Source of the DNA: Acidovorax sp. A79
GTDB taxonomy: Bacteria > Pseudomonadota > Gammaproteobacteria > Burkholderiales > Burkholderiaceae_C
Assembly (NCBI RefSeq): GCF_041154505.1
Contig: NZ_AP028672.1
Location: forward strand, 4,194,501-4,258,500
DNA length: 64,000 nt
Direction: 5' to 3'
Position 1 is the stretch's first letter; each line of letters starts with the position of its first letter. Under the pieces are notes generated by a model. That model worked only from the letters and a program-made list of their open reading frames with translations, was not told the origin of the DNA and did no database searches. The translations under genes and the position numbers were made by a program. This document shows, piece by piece, positions 1 through 64,000 of the stretch.

Positions 1-2
1 CC

Positions 3-1517
3 TACGTGCTTGCTGATCGACGCGGATTCATCGTACGACCCAAGCGCATCTCTGAATTGGTGGACGAGATCGTCAACCAGATTCTGTCCAAAAGCTACTT
101 GTCGCTCCGTGGACCCACCGTCAGAGAGGTGCACGGAGAGATTAAGCGGGCTGTGAATCAGCATAACCGTCAGCATGGAACGGATCTGAAAGCGCCATCG
201 GAGCGAACGCTAGATCGAAGGGTTGCAGATATCCCGCCCTACATTCGCGATTGCAAGCGCATGGGGGTTGCTTACGCAAAAAATCATTGGCGCTACAGCC
301 TTTTCGGAGACATGAGCACGCGCATCATGGAGCGGGTGGAGGTGGACCACACTTTGCTGGATGTGTGGGTCATTGATCCGAGAACAGGTGTTCCCTTGGG
401 GCGACCTTGGATCACGCTTCTGATCGACCGCTATTCAGGCTACCTGCTTGGTCTGTACGTGAGTTTCTATGGCCCATCTGCAGCAACTGTGGCCAGAGCG
501 CTCAAATTTGCGATCCTGCCAAAAGAGGAATTGGTGGAGGCGCTTGACGAGCATCCTTTGCGGTGGACGGCCATGGGCGTGCCCGAGCTAGTGGTGGTTG
601 ACAACGGCCTGGAGTTTCACTCACTGCAGTTCAAGCGGATTGGTTGGGAACTGCGCTGCGACATGATCTTCAACCCGGTCCGGCAGCCGTGGTTCAAACC
701 GGCAATCGAGCGTGCAATCAAGGAATCGAATCGGGTACTACCAAGCCACGGTCGTGTGCACACGGTCATTCGCAATGCAATAGCCCCAGATCCCTCCAAG
801 ACTTCCGCCATCATCTTCGATGACCTGTGCACATGCCTCATCCAGTGGGCTTCCCAAGCCTACCCTCTGAGCATCAATCCCAAAACACTCTGCAGGTCCT
901 GGGACTTGTGGGAGGAGGATCGTCAGTCCTGCCCACCCGCAATGTTCCCTGAGCAGTTGTCGGGGCTCGACATCCTCTGCGGTCTCAATGCCCATCGGAC
1001 CGTGGATGGGGACGGTGTGTTCTTCAACTACCTGCGTTTCAACTCTGAGGAGTTGCAAGACTACCGGCGGCTGAAACATGAGAGTTTCCGCACAGAGATC
1101 CGGTTCAATCCTGATGATCTCAGCAGCATCTTTGTGAACCTCCCCAAGGCGCAGTCATGGCTGAACGTGCCACTGCAGCGCCCGTTGTTCAATGATGGTT
1201 GTGGTTTGTCGCTGGTCCAGCTGGAGATCATTCGCGAGGAGGCCAAAAAGAAGCTGACCCGCGCAAATGCATACGAGGAAATGGAGAAGGCCATCTGGCG
1301 CCTTCGCGATAGCTGGGAGCAAGCAGCAACCCGTGGCCTTCGCGTTCGCAAAGACGCCAAACTCATTCGCATGCAGGGACTGACGTCTGTGCCGGTCGCC
1401 CCTTCCAGCCCACTCCTCCCCTCTTCTCAGGAGCCCACGATGCTCGTCAGCCCAGCGATGCAACAAGCGTTGCCTAAGGTCATGCCATTTCCGGCTTTTT
1501 CTCTGGAGGACGAATGA
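3..1517 (+). CDS. Tn7/Tn5053-like DDE transposase (TnsB/TniA family), 5' end outside window
   Basis: Catalytic transposase that would cut and join the transposon ends, working with the TnsC/TniB-like ATPase encoded next. The reading frame is already open at the window edge, so the N terminus (normally the end-binding helix-turn-helix part) is cut off; the first in-window start is a GTG at 6. Numbered from that codon, the rve/RNase H-like core shows D114 in VEVDHT, D199 in VVVDNG and E235 in KPAIER, with 35 residues between the second Asp and the Glu as in the TnsB/TniA/MuA class. A Mu-type C-terminal region follows at roughly 360-450. The stop overlaps the next start as ATGA, so the four transposition genes look translationally coupled. 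No TnsA-type endonuclease is visible; it could lie upstream, or the element may be of the TnsA-less Tn5053 type. Confidence 0.93.
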   Translation, partial: YVLADRRGFIVRPKRISELVDEIVNQILSKSYLSLRGPTVREVHGEIKRAVNQHNRQHGTDLKAPSERTLDRRVADIPPYIRDCKRMGVAYAKNHWRYSLFGDMSTRIMERVEVDHTLLDVWVIDPRTGVPLGRPWITLLIDRYSGYLLGLYVSFYGPSAATVARALKFAILPKEELVEALDEHPLRWTAMGVPELVVVDNGLEFHSLQFKRIGWELRCDMIFNPVRQPWFKPAIERAIKESNRVLPSHGRVHTVIRNAIAPDPSKTSAIIFDDLCTCLIQWASQAYPLSINPKTLCRSWDLWEEDRQSCPPAMFPEQLSGLDILCGLNAHRTVDGDGVFFNYLRFNSEELQDYRRLKHESFRTEIRFNPDDLSSIFVNLPKAQSWLNVPLQRPLFNDGCGLSLVQLEIIREEAKKKLTRANAYEEMEKAIWRLRDSWEQAATRGLRVRKDAKLIRMQGLTSVPVAPSSPLLPSSQEPTMLVSPAMQQALPKVMPFPAFSLEDE

Positions 1518-2410
1518 CCATGAATGACGACATGAACAAGTACTCAGGGCCTCGATCTCCGGAGACCCTCAAGGTCGGTGAACAGGTGTTGAACGTGGTG
1601 GTGGACCATCAGGTCTTCAGACGCATTCGGGATGCCTGCAGAGACCTGATCCACACCATGCGAACGTTGCGTACTCCCAGCGGGATTCTGATCCTTGCTG
1701 AGCCTGGCATGGGAAAGACGCTGTTACTCGACTTGATCAATCGAGAGTTCTCCAAAACGTCGCAGTTGGAAGGTAACTGTCTTCAGGTTGCATTGGACGA
1801 CGCCGTGGATCAGCGCGGGATCGCGTCAGCGATGGCCCTCGCCCTGGGGTACCCAGCGCTACCCTCGCGCCCAACGCTGGTGGCACTCAACCATATGGTG
1901 GGCGTTGGGCTGGAGCGCCGACGCGCTGCCGCCCTCCTGATTGATGAAATGCAGCATGTTTGCGAGGGGCACAAGGACATCACAGCCAGGGCAGCGACCG
2001 ATTGGTTGAAGGTTCGGATGGACACATTCAACTTTCCGGTCATCGGCGCTGGAACCCGCGTTCTGGAGCGACTGGCGGTCATCAATCCCCAGTTTGTGAG
2101 CAGGGCATCAGCCTCCTATGTGATTCACCCTTTCGCCTTTGACGATCAGTGGCGGCAGCTTCTGGCTGCCTTTGCGCAGGCGGTGCAAGCAGTGGACCTC
2201 AGTATCGTGAACACCACGGCATGTCGAGCACTTCATGTGGCGACCGGGGGCAACATGCGCATGCTCAAACGTCTGCTGATGTACGCCTGCATGCATGCAG
2301 CCACCCAACCTCAAAAGATCGTCACCTTGGAATCGTTATCTAAGGGGTTGCGCGACGCAAAAGGTGATGTGTCTGAGGCGAGTGATCCTTTCCAACGGGG
2401 CAAATCATGA
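1514..2410 (+). CDS. TnsC/TniB-like AAA+ transposition ATPase
   Basis: ATPase of 298 residues that would bridge target-site recognition (TniQ proteins) and the transposase. The P-loop reads PGMGKT (G65 to T69) and the Walker B is LLIDEMQH with D144-E145. The length is close to the usual size of TniB and far below Tn7 TnsC, so it fits the Tn5053/Tn402 side of the superfamily. The start overlaps the transposase stop by four bases; an in-frame ATG six bases further on (1520) is an equally possible start. The stop overlaps the first TniQ gene in the same way. Family assignment is secure; the exact subtype is inference. Confidence 0.93.
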   Translation: MTMNDDMNKYSGPRSPETLKVGEQVLNVVVDHQVFRRIRDACRDLIHTMRTLRTPSGILILAEPGMGKTLLLDLINREFSKTSQLEGNCLQVALDDAVDQRGIASAMALALGYPALPSRPTLVALNHMVGVGLERRRAAALLIDEMQHVCEGHKDITARAATDWLKVRMDTFNFPVIGAGTRVLERLAVINPQFVSRASASYVIHPFAFDDQWRQLLAAFAQAVQAVDLSIVNTTACRALHVATGGNMRMLKRLLMYACMHAATQPQKIVTLESLSKGLRDAKGDVSEASDPFQRGKS

Positions 2411-3360
2411 GTTTCGCCTCCAACGCTGGCATGGAATCACCAAAAGAAGCATTTCGTTTGTGGGCCGCAAAGCCGCGTTTGGCGGGGGAGAGCAGCGCTT
2501 CCTGGATTCAGCGGCTTTGTGGAGACCACCAGTACTCGATTAAGGTGCTTGGACAACTACTGGACTACCGGCCAACACGAGGTGATTGGGATCGTGGTCT
2601 GGACGGCGAACCCTGGGAGCGCCTTCTGAGACTAGTCACTGTCCTGGATCGCAGGGACTGGTATGGGGAGATGGGCCTACTCCGGGTAATGCACGAGAGA
2701 GGGAAGCGCATATGCCATTTGCGCATGGTGGGCGTCAAGCCTGCGTACAGATGGTGTCCCACATGCTTTGCAGAAGACAAAACGCCCTATCTGCGATGGT
2801 ACTGGCGCCTGGACAGCATACGTGAATGTTGGGTGCATCAGATCCCGCTGTGTGAGTGGTGTGATGTGTGCGGCGAAGCGTTCTTGGTGCATCGAGCGCG
2901 CCTAGTCGGCAAGTCAGCTTCAATGCTTTCCGAGTGTTCGACCTGTGGAGCGAGCCTGACTTCGCCTATGGCGAACGGTGGGAGCTATGACCGCTTGTTG
3001 CAGCGCAAACTTAAGACCCTATTTGACCCTTGGTGGTCCGTTGCTGGCACTTGCCGAGTCGACTCGTCACTCGCGGTCATGTACCACTTCTCGGTCCTTG
3101 ATCGCCATCAGCTTGCGATGGCGCGAGTCGAAGCAAATGTGGTGCGCCGAGACGAGTTGTTGAAGCAAGAAAAGTTTTGGGTGCTAGGCGCAAACTGCTT
3201 TCGGGAGGATGCAACGCTCCACGTCGACAAAGACGTCACATTTCGGGCGCCGTGGCAATGGAATCTAGATCCTGGGAGCCGGCTGGCCGTTGCTGCAGCT
3301 TTGAGGTCTATACGCATTGAGCGGCGAACCAACAAGAGCAAATTGGAGGTCCCATCATGA
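2407..3360 (+). CDS. TniQ-family protein 1
   Basis: Target-site selection protein of 317 residues, first of two consecutive TniQ homologues. TniQ/TnsD proteins contact target DNA and recruit the TnsC-type ATPase. The N-terminal third resembles TniQ (region around SSASWIQRLCG), and zinc-binding cysteines follow in the CPTC (about residue 119), CEWC and CSTCG segments. It overlaps both neighbours by four bases. It is divergent from the second TniQ protein, so the two probably do different jobs, for instance one for a fixed attachment site and one for other targets; that split is inference from dual-TniQ Tn7-like elements. Confidence 0.85.
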   Translation: MSFASNAGMESPKEAFRLWAAKPRLAGESSASWIQRLCGDHQYSIKVLGQLLDYRPTRGDWDRGLDGEPWERLLRLVTVLDRRDWYGEMGLLRVMHERGKRICHLRMVGVKPAYRWCPTCFAEDKTPYLRWYWRLDSIRECWVHQIPLCEWCDVCGEAFLVHRARLVGKSASMLSECSTCGASLTSPMANGGSYDRLLQRKLKTLFDPWWSVAGTCRVDSSLAVMYHFSVLDRHQLAMARVEANVVRRDELLKQEKFWVLGANCFREDATLHVDKDVTFRAPWQWNLDPGSRLAVAAALRSIRIERRTNKSKLEVPS

Positions 3361-4370
3361 GTATGTTGCAGTTGCCAATCGATTGCGATCAGCAACCCCT
3401 ACCATTTCAGGACGAAATCTGGCCAGGCGAATCAGGGCAAGGTTACTTGCTGAGGCTCGCCGCCCAAAACGGCCTTGGCGGTCTTGCTCGTATCAAGACG
3501 ATGCTCGGTTGCTCACGCTTTCAGACGTTGTATGCCCAGGACGCACCTCAGCTCGCCCACTGGTTTGGAGCGAGCGTTCAGCGATTGTCATACGCGCTGG
3601 AAGCGAACGACGGCAATAAACGCGGTGAAAGCGCTACCTATGTGGGACATAGGCTAGGAAGGAGCTACTTCTTAAATCGATCGCATCCTCGGGTGTGCCC
3701 CGACTGCGTTCATGAGCTGGGCTATTGCCGGGCTGCATGGGATTTCACGCTGACCGTGGCATGCGTCCGACATCAGCGCTTGTTGATCGATAGGTGTCCG
3801 GCGTGTACCTTGCCGCTGAAATGGACCCGGCCTGATCTCTGTTTGTGTGACTGCGGTTATCCCTGGGAGACGCTTGACTTTCGCTCCTGCGCCACTGATG
3901 GCGAACTTCTCATTGCACAGCTCATTGATCTGCGGATGGATGATCAAGAGCCGTTTACGAGAGGGGCGCCAACTTGGGATGGCCCCGCAGGAGATGAGAT
4001 GGATGCAATCAGACTGCTCGTGAAGGATCTCAGCCTGGACGGACTCTTTCGAACCCTCTTTGCTTTCGCCACCGCTGCAGGCTACGAGGCTGAATTCCCA
4101 TCGGAGCGACGCGTGCGGGCGGCTATGCCAAAGGCGCAGCAGACCATCGCGATGAGCATTGCTGTTGGCACCAAGCTCACGCGACAAGAGCGCTTCTCAC
4201 TGACGTCCAGCCCCTCCGTTCTGCTCGACCTGCTGAGAGAAGTGAGCACGGATTTTCGTGCGTCAGCGATAGACATGAGCGTCGCGCAGTCACTCTTCGG
4301 AGCATTTCAAAGATGCAAGCTGGCGAGACATCCAAATCACTTTTCGCAGTCGCAACTAGTCTTGTTCTAG
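3357..4370 (+). CDS. TniQ-family protein 2
   Basis: Second TniQ homologue, 337 residues, and the clearer of the two. The N-terminal signature GQGYLLRLAAQNG is typical of TniQ and is followed by a zinc-finger block with RVCPDCVHELGYCRAAW, then ACVRHQRLLIDRCPAC and a CxC pair before PW. The C-terminal 120 residues have no motif I recognise and may carry target DNA specificity. It starts inside the stop of TniQ protein 1 (ATGA) and ends the transposition operon; the next gene begins 103 bases downstream. Confidence 0.9.
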   Translation: MSMLQLPIDCDQQPLPFQDEIWPGESGQGYLLRLAAQNGLGGLARIKTMLGCSRFQTLYAQDAPQLAHWFGASVQRLSYALEANDGNKRGESATYVGHRLGRSYFLNRSHPRVCPDCVHELGYCRAAWDFTLTVACVRHQRLLIDRCPACTLPLKWTRPDLCLCDCGYPWETLDFRSCATDGELLIAQLIDLRMDDQEPFTRGAPTWDGPAGDEMDAIRLLVKDLSLDGLFRTLFAFATAAGYEAEFPSERRVRAAMPKAQQTIAMSIAVGTKLTRQERFSLTSSPSVLLDLLREVSTDFRASAIDMSVAQSLFGAFQRCKLARHPNHFSQSQLVLF

Positions 4371-4473
4371 TTCGACTTACGTCGGCCAGGCATTTCTGCC
4401 GCTTTCTTCAGATCAGTAGCCAGGCGAGAAACGCAGGCGGGCTGCCGAAAAAATCGAACGGGTCATATTCGTT

Positions 4474-4923
4474 GTGATAACCATTTTTCTTGATTTCGAC
4501 GGAGTGCTACACCCGGAGTTTTGTCATGAGTCCCATCACTTTGCATGCCTCAAAGTGTTCGAACATGTTCTGCGGGAGTGTCCGAATTGCGATGTGGTGA
4601 TAACAAGTACTTGGCGCCTCCATGTTCCGATTGATGGTTTGCGCGGTCGCTTCGCACCTGACCTTTCCGAGCGAATTGTCGGTGTCACCGATGAGTTCGC
4701 CAGGTTGAAAGAAATTCCTGACTCGTTGGTGAGTTTCCAAAGAGAGGCGGAATGCCACGCGTGGCTACGTGCTCACGATAGAGGGATGTACCCTTGGTTA
4801 GCTGTCGATGACCGATCTTGGCTCTACCGTCCGTTCAATCGTTCGCTATTTTTGGTTGACGGAAAGACAGGCCTGACGCGAGAGAATGCGCGAGATTTGA
4901 TTGAACGATTGCGCAGACTTTAG
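4474..4923 (+). CDS. HAD-fold phosphatase-like protein (Swiss-army-knife RNA repair HAD type)
   Basis: Small single-domain protein of 149 residues. The N terminus carries the HAD motif I as DFDGVLH (D7 nucleophile, D9 general acid/base), a motif II-like ITSTW segment follows at about residue 45, and a late acidic VDDRSW at about 109 fits motif IV. This compact version without a cap matches the HAD domain seen in predicted RNA-repair proteins, so a phosphatase acting on nucleic-acid ends is possible; that function is inference. The start is a GTG. It sits 103 bases after the TniQ operon in the same direction and is likely the first cargo gene of the transposon. Confidence 0.75.
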   Translation: MITIFLDFDGVLHPEFCHESHHFACLKVFEHVLRECPNCDVVITSTWRLHVPIDGLRGRFAPDLSERIVGVTDEFARLKEIPDSLVSFQREAECHAWLRAHDRGMYPWLAVDDRSWLYRPFNRSLFLVDGKTGLTRENARDLIERLRRL

Positions 4924-5413
4924 TGCCGTGCTCTCCTTAGATCATGATCACGATACTGGTTTCAGACTGCGGCAAGATCCAGAGCGGAGCTCCGGATGTC
5001 GAAGTAATGATTCTAAAGTGGCTCCGACGACTGGTTTGCAGCGGCTGCAGTCGTTCGACTACCCCTTGTTCCAATCAGCATTCGGCTAGGAGCGGAAGAT
5101 CGCGTGCGTCGGCTTTCCGCTTACCCAATTGCGTGGTCAGAGACGTCAGCGCCGTTGGATGAACGTCGTTTTCATCTGGACTGCGGAAGTCACCGCCTAC
5201 GAACCCATACACACACGAAAACGAAAAATTAACTCTGCTTGGTCCAGTGCTTCGTGGCTGTAATCTGACAGCGGAACCAGCATCGGCTTAAGGACCGGAG
5301 GGCGCTTGACCTAGACTGGCATAGATAAATGCATGATGAGTGGGGCTTCAGAACGATCCGGATGCCCAAGTTCTCCACACGCATTGAGGTATTACAAATT
5401 TGAGGGAGATCCG
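4924..5413. other. Non-coding stretch between HAD gene and ATPase-PRTase gene
   Basis: This 490-base stretch has no convincing gene. It contains a short imperfect inverted repeat around 5157-5176 (GATGAA / TTCATC arms) without a T-run. A purine-rich RBS (GAGGGAGA, 5402-5409) precedes the chosen start of the next gene at 5414. The promoter of that gene presumably lies here, but I could not pick a convincing -35/-10 pair. Confidence 0.5.
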
Positions 5414-8400
5414 ATGTTCACCAAGGACGAAGCGTTTGGGCTGGTCAAAGCCGCATTCCTTCAAGCCCAGCGCAAAGGTGGCCCAGGTGCCAACTTGATG
5501 ACGATGGCGGTGCTGAAGAACCGCCTTCTGCAGATCACTGACCGCCGTTTTGACACCAATGACTTTGGGGCGGCCGACATGCGCGCGTTTGTCGCGCTAC
5601 TCACGCCGATCTTCAAATTGGTGAAGCAAGACGGCAAAGAATACGTCTGCTTGGAGAAATCTGGCGTTGACAACGACGCTCCGAAGGTTGTAACCGCGAA
5701 GCAATTTCCCTCGAAGGCGTCGGCCGAGAGCGTGCTGGAAGCGGCTGCGAAACCCAGGGAAGATGTGCCACGACGCGGACGGATTCGGGAGGATCTATGG
5801 ACCGCACTGATGGACTACACCAGCGGGTATGTCTATGTATGGGACTCCAGCGACGGGCTGGCGCGACCCAAGCGACCTGGTGACCACAACCTTCCCATCG
5901 TGCCGACGCTCACCCCGGTCGAACTTGCCGAGTGGCGCCGCACCTTCCTCGAGGAACAACGCGATCACCTGCAAGGCAGCGAGTTGGCCAGTGCTCAGCG
6001 CTGGCAGGAACAGGGGCTGGCGACGGCCTACCTGCCTTGGTCGATGCAGCAAGTGTGGAATCGCGAGTTGGCTGCGCGGGTCAAGCAAAGGTCTACAGCC
6101 TTTTTTGCTGCAATGACCGAGACGTCAATTGGTAGCTCAGTTGCCACGGCCATCCCGACAGAGACGGAGACAGCCAACGACGCGCTCGCCGACTCCTTGA
6201 CTGCCGCCAGGAACCGTGGCGATGGATTTACCGTAGGCGAACTACTCGCAAAACAACTCCCCGGTGCGGCGGACGAACAGGTCACGGCTCTATTGGCGTG
6301 CGTCATCAGCGCTTGGGCATCGCCACGGGGATTGCATCTTGAGCCGGCTTCTCTCGCGTTGCTCCAAGAAAGCGCTGATTCGTTTTCTGGAGCCAGTTTG
6401 GCTGTCGCATTTGTAAACGCCATTCATCGAATCGATGCTACGGACCCCGAGTTGTCGGAAGAAGCACGTGACTTTGCGTTCAAACTGAAGGATGAGATAG
6501 CGACCGCGTACGGCGTTCAACGCAATTCACCCGTCGAAATGTGCCGGGCTGCGCTCGTTCGCCTGGAAGAACATTGGGCTGCGGCTGCCGCCTCAGTTAT
6601 ACGGTTCCTTCGAACCACGCCGGCAACTGCAAAAATTGCCTCTATTGATTTGCTCAAGGTCGCGCACCGTCTACAGCCGATGTTGATTCCAGCAGAGAGG
6701 GAGTTTCTTAGCGACCTTGATGTTCTTCTCGGCCCCGCCTTCCGAAAAATTTGCGAGGCCCATGAGCGCAACGAAGACACAGACGTGATCCGAAGAGCCC
6801 CAGAGCTTCTCGAAAATATCAAGATCCAGAGCCCGACCTCGGGCGACCCTCGTCTCGGAAGCCAAGCTTGGCAAGCTTTCGTGAAGCCCGTCCTCGATCA
6901 TCTGACCTCGATCATCGAAGACGCCTCTTCCCGTGGTGAAACTGCGCTGGCGCCTATGCTAGCTCTTAGGAATCCCAGCACCAAGGCGGATCTCCGAGCT
7001 ATTGGCGCCGAGATTTTCCTTTCATTCACACTGCGAAATAACGGTAAGGGCCATGCGCGTGACGTATCCCTGCAACGTGAACCTACCCAAGAACAGATGT
7101 TCGATCTCGCCATCGTGGAACCAACGGGACCATTTGACGTGCCCGCCAACGGCGAAAAGTTGGTCCGCATTCGTTTGGTGCTCTCACAGCCACAGACTGA
7201 GATCCAAATTCCGATCCAGTGGACATGCGTCACTGGTGCGGAAAAAACCTCTGTTCAGCCAGACCGCCTCCTGATCCTCCAACAAGTCACCGAACCCAAC
7301 TGGGAATCGATGCTGTCGGAGCCTCCTTATTCCCTCAATCCGATCAAGAATCCAGAGCGACTCCATGGCCGGGATTCTCTGCTTCGGAAGCTGAATCTAG
7401 CAGCAATGGCAGGTACGTCAACTTTCGTTTGGGGACAGAAGCGCATCGGCAAGACTTCACTGCTTCAGGTCTTGGCGGCCAAACTTGCAGATCGCGAAGA
7501 CACCACCTGTATTCTTCTAAGAATGGGTGAACTCGCGTCATTGCATGAGGGTCAACTTGCGCATCGAATTGCGCGACGGCTCGTGCAGAAGGCTTCGAGT
7601 GCCATACAGGTACCCGCGGAATCCGAGTTTGGTGCAGGGATTAACCTGTTAGTACCGTTCGTAGAGCAACTGTCGGCAACGCACCCCAAGCAAAAGTTCG
7701 TGGTCATCATTGACGAATTCGACGATCTGGACGCTGCGTTTTACACGGGCGAGCGAGGCCGCCAATTCATAAAGGGTCTGAGATCCGCTTCGGAGGCCGG
7801 GCTGACGTTTTTCTTCATCGGTAGCGAGCGAATGGACGCGATCTTCAGCAGACATCAAGCTGACCTCAACAAATGGACAAATGTCCGCCTCGACCGGATC
7901 GACAGCGCGGCGGACTGCCGAAGCCTAATTGAAGCGCCCGTCGGAGGCGCGATCGAGTTCGATCCTGAAGCCATCGAGTTCATAACAGGCTACACCTCTG
8001 GGAACCCTTTCTTCATCAACAACTTCTGCTATCAGATCTTCGATCGTTGCCTTCAGGAGCATAGGACGTTCGTGGACGCGAATGACACATCTGCGATCCG
8101 GCAACAACTGCTGCGCTCGCTGGGTGCGACCAACTTTTCTCACTTCTGGGAGGACAACCCAGTGCTCGACGCAGCAGAAAAGCGCCGAGACGCGGCGGAG
8201 AACTGCATCGCTCTCTCTTGCATCTCTGCTCTCGGCGGTCGCTATGAAGGGATCGACGAACTCCTGGAGGCTCAAGAGAGCCTTCCAATCGACGCTCAGG
8301 ACCGCGCGCAGGGATCGGTATTGCGGCGCGCTTGCGCACGCATGCTGCAGCGCGGCGTTCTCGAGCAGCGAAAGGACGGTGAAGGATTCGTCGTGGCCTT

Positions 8401-9415
8401 ACAGATCTTCCGAGAGTGGCTTGGGGAGAACTCTCGAGCTCAGCTACTTCCCATCTGGTGCAATCTCGTCGAAGCTGAACGTGCGACCCGAACCAGCGAA
8501 GATAAACTGCCGGCGCCTGTGGATACCGCTGACACCGCGTTTCCGATCAGTGACGACGACATGCTCGTCGTGGCGCAGCGCCTAATCTACTGCGGTAGAC
8601 AGAAAGACGTCGCTGAAATCAAGAGCTGGCTCCGGCAGTTCGATGACGACAGCCGGATCGAAATTGCATTCCTCCTCCTTCAAAGGATGGCTGATAAGGG
8701 CTTTATTAACGAAGGCATGCGCGGCGTTCAATTGGAGAAGGTCGAGCAAATGATCCTGGCCAGACGCAACGGTGTTGGCCATGGAATCTGGAAGATCGTG
8801 AAGGGCCGCCGGGACAACTTGGCCATCGGGTACCTTGATGCCGAGCATAAAAGTGGCGCGACGATGGCGCGGGAATTGAAAAGCCGAGTCCTTCCAGGCA
8901 AGTGCGTTCCAGCAGCGGAACTCGGTCAGTGGATGCGAACGCATCTCGACGCTGACGCAATGGTGGCCATCGTCGACGATTTTTCGGGTACCGGGGAGAC
9001 GATGCTCAAGGGGTTAAGAAAGTTCAAGACGGCGGTTGGTGCGGAGACTTGGGGACGGTACGTAGAGGAGAGTCGAATAGCTGTCTTTATTATGTTTGCT
9101 TTCCCCGAGGCGCTCGAAGCCATACGCGGTGAATTCCCCGACGTCGAAGTTCACTCTGCCACTGTGTTCGGGGACGAACTTCGCTCCTGCAGTGATCAGG
9201 CCAGCATCTTTTCGACCGAAGACGAGCGCGTGTTCGCTCAGGAGGTAGTGCAGCAAATCGGTCGAGAGTTGGTTCCGGGTACCCCGTTAGGACACGGCGC
9301 GATGGGCGCGCTCGTAATCTTCCACAATACCGCGCCCAATAACACCCTTCCAATTTTCTGGAGCGGTGGATCAGTACAGGAGCGCCCGTGGAAGCCGCTG
9401 TTTCCCCGACCTTGA
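5414..9415 (+). CDS. LOTUS-like / beta-sandwich / STAND ATPase / PRTase-CE multidomain protein, putative defence factor
   Basis: Very large protein of 1333 residues that looks like a one-gene conflict system. Domains in order: residues 1-85 resemble an OST-HTH/LOTUS winged helix (a fold that binds RNA in other proteins); an alpha-helical linker to about 510; a CARDB-like beta-sandwich at about 525-630 (FTLRNNGKG); a STAND/AAA-type ATPase at about 650-900 with Walker A GQKRIGKTS (G674-S682) and Walker B VVIIDEFDDLD (D767-E768); a winged-helix region; and a C-terminal phosphoribosyltransferase with the PRPP loop VDDFSGTGE (D1188-D1189, G1192-G1194) and a late ALVIFHNTAPNN segment typical of the PRTase-CE conflict family. 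The frame is open from an ATG at 5333, but the RBS GAGGGAGA lies just before ATG 5414 and the LOTUS similarity starts there. Function is inferred: nucleic-acid sensing, ATP-driven switching, then PRPP- or nucleotide-directed effector activity. Confidence 0.8.
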   Translation: MFTKDEAFGLVKAAFLQAQRKGGPGANLMTMAVLKNRLLQITDRRFDTNDFGAADMRAFVALLTPIFKLVKQDGKEYVCLEKSGVDNDAPKVVTAKQFPSKASAESVLEAAAKPREDVPRRGRIREDLWTALMDYTSGYVYVWDSSDGLARPKRPGDHNLPIVPTLTPVELAEWRRTFLEEQRDHLQGSELASAQRWQEQGLATAYLPWSMQQVWNRELAARVKQRSTAFFAAMTETSIGSSVATAIPTETETANDALADSLTAARNRGDGFTVGELLAKQLPGAADEQVTALLACVISAWASPRGLHLEPASLALLQESADSFSGASLAVAFVNAIHRIDATDPELSEEARDFAFKLKDEIATAYGVQRNSPVEMCRAALVRLEEHWAAAAASVIRFLRTTPATAKIASIDLLKVAHRLQPMLIPAEREFLSDLDVLLGPAFRKICEAHERNEDTDVIRRAPELLENIKIQSPTSGDPRLGSQAWQAFVKPVLDHLTSIIEDASSRGETALAPMLALRNPSTKADLRAIGAEIFLSFTLRNNGKGHARDVSLQREPTQEQMFDLAIVEPTGPFDVPANGEKLVRIRLVLSQPQTEIQIPIQWTCVTGAEKTSVQPDRLLILQQVTEPNWESMLSEPPYSLNPIKNPERLHGRDSLLRKLNLAAMAGTSTFVWGQKRIGKTSLLQVLAAKLADREDTTCILLRMGELASLHEGQLAHRIARRLVQKASSAIQVPAESEFGAGINLLVPFVEQLSATHPKQKFVVIIDEFDDLDAAFYTGERGRQFIKGLRSASEAGLTFFFIGSERMDAIFSRHQADLNKWTNVRLDRIDSAADCRSLIEAPVGGAIEFDPEAIEFITGYTSGNPFFINNFCYQIFDRCLQEHRTFVDANDTSAIRQQLLRSLGATNFSHFWEDNPVLDAAEKRRDAAENCIALSCISALGGRYEGIDELLEAQESLPIDAQDRAQGSVLRRACARMLQRGVLEQRKDGEGFVVALQIFREWLGENSRAQLLPIWCNLVEAERATRTSEDKLPAPVDTADTAFPISDDDMLVVAQRLIYCGRQKDVAEIKSWLRQFDDDSRIEIAFLLLQRMADKGFINEGMRGVQLEKVEQMILARRNGVGHGIWKIVKGRRDNLAIGYLDAEHKSGATMARELKSRVLPGKCVPAAELGQWMRTHLDADAMVAIVDDFSGTGETMLKGLRKFKTAVGAETWGRYVEESRIAVFIMFAFPEALEAIRGEFPDVEVHSATVFGDELRSCSDQASIFSTEDERVFAQEVVQQIGRELVPGTPLGHGAMGALVIFHNTAPNNTLPIFWSGGSVQERPWKPLFPRP

Positions 9416-9773
9416 TCAAGTGCCGCATTTGCACGAACTGCCGGCCGGGTCATAGGAGCTGTGGAGTAGCGATAGTTAACGACCGCGCGATCCTGATCTG
9501 ACCGTCGGGTTTAAGTCTGGCTGTTTCGAAACTCAACTGACTCCTTTGGGCCTGTGGCCGCGGGCCGATGAGCGGCGCTCAGAAGTCCGCAACCAGCCTG
9601 TAGCTGTCGCCTGCACCCTTGACCCCCTAGGCTACGCAAAATACCCGGTAGCGCAAGACTCCAGGTGCAGTGGAGCCTCAACTTGGACAAGGGAGGCTGG
9701 CAGCGTCCCACCGTCACGTTGTTTAACCGCTAGGCGATCCATGCCTTTCGGCTTGAGTTCTCGGTAGCATGCG
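9416..9773. other. Non-coding stretch before the PD-(D/E)XK protein gene
   Basis: About 360 bases with no supported gene on either strand; open frames here are short and lack recognisable motifs. It separates the ATPase-PRTase gene from the nuclease-like gene, so the two are probably transcribed separately. I found no clear terminator or operator. Confidence 0.45.
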
Positions 9774-11993
9774 GTGATGAACGAGCACTACTACGACACA
9801 TTGGTCTCAGCAGCTCGCGAAAAAGGCATGACGATCTCAGCCGCAGCGGACGAAGCGGCGATGGCATTTCTAGACGGAAAACCGGCGGGTCAAGGTAAGC
9901 ACAAGTGGAGTGGCGGAGATCGACAAACAGCCTTCTGGAACTCGGAGTTTCTGAAGGACCTACCCGCAGATGTGTGGCGCCAAGAGACCCTTGGCTTGGC
10001 CTTAACGCGTTACCTTGGCCAGGACCGGTTGGCATGCCCTGAGATCGTGGCGCAGATAGCCACAATCGCTCCCGACGTGCTTGTTTGGGCTACCCGCCAC
10101 TCTGGCCTTGTGATGCGACAGGATTCTCCGCGTTGGTTGGAGATCAGCGCACTGAATACAAATCAGCACCAAGCGCTCATCGAACTAAAGCGCGTGTTTC
10201 GCATATTCCGGGAAGCCCATCAAGTGCGGCAAGAGGAAGTGGAGCGTCTTCGCAAGCCATTGTCCGAGCTCGCTCCTCTGGATTTGCTGGTTTATGCCAG
10301 CCTTTTCGCCTTTGAGCACCAAATACCAGACTTGGTCTATGGTCGGTCCCAACCGGAGATGCCCGATGCTCAGGAAGCGTGGGATGCCATCGACGACATA
10401 TTGGCCTGGAAACTTTCCAACTGCGATCCGTCCGATGTGCAGTTGACTGAAATGTCTATCGCCTCGTCAATGAGGCAGCATCTGATCCCATTTCTATTCC
10501 CGTCTGGGGAGAGGCCGCGACACGATTGCTATCAGGCATTTCTCGAATTGTTGGGCGCGCAGGTCGAACTGAACGCTTTCGAAGATAGATCTGCAGACGC
10601 CTTCAGTTACGACGACTCCATTCGATTTGAGCGAAATGGAGATCGCCTTGAGATCGTCGAGGCGGATGCCGATGCCAGAACTGCATGGCGTCGAGATGGC
10701 AAGAAGTTCGACCTTTTGCACCAGTACTGGTTGTATCGGGGAATGGATGCCGTCATGGCCGATCCTGACCTGCTAGGCCGCGTAAGTCCTGCGCACCTTG
10801 AGGCCAATCTTCAGGCCCTGGCCAAGGCGAAAGGCACATGGCTTCGTTTGCAAGAGGTCTATGGCATGGCCGAGCAGGTGCGAACAGACGCGGGCTCATC
10901 TGCAGCGCCCTTTCATGTGCTGATGGCGACCGAGCTGATGACGGCCTTTTTCATTGAAGACTACCTCAGGCCCTATCAGCAGTACCTATCCGAGACAGGA
11001 AATTCTTTTCTCGCTTTGGGTCGGTTGGCATTTGGCGGCTTGCTTCAGCCCGACATGCAAAACCGCTTTCCGCTCACCTGGTCGGATCGAGCGGCCAAAG
11101 TTGATCGCATTAAGCCTTGGACGGCTACGGCAGAGCATCCAAGTGGCTCCGCACGATCTGCAGAGGCAATCCTGGACTTCATGACATGTGACTGGGCTGC
11201 GATGGCGAAGCAGTTGCGCGACGGTGATGCAACGTTGCGTTCCCGCTGGCAAGAGCGTCCCTTGTTCAAAATGGGGCGACTCTCTCTCCAACTGCCATGG
11301 ATGATGGCTGTACAGAACAACGCTGCGGCAGTCATCAATAACCTTCGCCGGTTGGGCGCCCGAAGAAATGAAGCCAAGGAAGAGACCCGTCGAATTGAAG
11401 AACGGCTCGGAGCGCTTTTCAGAGAGCGTGGATTCCACGTGGTTGTCGGATACGAGATCCCCGTACTGGGTACAGAGGATGCCAACGCAGGGGAAATCGA
11501 TCTGATTTGTGCCCGAGACGGGCATGTGTTCGTCTTGGAGCTCAAATCAACCTACCAACGCCGCTCAGTGAAGGAGGCGTGGGCACATCGAACTTCTACG
11601 CTTCGAAAGGCAGGTCTGCAGTTGAGCAGGAAGGTCCCCGCTGTCCAGCGTGCGCTTGGACGGGACATGGAATTGACGGCTGCGCTCGGTCTTGTGAACT
11701 GCAGGACTGCGGTCACGGCCTGGATCGTTGATACCTCGATCGAATGGGATCACCAACTGTTCCAAGGTTTCCTCAAGGTCTCTCTGGAAGAGGTGCTGAT
11801 TGCACTGCGAGACGACAGGCGGCTTCTAAATGACCCGCATGGCCTGTTTGGTGGACAGGCCGTTCCTGATCAGGGTGCGGAGGAATATGCGGAACCAGAC
11901 AAAGACGACACCCTGTATCCGGACGGGTTCTCTGCCGGGAGGTTTGTTGAGGTGATTGAAACGGCTGCTGTGTGGGCGGGCCTTTGTTGGTAG
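9774..11993 (+). CDS. Uncharacterised 739-residue protein with C-terminal PD-(D/E)XK nuclease motif
   Basis: I do not recognise the family of the first 540 residues, which look mostly alpha-helical and lack a P-loop. The C-terminal part (about 545-640) has a restriction-endonuclease-fold signature: EERLGALFRERGF, then GEIDLI with D576, then HVFVLELKST giving E589-x-K591. This D...ExK arrangement is typical of NERD/Mrr-like and related nuclease domains. Annotation start is GTG 9774; the ATG immediately after it (9777) is as likely. The gene lies between the ATPase-PRTase gene and Wadjet, so a DNA-cleaving defence role is reasonable inference. It could be a helper of the upstream protein or a stand-alone system. 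Confidence 0.72.
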   Translation: MMNEHYYDTLVSAAREKGMTISAAADEAAMAFLDGKPAGQGKHKWSGGDRQTAFWNSEFLKDLPADVWRQETLGLALTRYLGQDRLACPEIVAQIATIAPDVLVWATRHSGLVMRQDSPRWLEISALNTNQHQALIELKRVFRIFREAHQVRQEEVERLRKPLSELAPLDLLVYASLFAFEHQIPDLVYGRSQPEMPDAQEAWDAIDDILAWKLSNCDPSDVQLTEMSIASSMRQHLIPFLFPSGERPRHDCYQAFLELLGAQVELNAFEDRSADAFSYDDSIRFERNGDRLEIVEADADARTAWRRDGKKFDLLHQYWLYRGMDAVMADPDLLGRVSPAHLEANLQALAKAKGTWLRLQEVYGMAEQVRTDAGSSAAPFHVLMATELMTAFFIEDYLRPYQQYLSETGNSFLALGRLAFGGLLQPDMQNRFPLTWSDRAAKVDRIKPWTATAEHPSGSARSAEAILDFMTCDWAAMAKQLRDGDATLRSRWQERPLFKMGRLSLQLPWMMAVQNNAAAVINNLRRLGARRNEAKEETRRIEERLGALFRERGFHVVVGYEIPVLGTEDANAGEIDLICARDGHVFVLELKSTYQRRSVKEAWAHRTSTLRKAGLQLSRKVPAVQRALGRDMELTAALGLVNCRTAVTAWIVDTSIEWDHQLFQGFLKVSLEEVLIALRDDRRLLNDPHGLFGGQAVPDQGAEEYAEPDKDDTLYPDGFSAGRFVEVIETAAVWAGLCW

Positions 11994-12009
11994 GGGGTGT
12001 AGTGCGTGC

Positions 12010-12025
12010 TTTTTTTGGGGGGGGG
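12010..12025. repeat. T7-G9 homopolymer junction upstream of jetA
   Basis: Seven T followed by nine G lie 16-32 bases after the stop of the nuclease-like gene and about 200 bases before jetA. Mononucleotide G runs of this length are prone to slipped-strand change. It is not inside a supported coding frame, so any effect would be on transcription or transcript folding, and a sequencing length error is also possible. Confidence 0.6.
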
Positions 12026-12223
12026 CGTTACTTTTGGAGCAGTAAATTTGAACAACCGATCGAAATTAGAGGGTCGTCAGTTCTTTTGCTCCCGCAATGG
12101 AAGTAGTACGCCCTGCGCTAAACTGGACTCTATAAATCGTGGGGGGTTCGGTGCGGGTTTGTTCAAGATTTCTGCGTCGGCATCAAGAAAGCGTGTCTGG
12201 AGGGGGAGCGCCTTGGAGGATGA

Positions 12224-13666
12224 ATGCAATTCTTCATCCCCCCGCGTGAGCATTTCTTTCGTCCGTTGACGCATGACAATCGCGAGTTGTGCGCATTGGT
12301 GCTTCGGAAACTCCACGAGCGAGTGCATGGAGCCAACGCCGACTATGCCGAAGTACTTAACCGCGAGTTGGTACTCGAAGTAATTCTTCTTGCGTTAGCA
12401 GACCCTGCGCTGCGGACCATGGCCTTTGAGAATGAGCGGGTAATTGGCGCCGAGGAAGAGCGTAGTTACGCCAGTGATCTTTTGCGCAAGCTTAAAGAGC
12501 ATGGATGGCTTGAAGACTACCGTGACCCTATCGACCTACGGCCCACCCTCAAGCTCAGTCGCGCAGGCAAGGCCTTCAGCGAAACCTTCGCCGACCTAGA
12601 CGACTCGCGCGCCAAGACCCGCCAGCGCAACATGCGCTCGGCTCGCAAGGCATTGGCTGCCTTCATCGCCACCCGGGATGCCGATGAACTGCTGGACGCC
12701 CACGAGTTCGCCAGCCGCGTGGTGCAGGACCTGCAGGACGATATTGAGTACTTCCGCCACTTGATCCAGAGCCTGACGCGCGAGGCCCTGGCGCAGAAGG
12801 TCGCCTGGAACGAGTTCAATGATTTCATCGAGAAGCGCTTCGCGCGCGAGTACGCCGTGCGCCTGGTGGCCGACTCGGCAGAACGCCATCGCGGCCAGAT
12901 CAACGAAGCATTGGAATATGTGCGCGCACTCGACGGCGAGCAACGCGTCGGCGTAGATGCCCACCTGCTGCAGCGTGCACCTTGGCTGGAACAGACGGCG
13001 CAGGGCCGCAGCCCGATGCTGTGGCTCGCTGACCGCATCGAGAGTATGGTCGATGCTGCCTGCGGCCTGAAGCTGCCCATGCTGCGCTCGGAGATGAACA
13101 ACTACGTGCGTCGATTCACCAGCCTGCTGCGGCAGGCGCTGTCCCTGGACTATGGTGCCGAGTCCCCACTGGGCCGCACCATGGCCTGGCTGAAGGAGCG
13201 GCCAGAGCCCGCCCGTGAAGGGCTGCTCGATGTTTTGGCCCGGCGCCTGGCCACTGCCGAGATCCGTCTTCCCGGCGGCGTGCTGCGTTGGACAGTACGT
13301 GATCGTGAATCAGAGGCCGCAGCGCAGGCACCGCTGGTCGTGGACGAAGCCAGCCGCCTGAATGCGCTGCTGCGCAGAGCTGAAGCCGAGGCTTTCGCCT
13401 TCAGCGATCAGCAGGTGCTGCAAGGCCTCTTGCCTCACCTACAGGGTGGCCCCATCACGCTGGCGGCATTGCCAGTCGACACCGCCGAGGACGCAGTGCG
13501 CGTGCTGCATGCGGTGGGCGCGGCGCGTTCCGCCGAAGGGCGTCGCCTGATACAGGCCCGCAAGATGGCAGGACAGGTGAGCACGACTTACTTCCAAGCC
13601 GACGATTACGAGTTGCGCGTCGAACCGCAAGATGGGATGGACGTGACATCCAGCAGGAGGCACTGA
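12224..13666 (+). CDS. jetA: Wadjet type I subunit JetA (kleisin-like)
   Basis: First subunit of the JetABCD complex, an SMC-type system that senses and destroys circular plasmid DNA. The protein has 480 residues, the usual size for type I JetA (DUF3375), and begins with the family-typical FFIPPREHFFRPLTHDN. It would act as the kleisin linking the JetC heads and binding JetB. A strong RBS (GGAGGA, 12215-12220) precedes the ATG. Base use changes inside the gene: the first ~110 codons are rich in A/T-ending codons such as GTA, CTT and AGT, while the rest is strongly GC-ending, hinting at a recombination junction near 12.55 kb. Confidence 0.93.
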   Translation: MQFFIPPREHFFRPLTHDNRELCALVLRKLHERVHGANADYAEVLNRELVLEVILLALADPALRTMAFENERVIGAEEERSYASDLLRKLKEHGWLEDYRDPIDLRPTLKLSRAGKAFSETFADLDDSRAKTRQRNMRSARKALAAFIATRDADELLDAHEFASRVVQDLQDDIEYFRHLIQSLTREALAQKVAWNEFNDFIEKRFAREYAVRLVADSAERHRGQINEALEYVRALDGEQRVGVDAHLLQRAPWLEQTAQGRSPMLWLADRIESMVDAACGLKLPMLRSEMNNYVRRFTSLLRQALSLDYGAESPLGRTMAWLKERPEPAREGLLDVLARRLATAEIRLPGGVLRWTVRDRESEAAAQAPLVVDEASRLNALLRRAEAEAFAFSDQQVLQGLLPHLQGGPITLAALPVDTAEDAVRVLHAVGAARSAEGRRLIQARKMAGQVSTTYFQADDYELRVEPQDGMDVTSSRRH

Positions 13667-13673
13667 ACACACC

Positions 13674-14363
13674 ATGCTGCAATCTCTGGCTCAGTACATC
13701 GAACAGAGGCTGGCGACCGAAGGCGCCGCCAACGTCAAGCCCGCACGCTTCGCCGAATTGGCCGGGCGGCTGCTGGCCAGCGGTGTGGTGTGGCGCGAGC
13801 ATTCCCGCCCCGAGGCCGCACTGTACGACGACGCCATCCAATGCGAGCAGTTGCTGCGCGAATGGTTCGCCTGCATCGGCTTCGTGCTGGCCCACGACAG
13901 CGATGCCCGCCTGCTGCGGCTGTATCCACCCGGCGAAGGCGGGGGGGACGACGAGGAAGACGGGGTGCGCCGCCTGCGCGCTAGACTGTCGCGTGATTTC
14001 GTGGCTGCCGTGATCGCCCTGCGTTTTCTCTACACCGAGGCGCTCACCGGGCGTCGCTCACTGGTGGACGAACGCCTGGCCATTAGCTTGGAAGAGCTTT
14101 CACAAGCGGTGGTCTCGCTGTTGGCGCACAAGCTACCCAATGCGGCTAGCGAGCGCATGGTTCTGTTGCGCGAACTGCGTAAACACCGTGTGTTGCATTT
14201 CGTCGAGGGCGACGATGCCGGCGACATGCAGATGGGTCTGGCCGTGCTGCGGCCAGTGATGAGCTTCGTCAGCGACGAGGCCCTGGAAGAGGCATTGCGG
14301 ATTATGGGCCGCCAGACTCCCCCTGCGCCTGCCATCAAATCAGCCACCGAGGACAGTGCATGA
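13674..14363 (+). CDS. jetB: Wadjet type I subunit JetB (KITE-like)
   Basis: 229-residue protein matching the DUF4194/JetB family by size, position and the arginine-rich core RRLRARLSRDFVAAVIALR. In the complex it plays the MukE/KITE role, bound to the JetA kleisin. It starts eight bases after jetA and its stop overlaps the jetC start (ATGA), which supports translation as one operon. No odd features seen. Confidence 0.92.
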   Translation: MLQSLAQYIEQRLATEGAANVKPARFAELAGRLLASGVVWREHSRPEAALYDDAIQCEQLLREWFACIGFVLAHDSDARLLRLYPPGEGGGDDEEDGVRRLRARLSRDFVAAVIALRFLYTEALTGRRSLVDERLAISLEELSQAVVSLLAHKLPNAASERMVLLRELRKHRVLHFVEGDDAGDMQMGLAVLRPVMSFVSDEALEEALRIMGRQTPPAPAIKSATEDSA

Positions 14364-17300
14364 AGATCGCCAAGCTGTTTACCTGGCATTGGGGTTCGCT
14401 GGAAGACCGTGAATGGCCCTTCGCTGACGCCGTTCTGTTGACGGGCGAATCGGGTTCGGGCAAGTCCACGCTGCTCGATGCCATCCAGACCGTGCTGACG
14501 GCCGCGCACCAGCACGTGGTGCAGTTCAACATTGGCCAGGACGAATCCACGCAGAGTCGGCGTGGCGGCAAAGAGCCCCGCACATTGGCCGCCTACGCCC
14601 TCGGGCAGCAGGCCGACGGTGTGTTCCTTCGCACCCGCTCGACCAGCTACGCCGGTATCGTTTTCGAAGCTTCCGAACAGGCAGGCGAGCAGGCAGAGCC
14701 TTTCACGGCATTGGTGGGCGTGGAGGCTTTCGAGGACGGCCGGCGCGCTGTCCTCCAGGGCACCCCCCAGTTCTTCATCGTGCGTCGGGCGCTGTCGCTG
14801 GACCATCTGACACGCCGGGCAGGCGAGGTCCTCACTGCGTCACCATTGCCACTGAAGGAACTGTATGTGCAACTTCAGCACCGTATGCAGGCCCATACCG
14901 ACAAAGCCGCTGCTGTGGTGCAGCGGTTCCCCGACAAGGGCGGCTATCTGCAGCATCTCTATGGCGCGTTGATGGGCAAGACGGCGGTCGGCGAACACGA
15001 TGCCACGCGCGCGGCCAAGTCGCTCGTCAAGGCCATGGCCTACAAGGAACTTGGCAACGTCAACGACTTGGTGCGCGACGAGATCCTGGAACCGCACGAT
15101 TTCAGCAAAGACCTCGACAAGATGCGTGAGCTGATGCGCTCCATCGCCAGCCTCAAGCTGGAGGCTGAGCGCCTGGCGTTGAATCTGGAGAGGCTCGATG
15201 CCGCCCAGGCCAGTGCGGACCAGGTCATTGATGAGGCACGACGATTCGTCACCACCACCATCGCCCATGCTCTGCGCACGCGCAGCGAGACACAGGATGA
15301 ACTGACCTCGGTGCAGCGCCAGATCGCTACGCAGGACAAGAAACAGGCACAGTTGCAAGAGAAGCTGGCCTCGCTCGAAGCGCAGGAGACCCAGTTGCGC
15401 GAACAATTGCGCGGGGTGGACAAGCGCCTGGACGACAGCGACGTGGCACGCGAGAAGCAGGCGCTGGAAAATCAGATTCGACTGCAGGCCGACCAGTTCC
15501 GCCTGCACTGGAGCCATGTGCAGGAGGCCGCGCGCGGCATCGGCGGCATGGCCGCGCAGCTCGAGCAACTGCTGATGCTGGACCTGTCGGCCGTCCCGGA
15601 ACTGGCTGCTGCGGTACAAACCTTGCGCCCCGCCGCGCAGCAAGTTCTCAAACCCTGGCCGGCCATGGCCCAAGCCTATGCGCGCGATGCGATGCTGGAC
15701 GTGGTGCTGCCCGCCTTCGAGCTGGAAGCCTTTGACACGCAACTGGCCAGCCTGCGCCAGGGCCTCCACGACGGCGAGGCCTCGGTGCAAGGCGCGGTGC
15801 TGCAGGCCTTGACCGACGTGGGCTTGCAGCTGAATCAGTTGAAGGACGACACCGAACAGCGCGATGCCGAACTGCGCCGCTTGCAGTCTGGCCGAGCTCA
15901 AGGCCCGAAGGATGCCCATGATGCGGTGGCACTAATCGAGCGCGAGCTTCCTTCAGCCCGCCCCCACCTGCTCGCGCAACTGGTGGAGCCGCGCCCTGGC
16001 ACCCGCTGGCAAAACGCCATCGAAGGCTATATGGGCGGTGACCGCTTCGCCATCATCGTCGAGGCGGGCATGGAGGCGCGGTGTGCACGGCTGATCAAAC
16101 AGCACTATCGCGTGCGCTCGCCCAAGGTCGTGCAGGGCCGCAAGGCGATGGAGGACACCGAAGGCCGCCAGTTGGAGGCCCGGGCCGTGCTGCACGAACT
16201 GATCTGCCAGCACCCTGTGGGTCATGCTTTCTTGATGGCGCAGTACGGCCGCGTGCGCAAGGTGGACACCGAAGAAGAGTTGGCGCGCACCCCACAGGGG
16301 CTGATGGAGGAAGGTCTGGGCAGCCGGGGCTACGGGATGTTCTCCTGCCGCGCACCCGATGGCGAGCTGGCTTTTGGGGAAGGCGCGCGCCAGCGGCGCC
16401 GGCAATGGTGTGAGGACGAACTCAAACGCCTGGCAAAAGAGACGCGTGCACTGCAAGCGCTGCGCCAGTCGCTGCTCGCGATCACCCGCATGTTCAACGG
16501 CCCCGTGTTCACGCCGCTTACGCCCTTGCTGCTTGCGGTGCTGGAAAGCCAGTCCCAGCATGCGCATGCCGAACAAGCGTTCAAGGCGCTGGACCTGTCG
16601 GCCATCGACGAATTGCTGGCCGAGCAGAAAGGTCTGAAGACTCGCATCAGCAACGTCACAGGGCAGCGCGACGAAGAGCTGAAGCAAGTCGGTGCCACAG
16701 ACAAGGAACTGGTGGAACTGCGCCGCCGCGAGAAAAACCTGGCGGAACGCCTACCGGATCTCGACATCGCCTGCACGAACACCACGGTCTGGGCCTTGCG
16801 CTTCGCGGGTGCCGTGCCCACCCTGGCTACCGAGCCTCAATTGCTGGACGAAGCCCAGACACTGGCGGCCGAGCCAGAAACCAGTCTGGACGCGCTGCGC
16901 CATCGCGTGCAGAGCCTGCGCGAAGGCCTGCCTCGCACACTGCGCGAACTGGCCCAGGCCGTGGGCACCTATCTGTCCGGCGCGCGCGACGACAGCGAGC
17001 GCTTTGCCTGGACCGATCCACCGCGCAGCGTGGACCGGCTGGAAGAGCTGCTGCCCCTGGTCGAACGCACCCGCACCTCCATTGCTGAGCAGGCCCAGCG
17101 CCAGCGCGCCATCGGGCTAGCGGACAACGCGCGTGCCCTGCGCGAGGCCGAAGGTCAGTTCAACCATGTCTTCACCAGCAGTTTCTGCTTCAAGGTGCGC
17201 GACGATGTCAAGCAGGGTGCGCTGACACTACAGCGGCTCAACCGCCACCTGCAAGACATCCGCTTCGGCAGCGACACCTTCAGGTTGGAATGGGACTGGG

Positions 17301-18064
17301 TGCCGCGTATGCAGAAAGTCCAGGATCTCTTCGAGGCGGTGGAAAGCGCGGTTGAGGGGCTGGAGCATGACCGCGGCTCCATCTTCACCTCCCCGCGACT
17401 CACCGATGAGCAGCGCGCTACTGCGGAAGAGATTCGTCGCCTGCTGCTGGCCAATGACCAGGGTGCCAGCGAACGCGCGTTGCGCGAATTGGCCGACTAC
17501 CGCAACTACCGGCGCTACGACATCCTGCGCACCAGCCCGGTGGGTACCACGCGGCTGTCCACCTGGGGCACAGGCTCGGGCGGCGAGCTGGAAACGCCGT
17601 TCTACGTGGTGCGCTCGGCCGTGCTGGCCCATGCGCTCGGGCACTTCGGCCGCGACCGCCGCGAGGCACCCGCCTTGCGGCTGATGCTCAGCGACGAGGC
17701 GTTCTCCAAGATGGACGAAACGCGTTCGCGCAACGTGCTGCAGTTCCTGTCGCAGACACTGGGGCTGCAACTCATCGTGGCCATGCCCACGTCCAAATCG
17801 GGCGCGGTTAAACCCGAGTTCGACAAGGAGTTCACTTTCTCCAAGGTGATGGCTCGTCGCGATGGTCAGGAACTGTTTATCAGCGAAGCGCAGGAGAAAA
17901 CGCTCAACCGCCCGGCCCTGGCCCGGCTGTGGGGTGCCCACGCCGAGAGAGCCCGCGAGGCCGCACGTGCCCAATGGAATGCGCAACAGGGCCAAGAACA
18001 GATCCCGGATCCAACGGCCGAAGATGCCCGCGCGAGCCTGGATGAATGCAGGCCCTCGCCCTGA
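14360..18064 (+). CDS. jetC: Wadjet type I SMC-like ATPase JetC
   Basis: MukB-like SMC ATPase of 1234 residues that extrudes DNA loops in Wadjet. The N-terminal head has Walker A GESGSGKST (G29-T37). Two long coiled-coil stretches rich in Q, E, K and L follow, about 300-385 and about 675-810, separated by a hinge region. The C-terminal head has the ABC signature SGGE (S1073-E1076) and Walker B LMLSDEAFSKMDE (D1112-E1113). Length is as expected for type I JetC. It overlaps jetB by four bases and jetD by up to 19 bases. Wobble positions are strongly GC-rich throughout, unlike the ends of the operon. Confidence 0.96.
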   Translation: MKIAKLFTWHWGSLEDREWPFADAVLLTGESGSGKSTLLDAIQTVLTAAHQHVVQFNIGQDESTQSRRGGKEPRTLAAYALGQQADGVFLRTRSTSYAGIVFEASEQAGEQAEPFTALVGVEAFEDGRRAVLQGTPQFFIVRRALSLDHLTRRAGEVLTASPLPLKELYVQLQHRMQAHTDKAAAVVQRFPDKGGYLQHLYGALMGKTAVGEHDATRAAKSLVKAMAYKELGNVNDLVRDEILEPHDFSKDLDKMRELMRSIASLKLEAERLALNLERLDAAQASADQVIDEARRFVTTTIAHALRTRSETQDELTSVQRQIATQDKKQAQLQEKLASLEAQETQLREQLRGVDKRLDDSDVAREKQALENQIRLQADQFRLHWSHVQEAARGIGGMAAQLEQLLMLDLSAVPELAAAVQTLRPAAQQVLKPWPAMAQAYARDAMLDVVLPAFELEAFDTQLASLRQGLHDGEASVQGAVLQALTDVGLQLNQLKDDTEQRDAELRRLQSGRAQGPKDAHDAVALIERELPSARPHLLAQLVEPRPGTRWQNAIEGYMGGDRFAIIVEAGMEARCARLIKQHYRVRSPKVVQGRKAMEDTEGRQLEARAVLHELICQHPVGHAFLMAQYGRVRKVDTEEELARTPQGLMEEGLGSRGYGMFSCRAPDGELAFGEGARQRRRQWCEDELKRLAKETRALQALRQSLLAITRMFNGPVFTPLTPLLLAVLESQSQHAHAEQAFKALDLSAIDELLAEQKGLKTRISNVTGQRDEELKQVGATDKELVELRRREKNLAERLPDLDIACTNTTVWALRFAGAVPTLATEPQLLDEAQTLAAEPETSLDALRHRVQSLREGLPRTLRELAQAVGTYLSGARDDSERFAWTDPPRSVDRLEELLPLVERTRTSIAEQAQRQRAIGLADNARALREAEGQFNHVFTSSFCFKVRDDVKQGALTLQRLNRHLQDIRFGSDTFRLEWDWVPRMQKVQDLFEAVESAVEGLEHDRGSIFTSPRLTDEQRATAEEIRRLLLANDQGASERALRELADYRNYRRYDILRTSPVGTTRLSTWGTGSGGELETPFYVVRSAVLAHALGHFGRDRREAPALRLMLSDEAFSKMDETRSRNVLQFLSQTLGLQLIVAMPTSKSGAVKPEFDKEFTFSKVMARRDGQELFISEAQEKTLNRPALARLWGAHAERAREAARAQWNAQQGQEQIPDPTAEDARASLDECRPSP

Positions 18065-19317
18065 TCATGGACACGCCCGAATCATCCTCGCTGCCCGATC
18101 CGCCTTCGCCGCATCCCTTCCTGCTGCGCTTGGCCCGGTTGTTGCTCGCCAAGGCTGAGCGCAGCACGGCCCAGGGGCCGGTTCGCCTGCCGCTAGACCG
18201 CAAAGCTGCGCCAGATTTGCACGATGCGGTGGATGCCGACCAGATCCAGTTGCTGCGCATGCAACTCGATGACCTGTGTGCCACGGGCTGGGTCGCCTTG
18301 CTGCTGGAAGCGCCTCGCGCATTCGCCAGCTTCAGCGACCGCAAGCCCCGGCTGGAGCTGTGCGATTTCGACGCCCTGGCGGCGTGGGCCGGATACACCC
18401 CAAAGGCCCAACGCTGGCGCCAGCAGTGGCGCGCGCACTTGGCCGCACACTGGGCGGCGAATCCGCTGGAGGCACCTGCGGATCCGGCCGCCGTGCTGGA
18501 CCACCTGGCCCGTAGCCCATTGGTCCCTGTAGAAGGACTACCTGTAGAAGAGGCCACCCGCAGCCTCGCCACCTTGACCAACTTGTGCTGGTCAGGCCGA
18601 ACTATGGCCCTCCGTGAGGCCTCAGCGCGCGTCTTTCAAGGCCGCTCCAAGGTGTTGGACCATCGAGAGGAACTACTGAAACTATTGGGTGCGACGTCAG
18701 GCCAATTCTTCGAGGCGCCGATCCAGTTGCTGCTGGCGCCGCCCAGTCCAGGGCTTGCGTGCGGCGATGGACGTTTCCCAGCTTTCGAGGATGTGCTGTT
18801 TATTGAGAACTTGGTCACTTTTGAGAACATGGCCGACGCACGCGCTTCCGCCTGGGCGAGAAGTCTGTTGGTTTATGCGGCAGGTTTTAGGGGTAGCGCG
18901 CGAAGGCTACGTTCACGCATTGGCTGCCGTCTGTATTTGCGAGATCCTGCATGTAGGGAGATGCTGCCAGCAATCTGCTCTTGGTTGTTTGACCTCCCGG
19001 GGGACTGTCGAGAGAACTCGCAGACAGTGCCGGTGTATTTTTTTGGCGACCTAGATCATTCCGGTATGCAGATACTTGCCAGCCTTCGAGGGGGGTTTCC
19101 CCAGGCTAGTGCTTGGCGCCCCGGATATGCCCAATTGGCTGGACTGCTGGCCAGCGGCCAGGGGCACTTGCCCGAAATGGCGGCTAAGGCTCAGCAAGCG
19201 GACCCCGAATGCACTGGATGCTCGTATGCGGACGGAGACCTACTTCCGCTATTGCGAAGACTAGGGCGCTTTGTCGACCAAGAGGCTTTCGATTGCGCTG
19301 AAGACCTGGGCAGTTGA
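18046..19317 (+). CDS. jetD: Wadjet type I nuclease subunit JetD (Toprim)
   Basis: 423-residue JetD, the topoisomerase VI-like nuclease that cuts the plasmid when loop extrusion stalls. Toprim features are visible: the catalytic Glu in VLFIENLVTFENM (E254) and the DxD pair in FFGDLDHSGM (D335, D337). The N-terminal part corresponds to the DUF3322 arm. The ATG at 18046 lies inside the jetC end; ATG 18067, three bases after the jetC stop, is an alternative start that would remove seven residues. From roughly 18.65-18.78 kb to the end the codon use turns AT-richer, mirroring the start of jetA. This is the last gene of the operon. Confidence 0.93.
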   Translation: MQALALIMDTPESSSLPDPPSPHPFLLRLARLLLAKAERSTAQGPVRLPLDRKAAPDLHDAVDADQIQLLRMQLDDLCATGWVALLLEAPRAFASFSDRKPRLELCDFDALAAWAGYTPKAQRWRQQWRAHLAAHWAANPLEAPADPAAVLDHLARSPLVPVEGLPVEEATRSLATLTNLCWSGRTMALREASARVFQGRSKVLDHREELLKLLGATSGQFFEAPIQLLLAPPSPGLACGDGRFPAFEDVLFIENLVTFENMADARASAWARSLLVYAAGFRGSARRLRSRIGCRLYLRDPACREMLPAICSWLFDLPGDCRENSQTVPVYFFGDLDHSGMQILASLRGGFPQASAWRPGYAQLAGLLASGQGHLPEMAAKAQQADPECTGCSYADGDLLPLLRRLGRFVDQEAFDCAEDLGS

Positions 19318-19439
19318 AGGATAAATTTGAAACACCCAGTGAGTCTTGAGTGAGGTGAGCCGGGTGGCCTGGCGTGACACTCTTGGCTAGGTATTTCACT
19401 AAAGTAAAGCGGCGCTAAATCCTCACCGACGAAAGTAGA

Positions 19440-19794
19440 GTGACGCAACTGCCTAAGCAACAATGGCGCATTTTTCTGGAAATCCTTATAAATCAAAGAC
19501 TTAGTGCTGATGAGTTTCTAAGAATCATTGCCGTTCCGCAGGTCGCTCGTAGAGTTCGGGCTGTCCCGAATCACCGCATCCGCGATTGCGGGCCTCATCA
19601 CTGACTCTTCGCTGCCTCCGGACAAAGTGAAGGCCTGGATACGAGCCCAGCCAGAGGAAATGCTGTCAAAACTGCCCAGTCTCATCCTCGCAGAGCTGAG
19701 AGCCAAAGACCTGCTGCGCTCCGATTCGGTGGGCGAAGTGGTTTTGTCAGTCCAGGAGGCCCGCTTCTTGGCCGACAGCGGACGCTCGGAATAG
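19440..19794 (+). pseudogene. Small hypothetical gene, apparently frameshifted
   Basis: A GTG-started frame from 19440 reads a plausible protein start (VTQLPKQQWRIFLEILINQ) up to about 19520. Then a second frame, open from 19522, continues as a plausible helical protein ending at 19794 (ITASAIAGLITDSSLPPDK, later AELRAKDLLRSDS). The two halves could be one protein of about 115 residues broken by a one-base shift near 19525-19560. Alternatively only the second half is expressed, from TTG 19528 (88 residues). I do not recognise the family. It follows jetD by 120 bases and may be the last cargo gene of the island. Confidence 0.35.
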
Positions 19795-19940
19795 GCTTTG
19801 CGAACGACAGCAAACGCTGCACAGCCGCCGTTTGCGTCCGTTCTCGCAAGTATTAGCGGGCTCGGGCCGGAACGTGCTATCAAGATCTTTCTGTGCTAGC
19901 AGATGCTTCAAGTTGCATGCTGTGAACGCGCTTGTCGCTG

Positions 19941-19965
19941 AAAAAAAGGGCACCCGAAGGCGCCC
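19941..19965 (-). terminator. Rho-independent terminator of the porin gene
   Basis: Read on the minus strand, a 7-bp stem (GGGCGCC / GGTGCCC with one G-T pair) closes a TTCG tetraloop and is followed by seven T. It lies 33 bases beyond the porin stop codon. It also marks a left boundary of the conserved-looking chromosomal part. Confidence 0.85.
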
Positions 19966-19997
19966 TGAAACTTGGAGACAACCGTTGTGAAGTGCGC

Positions 19998-21182
19998 TCA
20001 GAACCGGTGGCGCACCCCCACTGCAAAGCTGGTGCCCTGTGCGCTGATCACCGAGGGCGGTGCAGGCAGCGTGCGGGTCTGGGTGCTGTCGCGCATCACC
20101 ATGGCATACAGGTCCGTGCGCTTGGACAGGAAGTAGTCATACCCCAGGGTGAACACCTTGCGCTCCACATTGCCGCCCGCCACCGTGGCGGGCACGGGGC
20201 CCACGGTGTCGCTGGTGCGGCGCACCGCGTAGCCCGCCAGCACGCGGCCCGCGCCCACGGGCACGGCAGCGCTCACATCCCACACGCGGTATGCCACGTT
20301 GAGCGGTGCAGCGGCCGTGCCCCGGTTGTCGATGCGGCCCAGGTGGGCAAACAGCTTGACCACCTCGAAGTCGTACGACGCGTCCAGCTGCCAGGCGCGT
20401 GTGTCGTTGGGTGAGGTGCCGTCGGCAAAAGTGCCGGGGTTCTTCTTCACGCTCTGCCACGCCAGCGATGCGGCCCAGGGGCCCTTGGCGTAGGCCAGGC
20501 GCGCAGCGCTGTTGCCGCCGCCTTGGCCTTCGGAGATGGCGTGCGCCACCGAGGCATTGAAGCCCGCGACGTTGGGGCTGTCATACACCACCGAGTTGGC
20601 CCATGCCGTGCCACCTGTGAGCGGGCTGCCGATGAAGGTGACCAGGTTCAGCGGCCCGAGCACGGTGGAGTCGCCGAACGCGTTGGAGGTGATGGAGCTC
20701 AGGAACAGCAACGACGTGACATTGCCCAGCCGCACCCGGCCCCAGTCGCGGTGCGACACGCCCACCCAGGCGGCGCGCGAGAACACGGGGTCGGCCGCCA
20801 CGTTCACGGGCGCAGGCAAGGCGTCGCTGCGGCCGGTGGCGCCCGAGTCGTTGCGCACAAAGGACGACAGCTCAAACTGTGCCGACAGCCCGCCGCCCAG
20901 GTCTTCGGTGCCGCGCACGCCCCAGTGGCTGGTGGACATGCCGCCACCGTCGAGCTTGGTCACGGCGCGGTCCTGCGCATTGATGCCGGCAGCGGGACCC
21001 GCAAAGCGGCCCACAACGGCATCGACCAGGCCATACAGCTGCAGGCCGGGGCCTGATGCGGGTTGGGCCTGCGCGGCGAGCGTGGCGGCAGACAGGACTG
21101 CTGCGGTGCCCAGGCTGCGCGCCCAGGGCTGACGGGCCCCAGGGTGGGAGGGGTGGGGCGTGGGGGATGTGCGAGGTTTCAT
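19998..21182 (-). CDS. Gram-negative general porin (Burkholderiales OmpC/Omp32 type)
   Basis: Outer-membrane trimeric porin of 394 residues for passive uptake of small solutes. A signal peptide is visible, with an unusually long basic n-region, a hydrophobic stretch LGTAAVLSAATLAAQAQ and cleavage near residue 39. The mature part begins LQLYGLVDAVVGRF, continues with alternating beta-strand patterns (HWGVRGTEDLGGGLSAQFEL, then RLGNVTS) and ends VGVRHRF with the C-terminal Phe required for BAM insertion. A good terminator follows. The start is the ATG at 21182; shorter signal peptides would need internal starts that are not obvious. Confidence 0.92.
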   Translation of the reverse strand: MKPRTSPTPHPSHPGARQPWARSLGTAAVLSAATLAAQAQPASGPGLQLYGLVDAVVGRFAGPAAGINAQDRAVTKLDGGGMSTSHWGVRGTEDLGGGLSAQFELSSFVRNDSGATGRSDALPAPVNVAADPVFSRAAWVGVSHRDWGRVRLGNVTSLLFLSSITSNAFGDSTVLGPLNLVTFIGSPLTGGTAWANSVVYDSPNVAGFNASVAHAISEGQGGGNSAARLAYAKGPWAASLAWQSVKKNPGTFADGTSPNDTRAWQLDASYDFEVVKLFAHLGRIDNRGTAAAPLNVAYRVWDVSAAVPVGAGRVLAGYAVRRTSDTVGPVPATVAGGNVERKVFTLGYDYFLSKRTDLYAMVMRDSTQTRTLPAPPSVISAQGTSFAVGVRHRF

Positions 21183-21480
21183 GGTGTCTTTCGATGGGTA
21201 GGGGGCAAGCGAAGGGCGAACCGGCCCACGGCGCAGCCAGGGCTGTTCCGAAGAGGCAGTTCAACGGGGGAAAGGTGTCAGCGCGTTATGTGCGCTCGGG
21301 TCGTGGCGGCTAGGGTGCGCCGGTCTGGCGTGCCGACGCCGTGGGTGGGGCGGCAGCGCAGGGCCCCAGCCACCTGGGGTAGCGGTGGGTAGAGGCCATA
21401 AAAATGGGCGTGGCTGTGCCTGGCATGCGGCGCTCGCGCGGCAGTGCTGGTGATCGGGGCGGGGTGTCAGCGGTTCGGCG

Positions 21481-22230
21481 TCAGTGCACTGCGCCTTCAC
21501 AGGCGCCGCGCATGCCTTGCGCAATAAAACGTACCAGCAGCGGCCCGGCCGTGGCCTCGTCGCCGGGCTGGTTCTGGCCGTACGACAGGCGCTCGATGCG
21601 CTGGTCGTTCACGTGGTGCAGCAGCGCGCCCAGCGCAAACTGGTAGCACCACGCGGCCTGGCTGCGCGTGGCCTGGGGCAGGGCGGCTGCAATGGCGTCG
21701 ATGAACGCATGGGCCAGCGGGTCGAACAGCTCGCGGATGATGGGCTCGTCTTCTTCCAGGTGGTCGTTCATGCCGCGTGACAAAAGGCGCAGAAAGTGGT
21801 GGCCTGCGGGCTGGCTGGCCACTTCCAGCACGGGCAGCACAAAGGCTTTCACGATCTCTTCCAGCAACTGGCCGGGCGGTGCCTTCTGCTGGGCATCGGC
21901 CAGCGACTTGAGCCGCACGTCGATGTAGCCCGCATGCGCGCGGAAGATGGCGTGGTACAGCGACAGTTTGGGGCCGTAGTAATAGCCCACCAGTGCCAGC
22001 GGCACGCCAGCCTCGTCGGCAATGTCGCGGATCGAGACGCCGTGAAAGCCGCGCGTGGCAAACAGCCGCTCGGCCGCCTGCAGGATGTTGGCCTGGCGGT
22101 TGGGGGGCAGCGCTTCTTCGCTAGTGGCGCTGGGGGCGGCAGCGCGCTTGCGCGCCGGTAGTGGTGCTTTGGCCGCCAAGGCTGTGGGCGCTGCAGCCGC
22201 TGCTTTTTTGGAGGGGGTGGATTTGGGCAT
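21481..22230 (-). CDS. TetR/AcrR-family regulator (CecR-like C-terminal domain)
   Basis: Predicted repressor of 249 residues. After a lysine/alanine-rich N-terminal tail, the HTH runs from about 55 to 100 (AAERLFATRGFHGVSIRDIA, then GVPLALVGYYYGPK). The C-terminal domain resembles the DUF1956/CecR type. The frame is open further upstream, but ATG 22230 is preferred because the longer form would extend across the promoter palindromes. It is divergent from the Bug binding protein gene at 22400, and the 170-base gap holds two related palindromes, so it likely represses itself and the 22400-25279 operon. Confidence 0.88.
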   Translation of the reverse strand: MPKSTPSKKAAAAAPTALAAKAPLPARKRAAAPSATSEEALPPNRQANILQAAERLFATRGFHGVSIRDIADEAGVPLALVGYYYGPKLSLYHAIFRAHAGYIDVRLKSLADAQQKAPPGQLLEEIVKAFVLPVLEVASQPAGHHFLRLLSRGMNDHLEEDEPIIRELFDPLAHAFIDAIAAALPQATRSQAAWCYQFALGALLHHVNDQRIERLSYGQNQPGDEATAGPLLVRFIAQGMRGACEGAVH

Positions 22231-22238
22231 AGGCTGGT

Positions 22239-22254
22239 TTATACGTTTGTATAA
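22239..22254. promoter_or_regulatory. Palindromic operator O1 of the TetR regulator
   Basis: Perfect inverted repeat TTATACGTTTGTATAA (arms TTATAC / GTATAA, four-base centre) only eight bases upstream of the tetR-like start. Binding here would block transcription of the regulator itself. It matches the second site O2 at 12 of the 16 positions at least. Confidence 0.65.
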
Positions 22255-22293
22255 ATTTATTGAACACTCGTACAAACCCTGGTGATTCGGCGT

Positions 22294-22310
22294 TTGTACG
22301 TTCGTATAAT
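22294..22310. promoter_or_regulatory. Palindromic operator O2 overlapping a TATAAT -10 box
   Basis: The segment TTGTACGTTCGTATAA (22294-22309) repeats O1 with one mismatch in the left arm. The hexamer TATAAT at 22305-22310 fits a -10 box for the rightward Bug/cyclase/FAH operon, so a bound repressor would cover the promoter. A further half-site, CGTACAAA, lies at 22269-22276. Confidence 0.6.
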
Positions 22311-22399
22311 TTTTTCATGCCGCCCGCTGCAGGCCCTGTCGCACAGGGCTTGCGGAGCTTGTGCTGCATACCCACCCATACCTACCGGAGACAGACAAC

Positions 22400-23392
22400 A
22401 TGATCACCCGCCGCCGCTTCACTCAGCTCTCTGCCGCCCTGTTGCCCACCCTGGGCGTTGCTCCCGCTGCCTGGGCGCAGGCCGGCAAGGACGCCATGCC
22501 CGACATGGCGCGCATCATCTCGGGATTTCCCGCCGGGGGCACGGCCGACGCGCTGGCCCGCCGGGTGGGTGACCGCATGCGAGGACAGTACGCCGGTGCC
22601 GTGATGGTGGACAACAAGCCCGGCGCAGGCGGGCAGATCGGCATCCTCAACCTGCGCGACAGCCCGGCCGACGGCACCAGCCTGCTCATCACCCCGTCGT
22701 CCATGCTGTCCATCTACCCCTACACCTACCCCAAGCTGCGCTACACGCTCGATGACGTGGCGCCCGTGTCGTTGGGCGCCATGTTCGACCACGGCCTGGC
22801 GGTGGGCCCCGGCGTGCCTGACAGTGTGCGAACGCTGGCCGACTTTCTTGCGTGGCTGCAGGCCAACCCCAACAACGCCAACTACGGCAGCCCCGGCGCA
22901 GGCTCCATGCCGCACATGGTGGGCGTGCTGCTGGGCCAGTTCAGCAAGATCGACATGCGCCACATCGCCTACCGGGGCACGGTGCCCGGCATGCAAGACC
23001 TGCTGGGCGGGCAGATCCCCGCGTTCTGGGGGCCCATTGGCGACTACCTGCAGCACAGCAAGGGCGGCAAATTGCGCGTGCTGGCCATTGCAGGTGCCAA
23101 GCGCTCGCCGTTTCTGCCGCAGGTGCCTACGCTGACGGAGCTGGGTTACCCCCTCAAGGTCAGCGAGTGGTATGGCTTCTTCCTGCCCGGCAAGGCGTCT
23201 GCCGATACCGTCAAGCGCGCGTCGCAAGCGCTACAAAGCGCGCTGGTTCACCCAGAGGTCGTGGACTATGGCAAGCAGTACGGCCTGGAGGTCCGGTCTT
23301 CGACCGCAGCCCAACTGGCGCAGATGCTCAAGGCCGATGCCGACCAGTGGCGCGGCCTCATCAAGCAGACCGGCTTCACAGCCGAATCCTGA
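22400..23392 (+). CDS. Bug-family (TctC-like) periplasmic solute-binding protein
   Basis: Binding protein of 330 residues for an organic acid or related metabolite in the periplasm. The N terminus MITRRRFTQLSAALLPTL has a Tat-like twin-arginine stretch and a signal sequence ending near AWAQA. The Bug hallmarks follow: FPAGGTADALARRV, then VDNKPGAGGQIG and GDYLQHSKGGKLRVLAI. Start 22400 is chosen because the upstream in-frame extension adds no signal-peptide logic and a purine-rich GGAGACA lies just before it. No TctA/TctB membrane genes are nearby, as is common for Bug genes. It is first in an operon with a cyclase and an FAH-type hydrolase, so its ligand is probably their substrate. Confidence 0.9.
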   Translation: MITRRRFTQLSAALLPTLGVAPAAWAQAGKDAMPDMARIISGFPAGGTADALARRVGDRMRGQYAGAVMVDNKPGAGGQIGILNLRDSPADGTSLLITPSSMLSIYPYTYPKLRYTLDDVAPVSLGAMFDHGLAVGPGVPDSVRTLADFLAWLQANPNNANYGSPGAGSMPHMVGVLLGQFSKIDMRHIAYRGTVPGMQDLLGGQIPAFWGPIGDYLQHSKGGKLRVLAIAGAKRSPFLPQVPTLTELGYPLKVSEWYGFFLPGKASADTVKRASQALQSALVHPEVVDYGKQYGLEVRSSTAAQLAQMLKADADQWRGLIKQTGFTAES

Positions 23393-23426
23393 TCGCCTTG
23401 TTTCGACCTTTCCACCCGACCCCGCC

Positions 23427-24260
23427 ATGACCACCACGCTCGCCACACCTGCGCGCCGCATCGTCGATATCTCGATGCACCTTGAAAACGATGTTGTCTC
23501 CGACCCCCCAGGCCTGGGCCCGCGCATCAATTACATCGATCACCAGATGAGCTTTGCGGACCTGGCGCAGTTCTTCCCGGGTCTTCAGAAGGAAGACCTG
23601 CCTGACGGCGAGTCGTGGGCGGTGGAGGATGTGCAGCTCAACACCCACAACGGCACCCACCTGGACGCGCCGTACCACTTCGCGTCCACCATGGACGGCG
23701 GCCAGCGCGCGCTGTCCATCGACGAGGTGGATCTGAACTGGTGCTTTCAGCCCGGCGTGAAACTGGACTTTCGCCACCTGCCTGACGGCTACGTGGTGCA
23801 GGCCGCCGATGTAGAGGCCGAACTCGCCCGCATCGGCCACACGGTGCAGCCGTTGCAGATCGTGGTGGTCAACACCCGCGCGGGCAGCGCCTACGGCACG
23901 CCCGGCTACACGCGGGCGGGCTGCGGCATGGGCTACGAGGCCACCATGTACCTGCTGGAGCGCGGCGTGCGCCTGACTGGCACCGACGCCTGGAGCTGGG
24001 ACGCCCCCTTTGCCTACACCGCGCAGCGCTATGCAGAAAGCGGCGACGCATCGCTGATCTGGGAGGGCCACAAGGCCGGGCGCGACATTGGCTACTGCCA
24101 CCTCGAAAAACTGCACAACCTGGAGGCGCTGCCTGCTAGCGGCTTCTACATCTCGTGCTTTCCTGTCAAGGTGCGCGGCGCCTCGGCAGGATGGACGCGG
24201 GCTGTGGCCATCTTCGACCCGGTGCTGCCGCTGCAGCCTGCGGCCGGGGTGACGCCATGA
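23427..24260 (+). CDS. Cyclase-family metal-dependent hydrolase (kynurenine formamidase-like)
   Basis: Member of the cyclase/KynB fold family, 277 residues. The metal-binding signature HNGTHLDAPYHF matches the family HxGTHxDxPxHF motif at about residue 75, and late residues CHLEKLHNLEALP match the conserved C-terminal glutamate region. Family members hydrolyse amide or ester bonds or open cyclic compounds; the substrate here is unknown. It lies 34 bases after the Bug gene and overlaps the FAH-family gene by four bases, so the two hydrolases are probably successive steps. Confidence 0.88.
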   Translation: MTTTLATPARRIVDISMHLENDVVSDPPGLGPRINYIDHQMSFADLAQFFPGLQKEDLPDGESWAVEDVQLNTHNGTHLDAPYHFASTMDGGQRALSIDEVDLNWCFQPGVKLDFRHLPDGYVVQAADVEAELARIGHTVQPLQIVVVNTRAGSAYGTPGYTRAGCGMGYEATMYLLERGVRLTGTDAWSWDAPFAYTAQRYAESGDASLIWEGHKAGRDIGYCHLEKLHNLEALPASGFYISCFPVKVRGASAGWTRAVAIFDPVLPLQPAAGVTP

Positions 24261-25279
24261 AACTCGCCACCCTGCGAAACGGCCAGCGCGATGGTCGCCT
24301 GGTGGTCGTTTCGGACGACGCGCGCCGCTGCATCGGCGCCTGCCCCGTGGCCCCCACGCTGCTTGATGCGCTGGAACGCTGGAGTGGGGTGGAACCCGCG
24401 TTGCACGACCTGGCCCGCACCGTGAACGCGCCTGCCGCCCTGGGAACCATGCCTTTCGATGCACGCCAGTGTTTGGCGCCGCTGCCGCGCACCTGGCAGT
24501 GGCTCGATGGCTCAGCGTTCTTGAACCACGGCCATCTCATGGAGCGCGCCTTCAAGGTGCCGCCGGTGGCGGACTTCGAGACCATTCCGCTCATGTACCA
24601 GGGCGCAGCCGACGACTTTCTGGGCCCGCACGACGATGTGGCCCTGCCGTCCGAAGCCGACCAGATCGACTTCGAGGGCGAGTTTGGCGTGGTGCTCAGC
24701 GAAACCCCCATGGGCGTCACCGCTGAAGAGGCGCTGCAGCATGTGCGCCTCATCGTGCTCATCAACGACTGGAGCCTGCGTGCCTTCGGCCCGCGCGAGG
24801 CCAAAAGCGGCTTCGGCTTTCTGCAGGCCAAGCCCTCCACCGCGTTTGCCCCTATCGCCGTCACGCCCGATGCACTGGGCCCCGCGTGGCAGGGCGGCCG
24901 CGTGCACCTGCGGCTGCAGACGCAGCGCAACGGCGAATGGTTTGGTCACCCACATGGCGGTGAAATGCATTTTCACTTTGGCCAGTTGATTGCTCATGCG
25001 GCGCGCACGCGCAAGTTATCGGCCGGCACCATCATCGGCTCGGGCACTGTGTCCAACACAGATGTCAACGTTGGTTCGTCCTGCATTGCCGAACGCCGCA
25101 TGGTTGAGGTCCTAGCTGAAGGGACGCCGCACACCTCTTTCCTCCGCTTTAGGGAGCGGGTACGCATCACAGCGCTTCACCCCGAGGGGGCGGAGGGGCC
25201 TTTTGGTGCGTTGGACCAAGTGGTTGTCATGGCCTTACACGAGAGTCCCCAAAAGAGCTCTGCTGTATTGGTTAGGTAG
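24257..25279 (+). CDS. Fumarylacetoacetate hydrolase-family protein
   Basis: FAH-fold enzyme of 340 residues acting on a beta-diketo or hydratable dienoate intermediate. The metal-ligand region reads DQIDFEGEFGVVLSETP (Glu pair), followed by INDWSLRAFGPREA and GSGTVSNTD. An N-terminal FAH_N-like domain is present. The start overlaps the cyclase stop (ATGA). The family core ends at FGALDQVVVMAL; a 14-residue tail (HESPQKSSAVLVR) follows, and base composition becomes less GC-rich from about 25.05 kb, so the 3' end may have been replaced by recombination. Confidence 0.87.
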   Translation: MKLATLRNGQRDGRLVVVSDDARRCIGACPVAPTLLDALERWSGVEPALHDLARTVNAPAALGTMPFDARQCLAPLPRTWQWLDGSAFLNHGHLMERAFKVPPVADFETIPLMYQGAADDFLGPHDDVALPSEADQIDFEGEFGVVLSETPMGVTAEEALQHVRLIVLINDWSLRAFGPREAKSGFGFLQAKPSTAFAPIAVTPDALGPAWQGGRVHLRLQTQRNGEWFGHPHGGEMHFHFGQLIAHAARTRKLSAGTIIGSGTVSNTDVNVGSSCIAERRMVEVLAEGTPHTSFLRFRERVRITALHPEGAEGPFGALDQVVVMALHESPQKSSAVLVR

Positions 25280-25750
25280 ACCAGTGCGCCAATCGTTCTC
25301 GGCAAGAGCAATTGCCGACGGCATGAGGCTGTACCAAGTCATTCGCGTCGACAACCTGAGCGACGGCTTCGTATTGAGCGGTCAATCGACGGGCAGCCGC
25401 ACCGACGGCCACTGCTCCGCCGAGACCGGGCGTTCGATCGTTGCCGACGGGGATACCGGTGCGAGTGACCGGTTTGGTGTGTGAGCACCGGCGCGTGTCG
25501 ACCCAGAGGAACCATGCGCCGTCGTGAACCGAAGGTTGTCCTCTGTCTTTTCCTTGGTTGCCTTCCCGTGGCTTGCACCTCGTTGACTGCCCTCCCGGGT
25601 TCGTGACGACTGTGATCATGCACATGACGGGGCGCCGCGCCCATATTGTGGTGAGCTGTGTGATGTCATCAGTTCTGAGGACAGACAACGGCCCGGCGCG
25701 ATGGCAGCATCGCGCGCACCACTCGCCTGTGCGCAGGCGCATGGCTGAAG
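25280..25750. other. Unassigned intergenic stretch of unusual composition
   Basis: About 470 bases between the FAH gene and the short repeat before the Kelch gene. Several short frames are open on both strands, but none has a recognisable domain or a good start. Composition is less GC-rich than the neighbours, as in the tail of the FAH gene, so this may be the remains of a mobile element or an exchanged segment. I could not identify a source. Confidence 0.4.
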
Positions 25751-25793
25751 AACTATCAAAACAATAGCTGCTTGCGCTGAATGGATAAGCGCC
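25751..25793 (-). repeat. Short double-hairpin repeat, copy A
   Basis: Contains two small hairpins: CTAT...ATAG and GCGCT...AGCGC. Its reverse complement aligns along its length with copies B (29096-29140) and C (58019-58064). It sits directly before the Kelch gene, whose RBS GGAGG follows its end. Confidence 0.75.
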
Positions 25794-25805
25794 GGAGGTC
25801 AAAAC

Positions 25806-28800
25806 ATGCCAAGAAACCTGCTGTCCGCGCGCCACCGTGCCGCCTTGTGTCTGGCCTGGCTGCTGGGGGGCTGGCTGCTGGGGGGCTGGCTGCTGCTCCA
25901 GGCGGGCGCCGCGCAGGCGCAGGCTGTGGGCTGGGCCAGCGGTGCCAGCCTGGCTGCCGCGCGCAGCGACCACAGCACCACCGTGCTGCCCAATGGCAAG
26001 GTGCTGGTGGCCGGTGGGCAAGTGGCAGGCAACGCGCGCACCGCCAGCGCCGAACTGTACGACCCTGCCACCGGCGCCTGGGCGGCCACGGGCGCCATGG
26101 CTGCGGCGCGCCAAGGCCACACCGCCACGTTGCTGCCCAGCGGCAAGGTGCTGGTGGCGGGGGGCATGGATGGCGCTGTCCTGGCCAGTGCCGAGCTGTA
26201 TGACCCCGCCACTGGCACCTGGGCCGCCGCTGGCGCCCTGGGCCATGCCCGCCGCGAAGCCACCGCCACGCTGTTGGCCAATGGCAAGGTACTCGTGGCG
26301 GGGGGATGGCCCCCCGGCCCAGCCACCAGCCCGGCGGAGCTCTTCGACCCCGCCGCGAACGGCGGCTTGGGCGCCTGGTCCGACACCGGCGCCCTGGCCC
26401 AGCCGCGTTTTGAACATACGGCCACCTTGCTGCCCGATGGCAAGGTGCTCGTCGCAGGGGGCACGGTCAATGGCAGCGCCGCTTTGAATAGCGCCGAACT
26501 CTACGACCCCGCCCTGGGCACCTGGACCACCGTCGGCAATACGCTGGCCACCGCGCGCTATGACCACACGGCCACCCTGCTGCCCAGCGGCCAGGTCCTT
26601 GTGGTGGGCGGAGCCGACAGCCTGGCCCTGGCCCTGGCCCAGGCCGAGCTGTACGACTCCGGTGCCGGCACCTGGACCGCCGTCAGCCCGCTGACCACGG
26701 GGCGCTTCAGCCACACGGCCAGCCTGCTGCCCGACGGCACGGTGCTGGTCGCGGCAGGCTCCAACTTGATCCATGGGCTGCTCGGCAGCGCCGAGTTGTT
26801 CAACCCCGGCACCAACAGCTGGACTGCGGCCCCCGCGCTGGCCAGCCCGCGCCTCTACCACACGGCCACGGTGCTGCCCGATGGCACGGTGCTCGCCGTG
26901 GCTGGCGCCGGCGCCGGCCCGCTTCTGGCCAGCACGGAGGTCTACACCCCCGCCAGCGGCGCGTGGAGCGCGGCGGGCAGCATGGGCATGGGGGGCAGCG
27001 TCACGCGGGCCTCGCTGCTGCCGTCAGGCAAGGTGTTGGCGATTACCAGTTTGTCGACCTCCGCACGGCTGTATGACCCCGTGGGTAACAGCTGGAGCCC
27101 TGCCGCCAACCACCTCACCAGCCGCGAAATGCCCACCCTGACCTTGCTGGCGTCCGGCCAGTTGCTGGTGGCCAGCGGCACAGGTGCCAGCGCCGAGCGC
27201 TACGACGAGAACACCAACACCTGGACGGCCACCGGCCCCATGAACGCCGCACACAGAGGCGGGGGCGCCGCGCTGCTGGCGTCGGGCAAGGTACTGGTGG
27301 TCGGCGGGGCCAACGGGACAGGCCCGTCCAGCAACACCGTGGAGCTCTACGACCCCGCGACCGACACCTGGGCATTGCGCGCGCCGATGCTCTCGGTCCG
27401 GCACTACTTTGGCAGCAGCGTGATGCTGCCCGATGGGCGCGTGCTGGTGGCGGGCGGGTTCACCAACGGTGGCCGCACCGCCCTCGCGGAGATCTACGAC
27501 CCCCAATCAGACACCTGGACCGCCACGGGCGCGCTGGCCATCCCGCGCAGCGACCACACCGCGACCCTGCTGCCCTCGGGCAAGGTGCTGGTGGCGGGCG
27601 GCGCCACCGGCCCCTTCAACAGCCCCACCGCCGAGCTGACCGCCGAGCTGTACGACCCGGCGACCGGCACCTGGTCGCCCGCGGGTACGCTGGCCGCAGG
27701 TACCGGCGGCAGCGATCCAACGGCCATGCTGCTGCCCGGCGGCCAGGTGCTGTTGGTTGGGGGCTACCTCAGCGGGGCACGGAGCGGCAGCCAGCTGTAC
27801 GACCCCGCTGCCAACACCTGGGCCAGCACGCCACCGCTGATCACGGGCCGTGCGCAGCACGCCAGCGTGCTGCTGCCTTCGGGCCACGTGCTGGCCGCGG
27901 GCGGCATTGGTTCCGGTGGCAATTTGGCCAGTGCCGAACGCTATGACCCCGCTGGAGGCACCGTGCCAGCGGCCCGCGTGCCCCAGCTTGCCAGCGGCCC
28001 GGCCCGCCTAGTGGACGGTACCGCCTTCACCCTGGGCGGCTTGCGCCTGCACGGCGACAGCGAGGCCAGCGGCGGTGGCACGGGCGCATCGCCCACGCCG
28101 CTGCCGCTGGTGCAGCTGCGGCGGCTGGACAACGGCGCCACGCGCTGGCTCACGCCCACGTCATCGTCGGCCACCACGGTGGACGTGGCCGCGCCGGGCG
28201 TGTTGCCGCGTGGCCGCTACGCGCTGCGCGTGTTCGTCAACGGCATGGTGTCCGACGCGTTGCCGACAAGCACCCATGCCACGCCCGCGCTGGCCCTGGC
28301 CGCCAGCGCCAACCCCAGCCCCGTAGGTGCCAGCGTCACCTTCACCGCCACGCTGTCCGGGGCGGACAGCCCCACGGGCACGGTGGCGTTCAGCGCAGGC
28401 GGCGTGCCGCTGTGCGCGGCCGCGCCCCTCGTCGGCGGCGCGGCCGTCTGCGCCGTGAACACCCTGCCCATGGGCACGCAGGCCATCACCGCCAGCTACG
28501 GCGGCGACGCCAACAACATGGGCGCCCTGGCGGGCATCACGCACACCGTGAGCCCGGTCAGCCTGCCGCTGCCCGGCGGCGGCATGGGGCAGCAGGTGGT
28601 GGTGGGCATCAGCGGCGGCCCGGCGGGCTGCGTGGTGAGCAGCCTCACGTTGAGCGCTGCCACCGCAGGCGACAACCTGCCCGCCAACGCCACGGCCCCG
28701 CTGGGCGTGCTGCGCTTTGCCGCCACGGGCTGCGCGGGCGCCACGCTGGCGGTGCAGATGGACTACCCCGCAGGCAGCCTGGCGGGCCTGCAGCCCCACA

Positions 28801-29081
28801 AGTTCGGCCCCGCCAGCGTGGGCGCCCCGGCGTCCACGTGGTTCCCTCACGGTAGCGTGGCGGGTAACCGGCTGACCTTCACCGTGACGGACAACGGCGT
28901 GGGCGACGGCGACACCACCACGCCGGGCGCGATCACCGACCCGCACGCGATGCTGCTGTTTGCCGCGCCACCCGTAGTGGGTGCGCAGGCCATCCCCACG
29001 CTGTCGGAGTGGGGCGTGCTGCTGCTGTCGGCGCTGCTGGGCGCCCTGGGCTGGCGTGGGCGGCGGCGCCTGGGGGTTTGA
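25806..29081 (+). CDS. Exported Kelch-repeat protein with Ig-like domain and IPTL-CTERM sorting tail
   Basis: Large secreted or surface protein of 1091 residues. A signal peptide (residues 1-40, hydrophobic LLGGWLLGGWLLL) is followed by about 13 Kelch repeats (to about 720), each with a pattern like DHTATLLPSGKVLVAGG and ending AELYDPATGTW, predicted to form beta-propellers. An Ig-like repeat (about 825-915, SPVGASVTFTATLSG) and a choice-of-anchor region come next. The C terminus IPTLSEWGVLLLSALLGALG plus a basic tail is an IPTL-CTERM signal for exosortase-like processing. RBS GGAGG lies in 25794-25797 region just ahead of the ATG. It appears monocistronic. A role in extracellular polymer or biofilm matrix is inference from IPTL-CTERM proteins. 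Confidence 0.9.
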   Translation: MPRNLLSARHRAALCLAWLLGGWLLGGWLLLQAGAAQAQAVGWASGASLAAARSDHSTTVLPNGKVLVAGGQVAGNARTASAELYDPATGAWAATGAMAAARQGHTATLLPSGKVLVAGGMDGAVLASAELYDPATGTWAAAGALGHARREATATLLANGKVLVAGGWPPGPATSPAELFDPAANGGLGAWSDTGALAQPRFEHTATLLPDGKVLVAGGTVNGSAALNSAELYDPALGTWTTVGNTLATARYDHTATLLPSGQVLVVGGADSLALALAQAELYDSGAGTWTAVSPLTTGRFSHTASLLPDGTVLVAAGSNLIHGLLGSAELFNPGTNSWTAAPALASPRLYHTATVLPDGTVLAVAGAGAGPLLASTEVYTPASGAWSAAGSMGMGGSVTRASLLPSGKVLAITSLSTSARLYDPVGNSWSPAANHLTSREMPTLTLLASGQLLVASGTGASAERYDENTNTWTATGPMNAAHRGGGAALLASGKVLVVGGANGTGPSSNTVELYDPATDTWALRAPMLSVRHYFGSSVMLPDGRVLVAGGFTNGGRTALAEIYDPQSDTWTATGALAIPRSDHTATLLPSGKVLVAGGATGPFNSPTAELTAELYDPATGTWSPAGTLAAGTGGSDPTAMLLPGGQVLLVGGYLSGARSGSQLYDPAANTWASTPPLITGRAQHASVLLPSGHVLAAGGIGSGGNLASAERYDPAGGTVPAARVPQLASGPARLVDGTAFTLGGLRLHGDSEASGGGTGASPTPLPLVQLRRLDNGATRWLTPTSSSATTVDVAAPGVLPRGRYALRVFVNGMVSDALPTSTHATPALALAASANPSPVGASVTFTATLSGADSPTGTVAFSAGGVPLCAAAPLVGGAAVCAVNTLPMGTQAITASYGGDANNMGALAGITHTVSPVSLPLPGGGMGQQVVVGISGGPAGCVVSSLTLSAATAGDNLPANATAPLGVLRFAATGCAGATLAVQMDYPAGSLAGLQPHKFGPASVGAPASTWFPHGSVAGNRLTFTVTDNGVGDGDTTTPGAITDPHAMLLFAAPPVVGAQAIPTLSEWGVLLLSALLGALGWRGRRRLGV
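25857..25886 (+). repeat. Tandem 15-bp duplication inside the Kelch protein signal peptide
   Basis: TGGCTGCTGGGGGGC occurs twice in a row, followed by a partial third unit (TGGCTGCTG). Each unit adds five residues (WLLGG) to the hydrophobic core of the signal peptide without changing frame. Loss or gain would alter signal length, not reading frame. Confidence 0.85.
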
Positions 29082-29095
29082 ATGAAACTGGCCTC

Positions 29096-29140
29096 CAGCG
29101 CTTTTCCAATAAGCGCAAACAGCTATTGATTCAATAGCAT
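29096..29140 (+). repeat. Short double-hairpin repeat, copy B
   Basis: Has CAGCGC...AAGCGC followed by AGCTATTG...CAATAGC. It lies 15 bases after the Kelch stop and is in inverted orientation to copy A, so the pair brackets the Kelch gene. The second hairpin may also serve as a weak transcription stop. It overlaps the end of the LysR-like remnant. Confidence 0.75.
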
Positions 29141-29310
29141 TCCGCTTTTTTCGGCCTCCAGCAGGCGCGTGAGCAGCGGGTGCACCACCTTGCGCGCGCT
29201 GTAGATCAAGTGGAACTGCTCCTGCGCGTCGGGGCTGGTGCCCACCTGCACCAGTCCATGGGTCATTTGCAGGTGCGCGCCCACCGACACGGGGCCGGCA
29301 TCACGCCCAT
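29123..29310 (-). pseudogene. C-terminal remnant of a LysR-type regulator
   Basis: On the minus strand about 60 codons read as a protein end (GAHLQMTHGLVQVGTSPD, then EQFHLIYSARKVVHPLLTRL) before a TAG at 29123-29125. The pattern resembles the effector-domain tail of LysR-type regulators. Upstream the frame meets a stop at about 29318 and no start or HTH is present, so the rest is lost. The assignment to LysR is tentative; that it is a gene fragment is better supported by the codon pattern. Confidence 0.45.
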
Positions 29311-29391
29311 GCGCCGGTTCCTACGTTTGCTTCGCCCTGGCCATCGGAAGGCGCCACCAGATGGATTGGCGATGGCAGAAAACCCCCGTCA

Positions 29392-30738
29392 CTACAGGGA
29401 GGTCCAACTGCGCAGCTTGCCGGGGTTGAGCAAGCCCTGCGGATCGAAGCGGCGCTTCGTGCCCACCACGGCAGGATCCAGGTTGTTCTGCTTGCCGTCT
29501 TCCACGATGTAGACATGCGGGTTGTTGATCTGCACGCCATGGTCGCGGTAGATCTGCATGATCTGGTTCAGGCGCTCCTCGGTGCTGTAGCGGATGAGCT
29601 GCAGCCCGCTGCAGTTGAAGGCGCCCTCCTTGGTGCGCAGGAACTCCAGGTGCATCATCACCTCGCCGCCCAGGGTTTTTTCCAGCGCCTTCACCTGCTC
29701 CAGCCGGGTGGCGGGGTTGAAGCCGCTCTGGATGTAGGTGAGCGTCTTGTCCACCTTCAGCGCGTGCAGCGTGGTGTGGTTCCAGGTGTATTCGAGCAGG
29801 GTCTTGTGGCTCTTTTCCACTTCGTCGGCGGTCTTGCGGTAGCTGACGCTGCCGCCGTACTTGGTGGCCATTTCGCGCATGCCGTCTTCGGAGTGCGGGG
29901 CCACCAGCAGCATCACCGCGTGGCAGCCTGTGGGCAGGTGCTCGGCCAGGCTGGTGAAGTAGGCCGGGATGGGCGCGGCCAGAAAGCACACCTCCTTTTT
30001 CTCCAGCCCCGGTGCGGCGCCAAAGCGGTCGGCGAATTCCAGCGCCGCGTCGAAGTCGGTGAAGGTGACGATGCACTCCGTCCACGCCACGGCGGGGGTC
30101 AGCGCCACCTCCAGCTCCAGCACGATGCCGTTGGTGCCGTAGGTGTGGTGCAGCAGCATGGCCTCGGGGCCGCGCAGCTCGATGACCTGGGGCTCGGGTT
30201 CCACCGTCATGGCGCGCACGGCCAGCACGTTGCCCGGTGCGGCCAGCGGGCCGTGGTTGATGGAGCCAGCGCCGCCGAAGCCGCCGCCGAACAGCCCGCC
30301 CAAGGTGGCGCTGCGGTAGGTGGAGGGCAGCCAGCGCAGCTCCTGCCCCAGGGGCTTGGCCTGCGCGTCGAAGTCCGACAGGCGGATGCCTGCCTGCGCC
30401 CGGCCCACGCCGCCGCGCACCCAGCCCAAGCCGTTGTAGCCCGACAGGTCCAGGATCACCCCGCCATGCAGCGGGGTGCTTTGTCCGTAGTTGCCGGTTC
30501 CGCTGCCGCGCACGGTGAGGGGGATCTGCGCGCGCGCGCAGGCCGCCACCACCTGGCGGATCTCGTCCTCGGTGCGCGGGCGCACGGCCACGTCGCCGCG
30601 CTTGCCGGCCAGGTCGCGCTTGAGCACGGGGCTGAACCAGGCAAAGTCCTGCGACAGGCGGCCCACGCGCAGCGGGTCGGCAATCCAGTCCAGGCCGGGC
30701 AGTTGTTCGGGCAGTTGGGGGGCGGTTACGGTGGTCAT
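29392..30738 (-). CDS. FAD-binding oxidase (PCMH/FAD_binding_4 family)
   Basis: Flavoprotein oxidase or dehydrogenase of 448 residues. The PCMH-type FAD-binding domain is N-terminal, with RGSGTGNYGQSTPLHGGV around residue 80 and GGLFGGGFGGAGSINHG around 155; the substrate-binding C-terminal part ends PQGLLNPGKL, as usual in the glycolate oxidase/lactate dehydrogenase-like group. The start 30738 is chosen because AGGAGAG lies just upstream; the longer frame reads low-complexity sequence. It is last in the minus-strand ABC/amidohydrolase operon, 104 bases after the permease gene, so it probably oxidises an intermediate of that pathway. Confidence 0.9.
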   Translation of the reverse strand: MTTVTAPQLPEQLPGLDWIADPLRVGRLSQDFAWFSPVLKRDLAGKRGDVAVRPRTEDEIRQVVAACARAQIPLTVRGSGTGNYGQSTPLHGGVILDLSGYNGLGWVRGGVGRAQAGIRLSDFDAQAKPLGQELRWLPSTYRSATLGGLFGGGFGGAGSINHGPLAAPGNVLAVRAMTVEPEPQVIELRGPEAMLLHHTYGTNGIVLELEVALTPAVAWTECIVTFTDFDAALEFADRFGAAPGLEKKEVCFLAAPIPAYFTSLAEHLPTGCHAVMLLVAPHSEDGMREMATKYGGSVSYRKTADEVEKSHKTLLEYTWNHTTLHALKVDKTLTYIQSGFNPATRLEQVKALEKTLGGEVMMHLEFLRTKEGAFNCSGLQLIRYSTEERLNQIMQIYRDHGVQINNPHVYIVEDGKQNNLDPAVVGTKRRFDPQGLLNPGKLRSWTSL

Positions 30739-30841
30739 ATGTGTCTCTCCTGTCGGTGCGGCGGGTGGTGGCGGGCAAAGCGCGGCCCCACCACGCGTGC
30801 GCGGTGTCAAAAAGTGGATGCGGTTCGGTCGGGGGGCAGGG

Positions 30842-31738
30842 TCAGTCGTGCGAGTTTTCGCTGGCGTGCCAGCTGCCCAGGGCCAAGCGGGTGCCCCAGG
30901 CCATCAGCGCGAACAGCGCCACGCCGGTCAGCGAGATCAGCAGCAGCGCGGCGAACATGCGCGGTATGTTGAGCTGAAAGCCCGCTTGCAGGATCTGGTA
31001 CGCCAGCCCGGCGCCCTGGCCGCCGGTGCCGGCCACGAACTCGGCCACCACGGCGCCGATCAGCGCCAGCCCGCTCGATATGCGCAGCCCGCCGAAGAAG
31101 TAGGGCAGTGCGCTCGGTATGCGCAGGCGCAGCAGGGTCTGCATGCGCGTGGCGCGGTTGAGCTTGAAGTAGCTTTGCAGGTCCGGCTCCACGCTGCGCA
31201 GGCCCAGCGTGGTGTTGCTGATGATGGGGAACAGCGCCACCAGCGCGGCGCAGATCACCATCGACGCGGTCGGGTCCTTCACCCAGATGATGATCAGCGG
31301 CGCCACCGCCACGATGGGCGTGACCTGCAGCAGCACGGCGTACGGGAACAGCGCCGTCTCGATGCGCTTGCTCTGCACGAACAGAAACGAGATCAGCACC
31401 CCGGCCACCGTGGCCACGGCAAAGGCCAGCACGGTGATCTTGACGGTGACCCAGAGCGATCCGCCCAGGGCCGCCCAGTCGGTGAACAGCGTCTTGAGCA
31501 TGAGCAAAGGTGAGGGCACCAGGTAGGGCGGCAGCTCCATGGCCGTGACCAGGCCCTGCCACAGCGCGATGAGCACCAGGCCCACGAGCACGGGGTAGAC
31601 CACGCGCTGCACGCGGGGCTGGGCCATCAGCGGCACGCGCGGTGCTGGCGGCTTGGGGGCTGAGGCAGCGCGCACGGGTGTGCTGCGTTCAGCCGCTGAG
31701 GGCGCGGCGATGGGCGCTGCAGGGTAGGGGGTGCTCAT
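30842..31738 (-). CDS. ABC transporter permease (NitT/TauT, SsuC-like)
   Basis: Inner-membrane permease of 298 residues of the nitrate/sulfonate/taurine class. After a proline-rich cytoplasmic N terminus, about six membrane segments follow (first at about 50-68, YPVLVGLVLIALWQGLV). The BPD_transp_1 coupling region reads RIPSALPYFFGGLRISSGLALIG with the EAA-like loop before it. It overlaps the ATPase gene by four bases and works with it and the binding protein at 32649. Confidence 0.92.
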   Translation of the reverse strand: MSTPYPAAPIAAPSAAERSTPVRAASAPKPPAPRVPLMAQPRVQRVVYPVLVGLVLIALWQGLVTAMELPPYLVPSPLLMLKTLFTDWAALGGSLWVTVKITVLAFAVATVAGVLISFLFVQSKRIETALFPYAVLLQVTPIVAVAPLIIIWVKDPTASMVICAALVALFPIISNTTLGLRSVEPDLQSYFKLNRATRMQTLLRLRIPSALPYFFGGLRISSGLALIGAVVAEFVAGTGGQGAGLAYQILQAGFQLNIPRMFAALLLISLTGVALFALMAWGTRLALGSWHASENSHD

Positions 31739-32571
31739 GCTGCGGTCTCCTCGGTGTCGGCGCTGGCGCGCAGCAGGCTGTCCTGCAACTGCTTGGCATA
31801 GCGGCTGAATTCGGGCGAGACCATGAAGTCCGCCGTGCGCGGGTAGGGCGCGGCTATGCGGAACTCCTCCACCACGCGGCCGGGGCGCGCGGCCATCATC
31901 ACCACGCGGCTCGACAGGAACACCGCCTCGTGGATCGAGTGGGTCACGAAGATCACCGTCAGCTTCTTCTTGCGCCACAGGTCCAGCAGGTCCGCATCGA
32001 GCTTGTGGCGCGTGATCTCGTCCAGCGCGCCAAAGGGCTCGTCCATCAGCAGCAGGTCGGGCTGGGTCACCAGGCCGCGCGCGATGGACGCGCGCATCTG
32101 CATGCCGCCCGACAGGGCGCGCGGCAGCGCGTTGGCAAACTTCGACAGGCCCACCAGGGCCAGGGCCTCGGTCACACGGCCATCGGCCTCCTGGCGCGGC
32201 ACGCCGGCCAGGTCCAGCGGCAGGCGCACATTGGTCTGCACGCTGGCCCAGGGCATGAGCGTGGGCGACTGGAAGACAAAGGCCATCTTCTTGCCGCTTT
32301 CCTCCAGCTGGGCCACGGGCTTGTGCCACAGCTGCAGCCGGCCGTCGGTGGGCTCCAGCAGGCCGGCCACCATCTTCAGCAAGGTGCTCTTGCCGCAGCC
32401 CGAGGGGCCGAGCAGGGTGACGAACTCGCCTTCCTCGATGGCCAGGTCCACCGGCAGCAAGGCCTGCGTGCCGTTGGGGTAGGTCTTCTCGGCCGACAGC
32501 ACCTGCACGGCAGGGGTGCTGCGCGGCGCGGGCGCCAGGGTGGGGGAATCAGCGGGGGCGGTGGGGGTCAT
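31735..32571 (-). CDS. ABC transporter ATPase (NitT/TauT, SsuB/TauB-like)
   Basis: Nucleotide-binding subunit of 278 residues. Walker A is LLGPSGCGKSTLLK, the signature is ALSGGMQMRASIARGL and Walker B is DLLLMDEPFGALDE, all in the expected order and spacing. The first 30 residues are an alanine/proline-rich extension. It sits between the binding-protein gene and the permease gene, completing an importer likely for a nitrogen-containing organic compound. Confidence 0.95.
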   Translation of the reverse strand: MTPTAPADSPTLAPAPRSTPAVQVLSAEKTYPNGTQALLPVDLAIEEGEFVTLLGPSGCGKSTLLKMVAGLLEPTDGRLQLWHKPVAQLEESGKKMAFVFQSPTLMPWASVQTNVRLPLDLAGVPRQEADGRVTEALALVGLSKFANALPRALSGGMQMRASIARGLVTQPDLLLMDEPFGALDEITRHKLDADLLDLWRKKKLTVIFVTHSIHEAVFLSSRVVMMAARPGRVVEEFRIAAPYPRTADFMVSPEFSRYAKQLQDSLLRASADTEETAA

Positions 32572-32648
32572 GGTGCGCGCCTTTCGATGGATGCGCCCCG
32601 CCGCAAGCAGCGGGGCGCTGTTTCAGGGCAGTAATGGCGATCCGAGGG

Positions 32649-33650
32649 TCAGGGCATGACCTTCAGGTCTTTGGTGAAGGAGGTCGTGTAGGTATCGGCC
32701 AGCTTCACCTTGGCCGGATCGATCAGCTTGGCCTCCACCAGGAAGTCGTAGCTCGCCTTGGCGCGCGCATCGGTCATCACGCCGATGCCCATGCTCGCCG
32801 CATCGCCACCCGTCACCATGCCCATCTCCTTGAGCTTGGCCACGCTGTAGGCCAGCTGCTCATCGGTCATGTTCGGGTTGTCCTTCTTGATCAGGGCATT
32901 GGCCGGGGCCGGGTCGGCCAGGTAGCTCTTCCAGCCTTCCATGGTGGCCTTCACGAACGAGGCGACGGCGGTGCCGCGCTCCTTGACGGTCTTGTCCATG
33001 CAGCTCACCGTGGTGGCATAGGCGGGGTAGCCCTGGTCGCTGAACATCAAGGTGTTGGCCTTCACACCGGCCTTGGCGATGGCGAAGGGCTCGGACGTCA
33101 GGTAGCCCTGCTGGGCGGTGTTCTTGTCGGCCACGAAGGGCTGGATGTTGAAGGTATAGGGCCGCGTCTGCGCATCGTTGAAGCCGTACTTGGCCTTCAG
33201 CCAGGGCCAGTAGCCGCGCTGGGCCGACGATGCGATGAGGATGGTCTTGCCCTTCAGGTCCTCGAACTTCTTCACGTCGTCGTGCGCGATGAGCACCTGC
33301 GGGTCCTTCTGGAAGACGGCCGCCACCGTGGTCACCGGCACGCCGCCCTCGCGCATCTGGATCATCTGCAGGTCGCTCGATCCCATCACGCACTCGGCCT
33401 GGCCGGCCGCCATCATCTGCACGATGTTGACCTGCGGGCCACCCATCTTGATGGTCACGTCCAGCCCGTACTTCTTGTACAGGCCCGTGGCCACAGCCTG
33501 GTAGAAGCCGCCGTGCTCGGCCTGCGCGTACCAGTTGGTCATGTAGGTGAACTTTTCCTGCGCGTGGGCCTGCAGGGTGCCGGCGGCACCCACAGCGAGC
33601 AGCGCAGCTGCACCAAGTTTGGAAAGGCGGGAGGCGGTCTTCTTCATCAT
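32649..33650 (-). CDS. ABC substrate-binding protein (NMT1/THI5-like)
   Basis: Periplasmic binding protein of 333 residues for the ABC importer encoded next. The signal peptide is MMKKTASRLSKLGAAALLAV with cleavage near AHAQ. The mature protein starts FTYMTNWYAQAEHGGFYQA, typical of the NMT1/THI5-like group that binds pyrimidine precursors, sulfonates and related ligands. Two adjacent ATGs (33650, 33647) are possible starts. The THI5-like opening and the deaminase/amidohydrolase context suggest a heterocyclic ligand, which is inference. Confidence 0.9.
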   Translation of the reverse strand: MMKKTASRLSKLGAAALLAVGAAGTLQAHAQEKFTYMTNWYAQAEHGGFYQAVATGLYKKYGLDVTIKMGGPQVNIVQMMAAGQAECVMGSSDLQMIQMREGGVPVTTVAAVFQKDPQVLIAHDDVKKFEDLKGKTILIASSAQRGYWPWLKAKYGFNDAQTRPYTFNIQPFVADKNTAQQGYLTSEPFAIAKAGVKANTLMFSDQGYPAYATTVSCMDKTVKERGTAVASFVKATMEGWKSYLADPAPANALIKKDNPNMTDEQLAYSVAKLKEMGMVTGGDAASMGIGVMTDARAKASYDFLVEAKLIDPAKVKLADTYTTSFTKDLKVMP

Positions 33651-33724
33651 GGCAGTGCTCCGGTAGGTGGTGGAGGGGGAACAGGGACGAAAAGGGGGGA
33701 TGGATGCGGCTGCGTTCGCAGGTT

Positions 33725-34588
33725 TCAAGCCAGGGCGGTGGAGCTCTCCACATGGCCCGTGTGGTTGGCGCGGCCCCAGGTGGCTTCGGCGCGCGGGGCC
33801 CAGCGCAGCTGGTGCAGCTCGGTGATGGCGGCGGCCCAGCTCACGGCCAGCGAATCGAGGATGGCGTGGCCCTGCTCGGCCGTGGCCGGCAGCGGGTCGC
33901 CGATGATGCCGCTGGGTCCGAAGTCGCGCGCGCTCCAGGCGCAGGCCGGGCGGCCGTCGGGCGAGAGCAGGGGCGAGCCGAACACGGGCGGGTAGTTCAC
34001 CACCGCGCGCTCCATGTGCACGGTGTCGGGGGCCAGGGCCAGCATCAGCGCCGTCTCGGCATGGCCGGCGTGCATGGCCAGCTTCTTTTCCTGCTCCGAC
34101 AGGTACTTGCCGGCAACGTGCGGCACGCGCCAGGTGAAGCTCGGCACCACGATGAAGTCGCCATGGCGCAGGCGCAGCTCGCGCGCGCACATCTCCATCA
34201 CCTGCGGCTGGCCGCCGTGGCCGTTGACGAACAGCAGCTTGCGAAAGCCCGCGCGGTAGACCGACTCGCCCACCTCATTCATGGTGGCCAGCAGCGTCTC
34301 TCCGCTGAGCGTGACGGTGCCCGGAAAGTGCAGGTGCTCCTCCGACTTGCCGTAGGTGATGGGCGCCATGGCAAAGGCCGGCACCTCGGCCGGCAGGCGA
34401 GCCATGGCATGGCCGACCACGCCCGCGCTGATCACCGTGTCCACCGCGCAGGGCAGGTGCGGGCCGTGCTGTTCGGTGGCGCCCGTGGGCAGCACGATCA
34501 CGGTGTTCTCCTTGTCCGGCAGGTTGACGATCTCGGTCCAGCTCAGGTAGGGCAGGTAGCGGTGGGGCGGGGTGTAGCCGTGCAGCAT
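33725..34588 (-). CDS. Creatininase-family amidohydrolase
   Basis: Metal-dependent hydrolase of 287 residues. The metal-binding residues are visible in LPTGATEQHGPHLPCAVDT (Glu, His, Asp), in FVNGHGGQ and in HAGHAETALML. Family members open cyclic amides such as creatinine or act on formamidopyrimidine-type compounds. It lies between the Rid-family gene (39 bases upstream) and the ABC binding protein, so it most likely opens a ring or cleaves an amide in the compound imported by that transporter. Confidence 0.9.
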   Translation of the reverse strand: MLHGYTPPHRYLPYLSWTEIVNLPDKENTVIVLPTGATEQHGPHLPCAVDTVISAGVVGHAMARLPAEVPAFAMAPITYGKSEEHLHFPGTVTLSGETLLATMNEVGESVYRAGFRKLLFVNGHGGQPQVMEMCARELRLRHGDFIVVPSFTWRVPHVAGKYLSEQEKKLAMHAGHAETALMLALAPDTVHMERAVVNYPPVFGSPLLSPDGRPACAWSARDFGPSGIIGDPLPATAEQGHAILDSLAVSWAAAITELHQLRWAPRAEATWGRANHTGHVESSTALA

Positions 34589-34626
34589 GGGGCGGGTCTT
34601 TCGTGGATGGAGGGATGTGCGGGAGG

Positions 34627-35097
34627 TCAGCGCAGCGGCAGGTAGGCAGTCGCTTCGACCTCGATCAGGATGTCGGCCGTGGGCAGCATGCCGGTGACCT
34701 CCACCACGGTGGAGGCCGGCGGCTCGCCGGGGAAGAACAGCTTGCGCACGCGGCTGTACTGGGGGAAGTGGTCCAGGTGCTTGAAGTACTGCACCAGCTT
34801 GAACACGTCGGACATCTGGCCACCCGCGGCCTCGATGGTCTGGCGGATGCGGTCGAGCACATACCAGCTCTGCGCCAGGATGGGCCCCTCCTTGATGTCG
34901 CTGCTGAACTCGCCCGTGCGGCCGATCAGCGTGGCCGCCTCGTCGGGGATGTCGGCGTAGCCGCGCACGATGCGGCTGGCCGCAGGGTCCACGGCGATGA
35001 TCCCGGACAGGAACACCAGGTCGCCCGCGCGGCGCCAGGCGGCATAGCGGGCCAGGGGCTGGGCAATGCCCGAAGGGGTGGTGGAAGCGGTCGTCAT
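34627..35097 (-). CDS. Rid-family (RidA/RutC-like) protein lacking the catalytic arginine
   Basis: 156-residue member of the YjgF/YER057c/UK114 family, whose best-known members deaminate reactive enamines/imines. The core FKLVQYFKHLDHFPQYSRVR and FPGEPPASTVVEVTGM match the family. The usual PARS segment with the imine-binding Arg reads PPAS here, so the arginine is replaced; in the family this is typical of Rid subgroups without imine deaminase activity. It overlaps the amidohydrolase gene by four bases. A role as a helper or hydrolase in the same pathway is inference. Confidence 0.88.
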   Translation of the reverse strand: MTTASTTPSGIAQPLARYAAWRRAGDLVFLSGIIAVDPAASRIVRGYADIPDEAATLIGRTGEFSSDIKEGPILAQSWYVLDRIRQTIEAAGGQMSDVFKLVQYFKHLDHFPQYSRVRKLFFPGEPPASTVVEVTGMLPTADILIEVEATAYLPLR

Positions 35098-36434
35098 GCA
35101 AGGCTCCGTGCGGAAACGGCGATGGAAGAAGAGGGGGCGGGCGCAGCACCTGCCACGTGCCACGCCGCGCTGGCATGGCCGCTGGTGACGCGGCCCTGGC
35201 GCAGCACCACGCGCTGCTGCGTGCGCGACGGAAAGCCCCAGCCATCGGCCTGCTGGAAGACGATCAGGTCGGCCGGCATGCCGGGCTGCAAGGGCAGGGC
35301 ATCGGGCCCGCGGCGCAGCCAGTCGCTGCGGCACAGCGCCTCGGACCAGCGGTCGAACGGCGCGTCGAGCTGCGCCGCCAGCACGCCGGTGGCCAGTGCC
35401 TCCAGCGGGTCCAGGCTGCCCACGGGGCAGAACGGGTCCTGGATGTTGTCGCTGGCCACCAGCACCGGGATGCCGCGCGCACGCGCCTCCTTGACGAGGG
35501 TGATGCCCCGCTGGCGCGGTGTGCGGCCCGTGGTGGCGTCCTGCAGCAGCAGGTTGGTGATGGGCAGGGTGACCAGGGTGATGGGGCAGCGCGCCACGGC
35601 GTCCAGCGTGGCCAGGGCGGTGGCCTCGTCCTGCGCGGCCAGCGCGCAGGTGTGGCCGCAGACCACGTGGCCCTCGAAGCGCAGTTCTTGCAGCAGCGCC
35701 GCCGTGGTGGCCAGGCCCTGGGCGCCGGGGTGCAGTTCCTCGTCCACATGCAGGTCCACGTTCAGGCCGTGGTGCTGCGCGGCCTCGAACAGGTGGCGCA
35801 GGGCCTGTGGGTCCCAGTTGGTGGAATGCACGAAGCCACCCAGCAGCGCGCCCGGGCCGCTGTCGGCCACGGTGGCTGCCAGCCGCATGGCGGTGGTGCG
35901 TTCGGTGTACAGGTGCAGGGGGATCAGGGCCACGCGCTCCAGCAGCAGGCGGCCCGCCCATTCGTGCGCCAGGCTGCGCAGCACGTTCCAGGCGAGCGGT
36001 TGCGCGTCGGGCTCCCACCAATCGCAGTGGGTGCGCAGGTGCACGGTGCCGGCCTCGTACGCCCATTGCAGGGCGCGGCTGGCGCGGGCGCGGATGTCGG
36101 CCTCGGTCCAGCCCTGGCGGTCCACCATCATGGCCTCGATGGCGCCCAGCAGGCCGGGCTTCACCGTGCCCATGCGCGGCAGGGTGAAGGCCTTGTCCAG
36201 GTGGGTGTGCGCGTCCACCAGGCCGGGCAGCACCAGGGCTCCGGCCAGGTCCCAGGTGGCGCCTGCGGGGGCAGCTTGCGCGGGGCGGTGCGGCGCGATG
36301 GACTCGACGCGGCCCTGCACCAGGTGCACATCGGCCAGCGCGGGCTGGCTGCCCTGGGCGGGCCACTGGCGCGGCAGCAGCCAGCGCGGCAGCCGCGCGC
36401 GCAGCAGGTGGTCGGGGGCGTTGGATGCGTGCAT
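35094..36434 (-). CDS. Cytosine deaminase-like amidohydrolase
   Basis: Amidohydrolase-superfamily enzyme of 446 residues related to CodA and other cyclic amidine/amide hydrolases. The metal site is visible as DAHTHLDKAF (HxH), LHVDEELHP, CGHTCAL and the late Asp in ASDNIQDPF. A beta-sandwich made from N- and C-terminal strands surrounds the barrel. The start at 36434 has the RBS AGGGGAT (36444-36450); an in-frame ATG at 36455 would overlap the upstream gene more. It is followed directly by the Rid-family gene. The product would be a deaminated heterocycle. Confidence 0.9.
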   Translation of the reverse strand: MHASNAPDHLLRARLPRWLLPRQWPAQGSQPALADVHLVQGRVESIAPHRPAQAAPAGATWDLAGALVLPGLVDAHTHLDKAFTLPRMGTVKPGLLGAIEAMMVDRQGWTEADIRARASRALQWAYEAGTVHLRTHCDWWEPDAQPLAWNVLRSLAHEWAGRLLLERVALIPLHLYTERTTAMRLAATVADSGPGALLGGFVHSTNWDPQALRHLFEAAQHHGLNVDLHVDEELHPGAQGLATTAALLQELRFEGHVVCGHTCALAAQDEATALATLDAVARCPITLVTLPITNLLLQDATTGRTPRQRGITLVKEARARGIPVLVASDNIQDPFCPVGSLDPLEALATGVLAAQLDAPFDRWSEALCRSDWLRRGPDALPLQPGMPADLIVFQQADGWGFPSRTQQRVVLRQGRVTSGHASAAWHVAGAAPAPSSSIAVSARSLA

Positions 36435-36447
36435 GGACAAGATCCCC

Positions 36448-37035
36448 TCAGGCAAAGCGCGCCATGGCCTGGCCCACGCGCGCCTTGAAGGCGGCCAGCC
36501 GCGGCGGCGTGGCCACGTTCATGTGGTAGTAGGCGTGGTAGTCCACGCGCGCCTTGCCGCCGGTTAGCAGGCGCATGTAGCGCGTGACGGACTTGCGCGG
36601 CGGGTCGCCCATGAGCAGCGCCGTCCAGCGCGGGCGGCCATAGGTCACCACGGCCGAGATGCGCTTGATGTGCGTGAGCGAAGGCTTGACGTTGTGCGGG
36701 TCGCTGATGTCGAAGGCCACGCCGGGCATCAGCACCCGGTCGAAAAAGCCCTTGAGCATGGCCGGCATGCCGAAGCACCAGGTGGGAAAGCAGAACACCA
36801 CCGCCTCGGCCCACAGCAGCCGGTCCACATAGCCCTGCACGGGCAGGCGGTTGCTGGGCACCTCGTGGTAGCCCAGGCGCTCCTCGCGGCTGAGCACGGG
36901 GTTGAAGTCCTCGGCATACAGGTCGCAGTCGTCCACCTCGTGGCCCGCGCCGCGCAACTGCTGCACCACCTCGGCATGCAGGGCTGCGTTGTAGCTGGTC
37001 TCCACCGGGTGGCAATAGATCACGAGGATGCGCAT
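36448..37035 (-). CDS. Flavodoxin-fold NAD(P)H oxidoreductase
   Basis: FMN-dependent oxidoreductase of 195 residues of the KefF/MdaB/NQO family. The start MRILVIYCHPVETSYNAAL is the phosphate-binding loop, and FPTWCFGMPAMLKGFFDRV is the typical central signature. RBS AAGGAG lies just upstream of the ATG. It stands between the stand-alone ferredoxin and the amidohydrolase in one direction. It could pass electrons with the ferredoxin or reduce a ring of the substrate; the sequence does not decide. Confidence 0.9.
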   Translation of the reverse strand: MRILVIYCHPVETSYNAALHAEVVQQLRGAGHEVDDCDLYAEDFNPVLSREERLGYHEVPSNRLPVQGYVDRLLWAEAVVFCFPTWCFGMPAMLKGFFDRVLMPGVAFDISDPHNVKPSLTHIKRISAVVTYGRPRWTALLMGDPPRKSVTRYMRLLTGGKARVDYHAYYHMNVATPPRLAAFKARVGQAMARFA

Positions 37036-37051
37036 GGCGGGGGCTCCTTCT

Positions 37052-37354
37052 TCAAAGGTCGAGCGTGAGCGTGGGTCCGTGGCTGCGCGCGCAGCACACG
37101 GCCACATGGGTGGCCTGCTCTTCGGGGCTCAGGCAGCTGTCGCGGTGGTCGGGTGCGCCGGCCAGCCAGCGCGTGGCGCAGGTGCCGCACACACCCTGTT
37201 CGCACAGCGTGTCGATGGCGATGCCGGCGAGCTGCAGCACATCGGCCATGCTTTCGCCGGGCTCCACGGGCAGCCGCATCTGGCTGCGCGCAAGCACCAG
37301 TTCAAAAGTCTGTTCCGTGGCGGGCAGCGGCGCTGCCGTGGCTGGGGTTTGCAT
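37052..37354 (-). CDS. Stand-alone plant-type 2Fe-2S ferredoxin
   Basis: 100-residue ferredoxin. The cluster ligands are CEQGVCGTCATRWLAG (C-x4-C-x2-C) plus a later cysteine in VAVCCARS. The spacing and the MADVLQLAGIAIDTLCEQGVCGTC context match the C-terminal domain of phthalate/vanillate dioxygenase reductases, but the FMN and NAD domains are absent. It is the first gene of the operon, with its start codon directly beside the predicted RutR-like operator. The partner oxygenase or reductase is not obvious nearby. Confidence 0.88.
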   Translation of the reverse strand: MQTPATAAPLPATEQTFELVLARSQMRLPVEPGESMADVLQLAGIAIDTLCEQGVCGTCATRWLAGAPDHRDSCLSPEEQATHVAVCCARSHGPTLTLDL

Positions 37355-37387
37355 GTTTGACCACTTGATTTGATCGATTGGTCAAAC
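37355..37387. promoter_or_regulatory. RutR-like operator at the ferredoxin start
   Basis: Perfect 9-bp arms GTTTGACCA (37355-37363) and TGGTCAAAC (37379-37387) are separated by 15 bases. The arms contain TTGACCA and TGGTCAA, the two half-sites known for E. coli RutR, though there they are 2 bases apart. Each arm can also be read as part of a degenerate full site with the middle bases. It abuts the ferredoxin start codon, so a bound regulator would block the 29392-37354 operon. Confidence 0.7.
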
Positions 37388-37493
37388 TATTGCAAATGCT
37401 GTGCCAGCAGGGCTTTCGGGCCGTTGCCTGCCTTGCCCTGGGTCAAAGCGCTGTGTGGGCGCTGCTGCTACGCCCGCAAGCGTGCAGGCCTGT

Positions 37494-38192
37494 TCACTCT
37501 GGTGCGAAATCGGGTGCCAGGCCGCAGCCCAGCAGCACGAAATTGGTGAGCTCGCGCACGATGGGTTCGCGGTCGATGGTCTCTTCGGGCGCCAGGCCCA
37601 GCATGATGTGCACCTGCACGCCGTAGTCGGCGTAGTGCTGCGTCATGCCCCAGATCTGCATCAGCAGCAGGCGCGCGTCCAGCGGGCGCATGCGGCCCTC
37701 GGCGATCCAGCGGTCGATCAGGTCCACCTTCTGCTGTGTGGACTTCACGGCCACGGGCCAGTACCGGCCCAGGTTGCGCCCGCCGCCCAGCACCTCGGTG
37801 GTGAAGATGCGCGACAGCCCCGGATTGTCCAGTGCGTAGTCGAGCTTCTTGCGCACATAGGTGCTCAGCACCTTCTTGGGGTCGTCGCTCTCGCTGTCGA
37901 ACTGGAAGGCACCTGACCAGCCGTTGAGCACCGAGTACAGCAGCTCCTCGTACAGCTCTTCCTTGCTGGCGATGTAGTAGTGCAGCTGCGGCTTGGTCAG
38001 GCCCGCGCGCTCGGCGATGGCCTTGGTGGATGCGCCCTTGAAGCCATGGCGGCTGAACTCGGCAATCGCCGCCTCGCGGATCGCGCCCAGGATGCGCTCG
38101 CGCCCCTGCTTGGAGCGGCTGAGCAGTGCACCGGAGACATTGCTGCTGCCATCGGCTTCGGGTTCGGTCATGGACGGGGCTTTGGGCGGCAT
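37494..38192 (-). CDS. TetR-family regulator, RutR-like
   Basis: Transcriptional regulator of 232 residues. The HTH lies at about 35-75 (REAAIAEFSRHGFKGASTKAIA, then GLTKPQLHYYIASKEEL shown in part). The C-terminal half (FTTEVLGGGRNLG, LIDRWIAEGRM, MQIWGMTQHYADYGVQV) closely follows the RutR/YcdC ligand-binding domain, whose known ligands are uracil and thymine. ATG 38171 is an alternative start. It lies between the deaminase gene and the ferredoxin operon and likely controls both through the site at 37355. That points to a pyrimidine-like inducer, which is inference. Confidence 0.88.
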   Translation of the reverse strand: MPPKAPSMTEPEADGSSNVSGALLSRSKQGRERILGAIREAAIAEFSRHGFKGASTKAIAERAGLTKPQLHYYIASKEELYEELLYSVLNGWSGAFQFDSESDDPKKVLSTYVRKKLDYALDNPGLSRIFTTEVLGGGRNLGRYWPVAVKSTQQKVDLIDRWIAEGRMRPLDARLLLMQIWGMTQHYADYGVQVHIMLGLAPEETIDREPIVRELTNFVLLGCGLAPDFAPE

Positions 38193-38215
38193 GGTGGGCG
38201 ATTGTCGCTGGTTGC

Positions 38216-38740
38216 TTAGAGCTTCCAGAAGCCCGCGTGCGAGGCACTCGCTTCCGCGATGAGGGCCGGGCCTATGCATTCGATGGCGTGCGGCGATGCG
38301 GCGAACACATCGCGGCACGACAGTTCGGCATCGCGCTGCTCGGCGCGTTCGCCGCGGAACCCGCGCAGCCGCACCGCGTCGATGCCAAACACCACGCGGC
38401 CGATGCCCGACCAGAAGATGGCGCCCGCGCACATCACGCAGGGCTCGGCCGACGAGTACAGCGTGGCCTGGGCCAGCGCATCGCGCCCCACGCGCGGGCT
38501 GAGCTGGCGCACGGCATTGGTCTCGGCGTGGCCGGTGCAGTCGCCGGTCTCAGTGGTATTGCAGTAGGCCTCGGCCAGCAGCCTGCCATCGGCGCTGATC
38601 GCCACCGCGCCAAAGGGCCGGTTGCCGCGTGCACGGGCCTTGTCGGCCAGGACGATGGCCTGGCGCAGGTACCTGCCGTCGCGCTCGTCGATGGTGGCCT
38701 CCTGCGGCAGCAGTGCGGCGGGTGCTGCGCTGCCGTTCAT
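38216..38740 (-). CDS. Nucleoside/guanine-type deaminase (CDA superfamily)
   Basis: Zinc deaminase of 174 residues. The active site reads GHAETNAVR (HAE, zinc His and catalytic Glu) and PCVMCAGAIFWSG (PCxxC). The sequence after it (FGIDAVRLRGFRGERAEQ) is closer to guanine and free-base deaminases than to TadA. It overlaps the binding-protein gene by four bases and ends 23 bases before the RutR-like gene. It probably deaminates a purine- or pyrimidine-like base taken up by the pathway. Confidence 0.88.
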   Translation of the reverse strand: MNGSAAPAALLPQEATIDERDGRYLRQAIVLADKARARGNRPFGAVAISADGRLLAEAYCNTTETGDCTGHAETNAVRQLSPRVGRDALAQATLYSSAEPCVMCAGAIFWSGIGRVVFGIDAVRLRGFRGERAEQRDAELSCRDVFAASPHAIECIGPALIAEASASHAGFWKL

Positions 38741-39774
38741 GCCACCACCTTGCGGTCGGCCAGGGCCGGCAAAAAGGCCGGGTTGAACACGCGCTCGGGC
38801 GCGGGCTTGCGCGCCAGGTTGAACACGGCCGCCACCTCCTCGATCTGGTGCGCCAGTATGGCGCCCTGCACGCCGCCCAGGCCCACGGCCTGCGATTCGG
38901 CCGTCTGCAGGTATTGGCGCGTGATGGCCCAGCGCTCGCGCTCCACGTCCATGTTCAGAATGGCCTCGCGCGCCTTGATGGCGGCAAACGTGGCCTCGGG
39001 ATTGGCCAGCGTCTCGCGCAGGGCGCGGTTGCTCGCGCGCAGGAATGCCTTGGCCACCTCGGGCTTCTCCTGCAGAAGCTTCCCGGCCAGCACGGCATTG
39101 CCATACAGGTTCAGGCCCGCCTTGTTGTATTCGAGCACCGACAGTTCCTTGGCCGGCACGCGCGCGAACAGCGACACGGCCGAGTCGTGGAAATAGGTGG
39201 CCGCATCCACATCGCCGCGCACCACCACGTTGTCGCGCGCGCTGAAGTCGGTGGTCACCCAGTCGAACAGCTCGGGCTTGGTCTTGAGTGCGCGGGCCAC
39301 CATGGGCCAGCTGCGGCGCGTGGCTTCCACGGCGGCCGCCGCCACCTTCTTGCCCTTGAGCGACTGGAAATCGGTGGTGATGCCGCGGTCCTTGCGGCCG
39401 ATGATGACGAAGGGCGCGCGGTTGTAGTACTGGTAGATGGCCTGCACCGGCGTGTCGGCGTTCTGCGCGTGGAACTCGGCCAGCGAACTGATGTCGCCCA
39501 GGCCGATGTCGTAGGCACCGCTGGCCACGCGTGTGATCGATGCCACGGAGCCTGCGCCCACGTCGATGGTCACGTCCAGGCCCTCGTCCTTGAAGTAGCC
39601 CTTGGCCTGCGCCAGGAAGAAGGGCGAGGTCTGGCTCGTCACCCGAAAGTCCAGCGTGAACTTGAGCGGGGTGAGTGATGCGCCCTGCGCACGCACCACG
39701 GCAGGGGCACCCAGCGTGGCGGCGATGGAAGGGGCGAGGGTGGTCAAGAGAAAGCGGCGGCGTTGCATCAACAT
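38737..39774 (-). CDS. ABC substrate-binding protein, Tat-type signal
   Basis: Second NitT/TauT-class binding protein of the locus, 345 residues. MLMQRRRFLLTTLAPSIAAT shows a twin-arginine-like signal with cleavage near VRAQ. The mature protein begins LTPLKFTLDFRVTSQTSPFF, typical of SsuA/NMT1-like proteins. No second permease/ATPase pair is present, so it may share the transporter encoded at 30842-32571. ATG 39768 is an alternative start. It is the first gene of the deaminase-regulator unit. Confidence 0.88.
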   Translation of the reverse strand: MLMQRRRFLLTTLAPSIAATLGAPAVVRAQGASLTPLKFTLDFRVTSQTSPFFLAQAKGYFKDEGLDVTIDVGAGSVASITRVASGAYDIGLGDISSLAEFHAQNADTPVQAIYQYYNRAPFVIIGRKDRGITTDFQSLKGKKVAAAAVEATRRSWPMVARALKTKPELFDWVTTDFSARDNVVVRGDVDAATYFHDSAVSLFARVPAKELSVLEYNKAGLNLYGNAVLAGKLLQEKPEVAKAFLRASNRALRETLANPEATFAAIKAREAILNMDVERERWAITRQYLQTAESQAVGLGGVQGAILAHQIEEVAAVFNLARKPAPERVFNPAFLPALADRKVVA

Positions 39775-40422
39775 GGTGGTGGCCCAGGTTCGGTGGAATG
39801 CCCTGTACCCACAGGCGTGTGCCGCCGCGGTACCGGGTCGAACTGAGCAATTTCCGGGCGCTACCACCCGCAAGGGATGGCAGCGCTGAACGCTTCTACT
39901 CGGCAGGAGCTGATGCAGAAAGCGTGCCCGGTGTCGCGAAAGCGCTGCGCCGTGCTGAGCGCCAGGCACGTTTTGCCCAGATCTTGCCTTGGCGCAAGCC
40001 GCTGCGGGGCCCCCTGTGCGCTGGAGCTGGCAAGCGCTGGGCACGCATTTGCGGTGCGCAGGCTTGGTGCGCCGCTGCCCTGGTTTGGTGAGTGTCCGGG
40101 CCTTGGGCCGCATGGCGCGGTGCGGCTTTCCTATGGAGTGCGCGACGGCATTGCTGGCCTGCCGTTTGCTAGCATCCGGGGTAAGAGTAGAAGCGTTCAG
40201 TCCAGCCCATCCGCATTGCGTGGACCGGCTGGCGGGTCATTGCTCTTGAAGCCGGTGGCGGCTTGCGTGCGGTGCGTGGTGCCTGTTGAAGGCCCGCGCA
40301 GCCTGCGGGCCGTTGCCATTGTCCCCTTCAAGAGCCACATGGCGCCGTGCCGCAACTTCACTCCTTGCTGCGGCCTGCCGTGTGCCTTGTTGCCATTGAC
40401 GACTCAACGAGGAAATCACGCC
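39775..40422. other. Divergent promoter region with 16-bp inverted repeats
   Basis: About 650 bases between the divergent binding-protein and oxygenase genes. The plus frame of the oxygenase is open back to 39877 but that part has no domain and is GC-rich filler. Perfect 16-bp inverted repeats bracket 39886-40200 (separate entry). Nothing else is recognisable. Confidence 0.5.
39886..40200. repeat. Segment bracketed by perfect 16-bp inverted repeats
   Basis: CTGAACGCTTCTACTC at 39886-39901 recurs as its exact reverse complement at 40185-40200, with 283 bases between. The match stops exactly at 16 bases on both sides and the unit is not itself palindromic. Possibilities are two binding sites of one regulator, ends of a small non-autonomous element, or an invertible segment; no recombinase gene is nearby. 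Confidence 0.7.
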
Positions 40423-41460
40423 ATGCACAGCACTGCCGCAACCCCCACCACATCCCCCGTCTACGAACCGACCGTCGCCCCCGACGTGCTGGGCGAGCTC
40501 GAAAAAGAATCGCGCATGGGCGGCGCGATGGACGGCGAGACCTCCACGCGCGAAGTGCGCTGCATCGACATCTCCGACTTCGACAACCGCAAAGAGGAAA
40601 TCGCCGAGCAGCTGTGGAGCGCGTCGGTCGACATCGGCTTCTTCCAGGTAACGAACCACGGCATCCCCGTCGAGGACATCCGCGCCGCCTTCGCGCGCGC
40701 CGAAGCCTTCTTCGACCAGCCCCAGGCCACCAAGGCCCAGTGGCCCCTGGCACGCAATGCCGGCTGGGAGCACAAGGCGCAGATCCGCCCCTCCACGCGT
40801 ACGCCGGACCAGAAGGAGTCCTACCAGGTCACGCGCCCACGCATGGCGGGCCTCTGGCCCACCGAGGCCGAGCTGCCCGGTTTCCAGGCCGCCACGCTGG
40901 CATTCGAGCGCCAGTGCTGGGAAGTGGGCATGCGCCTGCTCTCGTGCTTTGCCTACAAGCTGGGCTTTGATGCGGACTTCTTCACCCGCGCCCACGACCC
41001 CGACCTGCCCACCTACCAGAGCACGCTGCGCATGCTGCACTACTTTGCGGTGGATCCGGCGCTCAAGGATGAACTGGGCCTGTGGCGCGCCGGCGCCCAC
41101 ACCGATTTTGACTGCCTCACCCTGCTGTTCCAGCGCCCCGGCCAGGGCGGCCTGCAGGTGCTGCCCGGCAAGGAGGCCGAGGGCCGCCAGTGGACCAGCG
41201 TGGAGCCAGCCGAGGGCGTGATCACCTGCAATATCGGCGACATGCTCACGCGCTGGAGCGACGACCAACTGCCCAGCAACTTCCACCGGGTGCGCAACCC
41301 TCTGCCGCACGAGTACCAGGGCGCGCGCTACAGCCTGGCTTTCTTCTGCCAAGCCAATGAGGACGCACTCATTGAAGGCCCGGCGAAGAAGTACCCGCCC
41401 ATCACGGGCGCGGAGTACCTGCGCCAGCGCATCAGCGCGAACTTCTCGAATAGGTACTGA
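40423..41460 (+). CDS. Isopenicillin N synthase-like 2-oxoglutarate/Fe(II) oxygenase
   Basis: Non-haem iron oxygenase of 345 residues. The iron ligands are H226 and D228 in GAHTDFDCL and H288 in NFHRVRNP, and the 2-oxoglutarate contact pair is R302-x-S304 in ARYSLAFF. The N-terminal DIGFFQVTNHGIP is the family signature. The ATG at 40423 has RBS GAGGAAA; the upstream open frame carries no domain. It is divergent from the binding-protein/deaminase genes and may hydroxylate the same substrate. A terminator was not found. Confidence 0.92.
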   Translation: MHSTAATPTTSPVYEPTVAPDVLGELEKESRMGGAMDGETSTREVRCIDISDFDNRKEEIAEQLWSASVDIGFFQVTNHGIPVEDIRAAFARAEAFFDQPQATKAQWPLARNAGWEHKAQIRPSTRTPDQKESYQVTRPRMAGLWPTEAELPGFQAATLAFERQCWEVGMRLLSCFAYKLGFDADFFTRAHDPDLPTYQSTLRMLHYFAVDPALKDELGLWRAGAHTDFDCLTLLFQRPGQGGLQVLPGKEAEGRQWTSVEPAEGVITCNIGDMLTRWSDDQLPSNFHRVRNPLPHEYQGARYSLAFFCQANEDALIEGPAKKYPPITGAEYLRQRISANFSNRY

Positions 41461-41573
41461 CCACAACGCCGTGGGCTGTGTTGAATCGTCGCGGGGCCTC
41501 AAACGCGTCTCGGAAAATTTGATCCAAATACCTTGCTCCGCTTGCTGGATTGCCTCGTCTTGGACCAACGCCG

Positions 41574-41873
41574 TCAGCGTATGGAAATCACTTCCGCTTC
41601 GTATACATCAATCTGCGGAGCCTCCTCACACAAGCTTGCCATCGAGTGTGCGAAATCGCGCGAGGCTTCTACTCGGAAATGGGCCTGCAACGCGGCCAGG
41701 TCGCTCCAGCGCTCAATGAACACAAAGCGCAGCGGCTGCTGCGCGTCGCGGCTCACCTCGTGGGACACGCATCCCGCCTCCATCCGGGAGCGCAGGACAT
41801 GCGCCAGGGCCAGCCGCTCAACGGTGTCCTCCGTGTCCTTGCGTGCGATCACATGGCCGGTAACGATGATCAT
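41574..41873 (-). CDS. Antibiotic biosynthesis monooxygenase (ABM)-fold protein
   Basis: 99-residue ferredoxin-like-fold protein similar to YgiN-type quinol monooxygenases and small catabolic ABM enzymes. Typical segments are MIIVTGHVIARKD at the start, HEVSRDAQQPLRFVFIERW in the middle and AHFRVEASRDF near the end. It lies 43 bases after the SDR gene and ends the minus-strand operon of the CoA locus. Its substrate, perhaps a quinone or aromatic intermediate, is not indicated. Confidence 0.85.
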   Translation of the reverse strand: MIIVTGHVIARKDTEDTVERLALAHVLRSRMEAGCVSHEVSRDAQQPLRFVFIERWSDLAALQAHFRVEASRDFAHSMASLCEEAPQIDVYEAEVISIR

Positions 41874-41916
41874 GGTGTGCCTTCCTGTCGTCGGTGGTTG
41901 AAATGATGATGCCGCG

Positions 41917-42726
41917 CTAGCGCGCGCTGGCGCCGCCGTCGATAGGGATGATGGCACCGGTCATGTAGCTCGAGGCGGGTGACGCCAGCAGCAACGCAAG
42001 CCCCTGGATCTCGTGCGGCTGGGCGATACGGCCAAGCGGGATGTAGGTGCGCATGCGTTCGGCGCTTTCCGGCAGGCGCAGGCGTCCTCCGTTGATGCCG
42101 GTGGCAAATGGGCCGGGGGCGATGGCGTTCACCAGGATGTTGAAGGGCGCCAGCTCGATGGCCGCCTGGCGCACGACGTTGTTCACCGCAGCCTTGGAGG
42201 CCACGTAGGCATATCCGGAGTGCGCCTCCGCCCGCAGCCCCGCGATGGACGAGGTCACGATGATTCGCCCCTGGCCCCGGGGCTTCATGTGGCGGGTGGC
42301 CGCGCGCAACGTGGCCAGCACGCCGCTCAGGTTCACCTGGAGCACCCGCTCCCAAGAAGCCGGGTCCACGTTCTCCAGGCGCCCAGGCTCCACCAGGAAT
42401 CCGCGCCCGGCGCTCATGCCCGCGTTGGCGAACACGCAATCGATGGGCCCCTCTGCCGCCATCGCGTCGATGTTGCGGTCCACATCGGCGCCATCGCTCA
42501 CGTCGATCACCCGCTGCTGCACCTTCGCGTGCGTCTTGCGCAGGCGGTGCACCTCGGCGTCCAATGCCTGGGCGTCGCTGTCGGACAGCACGACTTCCGC
42601 GCCCGCGTCCAGCAGGGCTTCTGCAATGGCCAGCCCGAGGCCACTGGCGGCACCGGTCACGAGCGCACGTTGGCCGGTCAGATCGAACAAGGAAGGCAAC
42701 AAGGCCATGGCGGCTCTGCTGTGCAT
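41917..42726 (-). CDS. Short-chain dehydrogenase/reductase (SDR)
   Basis: Classical SDR of 269 residues. Cofactor motif TGAASGLGL (about residue 28), FANAG in place of NNAG, a catalytic Ser in VTSSIAG and Y-x3-K in YAYVASKAAVNNV are present, and the end PIDGGASAR is typical. ATG 42726 overlaps the upstream NTF2-like stop (TGATG); ATG 42708 (MALLPSL) is an alternative. It would oxidise or reduce a hydroxyl/keto group in the pathway. Confidence 0.9.
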   Translation of the reverse strand: MHSRAAMALLPSLFDLTGQRALVTGAASGLGLAIAEALLDAGAEVVLSDSDAQALDAEVHRLRKTHAKVQQRVIDVSDGADVDRNIDAMAAEGPIDCVFANAGMSAGRGFLVEPGRLENVDPASWERVLQVNLSGVLATLRAATRHMKPRGQGRIIVTSSIAGLRAEAHSGYAYVASKAAVNNVVRQAAIELAPFNILVNAIAPGPFATGINGGRLRLPESAERMRTYIPLGRIAQPHEIQGLALLLASPASSYMTGAIIPIDGGASAR

Positions 42727-43229
42727 CAACGCTCCACCTGCAGGGGAATGAGGTGGTCCCAGCGCTCGGCAGCCTCGATCATGTAGTGCACGCTCAAGGT
42801 GACGCGTTGAAAGAACCACTGCCCATCCAGATGGATGTACTCGTCGTCAAAGCGGCCCACCACGTAGTAGCTCTTGCCGTCCCGCACGGGCCGACCGTCC
42901 AGGTAGCTGGACCCCGTGCCCCGGTCGCCCTGCACCTGCACGACATGGCTATGGATGAACTGCCGGGCCGATTGGACCGGAAACGCAGCGAAGAACGCAC
43001 GGATGTTGTCCCGGCCCCGCACCTCAGGACGCCCGCCGTAGGCGACGTAGGCATCGGGGGCAAACAATTCGTAGAGGCGGTTCCCCGCATCCTCATTCAC
43101 CATTTCGTGGTATCGGGCGCGCAGCGCGCGGATGGCTTCAATGCTCTCCATGCGTTCAACGCGTTCCGTGAGCGCTCGGACAAGGTCCTGCGAGGCTGAA
43201 AGGTCGGCTGGTGGGTGGACTGCGGTCAC
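42726..43229 (-). CDS. NTF2-like (SnoaL-fold) protein
   Basis: 167-residue cone-shaped alpha+beta-barrel protein of the nuclear transport factor 2 / ring-hydroxylating beta-subunit-like group, with IEAIRALRARYHEMVNEDAG at the start of the fold and FIHSHVVQVQGDRGTGSSYL in the sheet. The start is a GTG at 43229, with AGGAGAG at 43237-43243, and it overlaps the end of the broken SDR upstream. Family members are isomerases, dehydratases or binding proteins; catalytic residues cannot be assigned. Confidence 0.82.
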   Translation of the reverse strand: MTAVHPPADLSASQDLVRALTERVERMESIEAIRALRARYHEMVNEDAGNRLYELFAPDAYVAYGGRPEVRGRDNIRAFFAAFPVQSARQFIHSHVVQVQGDRGTGSSYLDGRPVRDGKSYYVVGRFDDEYIHLDGQWFFQRVTLSVHYMIEAAERWDHLIPLQVER

Positions 43230-43670
43230 TGAAGACTCTCCTGGTGAATGTGGTGGAAATCGCCCATGATCTTTTGGCTGCGGTCCCTCACGGACGCACC
43301 CGTGTGGGCATGGGGAATGACGTAGAAGCGGCGCGCATGAATCGCCTCGACCGCGGCGCGCGCTACATCCTCGGCACTGATGGCAGAAGCGGCCATGCCA
43401 GCACGCACCGCCAGTCGTCGTCCGTGGCATTCCAGGCTGTCCCGAGCACCGCCACGCCGGCGTTGTTGAATAGCCAGTCCACACCGCCCCACCGGTTCCA
43501 GCTGGCCTCGGCCAGCCGCTCCACGTCCGTGGCGTCGGACACGTCGCAACACTGCGCCAGGCAGGCGGCGCCTGCACCACCGCCATGCCTTCGCGGGCAC
43601 AGGCCAGCGCGAGCGCGCGTCCGATGCCGCTGCCCGCGCCGGTGACAACGGCTACTTGGGGCGTCGGCAT
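43226..43670 (-). pseudogene. Decayed SDR gene with frameshifts and lost catalytic core
   Basis: The start is intact (MPTPQVAVVTGAGSGIGRAL, the NAD-binding motif), then the frame breaks. A second frame carries CDVSDATDVERL and VDWLFNNAGVAV, and a third frame carries the end (SAEDVARAAVEAIHARRF) to a stop at 43226. The middle with the Ser and YxxxK residues is missing, and total length (445 bases) is far below a normal SDR. It was once coupled to both neighbours (TGATG with the Bug gene, GTGA with the NTF2 gene), so the operon lost one enzyme. Confidence 0.85.
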
Positions 43671-44638
43671 CAGAGACTCGCTCGGGACTTGCGGACCACC
43701 TCGCCCCACTTGGCGGCCTCGGCGGCAACGAAGGGGGCAAACTGCTCGTGCGGCATGCCCATCTTGACGCTCGAAACCGCGTCCAGCGACGCCGTGACCT
43801 CGGGCGAGTTCAGTGCCTGGCCCACCGCATCGGACAAGCGCTTGACGATGGGCGCAGGCGTGTTGGCTGGTGCAAAGACACCGCCCCAGTTCATGGCCAC
43901 CACGCTGGGGATTCCGGCCTCGGCCATGGTGGGCACATTGGCGAGCACGGTCAGGCGGCTGGTGCTGGTGACGACCAGCGCGGCAATTTTCCCGTCCCGG
44001 ATCTGTGCCCGGGAGGTCTGCACGTAGTCGAACATCACATCGAGGTTGCCGGCGATCAGATCGACCATGGCCGCTGTGCTCGACTTGTAGGGTATATGGT
44101 TGAAGCGCGCGCCGGTCTGGGTTTGCAATAGTTCCAGGCAAAGGTGCGCTGACGTACCGTTGCCACCAGACCCAAAGTTGAGTTTTCCTGGTTTCTGCTT
44201 GCCGAACGCGATCACATCGGCCATGGTGCTGAACTTCAGGCCTGGATGGGAGACCAGAACGTTGGCGTTCCCCGTCAGACCGTGGATGGCCACGAAGTCC
44301 TTGACCGGGTCGTAGCGAATGTTCTTGAAGAGGGCGGTGTTGGTGCCCTGCATGCCCTGCGTTCCGATCAGGAGGGTGTACCCGTCGGGCGCCGCACGGG
44401 CCACGAATTCGGCGCCGATGGACCCGCTCACACCGACCCGGTTGTCGATGACCATGGGCTGGCCCAGGTTGTCGCTCAGCGCCCGTGCGATCAAACGGGC
44501 CTGGACATCGACCACGCTTCCCGCGGAGAAGGGCACGACCAGTGTGATGGGGCGCTGCGGGTAAGCGTTCTGTGCAAATACCGGGGGCGAGAGTGCCAAA
44601 GCACCCATGGATGCCGAGAAATGGCGGCGGTTCATCAT
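43670..44638 (-). CDS. Bug-family solute-binding protein
   Basis: 322-residue TctC-like periplasmic binding protein. The signal is MMNRRHFSASMGALALSPP with cleavage near VFAQ. Bug features include ITLVVPFSAGSVVDVQARL, VIDNRVGVSGSIGAEFV and FGSGGNGTSAHL. Adjacent ATGs (44638, 44635) follow RBS AAGGAGAC. It has no membrane partners nearby. Position in the CoA-catabolic operon suggests it binds the organic acid substrate. Confidence 0.9.
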   Translation of the reverse strand: MMNRRHFSASMGALALSPPVFAQNAYPQRPITLVVPFSAGSVVDVQARLIARALSDNLGQPMVIDNRVGVSGSIGAEFVARAAPDGYTLLIGTQGMQGTNTALFKNIRYDPVKDFVAIHGLTGNANVLVSHPGLKFSTMADVIAFGKQKPGKLNFGSGGNGTSAHLCLELLQTQTGARFNHIPYKSSTAAMVDLIAGNLDVMFDYVQTSRAQIRDGKIAALVVTSTSRLTVLANVPTMAEAGIPSVVAMNWGGVFAPANTPAPIVKRLSDAVGQALNSPEVTASLDAVSSVKMGMPHEQFAPFVAAEAAKWGEVVRKSRASL

Positions 44639-44742
44639 GGTCTTGTCTCCTTGTTGTGTGTTCGGCAGTGCCGCGTGTGAATGCAGCACCTCTCACCACA
44701 TGATCGGAACCGAAGTGGCTTGCTGGAGCGTTTCGCCCTGCT

Positions 44743-45558
44743 TCAAACCATCGCGAACCCGCCGGATGCACCGATGGTCTGCCCCGTGATGAACAGCGCG
44801 CGGTCTGACGCCAGGAACGCGACGATGCCGGACACGTCCGTTGGGCGGGAGAGGCGCCCCACGCCCTTGGAGATGGGGTATGCGTTGAGCATCTTGCCCA
44901 GCAGCTCGTTGTTTTCCACCGTGGCGTGGATGTTCAGCGGGCCGTCCTTGATGCCCTCGTGGGACACGGCGCCAAGGGCCACCGAGTTGACCGTGACGGC
45001 GTGGCGGCCGTGCTCCCGCGCGAGGGCCTTGGCGAACCCGGCAATCGCCGCCTTGGCGCCCGAGTAAACGGCCATGTTGGCCTCGCCGATGCGGCCTGCT
45101 TCCGAGATGATGTTGATGATGCGGCCCGTCTTGCGCCCGACCATGCCGGGCAGCACGGCGCGGCAGCAGTGCATGGTGCCGTAGACGTTGAGGTTCACGA
45201 TCTTGGCCCAGTCCACCACGGGTGTATCCACGAAGGCGGGTGTGCGGCCACCTTTCTCGCGGCGCTCGGGAATGATCCCCGCGTTGTTCACCAGCACGGT
45301 GATGGGCGCGCCGAAGTGCTGGGCAGCACCTGCCACCATGGCATCGACCTCCTCAAGTTGGGTGATGTCCGCAGGCGCTGCATAGGCCTTTCCGCCAGCG
45401 GCGTTGATTTCATCAACCACCGCTTGGGCACGCTCGGCAAAAAGGTCGTTCACCACCACGCGCGCCCCTTCGGCTGCGAGTTCGATGCAAATTTGCCTGC
45501 CCACGCCTTGTCCGCCGCCAGTGACGAGAGCGACCTGTCCGTTCAATCCGAGTTCCAT
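44743..45558 (-). CDS. Short-chain dehydrogenase/reductase (SDR), FabG-like
   Basis: SDR of 271 residues with TGGGQGVGRQ (cofactor loop), VLVNNAGIIPE, a catalytic Ser in NIISEAG and Y-x3-K in VYSGAKAAIAG. The C terminus ITGQTIGASGGFAMV is typical. In this locus a role as 3-hydroxyacyl-CoA dehydrogenase is plausible, because a crotonase gene lies 52 bases upstream. The start at 45558 is the first ATG of the fold. Confidence 0.92.
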   Translation of the reverse strand: MELGLNGQVALVTGGGQGVGRQICIELAAEGARVVVNDLFAERAQAVVDEINAAGGKAYAAPADITQLEEVDAMVAGAAQHFGAPITVLVNNAGIIPERREKGGRTPAFVDTPVVDWAKIVNLNVYGTMHCCRAVLPGMVGRKTGRIINIISEAGRIGEANMAVYSGAKAAIAGFAKALAREHGRHAVTVNSVALGAVSHEGIKDGPLNIHATVENNELLGKMLNAYPISKGVGRLSRPTDVSGIVAFLASDRALFITGQTIGASGGFAMV

Positions 45559-45610
45559 GGGATTCCTTTCGTGCGTGTTGTCTGAATGAAGTCACCAGTG
45601 CGGTATTGCA

Positions 45611-46420
45611 CTAGCGTCCTTTGAATTGGGGTTCGCGTTTCTCGACGAAGGCGCGCATGCCCTCGATGCGGTCTTCGCTGTCCACGATCATTGCGGCCGC
45701 GTAGCGTTCGTACTCCAGGCCCGAGTCCAGGTCGGTCTGCATGCCGCGGTTGATGGCGCGCTTGGCGAAACGGACTGCCAGCGGGGGGTGTTGCGCTATG
45801 CGCTGGGTCAGTTCCAGCGCAGCCGTCATCAGCTCGGCCTGCGGCACCACACGGCTGACCAGGCCGTAGCGCAGCGCCGTCTCTGCATCCACCAGGTCGG
45901 CCGTCAGGATCAGTTCCTTGGCCCGGGCTTCACCCACCAGCCGTGGCAGCCGCTGCGTGCCACCGGCCGCCGGGATGACTCCCAGCTTGATTTCTGGCAA
46001 GCCGAAGCGCGCGTGGGAGGCCGCGATGCGCAGGTCACAACACAGCGCAATCTCCAGCCCGCCGCCCAGGGCCACGCCGTTGATGGCAGCGATGACGGGC
46101 TTCTCGAACTCTTCGATGTTGCGAAACAGTTCGTGGGTCGCCTTCTGGCGCACGAAGTACTCCGTGCCGCGCACCACGTCGGTGGCGCGCTCCTTGATGT
46201 CGGCGCCCGCGCAGAACGCCTTGTCGCCGCTGCCGGTGATCAGAACCGCGCGCACTTGGTCGTCGTTGCGGGCCAGTTCGAAGAAGGCGCGGGCGAGGTC
46301 GGGCTTCATCGTGCTGCCCAGCGTGTTCATGCGCTCGGGCCGGTTGAGGGTGATCACGGCCACGCGGTCGCGCACCTCATAGAGCAATGTGCCCAGGTCC
46401 TGGATGTCAGGGGTAGTCAT
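45611..46420 (-). CDS. Enoyl-CoA hydratase/isomerase (crotonase family)
   Basis: Crotonase of 269 residues. CoA/oxyanion-hole segments AFCAGADIKERA and NGVALGGGLEIAL are present, and the catalytic Glu of LPEIKLGVIPAAGGTQRLPR is kept, so hydratase activity is expected. ATG 46420 is preferred; ATG 46435 is possible. It lies 34 bases after the thiolase-like gene in a beta-oxidation-type series. Confidence 0.93.
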   Translation of the reverse strand: MTTPDIQDLGTLLYEVRDRVAVITLNRPERMNTLGSTMKPDLARAFFELARNDDQVRAVLITGSGDKAFCAGADIKERATDVVRGTEYFVRQKATHELFRNIEEFEKPVIAAINGVALGGGLEIALCCDLRIAASHARFGLPEIKLGVIPAAGGTQRLPRLVGEARAKELILTADLVDAETALRYGLVSRVVPQAELMTAALELTQRIAQHPPLAVRFAKRAINRGMQTDLDSGLEYERYAAAMIVDSEDRIEGMRAFVEKREPQFKGR

Positions 46421-46454
46421 TGGATTGCTTTCCACAAAGAAGTGTGCGGCGCCG

Positions 46455-47630
46455 TCAGGCCGATGCCGACAGCACGTGGGCGACGGAGACCGAGCCGAGC
46501 CCGATCATGTGGGCCATGCCCCAGCGCGCGTTGGGGTGCTGGCGACCCTCCGCCTCGCCCCGCAGCTGGCGCGTGATTTCTGCCAACTGGCCGATGCCCG
46601 TGGGCCCGAGTGGGTGGCCCATGCCGATCAGGCCGCCTGATGCGTTGATGGCGCAGCGGCCACCGATGTGCGAAGCGCCACGCGCCAGATAGCGGGCGCC
46701 CTCGCCTGGGTCGCACACACCGATGGCTTCGCTGTACAACAGCTCTTCCACGGAGAAGGCGTCGTGCAGCTCCAGAAGATCGAGCTCCTTGGGCGCAATG
46801 CCCGCTTGTTCAAAGGCAGCCTCCGCGCTGGTGCGGACCAGCTCCACAGCGCTGTCGCCGTACTGCACCTCGGGGCGCTCGCTGCCTGCCACGGAAGCCT
46901 TCACGCGCACGCAGCGCCGCGCATCCAGTCCCAGCTTTCGGATGGCGTTACCGGAAACCAGCATCACCGCCGCGGCCCCTTCGCCGCGTGGACAGCATTG
47001 CTGCACTGTGAGGTCGCCCACCACGCGCGGCGATGCGAGCACCTGCTCCAGCGTCCGGGGCTTGCGAAACTGAGCAAACGGATTGCGCGCTGCGTTGCCG
47101 TGGTTCTTCACCGCCACGCCGGCCATCTCCTCCACGGAGGCGCCGCGCTCGCGCAGGTAGGTGCGCGCCATCATCGCGAACTTCACCGCCGGAATGGTGG
47201 CGGTCTCGCTGAGCCTTTCCAGTCCGTCCTTGTTGGCAGCGCGGCGCCCGTCACCGTGCTTGTCCACGCCCACCGCCAGCACCACATCGCTCATGCCGCT
47301 AGCCACCTCCATGCATGCCTGCCGGAAAGCGAACGATCCAGAGGCCGACGCGTTTTCCACCTGCGTCACCGCCAGACCCGTGGATCCCAGGTGGCGCAGC
47401 ATCACGCGGCCGGCGGCCATGCCAATCGAGGTTGTGCCCACGTAGGCACTCTGCACACGGGCCCAGGAAACACCCGAGTCCTCGAGTGCGGCACGCACAG
47501 CCCTGAGGCCCAGCTCGATGTAAGGTGTCTCGGTGGGGAACTGATAGGGGTGCAGACCGACACCGGCGATGAACACACCGCCATGGGCATCCAGCCAGTT
47601 GCCTGCAGTGGATTGATTGGTATTGCTCAC
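46455..47630 (-). CDS. Thiolase-like (SCP2/Ltp2-type) protein lacking thiolase cysteines
   Basis: Thiolase-fold protein of 391 residues. The nucleophile position in the NxCxSG motif reads NASASG (Ser95 in place of Cys), and the usual C-terminal CxxG is replaced by HMIGLGS, so claisen-type thiolysis is unlikely. GHPLGPTGIGQL is kept. This pattern, together with the overlapping DUF35 Zn-ribbon gene, matches the Ltp2-DUF35 aldolases that cleave beta-hydroxyacyl-CoA side chains. Start and upstream stop overlap (ATGA), supporting a complex. Retro-aldolase function is inference from this pairing. Confidence 0.88.
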   Translation of the reverse strand: MSNTNQSTAGNWLDAHGGVFIAGVGLHPYQFPTETPYIELGLRAVRAALEDSGVSWARVQSAYVGTTSIGMAAGRVMLRHLGSTGLAVTQVENASASGSFAFRQACMEVASGMSDVVLAVGVDKHGDGRRAANKDGLERLSETATIPAVKFAMMARTYLRERGASVEEMAGVAVKNHGNAARNPFAQFRKPRTLEQVLASPRVVGDLTVQQCCPRGEGAAAVMLVSGNAIRKLGLDARRCVRVKASVAGSERPEVQYGDSAVELVRTSAEAAFEQAGIAPKELDLLELHDAFSVEELLYSEAIGVCDPGEGARYLARGASHIGGRCAINASGGLIGMGHPLGPTGIGQLAEITRQLRGEAEGRQHPNARWGMAHMIGLGSVSVAHVLSASA

Positions 47631-48058
47631 TGCACGGCTCCTTCATTCGCGGGCACAAAGCGGCAGGCGTAAACACCTTCTTCCCGCTTCACCTCGGCAA
47701 CGGCACGAACCGCCATGCCGTGCTTCAGCGCCGTCTCGTCCCCAACGGCCATCACACCTTCTTCGACGATGCCGGGCGCGATGCGGATGTCTCCAGCAAT
47801 GCTGGGCGCCGCCATGCCAGGCAACAGCGGCACGTGCAGGGTCACGAACTCCAGCAACTCTCCGCCCCCCGGGCGCGTGACGCGTTGCGCTCCGCTCAGC
47901 GGGTCTCCGCAGTGCATGCATCCCGGTGCGTTGGCAGGAAAACTCATCCCACCGCAGGCGCCGCACTGCGCAAAGAAGAAGTTGAGCGAGTGGCCGTCAT
48001 CAGCCAGCTCATACAGAGTCGGCTGTAACGGCTTCAAGGAGGTCTTTGAATCGGTCAT
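47627..48058 (-). CDS. Zn-ribbon OB-fold protein (DUF35 family)
   Basis: 143-residue partner protein. The rubredoxin-like zinc ribbon is QCGACGGMSFPANAPGCMHC (two CxxC pairs), followed by an OB-fold (LLEFVTLHVPLLPGMAAPSI). DUF35 proteins bind thiolase-like subunits and CoA substrates. It overlaps the thiolase-like start by four bases. ATG 48058 is the first methionine before the fold. Confidence 0.9.
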   Translation of the reverse strand: MTDSKTSLKPLQPTLYELADDGHSLNFFFAQCGACGGMSFPANAPGCMHCGDPLSGAQRVTRPGGGELLEFVTLHVPLLPGMAAPSIAGDIRIAPGIVEEGVMAVGDETALKHGMAVRAVAEVKREEGVYACRFVPANEGAVQ

Positions 48059-48117
48059 AGAAAGAAGGGGGTGAAAGGGAAAGGTGCGGGGGCGGGCATG
48101 TAGTGCCCGCGACCCCG

Positions 48118-49098
48118 TCAATCGAGCTTGGCGCCCGACTGCTGAACAACCGCACGCCACCGGGTCATCTCCGATTTCACGAAGGCACCCAGCTTGGCGT
48201 CGCGCAGGCCGGCGAGCGGGACACTGCCGAATTTCTCGGTGGCTTGCAGCATTTCGGGGTGAACGATGGCCTTGGCGATCTCGTCGCCCAGGCGCTTCAC
48301 GATGTCCGGCGGCGTCTTGGTCGGAACGAACACCGCGCCCCAGGCCGTGGATTCCGCTTCGGGAACGCCCAGCTCGCCCACGGTGGGCACGTCGGGGGAG
48401 CTGGACAAACGCTTTTTGGAGGTGACCGCCAGCGCCTTGAGCTTGTTCGCCTGCACCTGGGGCAACACCACCGCCGGGTAGTCGAACATCAGGTCGATGC
48501 TCCCGGCCATCAGGTCGCTCAGTGCCGGCGCGCTGCCGCGGTATGGCACATGGGTCATCTTGATGCCCGCGGCGGTCTGGAACAACTCGGCCGTCAGGTG
48601 GGTGCCCGTGCCTGGACCGGCGGAGCCGTAGTTGAGCTTGCCGGGATTGGCCTTGGCATAGGCGATCAGCTCGGGCACCGTCTTGAACGGGCGTGAGGGG
48701 TTGATCACCAGCATGAGCGGCGTTTCCGACATGGCATGCACGGGCACGAAGTCCGTCATGGGGTCGTAGCGCACGTTCTTGTACAGCGCCAGATTGGCGC
48801 CATGCGTTCCCTGCGTGCCGTAAATGATGGTGTAGCCGTCTGGTGGCTGGCGCGAAGCCGACTCCACACCGATGGAGCCACCGGCACCGGGACGGTTGTC
48901 CACCACCACCGACTGTCCCAGCTGTGCGCTGAGCAGCTTGGCCAAAAGCCGCGACGTGTTGTCCGTGATGCCCCCGGGTGGGAACGGCACCACGAAGGTG
49001 ATGGGCTTGCTCGGCCACGCATCTCCTGCTGCATGCAGGACGCCAAAGGCCAACGAGGCAATGACAAAAACAATCAGTTCTCGGAAGGTTCTACGCAT
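48118..49098 (-). CDS. Bug-family solute-binding protein
   Basis: 326-residue TctC-like binding protein with signal MRRTFRELIVFVIASLAFGV and cleavage near HAAG. Family segments are FVVPFPPGGITDNTSRLLA, VVDNRPGAGGSIGVES and NYGSAGPGTGTHL. ATG 49098 with RBS GGAGACA is preferred to ATG 49110. It is the first gene of the minus-strand operon, divergent from iclR-like, and probably binds the acid that feeds the CoA pathway. Confidence 0.9.
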   Translation of the reverse strand: MRRTFRELIVFVIASLAFGVLHAAGDAWPSKPITFVVPFPPGGITDNTSRLLAKLLSAQLGQSVVVDNRPGAGGSIGVESASRQPPDGYTIIYGTQGTHGANLALYKNVRYDPMTDFVPVHAMSETPLMLVINPSRPFKTVPELIAYAKANPGKLNYGSAGPGTGTHLTAELFQTAAGIKMTHVPYRGSAPALSDLMAGSIDLMFDYPAVVLPQVQANKLKALAVTSKKRLSSSPDVPTVGELGVPEAESTAWGAVFVPTKTPPDIVKRLGDEIAKAIVHPEMLQATEKFGSVPLAGLRDAKLGAFVKSEMTRWRAVVQQSGAKLD

Positions 49099-49152
49099 GC
49101 TTGTCTCCATTTTTGTTGCCACTTCATTGCGGCTGGTCGTAGAATACTTCAA

Positions 49153-49275
49153 TATTTCGTATAAATGCAAGCAATCTTGTGAGCTGCATTCAAAAGAAAA
49201 TTTGAATCTCATAAGGAATGGTCTGCTGCAATCGCGCTCACCTCAAAGTTATGATTCGTTGACATCTACGAAATA
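49153..49275. promoter_or_regulatory. Candidate IclR-type operator sites
   Basis: TATTTCGTA at 49153-49161 and its exact reverse complement TACGAAATA at 49267-49275 lie in the divergent promoter region of the Bug and iclR-like genes. The region between them is the most AT-rich part of this locus. Both sites could be bound by the IclR regulator; this is a prediction. Confidence 0.5.
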
Positions 49276-49286
49276 CCGGAGAACTT

Positions 49287-50099
49287 ATGCCAACCATTGT
49301 CCCCGCCGCTTCTCGCACCATGGCCCTGCTGGAGGTCTTTGCCCGGGAGCGCCGCGAACTCTCCAATTCAGACCTTGCGCGCCTGATGGACCTTCCCGAG
49401 AGCAGCTGCTCCGATCTGCTGCACACGCTGCATGAGTTGGGCTACCTGATGCGGACGGCGCGAACCCGACGCTTCTATCCAACGGCCCGTCTGCTCACGA
49501 TTGCCAAAGGCATCGCTGCGGGTGATTCGCTCTACGCCGTGGCGTCCGAGGCGTGCGAGTTGCTGCGTGACAAGACGGGAGAGACAGGGATGTGCGGCCG
49601 CGTGGAGGCGGGCGTGGTCAAGGTACTGGCGTTTGCCGAGGGAACTCATCCGCTGCGCTATGTGGAAAACGTGGGCAACAAGATTGCGTTGCACGTGTCC
49701 GCGCTGGGCAAGGCGGCGCTGTCGCTGGGTACACCCGAAGAAGCCGCACGCCAGCTGCGGCTCAAGCCGCTCAAGCAGATCGCCCCCGGGTCCATCACGG
49801 ACCTCGCAGCACTGGAGGCACAGATCGAACAAGCACGCCAGCAAGGCTGGATCTGGGTGGAAAACGAAGGCTTCGACGGCTTGGCCGCCATCGCCGTCGC
49901 TGGCTACCTGGGCGATGAACCCCTCGCGCTGTCGATCGCCGGCCCCACCGAACGCCTTCGCCGTACCAAGGACGCCTGCCTGCAAGCCTTGCAAGAGGTG
50001 CAGGCACTTGTGTTCCACCCCCAGAACGCGGCTCCCACGCTGCGCGCCACGGCATCCGGCCGGCGCGGCGCGGGCACCAAAGACACCACCGCCGCCTAG
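49287..50099 (+). CDS. IclR-family transcriptional regulator
   Basis: Regulator of 270 residues with an N-terminal winged HTH (RTMALLEVFARERRELSNSD, then LMDLPESSCSDLLHTL) and a C-terminal effector domain (GETGMCGRVEAGVVKVL; NEGFDGLAAIAVAGYLG). The start ATG 49287 has GGAGAA ahead. It sits at the centre of the CoA locus, divergent from the left arm and 36 bases ahead of the right arm, so it probably controls both. Confidence 0.93.
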   Translation: MPTIVPAASRTMALLEVFARERRELSNSDLARLMDLPESSCSDLLHTLHELGYLMRTARTRRFYPTARLLTIAKGIAAGDSLYAVASEACELLRDKTGETGMCGRVEAGVVKVLAFAEGTHPLRYVENVGNKIALHVSALGKAALSLGTPEEAARQLRLKPLKQIAPGSITDLAALEAQIEQARQQGWIWVENEGFDGLAAIAVAGYLGDEPLALSIAGPTERLRRTKDACLQALQEVQALVFHPQNAAPTLRATASGRRGAGTKDTTAA

Positions 50100-50135
50100 C
50101 GGCGGATCCATGCATTCAACCCAGGAGACCTAGCC

Positions 50136-51284
50136 ATGTATGCAACGATGAATTCCGAACAAGAAATGCTGCGCGACAGCGTGCGCCGCTTCATGAAAAG
50201 CGAAGTCGCTCCCCGCGTCGCCCAGCACGACAGGGACAAGACCTTTCCCTTCGAGCTTCTCAAGGAGCTGTCGCAGTTCGGATACATCGGCGGCAGGCTG
50301 CCCGAGGCCCTGGGCGGCATGGACATGGACCAGATGACCTGGGCGATGCTCATGGAAGAGGCGGGCTACACGTGGCTGTCGTTGCGCACGATGGTGAACA
50401 TCACCAATGCGGCCATCAACAAGCTGGCCGCAGAGGCGAACGAGGAGCAGCGCGAACGCTTCCTGAAGCCTTTGCTGGCATCTGACCGCCGCGTGTTCAA
50501 CGCCATCAGCGAGCCAGGCACGGGCTCCAACATCGCCCAGGTCCAGACCCGTGCAGACCTGCAGGGGGACCACTACGTCCTCAACGGCCGAAAACTGTGG
50601 ATCACGAACGGGGCATTTGGCGACTTCGGCATCGTGGTCGCGCGTACGTTCAGCCCCGACTGCCAGGGGCAGCTCTCCACCTTCCTTGTGGAGCGCGAGG
50701 TGTCTCCGTATGAAGTGCGCAACGTCGACACGATGGTGCTGCGCAGCACCGGCACGGCGGAGCTGGCATTCGACAATGTCAAGGTGCCCCGCGAGAACCT
50801 GCTGGGCGAGGAAGGCAAGGCGCTCAAGAAGATGCTCATCGGCCTGGACGGCGCCCGTGTCAACATTGCCATGGGTGCGGTCGGCGCCGCGCAAGCGGCC
50901 CTCGACCTCTCGATCGACTATGCCCGCACCCGTACACAGTTCGGCAAGCCCATCGGCAGCTTCCAGCTGGTGCAAAAGCTCATCGTGGACATGACGATCC
51001 GGGTGGAAGCCGCACGCGCACTGAGCCTGCGTGCCGCTGCCGCGCTGGATGCCAATGCCGATGCGCGCACCGCCTGCTCCATTGCCAAGCTCTACGCCAC
51101 CGAGGCTGCGCATGAAGTGGCCAGCATGGCACTGCAAGTGCATGGCGGGCTGGGTTACGCCACCGACTACCCCATTGAGCGCATCTTTCGCGACACGCGC
51201 GGCGGAACGATTCCCGAAGGCACCACCGAAGTGCAGACCTTGATCGCAGGTCGGGAAATCCTGGGCATCTCGGCGATTGCCTGA
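50136..51284 (+). CDS. Acyl-CoA dehydrogenase
   Basis: Flavoprotein of 382 residues that introduces an alpha-beta double bond in an acyl-CoA. Typical segments are AISEPGTGSNIAQVQTRA (FAD/substrate), LNGRKLWITNGAFGD, and RTQFGKPIGSFQLVQ. The catalytic-base region reads DTRGGTIPEGTTEVQ, keeping the Glu before Gly-Thr. RBS CAGGAGACC precedes ATG 50136. It begins the right arm of the locus. Confidence 0.95.
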   Translation: MYATMNSEQEMLRDSVRRFMKSEVAPRVAQHDRDKTFPFELLKELSQFGYIGGRLPEALGGMDMDQMTWAMLMEEAGYTWLSLRTMVNITNAAINKLAAEANEEQRERFLKPLLASDRRVFNAISEPGTGSNIAQVQTRADLQGDHYVLNGRKLWITNGAFGDFGIVVARTFSPDCQGQLSTFLVEREVSPYEVRNVDTMVLRSTGTAELAFDNVKVPRENLLGEEGKALKKMLIGLDGARVNIAMGAVGAAQAALDLSIDYARTRTQFGKPIGSFQLVQKLIVDMTIRVEAARALSLRAAAALDANADARTACSIAKLYATEAAHEVASMALQVHGGLGYATDYPIERIFRDTRGGTIPEGTTEVQTLIAGREILGISAIA

Positions 51285-51321
51285 GCCTCCACGCCACCCC
51301 AATAACGACCAGGAGACAAGA

Positions 51322-53436
51322 TTGACAGACCTTTCACGACTGATCCGCCCTCGCTCGATTGCCCTCGTGGGCGCCTCGGACCGCCCGCAAAGTATCGGCG
51401 AGCGCACGCTGACCAATCTGCTGGACCATTCCGAGTTCGACGGAGACATCTACCTCGTCAACCCGACCAAGGCGGAGATCCGCGGGCACCGTTGCTGGCC
51501 GAGCGTTGCGTCACTGCCAGCCACGCCCGACGTTGCTGTGATCGTGGTGCCCGCATCCGGCGTGCTGGCCGTGGCGGAGGAATGTGCCAACCGGGGCGTC
51601 CTTTTTGCCATCGTGTTGACATCGGGCTTTGGCGAGGCAGGCGAAGAAGGCGAACGCGCTCAGGTGCGCCTCAAGGAAATCGCCGACGGGGGCGGCATGC
51701 GCCTGTACGGGCCGAACTGCCCGGGCCTCACCAACGTCAACCACCGCCTGGGACTGACTTTCTCGCCATCCTTCCCGCACGACCTCGTCAAGGGTCCCAT
51801 TGGCCTGGCCACGCAAGGTGGCGGCCTGGGGCGCAACGTGATGCAGGCCATGGACCGCGGCATTGGCATTGGCCTGTGGGCCTCCACCGGCAACGAGGTG
51901 GACTTGCAGGTGGCCGACTTCATCCACTACATGGCCGATGCACCCGACATCAAGGTGATCGTGACCCTGCTGGAAGGCATCAAGGATGGCGCGAAGTTCG
52001 TGGCTGCCGTGAACCGCGCAGCCGCCAATGGCAAGCCAGTCATTGCGCTCAAGGTCGGCAAGTCTGAGTACGGGCAAAAGGCGGCGCAATCGCACACAGC
52101 GTCCCTCACGGGGTCGGCCGAGGTGAACAGCGCGGTGTTCAGACAGTGCGGTGTGATCGAGGTCGATGACATCGACGAGCTTGTCGATGCAGCCTGGCTG
52201 TTCGCACGCGCGGAGCCGCCCCCAAGCGAAGGGGTGGCCATCTACACCTCTTCGGGCGGGACGGCGGCGTTGACGGCGGATGCTGTGGGCACCGCAGGCC
52301 TGACCCTCGCTCAGTTCACCCCGCACACGCGGGAGGTGCTGGCCTCGCTGCTTCCCGACTTCGCGGCGCTGGACAACCCGGTGGACACCACCGCCGCCGT
52401 GCTGAGCGATGCGGCGCTGATCGAAAAATCGCTGAGCGCGGTGGCCGTGGACCCGAACCTCGGTTGCGTGATCGTTCCGATTGCACTGGACTATGGCGAC
52501 ACCACGATCCAGCTGGCGCGCACCATCATCGCGGCGCAGAAAGGCTGCGCAACACCCATCATTCCCATCTGGATGAGTGACCGCATGGGGGAGGGGTATC
52601 GCATGCTGGTCGAAGGCGGTTTCGCCCCGCCGCGTTCGGTGGGCAAAGCCATCAAGGCCATTCAGCGCTGGGTTGAATATGGCCGCTGGAAGCGCTCGCG
52701 TGGCACCCAGCCGCCCATGCAGCCTGTGGTCGTTCTGCCGCCAGCCGCCGCCACCCTCAGCCTGTCTGAAGCGCAGGCCAAAGGCCAGCTGCAGGCTGCG
52801 GGGATCGGCCTGCTGCCCAACATGCTCGCGTCCACCATGGAAGAAGCGTTGGTGACCGCCAACGCCATGGGCTACCCCGTCGTGGCCAAGATCGCCAGCG
52901 AGCAGATCGTCCACAAGTCGGACATCGGCGGCGTCAAGGTGGGGCTGCAAAATGCCGACGAACTGCGCCAGGCCTGGGCGGACATCATGGACGCCGCGAA
53001 GCACCACCGGCCCGACGCGCACATCGACGGCCTGCTGATCGAGAAGATGGCGCCCCGCGGCGGGCTGGAGCTGATGGTCGGCGTTACGCGCGACCCGGTG
53101 TTCGGCCACGTGATGACCTTCGGCCTGGGGGGCATTTACGTGGAGATCCTGCGCGATGTGACACGCCGCATGTTGCCGCTCAGCGCCAGCGAGGCCGCGG
53201 CGATGGTGCGTGAGATGCGGTGCTTTCCCCTGCTGGAAGGTGCGCGCGGCCGCCCAGCGGCGGACCTGGAGGCGCTGCAGACGCTGCTGCTGCGCATCTC
53301 GGACTTCGTAATGCACAACGCTGGCCGCATCGAGGAAATGGACCTCAACCCGGTGTGGATTGGCGCACGCGGAGAAGGCGTTTTGCCGCTGGACGCCGTG
53401 ATCATCGAAAGAACCGCCGAAGGAGCGTCCGCATGA
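51322..53436 (+). CDS. NDP-forming acyl-CoA synthetase (acetyl/pimeloyl-CoA synthetase type)
   Basis: Single-chain synthetase of 704 residues. Domains in order: CoA-binding (about 1-130, ALVGASDRPQSIGERTL), succinyl-CoA ligase-like (about 140-460, with the phospho-His H258 in QSHTASLTGSAEV) and ATP-grasp (about 490-700, EKMAPRGGLELMVGVTRDP). The start is a TTG at 51322, chosen because AGGAGACA (51311-51318) sits at proper spacing and the family N terminus begins there; a TTG at 51277 is less likely. It would activate the free acid of this pathway to its CoA ester. Confidence 0.92.
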   Translation: MTDLSRLIRPRSIALVGASDRPQSIGERTLTNLLDHSEFDGDIYLVNPTKAEIRGHRCWPSVASLPATPDVAVIVVPASGVLAVAEECANRGVLFAIVLTSGFGEAGEEGERAQVRLKEIADGGGMRLYGPNCPGLTNVNHRLGLTFSPSFPHDLVKGPIGLATQGGGLGRNVMQAMDRGIGIGLWASTGNEVDLQVADFIHYMADAPDIKVIVTLLEGIKDGAKFVAAVNRAAANGKPVIALKVGKSEYGQKAAQSHTASLTGSAEVNSAVFRQCGVIEVDDIDELVDAAWLFARAEPPPSEGVAIYTSSGGTAALTADAVGTAGLTLAQFTPHTREVLASLLPDFAALDNPVDTTAAVLSDAALIEKSLSAVAVDPNLGCVIVPIALDYGDTTIQLARTIIAAQKGCATPIIPIWMSDRMGEGYRMLVEGGFAPPRSVGKAIKAIQRWVEYGRWKRSRGTQPPMQPVVVLPPAAATLSLSEAQAKGQLQAAGIGLLPNMLASTMEEALVTANAMGYPVVAKIASEQIVHKSDIGGVKVGLQNADELRQAWADIMDAAKHHRPDAHIDGLLIEKMAPRGGLELMVGVTRDPVFGHVMTFGLGGIYVEILRDVTRRMLPLSASEAAAMVREMRCFPLLEGARGRPAADLEALQTLLLRISDFVMHNAGRIEEMDLNPVWIGARGEGVLPLDAVIIERTAEGASA

Positions 53437-54539
53437 CGGCCACCGCCGCCCGGCCGCCGTTGCAGGGCATCACGGTGGTGGATTTCAGCGAGCTGCTGCC
53501 GGGGCCGTTTCTGACGCAGAACCTGGCGGAGATGGGCGCACGCATCATCAAGATCGAGCGCCCGCCGCATGGCGACAACGCCCGTCACCTGGGCCAGGGC
53601 GCTTTCGAGGCCGTGAACCGGGGCAAGCAGAGCCTGTTGGTGGACCTCAAGGACGAAGCCCAGCGCGACAAGGTCCGCGAGCTGATCGCGTCGGCCGATG
53701 TCGTGGTCGAGTCCTACCGCCCTGGCGTGATGGCGCGCCTGGGCTTGGATGCCGCTTCGCTCTGCCAGGCGCATCCGCAACTCATCTATGTGTCTCTCAG
53801 CGGCTACGGCCAGACCGGTCCCTGGGCCGACCTGCCGGGGCATGACATCAACTACCTGGCTGCCGCGGGGGTGCTGGCCGTCTCGGGTGCGCCGGACGGC
53901 GCACCCGCGCAGAGCTTCGGCCTGCCCGTGGCCGATCTGTGCGGAACCATGTACGCGCTGTCCGCCACACTCGCCGCGCTGTTTCAGCGCCAGGCCACCG
54001 GCCGGGGGCAGCACCTGGACGTGGCGCTGGCCGATTGCGCCTTGCACTGGATGAACCCGCGGCTGGGCGCCTACCGCTCCGCAGGCGCAGGCACGCTGCA
54101 AGCGCAGCGCGAGGCAACGCTGGTGAAGGCGGCTTACGGCGCCTTCCGGTGCAAGGATGGCCGCTACGTGTCGATTGCTGCGCTGGAGGATCATTTCTGG
54201 AAGCGCCTGTGTGCGGTGCTGGACCTGGCTCCCTTCGACGGCGCGAAGTACGCCACCCACAAGGCGAGAAAATCTGTGGCGGATGCGATCAACCTGCGCA
54301 TCGAGCAGGCCATGCAGCACCTGGATTCGCACGAGGCCTTTGAACTGCTGTGCCGGCACGATGTGCCTGCCGCGCCAGTGGTGCCGCCCGCAGAGTTGGC
54401 CGCCCAGCCGCACTTTGCCTCACGCGGCAAATTCGCTCCCGGCGAAGACTTGCCCTTGGTCAGGTTCCCCGTTCCACTCGAGGGAATGGGCGGTGCGGAC
54501 CTTGCAGGCGCACCGCAGCTCGGCAGTTCAGGCTGGTAG
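53433..54539 (+). CDS. CaiB/BaiF-family CoA-transferase
   Basis: Class III CoA-transferase of 368 residues. The start LQGITVVDFSELLPGPFLTQ and the IKIERPPHGDNAR segment are typical, and the catalytic Asp is D168 in LPVADLCGTMYA. It overlaps the synthetase gene by four bases. Together the two give an ATP-driven and a transferase-driven way to activate the substrate, or one activates the product of the other. Partner acids are unknown. Confidence 0.93.
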   Translation: MTATAARPPLQGITVVDFSELLPGPFLTQNLAEMGARIIKIERPPHGDNARHLGQGAFEAVNRGKQSLLVDLKDEAQRDKVRELIASADVVVESYRPGVMARLGLDAASLCQAHPQLIYVSLSGYGQTGPWADLPGHDINYLAAAGVLAVSGAPDGAPAQSFGLPVADLCGTMYALSATLAALFQRQATGRGQHLDVALADCALHWMNPRLGAYRSAGAGTLQAQREATLVKAAYGAFRCKDGRYVSIAALEDHFWKRLCAVLDLAPFDGAKYATHKARKSVADAINLRIEQAMQHLDSHEAFELLCRHDVPAAPVVPPAELAAQPHFASRGKFAPGEDLPLVRFPVPLEGMGGADLAGAPQLGSSGW

Positions 54540-54542
54540 GCC

Positions 54543-55553
54543 ATGGGCAGCGTCTTGCACACGAGGATCACCCGGCTGCTGGGGATCGACCATCCCATCC
54601 TGGGCGGCGGCCTCATGTGGCTGTCCGACGCACGGTACGTTGCCGCGCTGGTGAATGCGGGCTGCATGGGCTTCATCACGCCCCGGTCGTACGCCAGCGA
54701 AGCGGATTTCCGCGAAGCCCTTGCGCTGTGCTCGGAACTGACCCATGGCAAACGGTTTGGCGTCAACCTCACGCTCTCGCACCGGCCCGAAGCCAACACC
54801 ATGATTCCGCGCTGGATGGATGCAGCCCTGACGCACGGCGTGAGGATCTTCGAGACAGCCGGACATGCACCGGCGGACCTCATCACCGCTCTTCACAAGG
54901 CAGATGCCATCGTCGTTCACAAAGCCTCGAACATCCGCCACGCTCTTTCGGCGGAGCGCGCTGGCGCCGATGCCATTGCCCTGGTCGGCATGGAGGAAGG
55001 CGGGCACCCGGGCATGAATGAGCTGCCCACGATGCTCATGGGGGCGCTGGCATACGGCCAGTTCAGCGTGCCGGTGGTGCTGGGCGGCGGCATCGGCCGC
55101 GGCAGGCAATTGGCTGCGGTGCTGGCCCAAGGGCTTGACGGCGTACTCGTCGGCAGCCGCTTCCTGGTGTGCGAGGAAATCCAGGCGCACCCCCGCTACA
55201 AAGAGCATCTGCTGACCTGCGACGAGCACTCCACGGTGCGGCTGCTGCAATCGCTGGGCACCACCTGGCGCGTGCTGCTCAACGACACTGCGCGCCAGGT
55301 TCAGGCCATCGAACGGGCAGGCGCCACCGAACACGCCGCGTTCGGCGACCTCATCAGCGGAACGGTCGCGCGCGACCGCTGCTACGCCGAGGGCGACTGG
55401 CGTCATGGCATGGCCTCCCTGGGGCCAGCCATCGCATTCGCCAAGCGTATCGAGCCGCTGCAGGCCATCGTGAACGGCCTGGTGGACGAAGCAGTGCAGG
55501 CCATCACGGCCCTGCGCACAGTGCATTCACTGGATTCAATGGAGCAAGAATGA
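54543..55553 (+). CDS. Nitronate monooxygenase/2-nitropropane dioxygenase-like flavoprotein 1
   Basis: TIM-barrel FMN protein of 336 residues. Visible parts are HPILGGGLMWLSDARYVAAL at the start, the conserved GMEEGGHPGMNELP with the candidate catalytic His, and the FMN phosphate site GGGIGRGRQLAAVLAQGLDG followed by GSRF. It follows the CoA-transferase by three bases and overlaps the second homologue. Family members oxidise nitronates, but many are enoyl reductases or unknown, so the activity is open. Confidence 0.88.
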   Translation: MGSVLHTRITRLLGIDHPILGGGLMWLSDARYVAALVNAGCMGFITPRSYASEADFREALALCSELTHGKRFGVNLTLSHRPEANTMIPRWMDAALTHGVRIFETAGHAPADLITALHKADAIVVHKASNIRHALSAERAGADAIALVGMEEGGHPGMNELPTMLMGALAYGQFSVPVVLGGGIGRGRQLAAVLAQGLDGVLVGSRFLVCEEIQAHPRYKEHLLTCDEHSTVRLLQSLGTTWRVLLNDTARQVQAIERAGATEHAAFGDLISGTVARDRCYAEGDWRHGMASLGPAIAFAKRIEPLQAIVNGLVDEAVQAITALRTVHSLDSMEQE

Positions 55554-56488
55554 ACCGACTGCCTTTCATGGAGCGGCTGGTGGTGCCCGTCATTGCGGCC
55601 CCCATGCTGCGTGTCTCGGGAATCGAACTGGTCTCCGCTGCCTGCGCCGCTGGCGTCATCGGCGCATTTCCCACGGCCAACTGCACGTCTCTGGACGAGT
55701 TCGAGACCTGGCTTCAGCGGCTTCAGCGCGAGGCCGAAGAACAGCCCAGCCGGGCGCCCTATTGCCCCAATCTCATCATGCGCCGCGACCCCGCACGCCT
55801 CAAGGCCGAAGCGGACTTGATCGTGCGCCACGGCGCAGAGCTGGTGATCACCAGCGTCGGGTCGCCCGCGTCGGTGATTCCCATCTTGCACGACGGCGGC
55901 TGCCTCGTGTTTGCCGATGTGGCCTCGCTGCACCATGCAGAGCGTGCTCTGGAGGCGGGCGTCGATGGCTTGGTGCTGCTCTCGTCCGGCGCGGGCGGGC
56001 ACACCGGCTGGGCCAACCCGTTCGCTTTCGTGCGCGCCGTGCGCCAGCTGTTCGATGGCCCCATCGTGCTGTCAGGTGGCCTGTCCGACGGTGTGGCGTT
56101 GCGCGCAGCGACGGTCCTGGGTTGCGACCTGGGGTGCGTGGGAACGCGATTCATCGCCACCAAGGAAAGCCTGGCTGGGGGAGACTACAAGCAGATGCTT
56201 CTGGAAAGCTCCATGGACGATGTGCTTGCGACGCGTGCCTTTACGGGGTTGCCCGCGAACTTCTTGAAATCGTCCATCGTCCGTGTCGGACTCGACCCCG
56301 ATGGGCTGGACGAGACGGTATCCGTGCAGGAGGCCCGCAAGAAATTCGGAGGCGGATCTGAAGGACCCGTCATCCAACGGTGGTCGGATCTGTGGAGTGC
56401 GGGGCATTCGGTGTCGGGTGTGACGTCCCTGCCGACTGCCGCCGAACTGGTTCAGTCCATGAATGTGGAGTATCGGTCGTTCAAATAG
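55550..56488 (+). CDS. Nitronate monooxygenase-like flavoprotein 2
   Basis: Second barrel flavoprotein, 312 residues, divergent from the first. It begins VVPVIAAPMLRVSGIELVSA, has SSGAGGHTGWANPFAF with the His, and the phosphate site LSGGLSDGVALRAATVLGCD followed by VGTRF. Start overlaps the first homologue (ATGA). Last gene of the right arm; a short GAGGCC/GGCCTC hairpin lies at 56503-56525 without a T-run. Confidence 0.9.
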   Translation: MNRLPFMERLVVPVIAAPMLRVSGIELVSAACAAGVIGAFPTANCTSLDEFETWLQRLQREAEEQPSRAPYCPNLIMRRDPARLKAEADLIVRHGAELVITSVGSPASVIPILHDGGCLVFADVASLHHAERALEAGVDGLVLLSSGAGGHTGWANPFAFVRAVRQLFDGPIVLSGGLSDGVALRAATVLGCDLGCVGTRFIATKESLAGGDYKQMLLESSMDDVLATRAFTGLPANFLKSSIVRVGLDPDGLDETVSVQEARKKFGGGSEGPVIQRWSDLWSAGHSVSGVTSLPTAAELVQSMNVEYRSFK

Positions 56489-56556
56489 CAGGACTCAGGC
56501 TCGAGGCCCTCCGAGGTCAGGCCTCCATTCGTGCAATGCGGCGACACCGCATCAGG

Positions 56557-57435
56557 CTACCCCACATGGGCACGCAGCCAGGCCACGATGTCGGCAGTCA
56601 CCTCATCACGATTCGTCTCATTGAGGATTTCGTGGCGGGCAGCCGTGTACAGCTTGACTGTCACGTCGGTGATGCCTGCATCGCGGTAGCGCTGACCCAG
56701 CAGCTGAATCAGCGCACCGCCCCCCGCGAGCGGATCTGCGTCGCCAGAGGCAATGAAGATTGACAGGTCACTGCGGATACCTGCTAGCAGCGCTGGATCC
56801 GCCAGTCGGGAAGCCGGAGCGAACAGCGACGGGATCACATCGTCCGGCACATCCCACCCACACCACGGATCCGCTACATAGGCATCGACCTCCGCACCGT
56901 CCCGCGAAAGCCATTCGTATCCCGTACGGTGCTCAAAACCTGCGTTGAATGCCTCCAATCCTGCAGGCGCGTCTGCGGGAGCATTGGCCATAGCTGCGGC
57001 GAGCGCATCCAGCGCGGTTGAACCTGAGAGCAACACACCTGACCAGGTCGATGCGTGATCCAGGATCGCCGCCTGCGCCGCAAACGAACCCATCGAATGC
57101 CCAAACAGAAACAGCGGCAGGCCGGCGTGCTGCGTGCGCAGCAGCGCGCCGTACTGGGCCACATCGGCAATGAGCCCGCTGAAACCTGCGGCGCCAAAGT
57201 CCCCCAACCTGCCACCAGCGGTGCGCCCGTGCCCGCGATGATCCACGGCATGGACGATGAAGCCGGCAGCGTTCAAGGCCTTCGCAAAGCGGTCGTAGCG
57301 CTCGCCGTGCTCGGCTAGTCCGTGAGATATCTGCACGGCGCCCACGGGTTTGCCGGGGGTCTCGGCCCAGGTGTAGGTGATGACCGGGATGCCGTCTGCG
57401 CTAGACAGAAAGGAGGCGGATGTCGATGTGCTCAT
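56557..57435 (-). CDS. Alpha/beta hydrolase (lysophospholipase/monoacylglycerol lipase type)
   Basis: Serine hydrolase of 292 residues. The nucleophile elbow is FGHSMGSFAAQ, the oxyanion/lid start is QISHGLAEHGERYDRFA with VDHRGHGRTAGG, the acid lies in ASGDADPLAGG and the catalytic His in AARHEILNE. These are the hallmarks of the Hydrolase_4 family. It is convergent with the nitronate monooxygenase gene and divergent from the DUF1810 gene, so it seems independent of the CoA locus. Confidence 0.93.
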   Translation of the reverse strand: MSTSTSASFLSSADGIPVITYTWAETPGKPVGAVQISHGLAEHGERYDRFAKALNAAGFIVHAVDHRGHGRTAGGRLGDFGAAGFSGLIADVAQYGALLRTQHAGLPLFLFGHSMGSFAAQAAILDHASTWSGVLLSGSTALDALAAAMANAPADAPAGLEAFNAGFEHRTGYEWLSRDGAEVDAYVADPWCGWDVPDDVIPSLFAPASRLADPALLAGIRSDLSIFIASGDADPLAGGGALIQLLGQRYRDAGITDVTVKLYTAARHEILNETNRDEVTADIVAWLRAHVG

Positions 57436-57584
57436 CGGGTCATTCTGGCATGGTGATCTGATCCAGGTGTTTCGGGCACATCACCTGCAGCCAGCCCTGG
57501 CTTTCCGTCATCATTCAACTGTTGTCTTCCGGTGAATTCATGGTCACCATTCACTTCCGCAAGACGAGCATCCACTGCCCGAAC

Positions 57585-58007
57585 ATGCCCCTTTCCCCTG
57601 TCCTCGACCGTTTCCTGCAAGCCCAGGATCCCGTCTGGCCCCGCGTGATCGCCGAACTGCGGGCGGGCAAGAAGCGCACGCACTGGATGTGGTTTGTGTT
57701 CCCGCAGATCAAGGGACTGGGGCATAGCGACGTGGCCCAGCGCTATGCCATCCAGTCGCTGGCCGAGGCGCAGGCCTACCTGGCGCATCCAGTGCTTGCC
57801 GGCCGGCTGCGCGAGTGCTGCCAGATCCTGCTGGGCCTGGGGACGTGCTCGGCGCTGGATGTGTTTGGCACGCCGGACGATCTCAAGCTGCGCTCCAGCA
57901 TGACGCTGTTTGGCGAAGTTTCTGCGCCGGGCAGCGTGTTTCACGCCATGCTGCAAAAGTATTTCGACGGGTGCAAAGACCCGCGTACCATCGAATTTTT
58001 CGATTGA
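57585..58007 (+). CDS. DUF1810 family protein
   Basis: 140-residue protein of the DUF1810 family, recognisable by LDRFLQAQDPVWPRVIAELR, the KRTHWMWFVFPQIKGLGHS block and FGTPDDLKLRSSMTLFGEV. Function is not established. ATG 57585 is chosen because the family alignment starts there, although the frame is open from 57522. A short repeat (copy C) follows the stop. Confidence 0.88.
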   Translation: MPLSPVLDRFLQAQDPVWPRVIAELRAGKKRTHWMWFVFPQIKGLGHSDVAQRYAIQSLAEAQAYLAHPVLAGRLRECCQILLGLGTCSALDVFGTPDDLKLRSSMTLFGEVSAPGSVFHAMLQKYFDGCKDPRTIEFFD

Positions 58008-58018
58008 AAATGGCATCT

Positions 58019-58064
58019 ACCGCTTGTCCCATAAGCGTTGTTTGCTATTGATTTTGAATATTGC
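58019..58064 (+). repeat. Short double-hairpin repeat, copy C
   Basis: Contains CGCTT...AAGCG and GCTATTG...AATATTGC and aligns with copies A and B over its length, with a few changes in loops. It lies 12 bases after the DUF1810 stop and may act as its transcript end. Confidence 0.65.
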
Positions 58065-58084
58065 TCCTCTCTTTCTGGAACATG

Positions 58085-58372
58085 TGTGGCGCGCGTACGC
58101 ATCCGATAGCCCGCGGACAGCGGTTGCACGTTCCAGCGCTGCTGCACTGCCCCTCAAGCGCCCCTGGGCAAAAACAGCGCGAATAGCATGGCAATGGCAC
58201 CAGGGCCGATGAGATACAGCACGCCCTGTCCGCCCCACGTCGTCTCTACCGCAAGGAAAGCAGCGCGCCGAGAATGGGGCCTTCCATGGTGCCGATCCCT
58301 CCCCGCCAGCGCCATGAAGATCATGTAGGCCGTCCACTGCGCGCTGAAATAGGTTTTGGGCGGAGACATGAG
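58085..58372 (-). pseudogene. C-terminal remnant of a LivM-type branched-chain amino acid ABC permease
   Basis: On the minus strand three frames together give the end of a LivM-like permease: SPPKTYFSAQWTAYMIFMAL, then in another frame GIGTMEGPILGALL, then back to FLAVETTWGGQGVLYLIG and IAMLFALFLPRG, and finally QRWNVQPLSAGYR. Two small shifts and a stop break it, and everything before the last two membrane segments is gone. No other liv genes are near. Confidence 0.7.
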
Positions 58373-58481
58373 GACTCGGCATCTTGAATGCTCCGATGGC
58401 GTGGTGCTGCTTGGTGTGACTAGCTGGCGCTGGCACTGGGGTACGCCGGAGGCTGGTCATGGCGCTGCGAGTGACATGTGG

Positions 58482-59039
58482 TCACCGGGCAGAGGGCGTC
58501 GGAGGCGGGCGCGGTGTGCCGAGTATCTCCAGCGCCTCTCTCGCGATCGCCAGCGACAGCTCTTCCTGCAGGATGCCGGCCTTGAGCACCAGGTGCTGCA
58601 GGCGGCGCTCTCGGCTCGCATCCTTGCCCATGAAGTCGCGCTGTTCGATGCGCTGGTAGACGGCCAGCTTGTCCTCGTGCATGGCCTGCAGGCGGGCGAT
58701 TTCCTTTTCCAGACCGGTGGGGCCGACGGCGGCCTCGGCGCGCAGGCGCACCATGAGTTCGTCGCGCAGGGGCGTGGGGTCCTGTTGCTCGGCGATCCAG
58801 CGGCGCAGTTCCTTGCGACCCGCGGGCAGCAGGCGGAACTGGCGCTTGCGGCCGCGGCCCGTCTCGGCCGGCAGGGCCTCGATCCACCGTGCTTCTTCGA
58901 GCCGCGCCAGCTCGCGGTAGATCTGCTGGTGCGTGGCGTGCCAGAAGTAGCCGATGGACTTGTCGAAGCGCTCGGCGAGTTCCGAGCCCGAGCAGGGGTG
59001 CTCGACCAGGGCGGTGAGAAGGGCGTGGGGCAGGGACAT
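58482..59039 (-). CDS. PadR-family transcriptional regulator
   Basis: 185-residue regulator. The N-terminal winged HTH (ALLTALVEHPCSGSELAERF, then THQQIYRELARLEEARWIEA) and the C-terminal helical dimer domain (VirActivator-type, LEKEIARLQAMHEDKLAVYQ) are both present. It is divergent from the fadH-like gene; two matching palindromes fill the gap, so it likely represses itself and that operon. Ligand may be a fatty or aromatic acyl compound. Confidence 0.92.
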   Translation of the reverse strand: MSLPHALLTALVEHPCSGSELAERFDKSIGYFWHATHQQIYRELARLEEARWIEALPAETGRGRKRQFRLLPAGRKELRRWIAEQQDPTPLRDELMVRLRAEAAVGPTGLEKEIARLQAMHEDKLAVYQRIEQRDFMGKDASRERRLQHLVLKAGILQEELSLAIAREALEILGTPRPPPTPSAR

Positions 59040-59107
59040 CGGAAGAGGGCGCCGGAGAAAGCTGCGTAGTTCGCCATCTTGCCTGAATCGGGACTGCTCT
59101 CCATTGT

Positions 59108-59127
59108 TTATGCAACCAGTTGCATAA
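59108..59127. promoter_or_regulatory. PadR operator O1 (perfect 20-bp palindrome) covering a -35 box
   Basis: TTATGCAACCAGTTGCATAA is a perfect palindrome. The hexamer TTGCAT at 59120-59125 fits a -35 box for the rightward operon, with a 17-base spacer to TATATT. A dimer bound here would also sit over the padR upstream region. Confidence 0.8.
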
Positions 59128-59142
59128 ATGCGTGATGCTGGC

Positions 59143-59148
59143 TATATT
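59143..59148 (+). promoter_or_regulatory. -10 box of the fadH-like operon
   Basis: TATATT lies 17 bases after the TTGCAT -35 box (59120-59125) and just before operator O2, a near-ideal sigma-70 arrangement. The coding start is 35 bases downstream. Confidence 0.65.
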
Positions 59149-59167
59149 TGTGCAACTGGTTGCATAA
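59148..59167. promoter_or_regulatory. PadR operator O2
   Basis: TTGTGCAACTGGTTGCATAA differs from O1 at one arm position and the two central bases. It covers the expected transcription start of the rightward operon. Centres of O1 and O2 are 40 bases apart, near four helical turns. Confidence 0.78.
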
Positions 59168-61252
<2,085 letters not shown>

Positions 61253-61280
61253 TCCAACAACCTCACCCCAGGAGACATCC

Positions 61281-61721
61281 ATGACCGAAGCCCCGAAGAA
61301 CATCCACCCCGCCGTCGCCCGCTCGCTCGACACCTGGCACCACATGGTGGCCAGCCGCGACCTGTCGAACCTGCTGAGCATCGTGCACCCCGACGCGGTG
61401 TTCCGCTCGCCCATGGCGAACACGGCCTACACCTCGGCCCCGGCGCTGATGCTGGCCCTGTCCACCGTGATCCAGGTGTTCGAGGACTTCACCTACCACC
61501 GCCAGCTGGCCACCGACGACGGCCTGAGCATCGTGCTGGAGTTCAGCGCGCGCGTGGGCGACAAGCAGCTCAAGGGCATCGATCTGGTGCGCTTCAATGA
61601 AGAGGGGCAGATCACTGAGTTCGAAGTCATGGTGCGCCCCCTGAGCGGCCTGCAGGCGCTGGGTGCCAAAATGGGCGCGCGGCTGGGTGACAAGCTCCCA
61701 GCGTTCAAAGCCAAGGCCTGA
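61281..61721 (+). CDS. NTF2-like (SnoaL-fold) protein
   Basis: 146-residue protein with the NTF2-like fold: SLDTWHHMVASRDLSNLLSI at the helical start, HPDAVFRSPMANTAY after it and IDLVRFNEEGQITEFEVMVR in the sheet. It lies 28 bases after fadH with RBS CAGGAGACA, and 35 bases before the acyl-CoA ligase. Function is unknown; fatty-acid-related binding or isomerisation is suggested only by the neighbours. Confidence 0.85.
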   Translation: MTEAPKNIHPAVARSLDTWHHMVASRDLSNLLSIVHPDAVFRSPMANTAYTSAPALMLALSTVIQVFEDFTYHRQLATDDGLSIVLEFSARVGDKQLKGIDLVRFNEEGQITEFEVMVRPLSGLQALGAKMGARLGDKLPAFKAKA

Positions 61722-61756
61722 TGCGTTCATAAAAAGAAGAGACAGGAGACAAGCCC

Positions 61757-63439
61757 ATGACCGCCACCGCCGCACCGCCAGCGTCCTCGCCCTGGGAAGG
61801 GTCCTACCCCGAGGCCCTGCGCAACTACCGGCTCGACCTGGCGGCACTGCCCGCCAACGCCGCGCACCTGGCCACGCAGGCCGCCACCGACCATGGGGAC
61901 CAGCCCGCCTTCACCTTCGTGCTGCCCACGGGCGCCAACGTGGTGCGCAGCTTCAAGGAGATCGATGCGCTGTCGGACGCCTTTGCCGTCTGGCTGGTGC
62001 GCGAGCAGGAGTTGCAGGCGGGAGAGGTGCTCGCGCTGCAGATGCCCAACTGCCTGCACTACCCCATCGCGGTGTTCGGCGCGTGGAAGGCCGGGCTCAT
62101 CGTGACCAACGCGAACCCGCTGTACACCGGGCGCGAGCTGCGCCTGCAGCTCGAAGACAGCGGTGCGAAGCTGCTGCTGGTGTGCGACCTGTTCCTGCCG
62201 GTGGCACAGCCTGTGGCCGAGGGCCTGGGCCTGCCCGTGCTCACGGCCAGCCTGTGGGACTTCTTTGAGGAACCTGTGGCATCGGCCATCCGCGCCAAGA
62301 TGGCCGGGCCTGCGGACTCCACCGCGGCGCCGCTGCCGCGCATGGCCGACGCGCTGGTGCGCGGGCAGGCGCTGGAGCCCGTCGAACACCGCAGCCACCC
62401 CGTGGCGGTGTACCAGTACACGGGCGGCACCACCGGGCGCAGCAAGGGCGCAGTGATCACGCACGGCAACATCCTGGCCACCTTGCGCATCACGCGCGAT
62501 TTCCTGGACGCCTACGATGGGCCGAAGCAGGGCGAGACCATGCTCACCGTGCTGCCCATGTACCACGTGTTCGCCTTCATGGTGAACTTCCTGGTGTTCT
62601 TCGAGGTCGGTGCACGCAACGTGCTGGTGCCCAACCCGCGCCCCATGTCCAACCTGCAAAAGACCTTCGAGCAGTTCGAGGTGCAGTGGACTGCCGGCGT
62701 GGACACGCTGTTCGCAGGCCTGCTGGCCGAGCCCTGGTTCCAGGCCAGGCCACCGAAGCTGCGCTACGCCTTCTCGGGTGGTACGGCCCTGCGTACGTCG
62801 ACCGCGCAGGCCTGGCAGGCGGTGGTCTGCCCCATCCTGGAGGGCTACGGCATGACCGAGACATCGTGCATCGTCTCGTGCAACCCGCCCTCGGCTACGC
62901 CGCGCCTGGGCACCGTGGGCGTGCCCATGCCGGGCTGCCGGGTGCGCATCGTCGATGACCAGGGGCGCGATCTGCCTCAGGGCGAGCGCGGCGAGTTGCT
63001 GGTGCAGGGCCCGCAGGTGGTGGCCGGCTACCTGCATGCGCAGGAAGATAGTGCCAGCGCGATCCGGGACGGCTGGCTGCACACGGGCGACATTGCGCAG
63101 CTGGAGGAGGGCGGTTTCATCCGCATCGTCGACCGCAAGAAGGACATGATTCTGGTGTCCGGCTTCAACGTCTACCCGAACGAGGTGGAAGACGTGCTCG
63201 CGGCCCACACCGACATCGCCGAGGCCGCCGTCATCGGTGTGCCGGATGCTGGCACCGGCGAGGCCGTGCGCGCCTTCGTGGTCGCGCGCAACCCGGCGCT
63301 CACGCCCGAGGACGTGCAGCGCCACTGCCGCACCCAGCTCACGGCCTACAAGGTGCCACGCCAGATCGTTTTCCGCGAGCAACTCCCCAAGTCGCCGGTG
63401 GGAAAGATCCTCAGGGCGTCGCTGCGCGAAGAGGCCTGA
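61757..63439 (+). CDS. Long-chain fatty acid-CoA ligase (FadD-like)
   Basis: AMP-forming acyl-CoA ligase of 560 residues. The AMP-binding P-loop is QYTGGTTGRSKGAVITH, the adenine motif is EGYGMTETSC, the hinge region is GWLHTGDIAQLEEGGFIRIV and the catalytic Lys region is KSPVGKILRASLRE. Length matches FadD. It ends the PadR-controlled operon; a 9-bp hairpin follows at 63454-63486. Confidence 0.94.
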   Translation: MTATAAPPASSPWEGSYPEALRNYRLDLAALPANAAHLATQAATDHGDQPAFTFVLPTGANVVRSFKEIDALSDAFAVWLVREQELQAGEVLALQMPNCLHYPIAVFGAWKAGLIVTNANPLYTGRELRLQLEDSGAKLLLVCDLFLPVAQPVAEGLGLPVLTASLWDFFEEPVASAIRAKMAGPADSTAAPLPRMADALVRGQALEPVEHRSHPVAVYQYTGGTTGRSKGAVITHGNILATLRITRDFLDAYDGPKQGETMLTVLPMYHVFAFMVNFLVFFEVGARNVLVPNPRPMSNLQKTFEQFEVQWTAGVDTLFAGLLAEPWFQARPPKLRYAFSGGTALRTSTAQAWQAVVCPILEGYGMTETSCIVSCNPPSATPRLGTVGVPMPGCRVRIVDDQGRDLPQGERGELLVQGPQVVAGYLHAQEDSASAIRDGWLHTGDIAQLEEGGFIRIVDRKKDMILVSGFNVYPNEVEDVLAAHTDIAEAAVIGVPDAGTGEAVRAFVVARNPALTPEDVQRHCRTQLTAYKVPRQIVFREQLPKSPVGKILRASLREEA

Positions 63440-63744
63440 AAGTGGTCTGAGCAACGGCCTGGTCTGCAGCGGTGAGGCCAGGCCGTGCAGCTGCCGAACA
63501 GTCGATGGAATGATGTTGGTGGTGCCAAGAACGATCAAGCCCTTGCGAGCAGTGGGGCGGGCCGAAGCGGTGATCCCCGGGGGAATGCCTTGTCCCCGGT
63601 GTGATCTATTTCTCCGCACATGGATCACGTGGCAGCGCAGTAATGAACCACTGAATCCATATTCCTCATCACAATAGCTGTTGTCTATTGACAAAATATT
63701 ACAAATCTACTGACCATAACGCAGACGAACATTGGGGGACTGCG
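63440..63744. other. Intergenic stretch with terminator-like hairpin
   Basis: About 305 bases without a gene. A hairpin with perfect 9-bp arms ACGGCCTGG / CCAGGCCGT and a 15-base loop lies at 63454-63486, just after the ligase stop, but no T-run follows, so termination is uncertain. The last 80 bases are AT-rich and include TTGACA at 63688-63693 and an inverted CAATAG...CTATTG pair that recalls part of the short repeat family. The chemoreceptor promoter is probably here. Confidence 0.5.
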
Positions 63745-64000
63745 ATGGGTTTTCAGAACATGACGATGCGGGCGAGGTTGGCACTGTCGTTTGGCTTGAT
63801 GGTGGTGCTTATCGTGGTCCTGTCCGCGTTCGCCATCAAGGACATGAGCAGCGCCAAGACGCAATTTCATGACTTCGTGACCGGTATCGACGCACGGGCA
63901 CATCTGGCCCAAGGAATACGGAGCGCCGTCGACGCGCGCGCCGTGGCCGCCCGGAACATGGTGCTGGCGACCAAGCCTGCAGAACGCGACGCGGAAAAGG
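63745..64000 (+). CDS. Methyl-accepting chemotaxis protein, N-terminal part (3' end outside window)
   Basis: First 85 codons of a membrane chemoreceptor. MGFQNMTMRARLALSFGLMV, a hydrophobic segment (about residues 11-31) and then KDMSSAKTQFHDFVTG as the start of the periplasmic four-helix-bundle domain are typical of Burkholderiales MCPs. The signalling domain lies beyond the window. The start ATG 63745 is supported by the basic residues just before the membrane segment. Confidence 0.85.
   Translation, partial: MGFQNMTMRARLALSFGLMVVLIVVLSAFAIKDMSSAKTQFHDFVTGIDARAHLAQGIRSAVDARAVAARNMVLATKPAERDAEK

Follow-up and report, generated by a model that had tools for sequence, protein, structure and literature searches.

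A one-gene LOTUS / beta-sandwich / STAND-ATPase / PRTase-CE protein of Acidovorax sp. A79 as a candidate defence system

What role might be played by a single protein that carries a LOTUS-like winged helix, a P-loop ATPase and a phosphoribosyltransferase (PRTase) with a PRPP loop? Such a protein is encoded at 5414..9415 of the window, a stretch of 64,000 nucleotides from Acidovorax sp. A79 (contig NZ_AP028672.1), and the first-pass annotation proposed it as a candidate new defence system. The presence of these three parts in one chain is confirmed by our analysis, and the claimed domain order, LOTUS / beta-sandwich / STAND ATPase / PRTase-CE, is borne out by profiles and by the AlphaFold model. 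Judged by sequence, the catalytic motifs are shown to be intact. We predict, as the rather probable reading, that the protein constitutes a self-contained anti-phage or anti-plasmid system whose effector is the PRTase-CE domain and whose likely switch is the ATPase. Its features are the following.

5414..9415, + strand: whole gene, 1333 aa, with an alternative start upstream at 5333
5414..5662, + strand: LOTUS/OST-HTH-like winged helix, residues 1-83 (AlphaFold model, family profile, hhalign, Pfam in relatives)
5663..5773, + strand: low-confidence linker, residues 84-120 (pLDDT < 50 in the AlphaFold model)
5774..6118, + strand: conserved segment labelled "DLW" after its motif, residues 121-235 (93 of 121 homologues)
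6161..6946, + strand: helical region, residues 250-511, candidate common sensor (AlphaFold model; 118 of 121 homologues)
6953..7294, + strand: PapD/ASH/MSP-like beta-sandwich, residues 514-627 (AlphaFold model, PDB structure matches)
7322..8428, + strand: STAND/ORC-clade ATPase with winged helix, about residues 637-1005 (predicted structure, PDB matches)
7433..7459, + strand: Walker A, residues 674-682 (sequence, family alignment)
7700..7717, + strand: Walker B, residues 763-768, with D767 and E768 (sequence, family alignment)
8000..8011, + strand: GNPF, residues 863-866, a GxP-type STAND motif (family alignment)
8618..9409, + strand: PRTase-CE domain, residues 1069-1332 (Pfam PF24390, PADLOC PRTase_III-A)
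8849..8857, + strand: KSG, residues 1146-1148, possible pyrophosphate-loop motif by its presumed role (family alignment)
8972..9001, + strand: PRPP loop VDDFSGTGET, residues 1187-1196 (sequence, family alignment)
9335..9361, + strand: PNNTLPIFW, residues 1308-1316, a signature common, in varied form, to other PRTase-CE proteins

The ATPase and its winged helix have the fold of the STAND/ORC clade. The Walker residues are kept in all 57 aligned sequences, and the GNPF motif, of the GxP type, is conserved nearly as widely (G863 in 55, N864 in 54 and P865 in 56 of the 57). The PRTase-CE assignment rests on a match to PF24390 of 116.6 bits against a curated cut-off of 27, covering the entire profile (1-253 of 253). 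Among the same 57 sequences, D1188 is conserved in 55, and D1189, G1194, P1308 and N1309 are each conserved in 56. The structure matches listed for the C-terminal half cover the ATPase only. A profile built from 15 PRTase-CE sequences retrieved 11 PDB sequences at E<=10, the best at a non-significant 0.23; six of these are named phosphoribosyltransferase and two PyrR, the others being a ribose-phosphate pyrophosphokinase, a hypothetical protein and a ribosomal protein. The matches to phosphoribosyltransferases are suggestive, not significant. As grounds against its own reading, the first-pass annotation had named a structure search without a PRTase or LOTUS fold and homologues in housekeeping contexts; we found neither, the PRTase being judged on sequence.

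Several known systems come close to the protein. With the PRTase effectors of type III-A retrons it has the PRTase-CE family in common (PADLOC PRTase_III-A, 80 bits, residues 1178-1332) as well as the PNN..P signature in varied form, but here the PRTase is fused behind a STAND ATPase. Retron membership was rejected because the adjacent genes (6-4920 and 9774-11990) contain no Pfam family of reverse transcriptases. Elsewhere, in a sample of 398 genomes, a reverse transcriptase adjoins 9 of 17 other PRTase-CE genes; further partners are ORC-CDC6-like ATPases encoded alongside and TOPRIM in fusion. It is this variety of partners that leads us to regard PRTase-CE as an exchangeable effector. The window protein has DD in the PRPP loop, whereas six of the nine proteins linked to a reverse transcriptase have TD, and catalysis may therefore not be a property shared by all of them. 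In the operons of this last kind (L160 and L164), the partner of PRTase-CE is again an ORC/CDC6-type ATPase, but as two genes instead of one fused gene; the window family has no listed match to PF24389, and the family's ATPase profile has no match at either locus.

Compared with STAND defence NTPases such as Avs, the window protein begins with sensor-like parts and ends in its PRTase effector; the layout of Avs is the reverse. The six PADLOC families matched at E<=0.1 include no Avs model. Structural models for the STAND module are offered by NLR and CED-4. The DS-32-type PRTase-like protein (NF053875) and DprA-PRTase are further PRTase-type proteins tied to anti-phage activity, according to passages of PMC13092281 and PMC9122126, but their partners and architecture differ; membership of NF053875 was rejected, the score of 14.8 bits falling short of the cut-off of 250. 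No dedicated model for this type of STAND defence turned up in PADLOC 2.0.0 or NCBIfam 20.0, and Rfam matched nothing in window positions 1-30000.

For the predicted defence system we propose the following course. The N-terminal half, i.e. the helical region and the beta-sandwich, joined in most members by LOTUS, would bind a cue of infection, which is probably a nucleic acid or nucleoprotein. Assembly of the STAND module, as in the rings of NLR and CED-4, would be driven by ATP binding and would free the C-terminal PRTase. Once active, the PRTase may use PRPP, or run the reverse reaction with pyrophosphate, and could so alter or degrade a nucleotide or a base of a nucleic acid, leading to growth arrest of the infected cell. 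A bolder version, which we consider doubtful, would make the protein a new class of bacterial immune receptor consisting of one protein, a reversed STAND in which an N-terminal nucleic-acid sensor fires the C-terminal PRTase to phosphoribosylate a nucleotide or base; LOTUS together with the helical/beta-sandwich region would perhaps read G-rich phage RNA. To our knowledge, attachment of phosphoribosyl as a toxic immune chemistry has not yet been described.

Which part would sense the cue depends on how the LOTUS domain is weighed. In the AlphaFold model, residues 4-80 form helix-strand-helix-helix-helix-strand-strand, and the PDB matches listed for the N-terminal half cover 514-627 only. At the level of sequence profiles, residues 1-83 are related to bacterial OST-HTH domains: the family's LOTUS profile places OST-HTH ORFs at ranks 1-19 of 708 (best E 4.7e-7, next 0.02), and hhalign of the family against OST-HTH gives P 1.4e-5 and probability 80 over 79 columns. 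Pfam lists PF12872 in 4 of 22 family members (best 6.2e-5), the window protein being unlisted at E up to 1. A defence gene in which LOTUS is the decisive sensor, binding phage RNA (e.g. G-rich or G-quadruplex RNA) and thereby triggering the ATPase, would agree with the LOTUS match in 80 of 121 homologues, with bacterial LOTUS domains reported as binders of G-quadruplex RNA (as cited in a passage of PMC12247748), and with the occurrence, in conflict systems of bacteria, of OST-HTH modules that bind RNA (PMC8195603). Yet 41 of the 121 homologues lack a detectable match, five of them being short fragments and some others possibly having mis-called starts, and LOTUS presence requires seven changes on the 57-row tree. 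More distant relatives, moreover, keep the ATPase and the PRTase without LOTUS. The absences and the changes on the tree argue that LOTUS is not the common sensor of the family, and the former make it an optional front end; the earlier claim of LOTUS as the sensor is weakened accordingly, and we deem this explanation unlikely. We infer that a sensor common to the family is more likely to lie in the helical/beta-sandwich region.

The genomic setting bears on the remaining explanations. In the close relatives L002 and L003, at 88% and 84% DNA identity, homology extends over the gene and fewer than 200 flanking bases, so the single-gene reading holds and the gene appears to move alone. The proposed defence-island setting also stands: Wadjet lies near the gene within the window, and 7 of the 15 closest loci have defence genes in their vicinity (restriction, CBASS effectors, IetA/Lmu, Dnd). 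At the other eight, a strong PADLOC match was absent among the one or two proteins tested per locus; at L005, which has PADLOC matches, three were tested. Blind PADLOC sampling, covering 113 of the 127 neighbours sampled (57 of the 64 loci), gave 163 model matches on the family side against 33 in controls, these being redundant counts and not distinct proteins. The controls were 19 of 20 stretches from the window's order, the twentieth yielding no ORF; L026 and L027 contribute GajB matches that are near copies of each other, and the ATPase-only loci (L066, L067, L069-L081) and partial loci (L044, L050) were left out. A search of 72,556 plasmid records with the 60%-identical homologue P0031 as query brought up two weak matches to the PRTase; 50,697 phage records gave no match.

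A non-defence enzyme of ATP-dependent nucleotide or RNA-base metabolism or repair, carried on mobile islands by chance, would be in keeping with PRTases as classic enzymes of nucleotide metabolism and with the HAD_SAK_2 gene, of RNA-repair name, upstream in the window. That gene, however, is not part of the shared unit, and tblastn finds no counterpart at the other loci fetched, which also dismisses it as a two-gene partner. In the clustering of flanking ORFs, neighbourhoods are variable and no metabolic partner recurs among family loci: the largest cluster spans 11 loci, all within L069-L081, where matches cover the ATPase only (these loci are excluded from later family counts), and the next clusters (six and five loci) resemble type I restriction genes, their L002 members being confirmed by PADLOC. 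The defence genes in the vicinity of seven of the 15 loci also speak against such an enzyme, which we hold to be quite improbable. The downstream NERD gene was likewise rejected as a partner, tblastn matching the window's own copy only. The first-pass annotation had further placed the gene in transposon cargo: TniA, TniB, TniQ and TniQ-like genes do lie directly upstream, with the same G+C as the gene, but the transposon ends were not found (no exact 14-base inverted repeat between the left flank and window positions 19201-30000). An accessory of a Tn7/Tni-like transposon whose PRTase serves for binding, e.g. an immunity factor or a protein that selects the target, is very improbable, given that the unit common to L002 and L003 excludes transposition genes, that STAND/ORC structures outscore TnsC among the PDB matches of the C-terminal half, and that the two PRPP-loop acids are so widely kept (55 and 56 of 57 sequences).

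Literature searches, a weak negative as few subscription papers were covered, found nothing, among the papers listed, on PRTase-CE or on a union of STAND with PRTase or LOTUS; the one paper retrieved for ORC-CDC6-like proteins contains no PRTase. The mode of action of PRTase effectors in retrons is stated as unknown in a passage of PMC9122126. Here effector and likely switch are joined in one protein, encoded by one mobile gene with intact motifs for mutation, so that what an immune PRTase does could be tested with a single expression construct, free of reverse transcriptase and msDNA. If the predicted role is true, a type of STAND defence would be added for which neither collection yielded a dedicated model. 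PRTase effectors are found in several defence settings.

The family of the window protein is well conserved and single-gene, with switch and enzyme motifs intact, and it is likely a defence system. Its parts run in the order LOTUS, DLW segment (conserved residues 121-235, named after their motif), helical region, beta-sandwich, STAND ATPase and PRTase-CE. The gene and two of its neighbours in the window are:

5414..9415 (+): STAND-PRTase gene
4474-4923: HAD_SAK_2 gene (PF18143, 100 bits); it separates the transposition genes from the PRTase gene and is not shared with relatives
9774-11993: gene of a 739-aa protein with a NERD-like C-terminal domain (72 bits to the PADLOC viperin-associated NERD model)

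The 1333-aa protein proposed in the first-pass annotation is confirmed by an ORF at 5333-9415 (+) with an ATG at 5414 and GAGGGAG ahead of it, and all the motifs named there were found at the residues it had assigned. Pfam places PRTase-CE (PF24390, 116.6 bits) at residues 1069-1332 and AAA_22 (29.8 bits) at residues 668-809; in the own genome, PRTase-CE is matched in this gene only. At E<=1e-3, 151 homologues came up in a protein search, and homologue counts rest on the 120 of them among the matches listed; scanning genome contigs yielded 84 relatives, of which 80 were kept. In an alignment of 57 sequences, including the window protein and reaching down to 21% identity to it, the Walker A residues G674, Q675, K676, R677, G679, K680, T681 and S682 and the Walker B residues D767 and E768 are each conserved in 57/57. 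D1188 of the PRPP loop is kept in 55/57, and D1189, G1194, K1146, S1147, P1308, N1309, L1312 and P1313 each in 56/57, the remaining row being a gap.

The unit borders were examined by blastn of window positions 1-30000 against the fetched loci. The Variovorax locus L002 (88% identity) is homologous to the window at 5219-9552 only, and the Pseudorhodoferax locus L003 (84%) at 5267-9441 only; upstream of the match, each carries about 10 kb of sequence unrelated to the window. Downstream, L003 continues for about 600 bases without a match, while the right border of L002 is uninformative because the contig stops about 20 bases past the match. By tblastn, the HAD_SAK_2 and NERD genes of the window are matched at none of the other fetched loci. 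The earlier reading of the gene as transposon cargo is partly upheld, by the TniA, TniB, TniQ and TniQ-like genes that lie upstream together with HAD_SAK_2. With a G+C content of 56.7% and 56.6%, respectively, versus 66.8% at window 25001-64000, the window gene and these transposition genes seem to be of foreign origin in the region; that of Wadjet is 63.8%. Just left of the window, an ORF upstream of the TniA-like gene (L127:10868-11575) is TnsA-like by eye; if it is TnsA, the element would be Tn7-like (tnsABC/tniQ).

The defence setting that had been suggested is borne out by Wadjet jetABCD, which lies downstream along with the NERD gene, and by strong PADLOC matches (E<=1.5e-19) at 7/15 nearest loci, in a scan of 30 neighbours, picked by hand and not at random, of 16 relatives. 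These matches are to type I restriction (L002), type IV restriction-like (L003), CBASS SAVED effectors (L004, L005), IetA and LmuA (L006), a methyltransferase and a ZorD-like helicase (L012), and DndC and DndD (L014); in the wider family, L026 matches Gabija GajA and GajB. Among the one or two proteins tested at each locus, L007, L008, L010, L011, L013, L015 and L016 gave no strong match, and L009 a weak one at best (1.2e-7). At L004:7642-9159 and L005:14338-15852, the STAND-PRTase gene has as neighbour a CBASS SAVED-PDDEXK effector gene, encoded on the other strand. In a blind check at E<=1e-20, the number of PADLOC models matched was 163 for 113 sampled neighbours and 33 for 113 control proteins, which were drawn from genomes of the window's order; this comparison is supportive but not decisive, because the models are redundant and the view of each list covers 25 entries. 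Among these 25, the neighbours' list is topped by type I specificity subunits (three members) and GajB (two, near copies), and the control list by mad3 (two) and PD-T4-6.

The first-pass annotation had cast the LOTUS part as the sensor, a role against which the domain distribution argues. In 121 proteins (the window's and 120 homologues among the matches listed), the beta-sandwich and ATPase profiles each match 121, PRTase 120, the helical region 118, the DLW segment 93 and LOTUS 80. The 41 proteins without LOTUS, some of which may carry mis-called starts, comprise 5 short ones (768-984 aa), 19 that measure 1096-1122 aa and 17 that measure 1153-1250 aa. Because of these, and because a quick tree (57 selected rows, long outgroup branches) requires 7 changes in LOTUS presence, the domain is, judged by profile matches, an optional front end of the family. 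Among 60 locus proteins >700 aa, ATPase is found in 60, PRTase in 57 and LOTUS in 12; distant locus relatives, mostly of ~1040-1150 aa, retain both ATPase and PRTase but differ at the N-terminus.

As to the identity of this domain, Pfam (E up to 1) lists OST-HTH in 4/22 family members, at best 6.2e-5, and none for the window protein itself. In 60 genomes of the window's order, 25 loci that match OST-HTH were collected, and their 708 ORFs were searched with a profile built from 48 N-termini of the family. Ranks 1-19 all go to OST-HTH ORFs, and in each the match falls within the OST-HTH place or spans it (3 were script-labelled 'other' solely through an overlap <60 bases); the remaining ones rank lower, mixed with unrelated ORFs. 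Only L099 is significant alone (E 4.7e-7), the second-ranked ORF reaching E 0.02. Profile-profile alignment of the family N-terminus to a set of 18 of the 24 OST-HTH domain slices gives P 1.4e-5 and probability 80 over 79 columns. The top-ranking locus L099 (G000:C1:5128552-5131737), elsewhere in the own genome, encodes a second LOTUS-bearing protein, of ~438 aa.

In a phylum-wide sample of 398 genomes, PRTase-CE exceeds the cut-off in 18, one of them the window's own, and the window's copy is the only one in an ORF >1000 aa. In 9/17 other genes, a reverse transcriptase lies 0.8-0.9 kb off on the same contig, a layout consistent with retron III-A, where a reverse transcriptase stands beside PRTase-CE. 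The PRPP loop and the PNN motif recur, varied, in the 17 proteins; 6/9 RT-linked ones have TD in place of DD, whereas the window protein has DD, and no KSG is seen in the nine as aligned. The partner survey covered 5/8 non-RT genes (L140-L142 were left out). The operon L157:2342-12891 encodes a SNF2/NOV_C helicase with HTH, PRTase-CE, NADAR, a DUF1156 methyltransferase-like protein and a further large ORF (Pfam), and L158:2339-12891 has the same layout judged by ORF sizes; this could be a multi-gene defence system in which PRTase-CE adjoins NADAR. At L160:5917-10616 an ORC-CDC6-like ATPase gene (424 bits) comes directly after the PRTase-CE gene and is followed by a methyltransferase; L164:3914-9897 holds a SIS/HAD-like protein, the PRTase-CE gene and directly an ORC-CDC6-like ATPase gene (37.4 bits, partial). 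L159:5833-7380 fuses PRTase-CE to an OLD-like TOPRIM in one 515-aa protein. PRTase-CE is thus found with varied partners, in the manner of effectors.

Architecture, motif integrity, single-gene homology and genomic context are shown by these data. As a mechanism, we propose that the N-terminal half would sense, ATP would drive assembly, assembly would release the PRTase, and its action would lead to growth arrest; from NADAR beside PRTase-CE in L157, one may speculate that the product is a glycosidic adduct. Published work supports the class, not the window protein itself: it describes retron III-A effectors as PRTase/WH (PMC12548924), protection by DprA-PRTase against T7 and lambda, with the PRTase mode of action in retrons given as unknown (PMC9122126), PRTase as one of the domains that occur in validated systems from DefensePredictor (PMC13092281), conflict systems of bacteria with OST-HTH modules and STAND NTPases (PMC8195603), PRTases on mobile elements termed enigmatic (PMC5512222), and binding of G-quadruplex RNA by LOTUS domains, bacterial ones included (cited in PMC12247748). 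The parts are already known, and their arrangement is new within what was searched: PADLOC and NCBIfam matches include no dedicated model for LOTUS / STAND / PRTase-CE, nor was the arrangement found in the searchable literature.

In a Myxococcales MAG (L021:1241-5025), the ATPase and PRTase-CE parts lie in two overlapping ORFs, with the junction estimated to be near the domain border; this is perhaps a natural two-gene form, a sequencing frameshift being the alternative. Eleven further loci, mostly from Chloroflexota MAGs (L069, L071-L075, L077-L081), match the family in the ATPase region only and share a recurring downstream gene of ~480 aa with a P-loop-like start.
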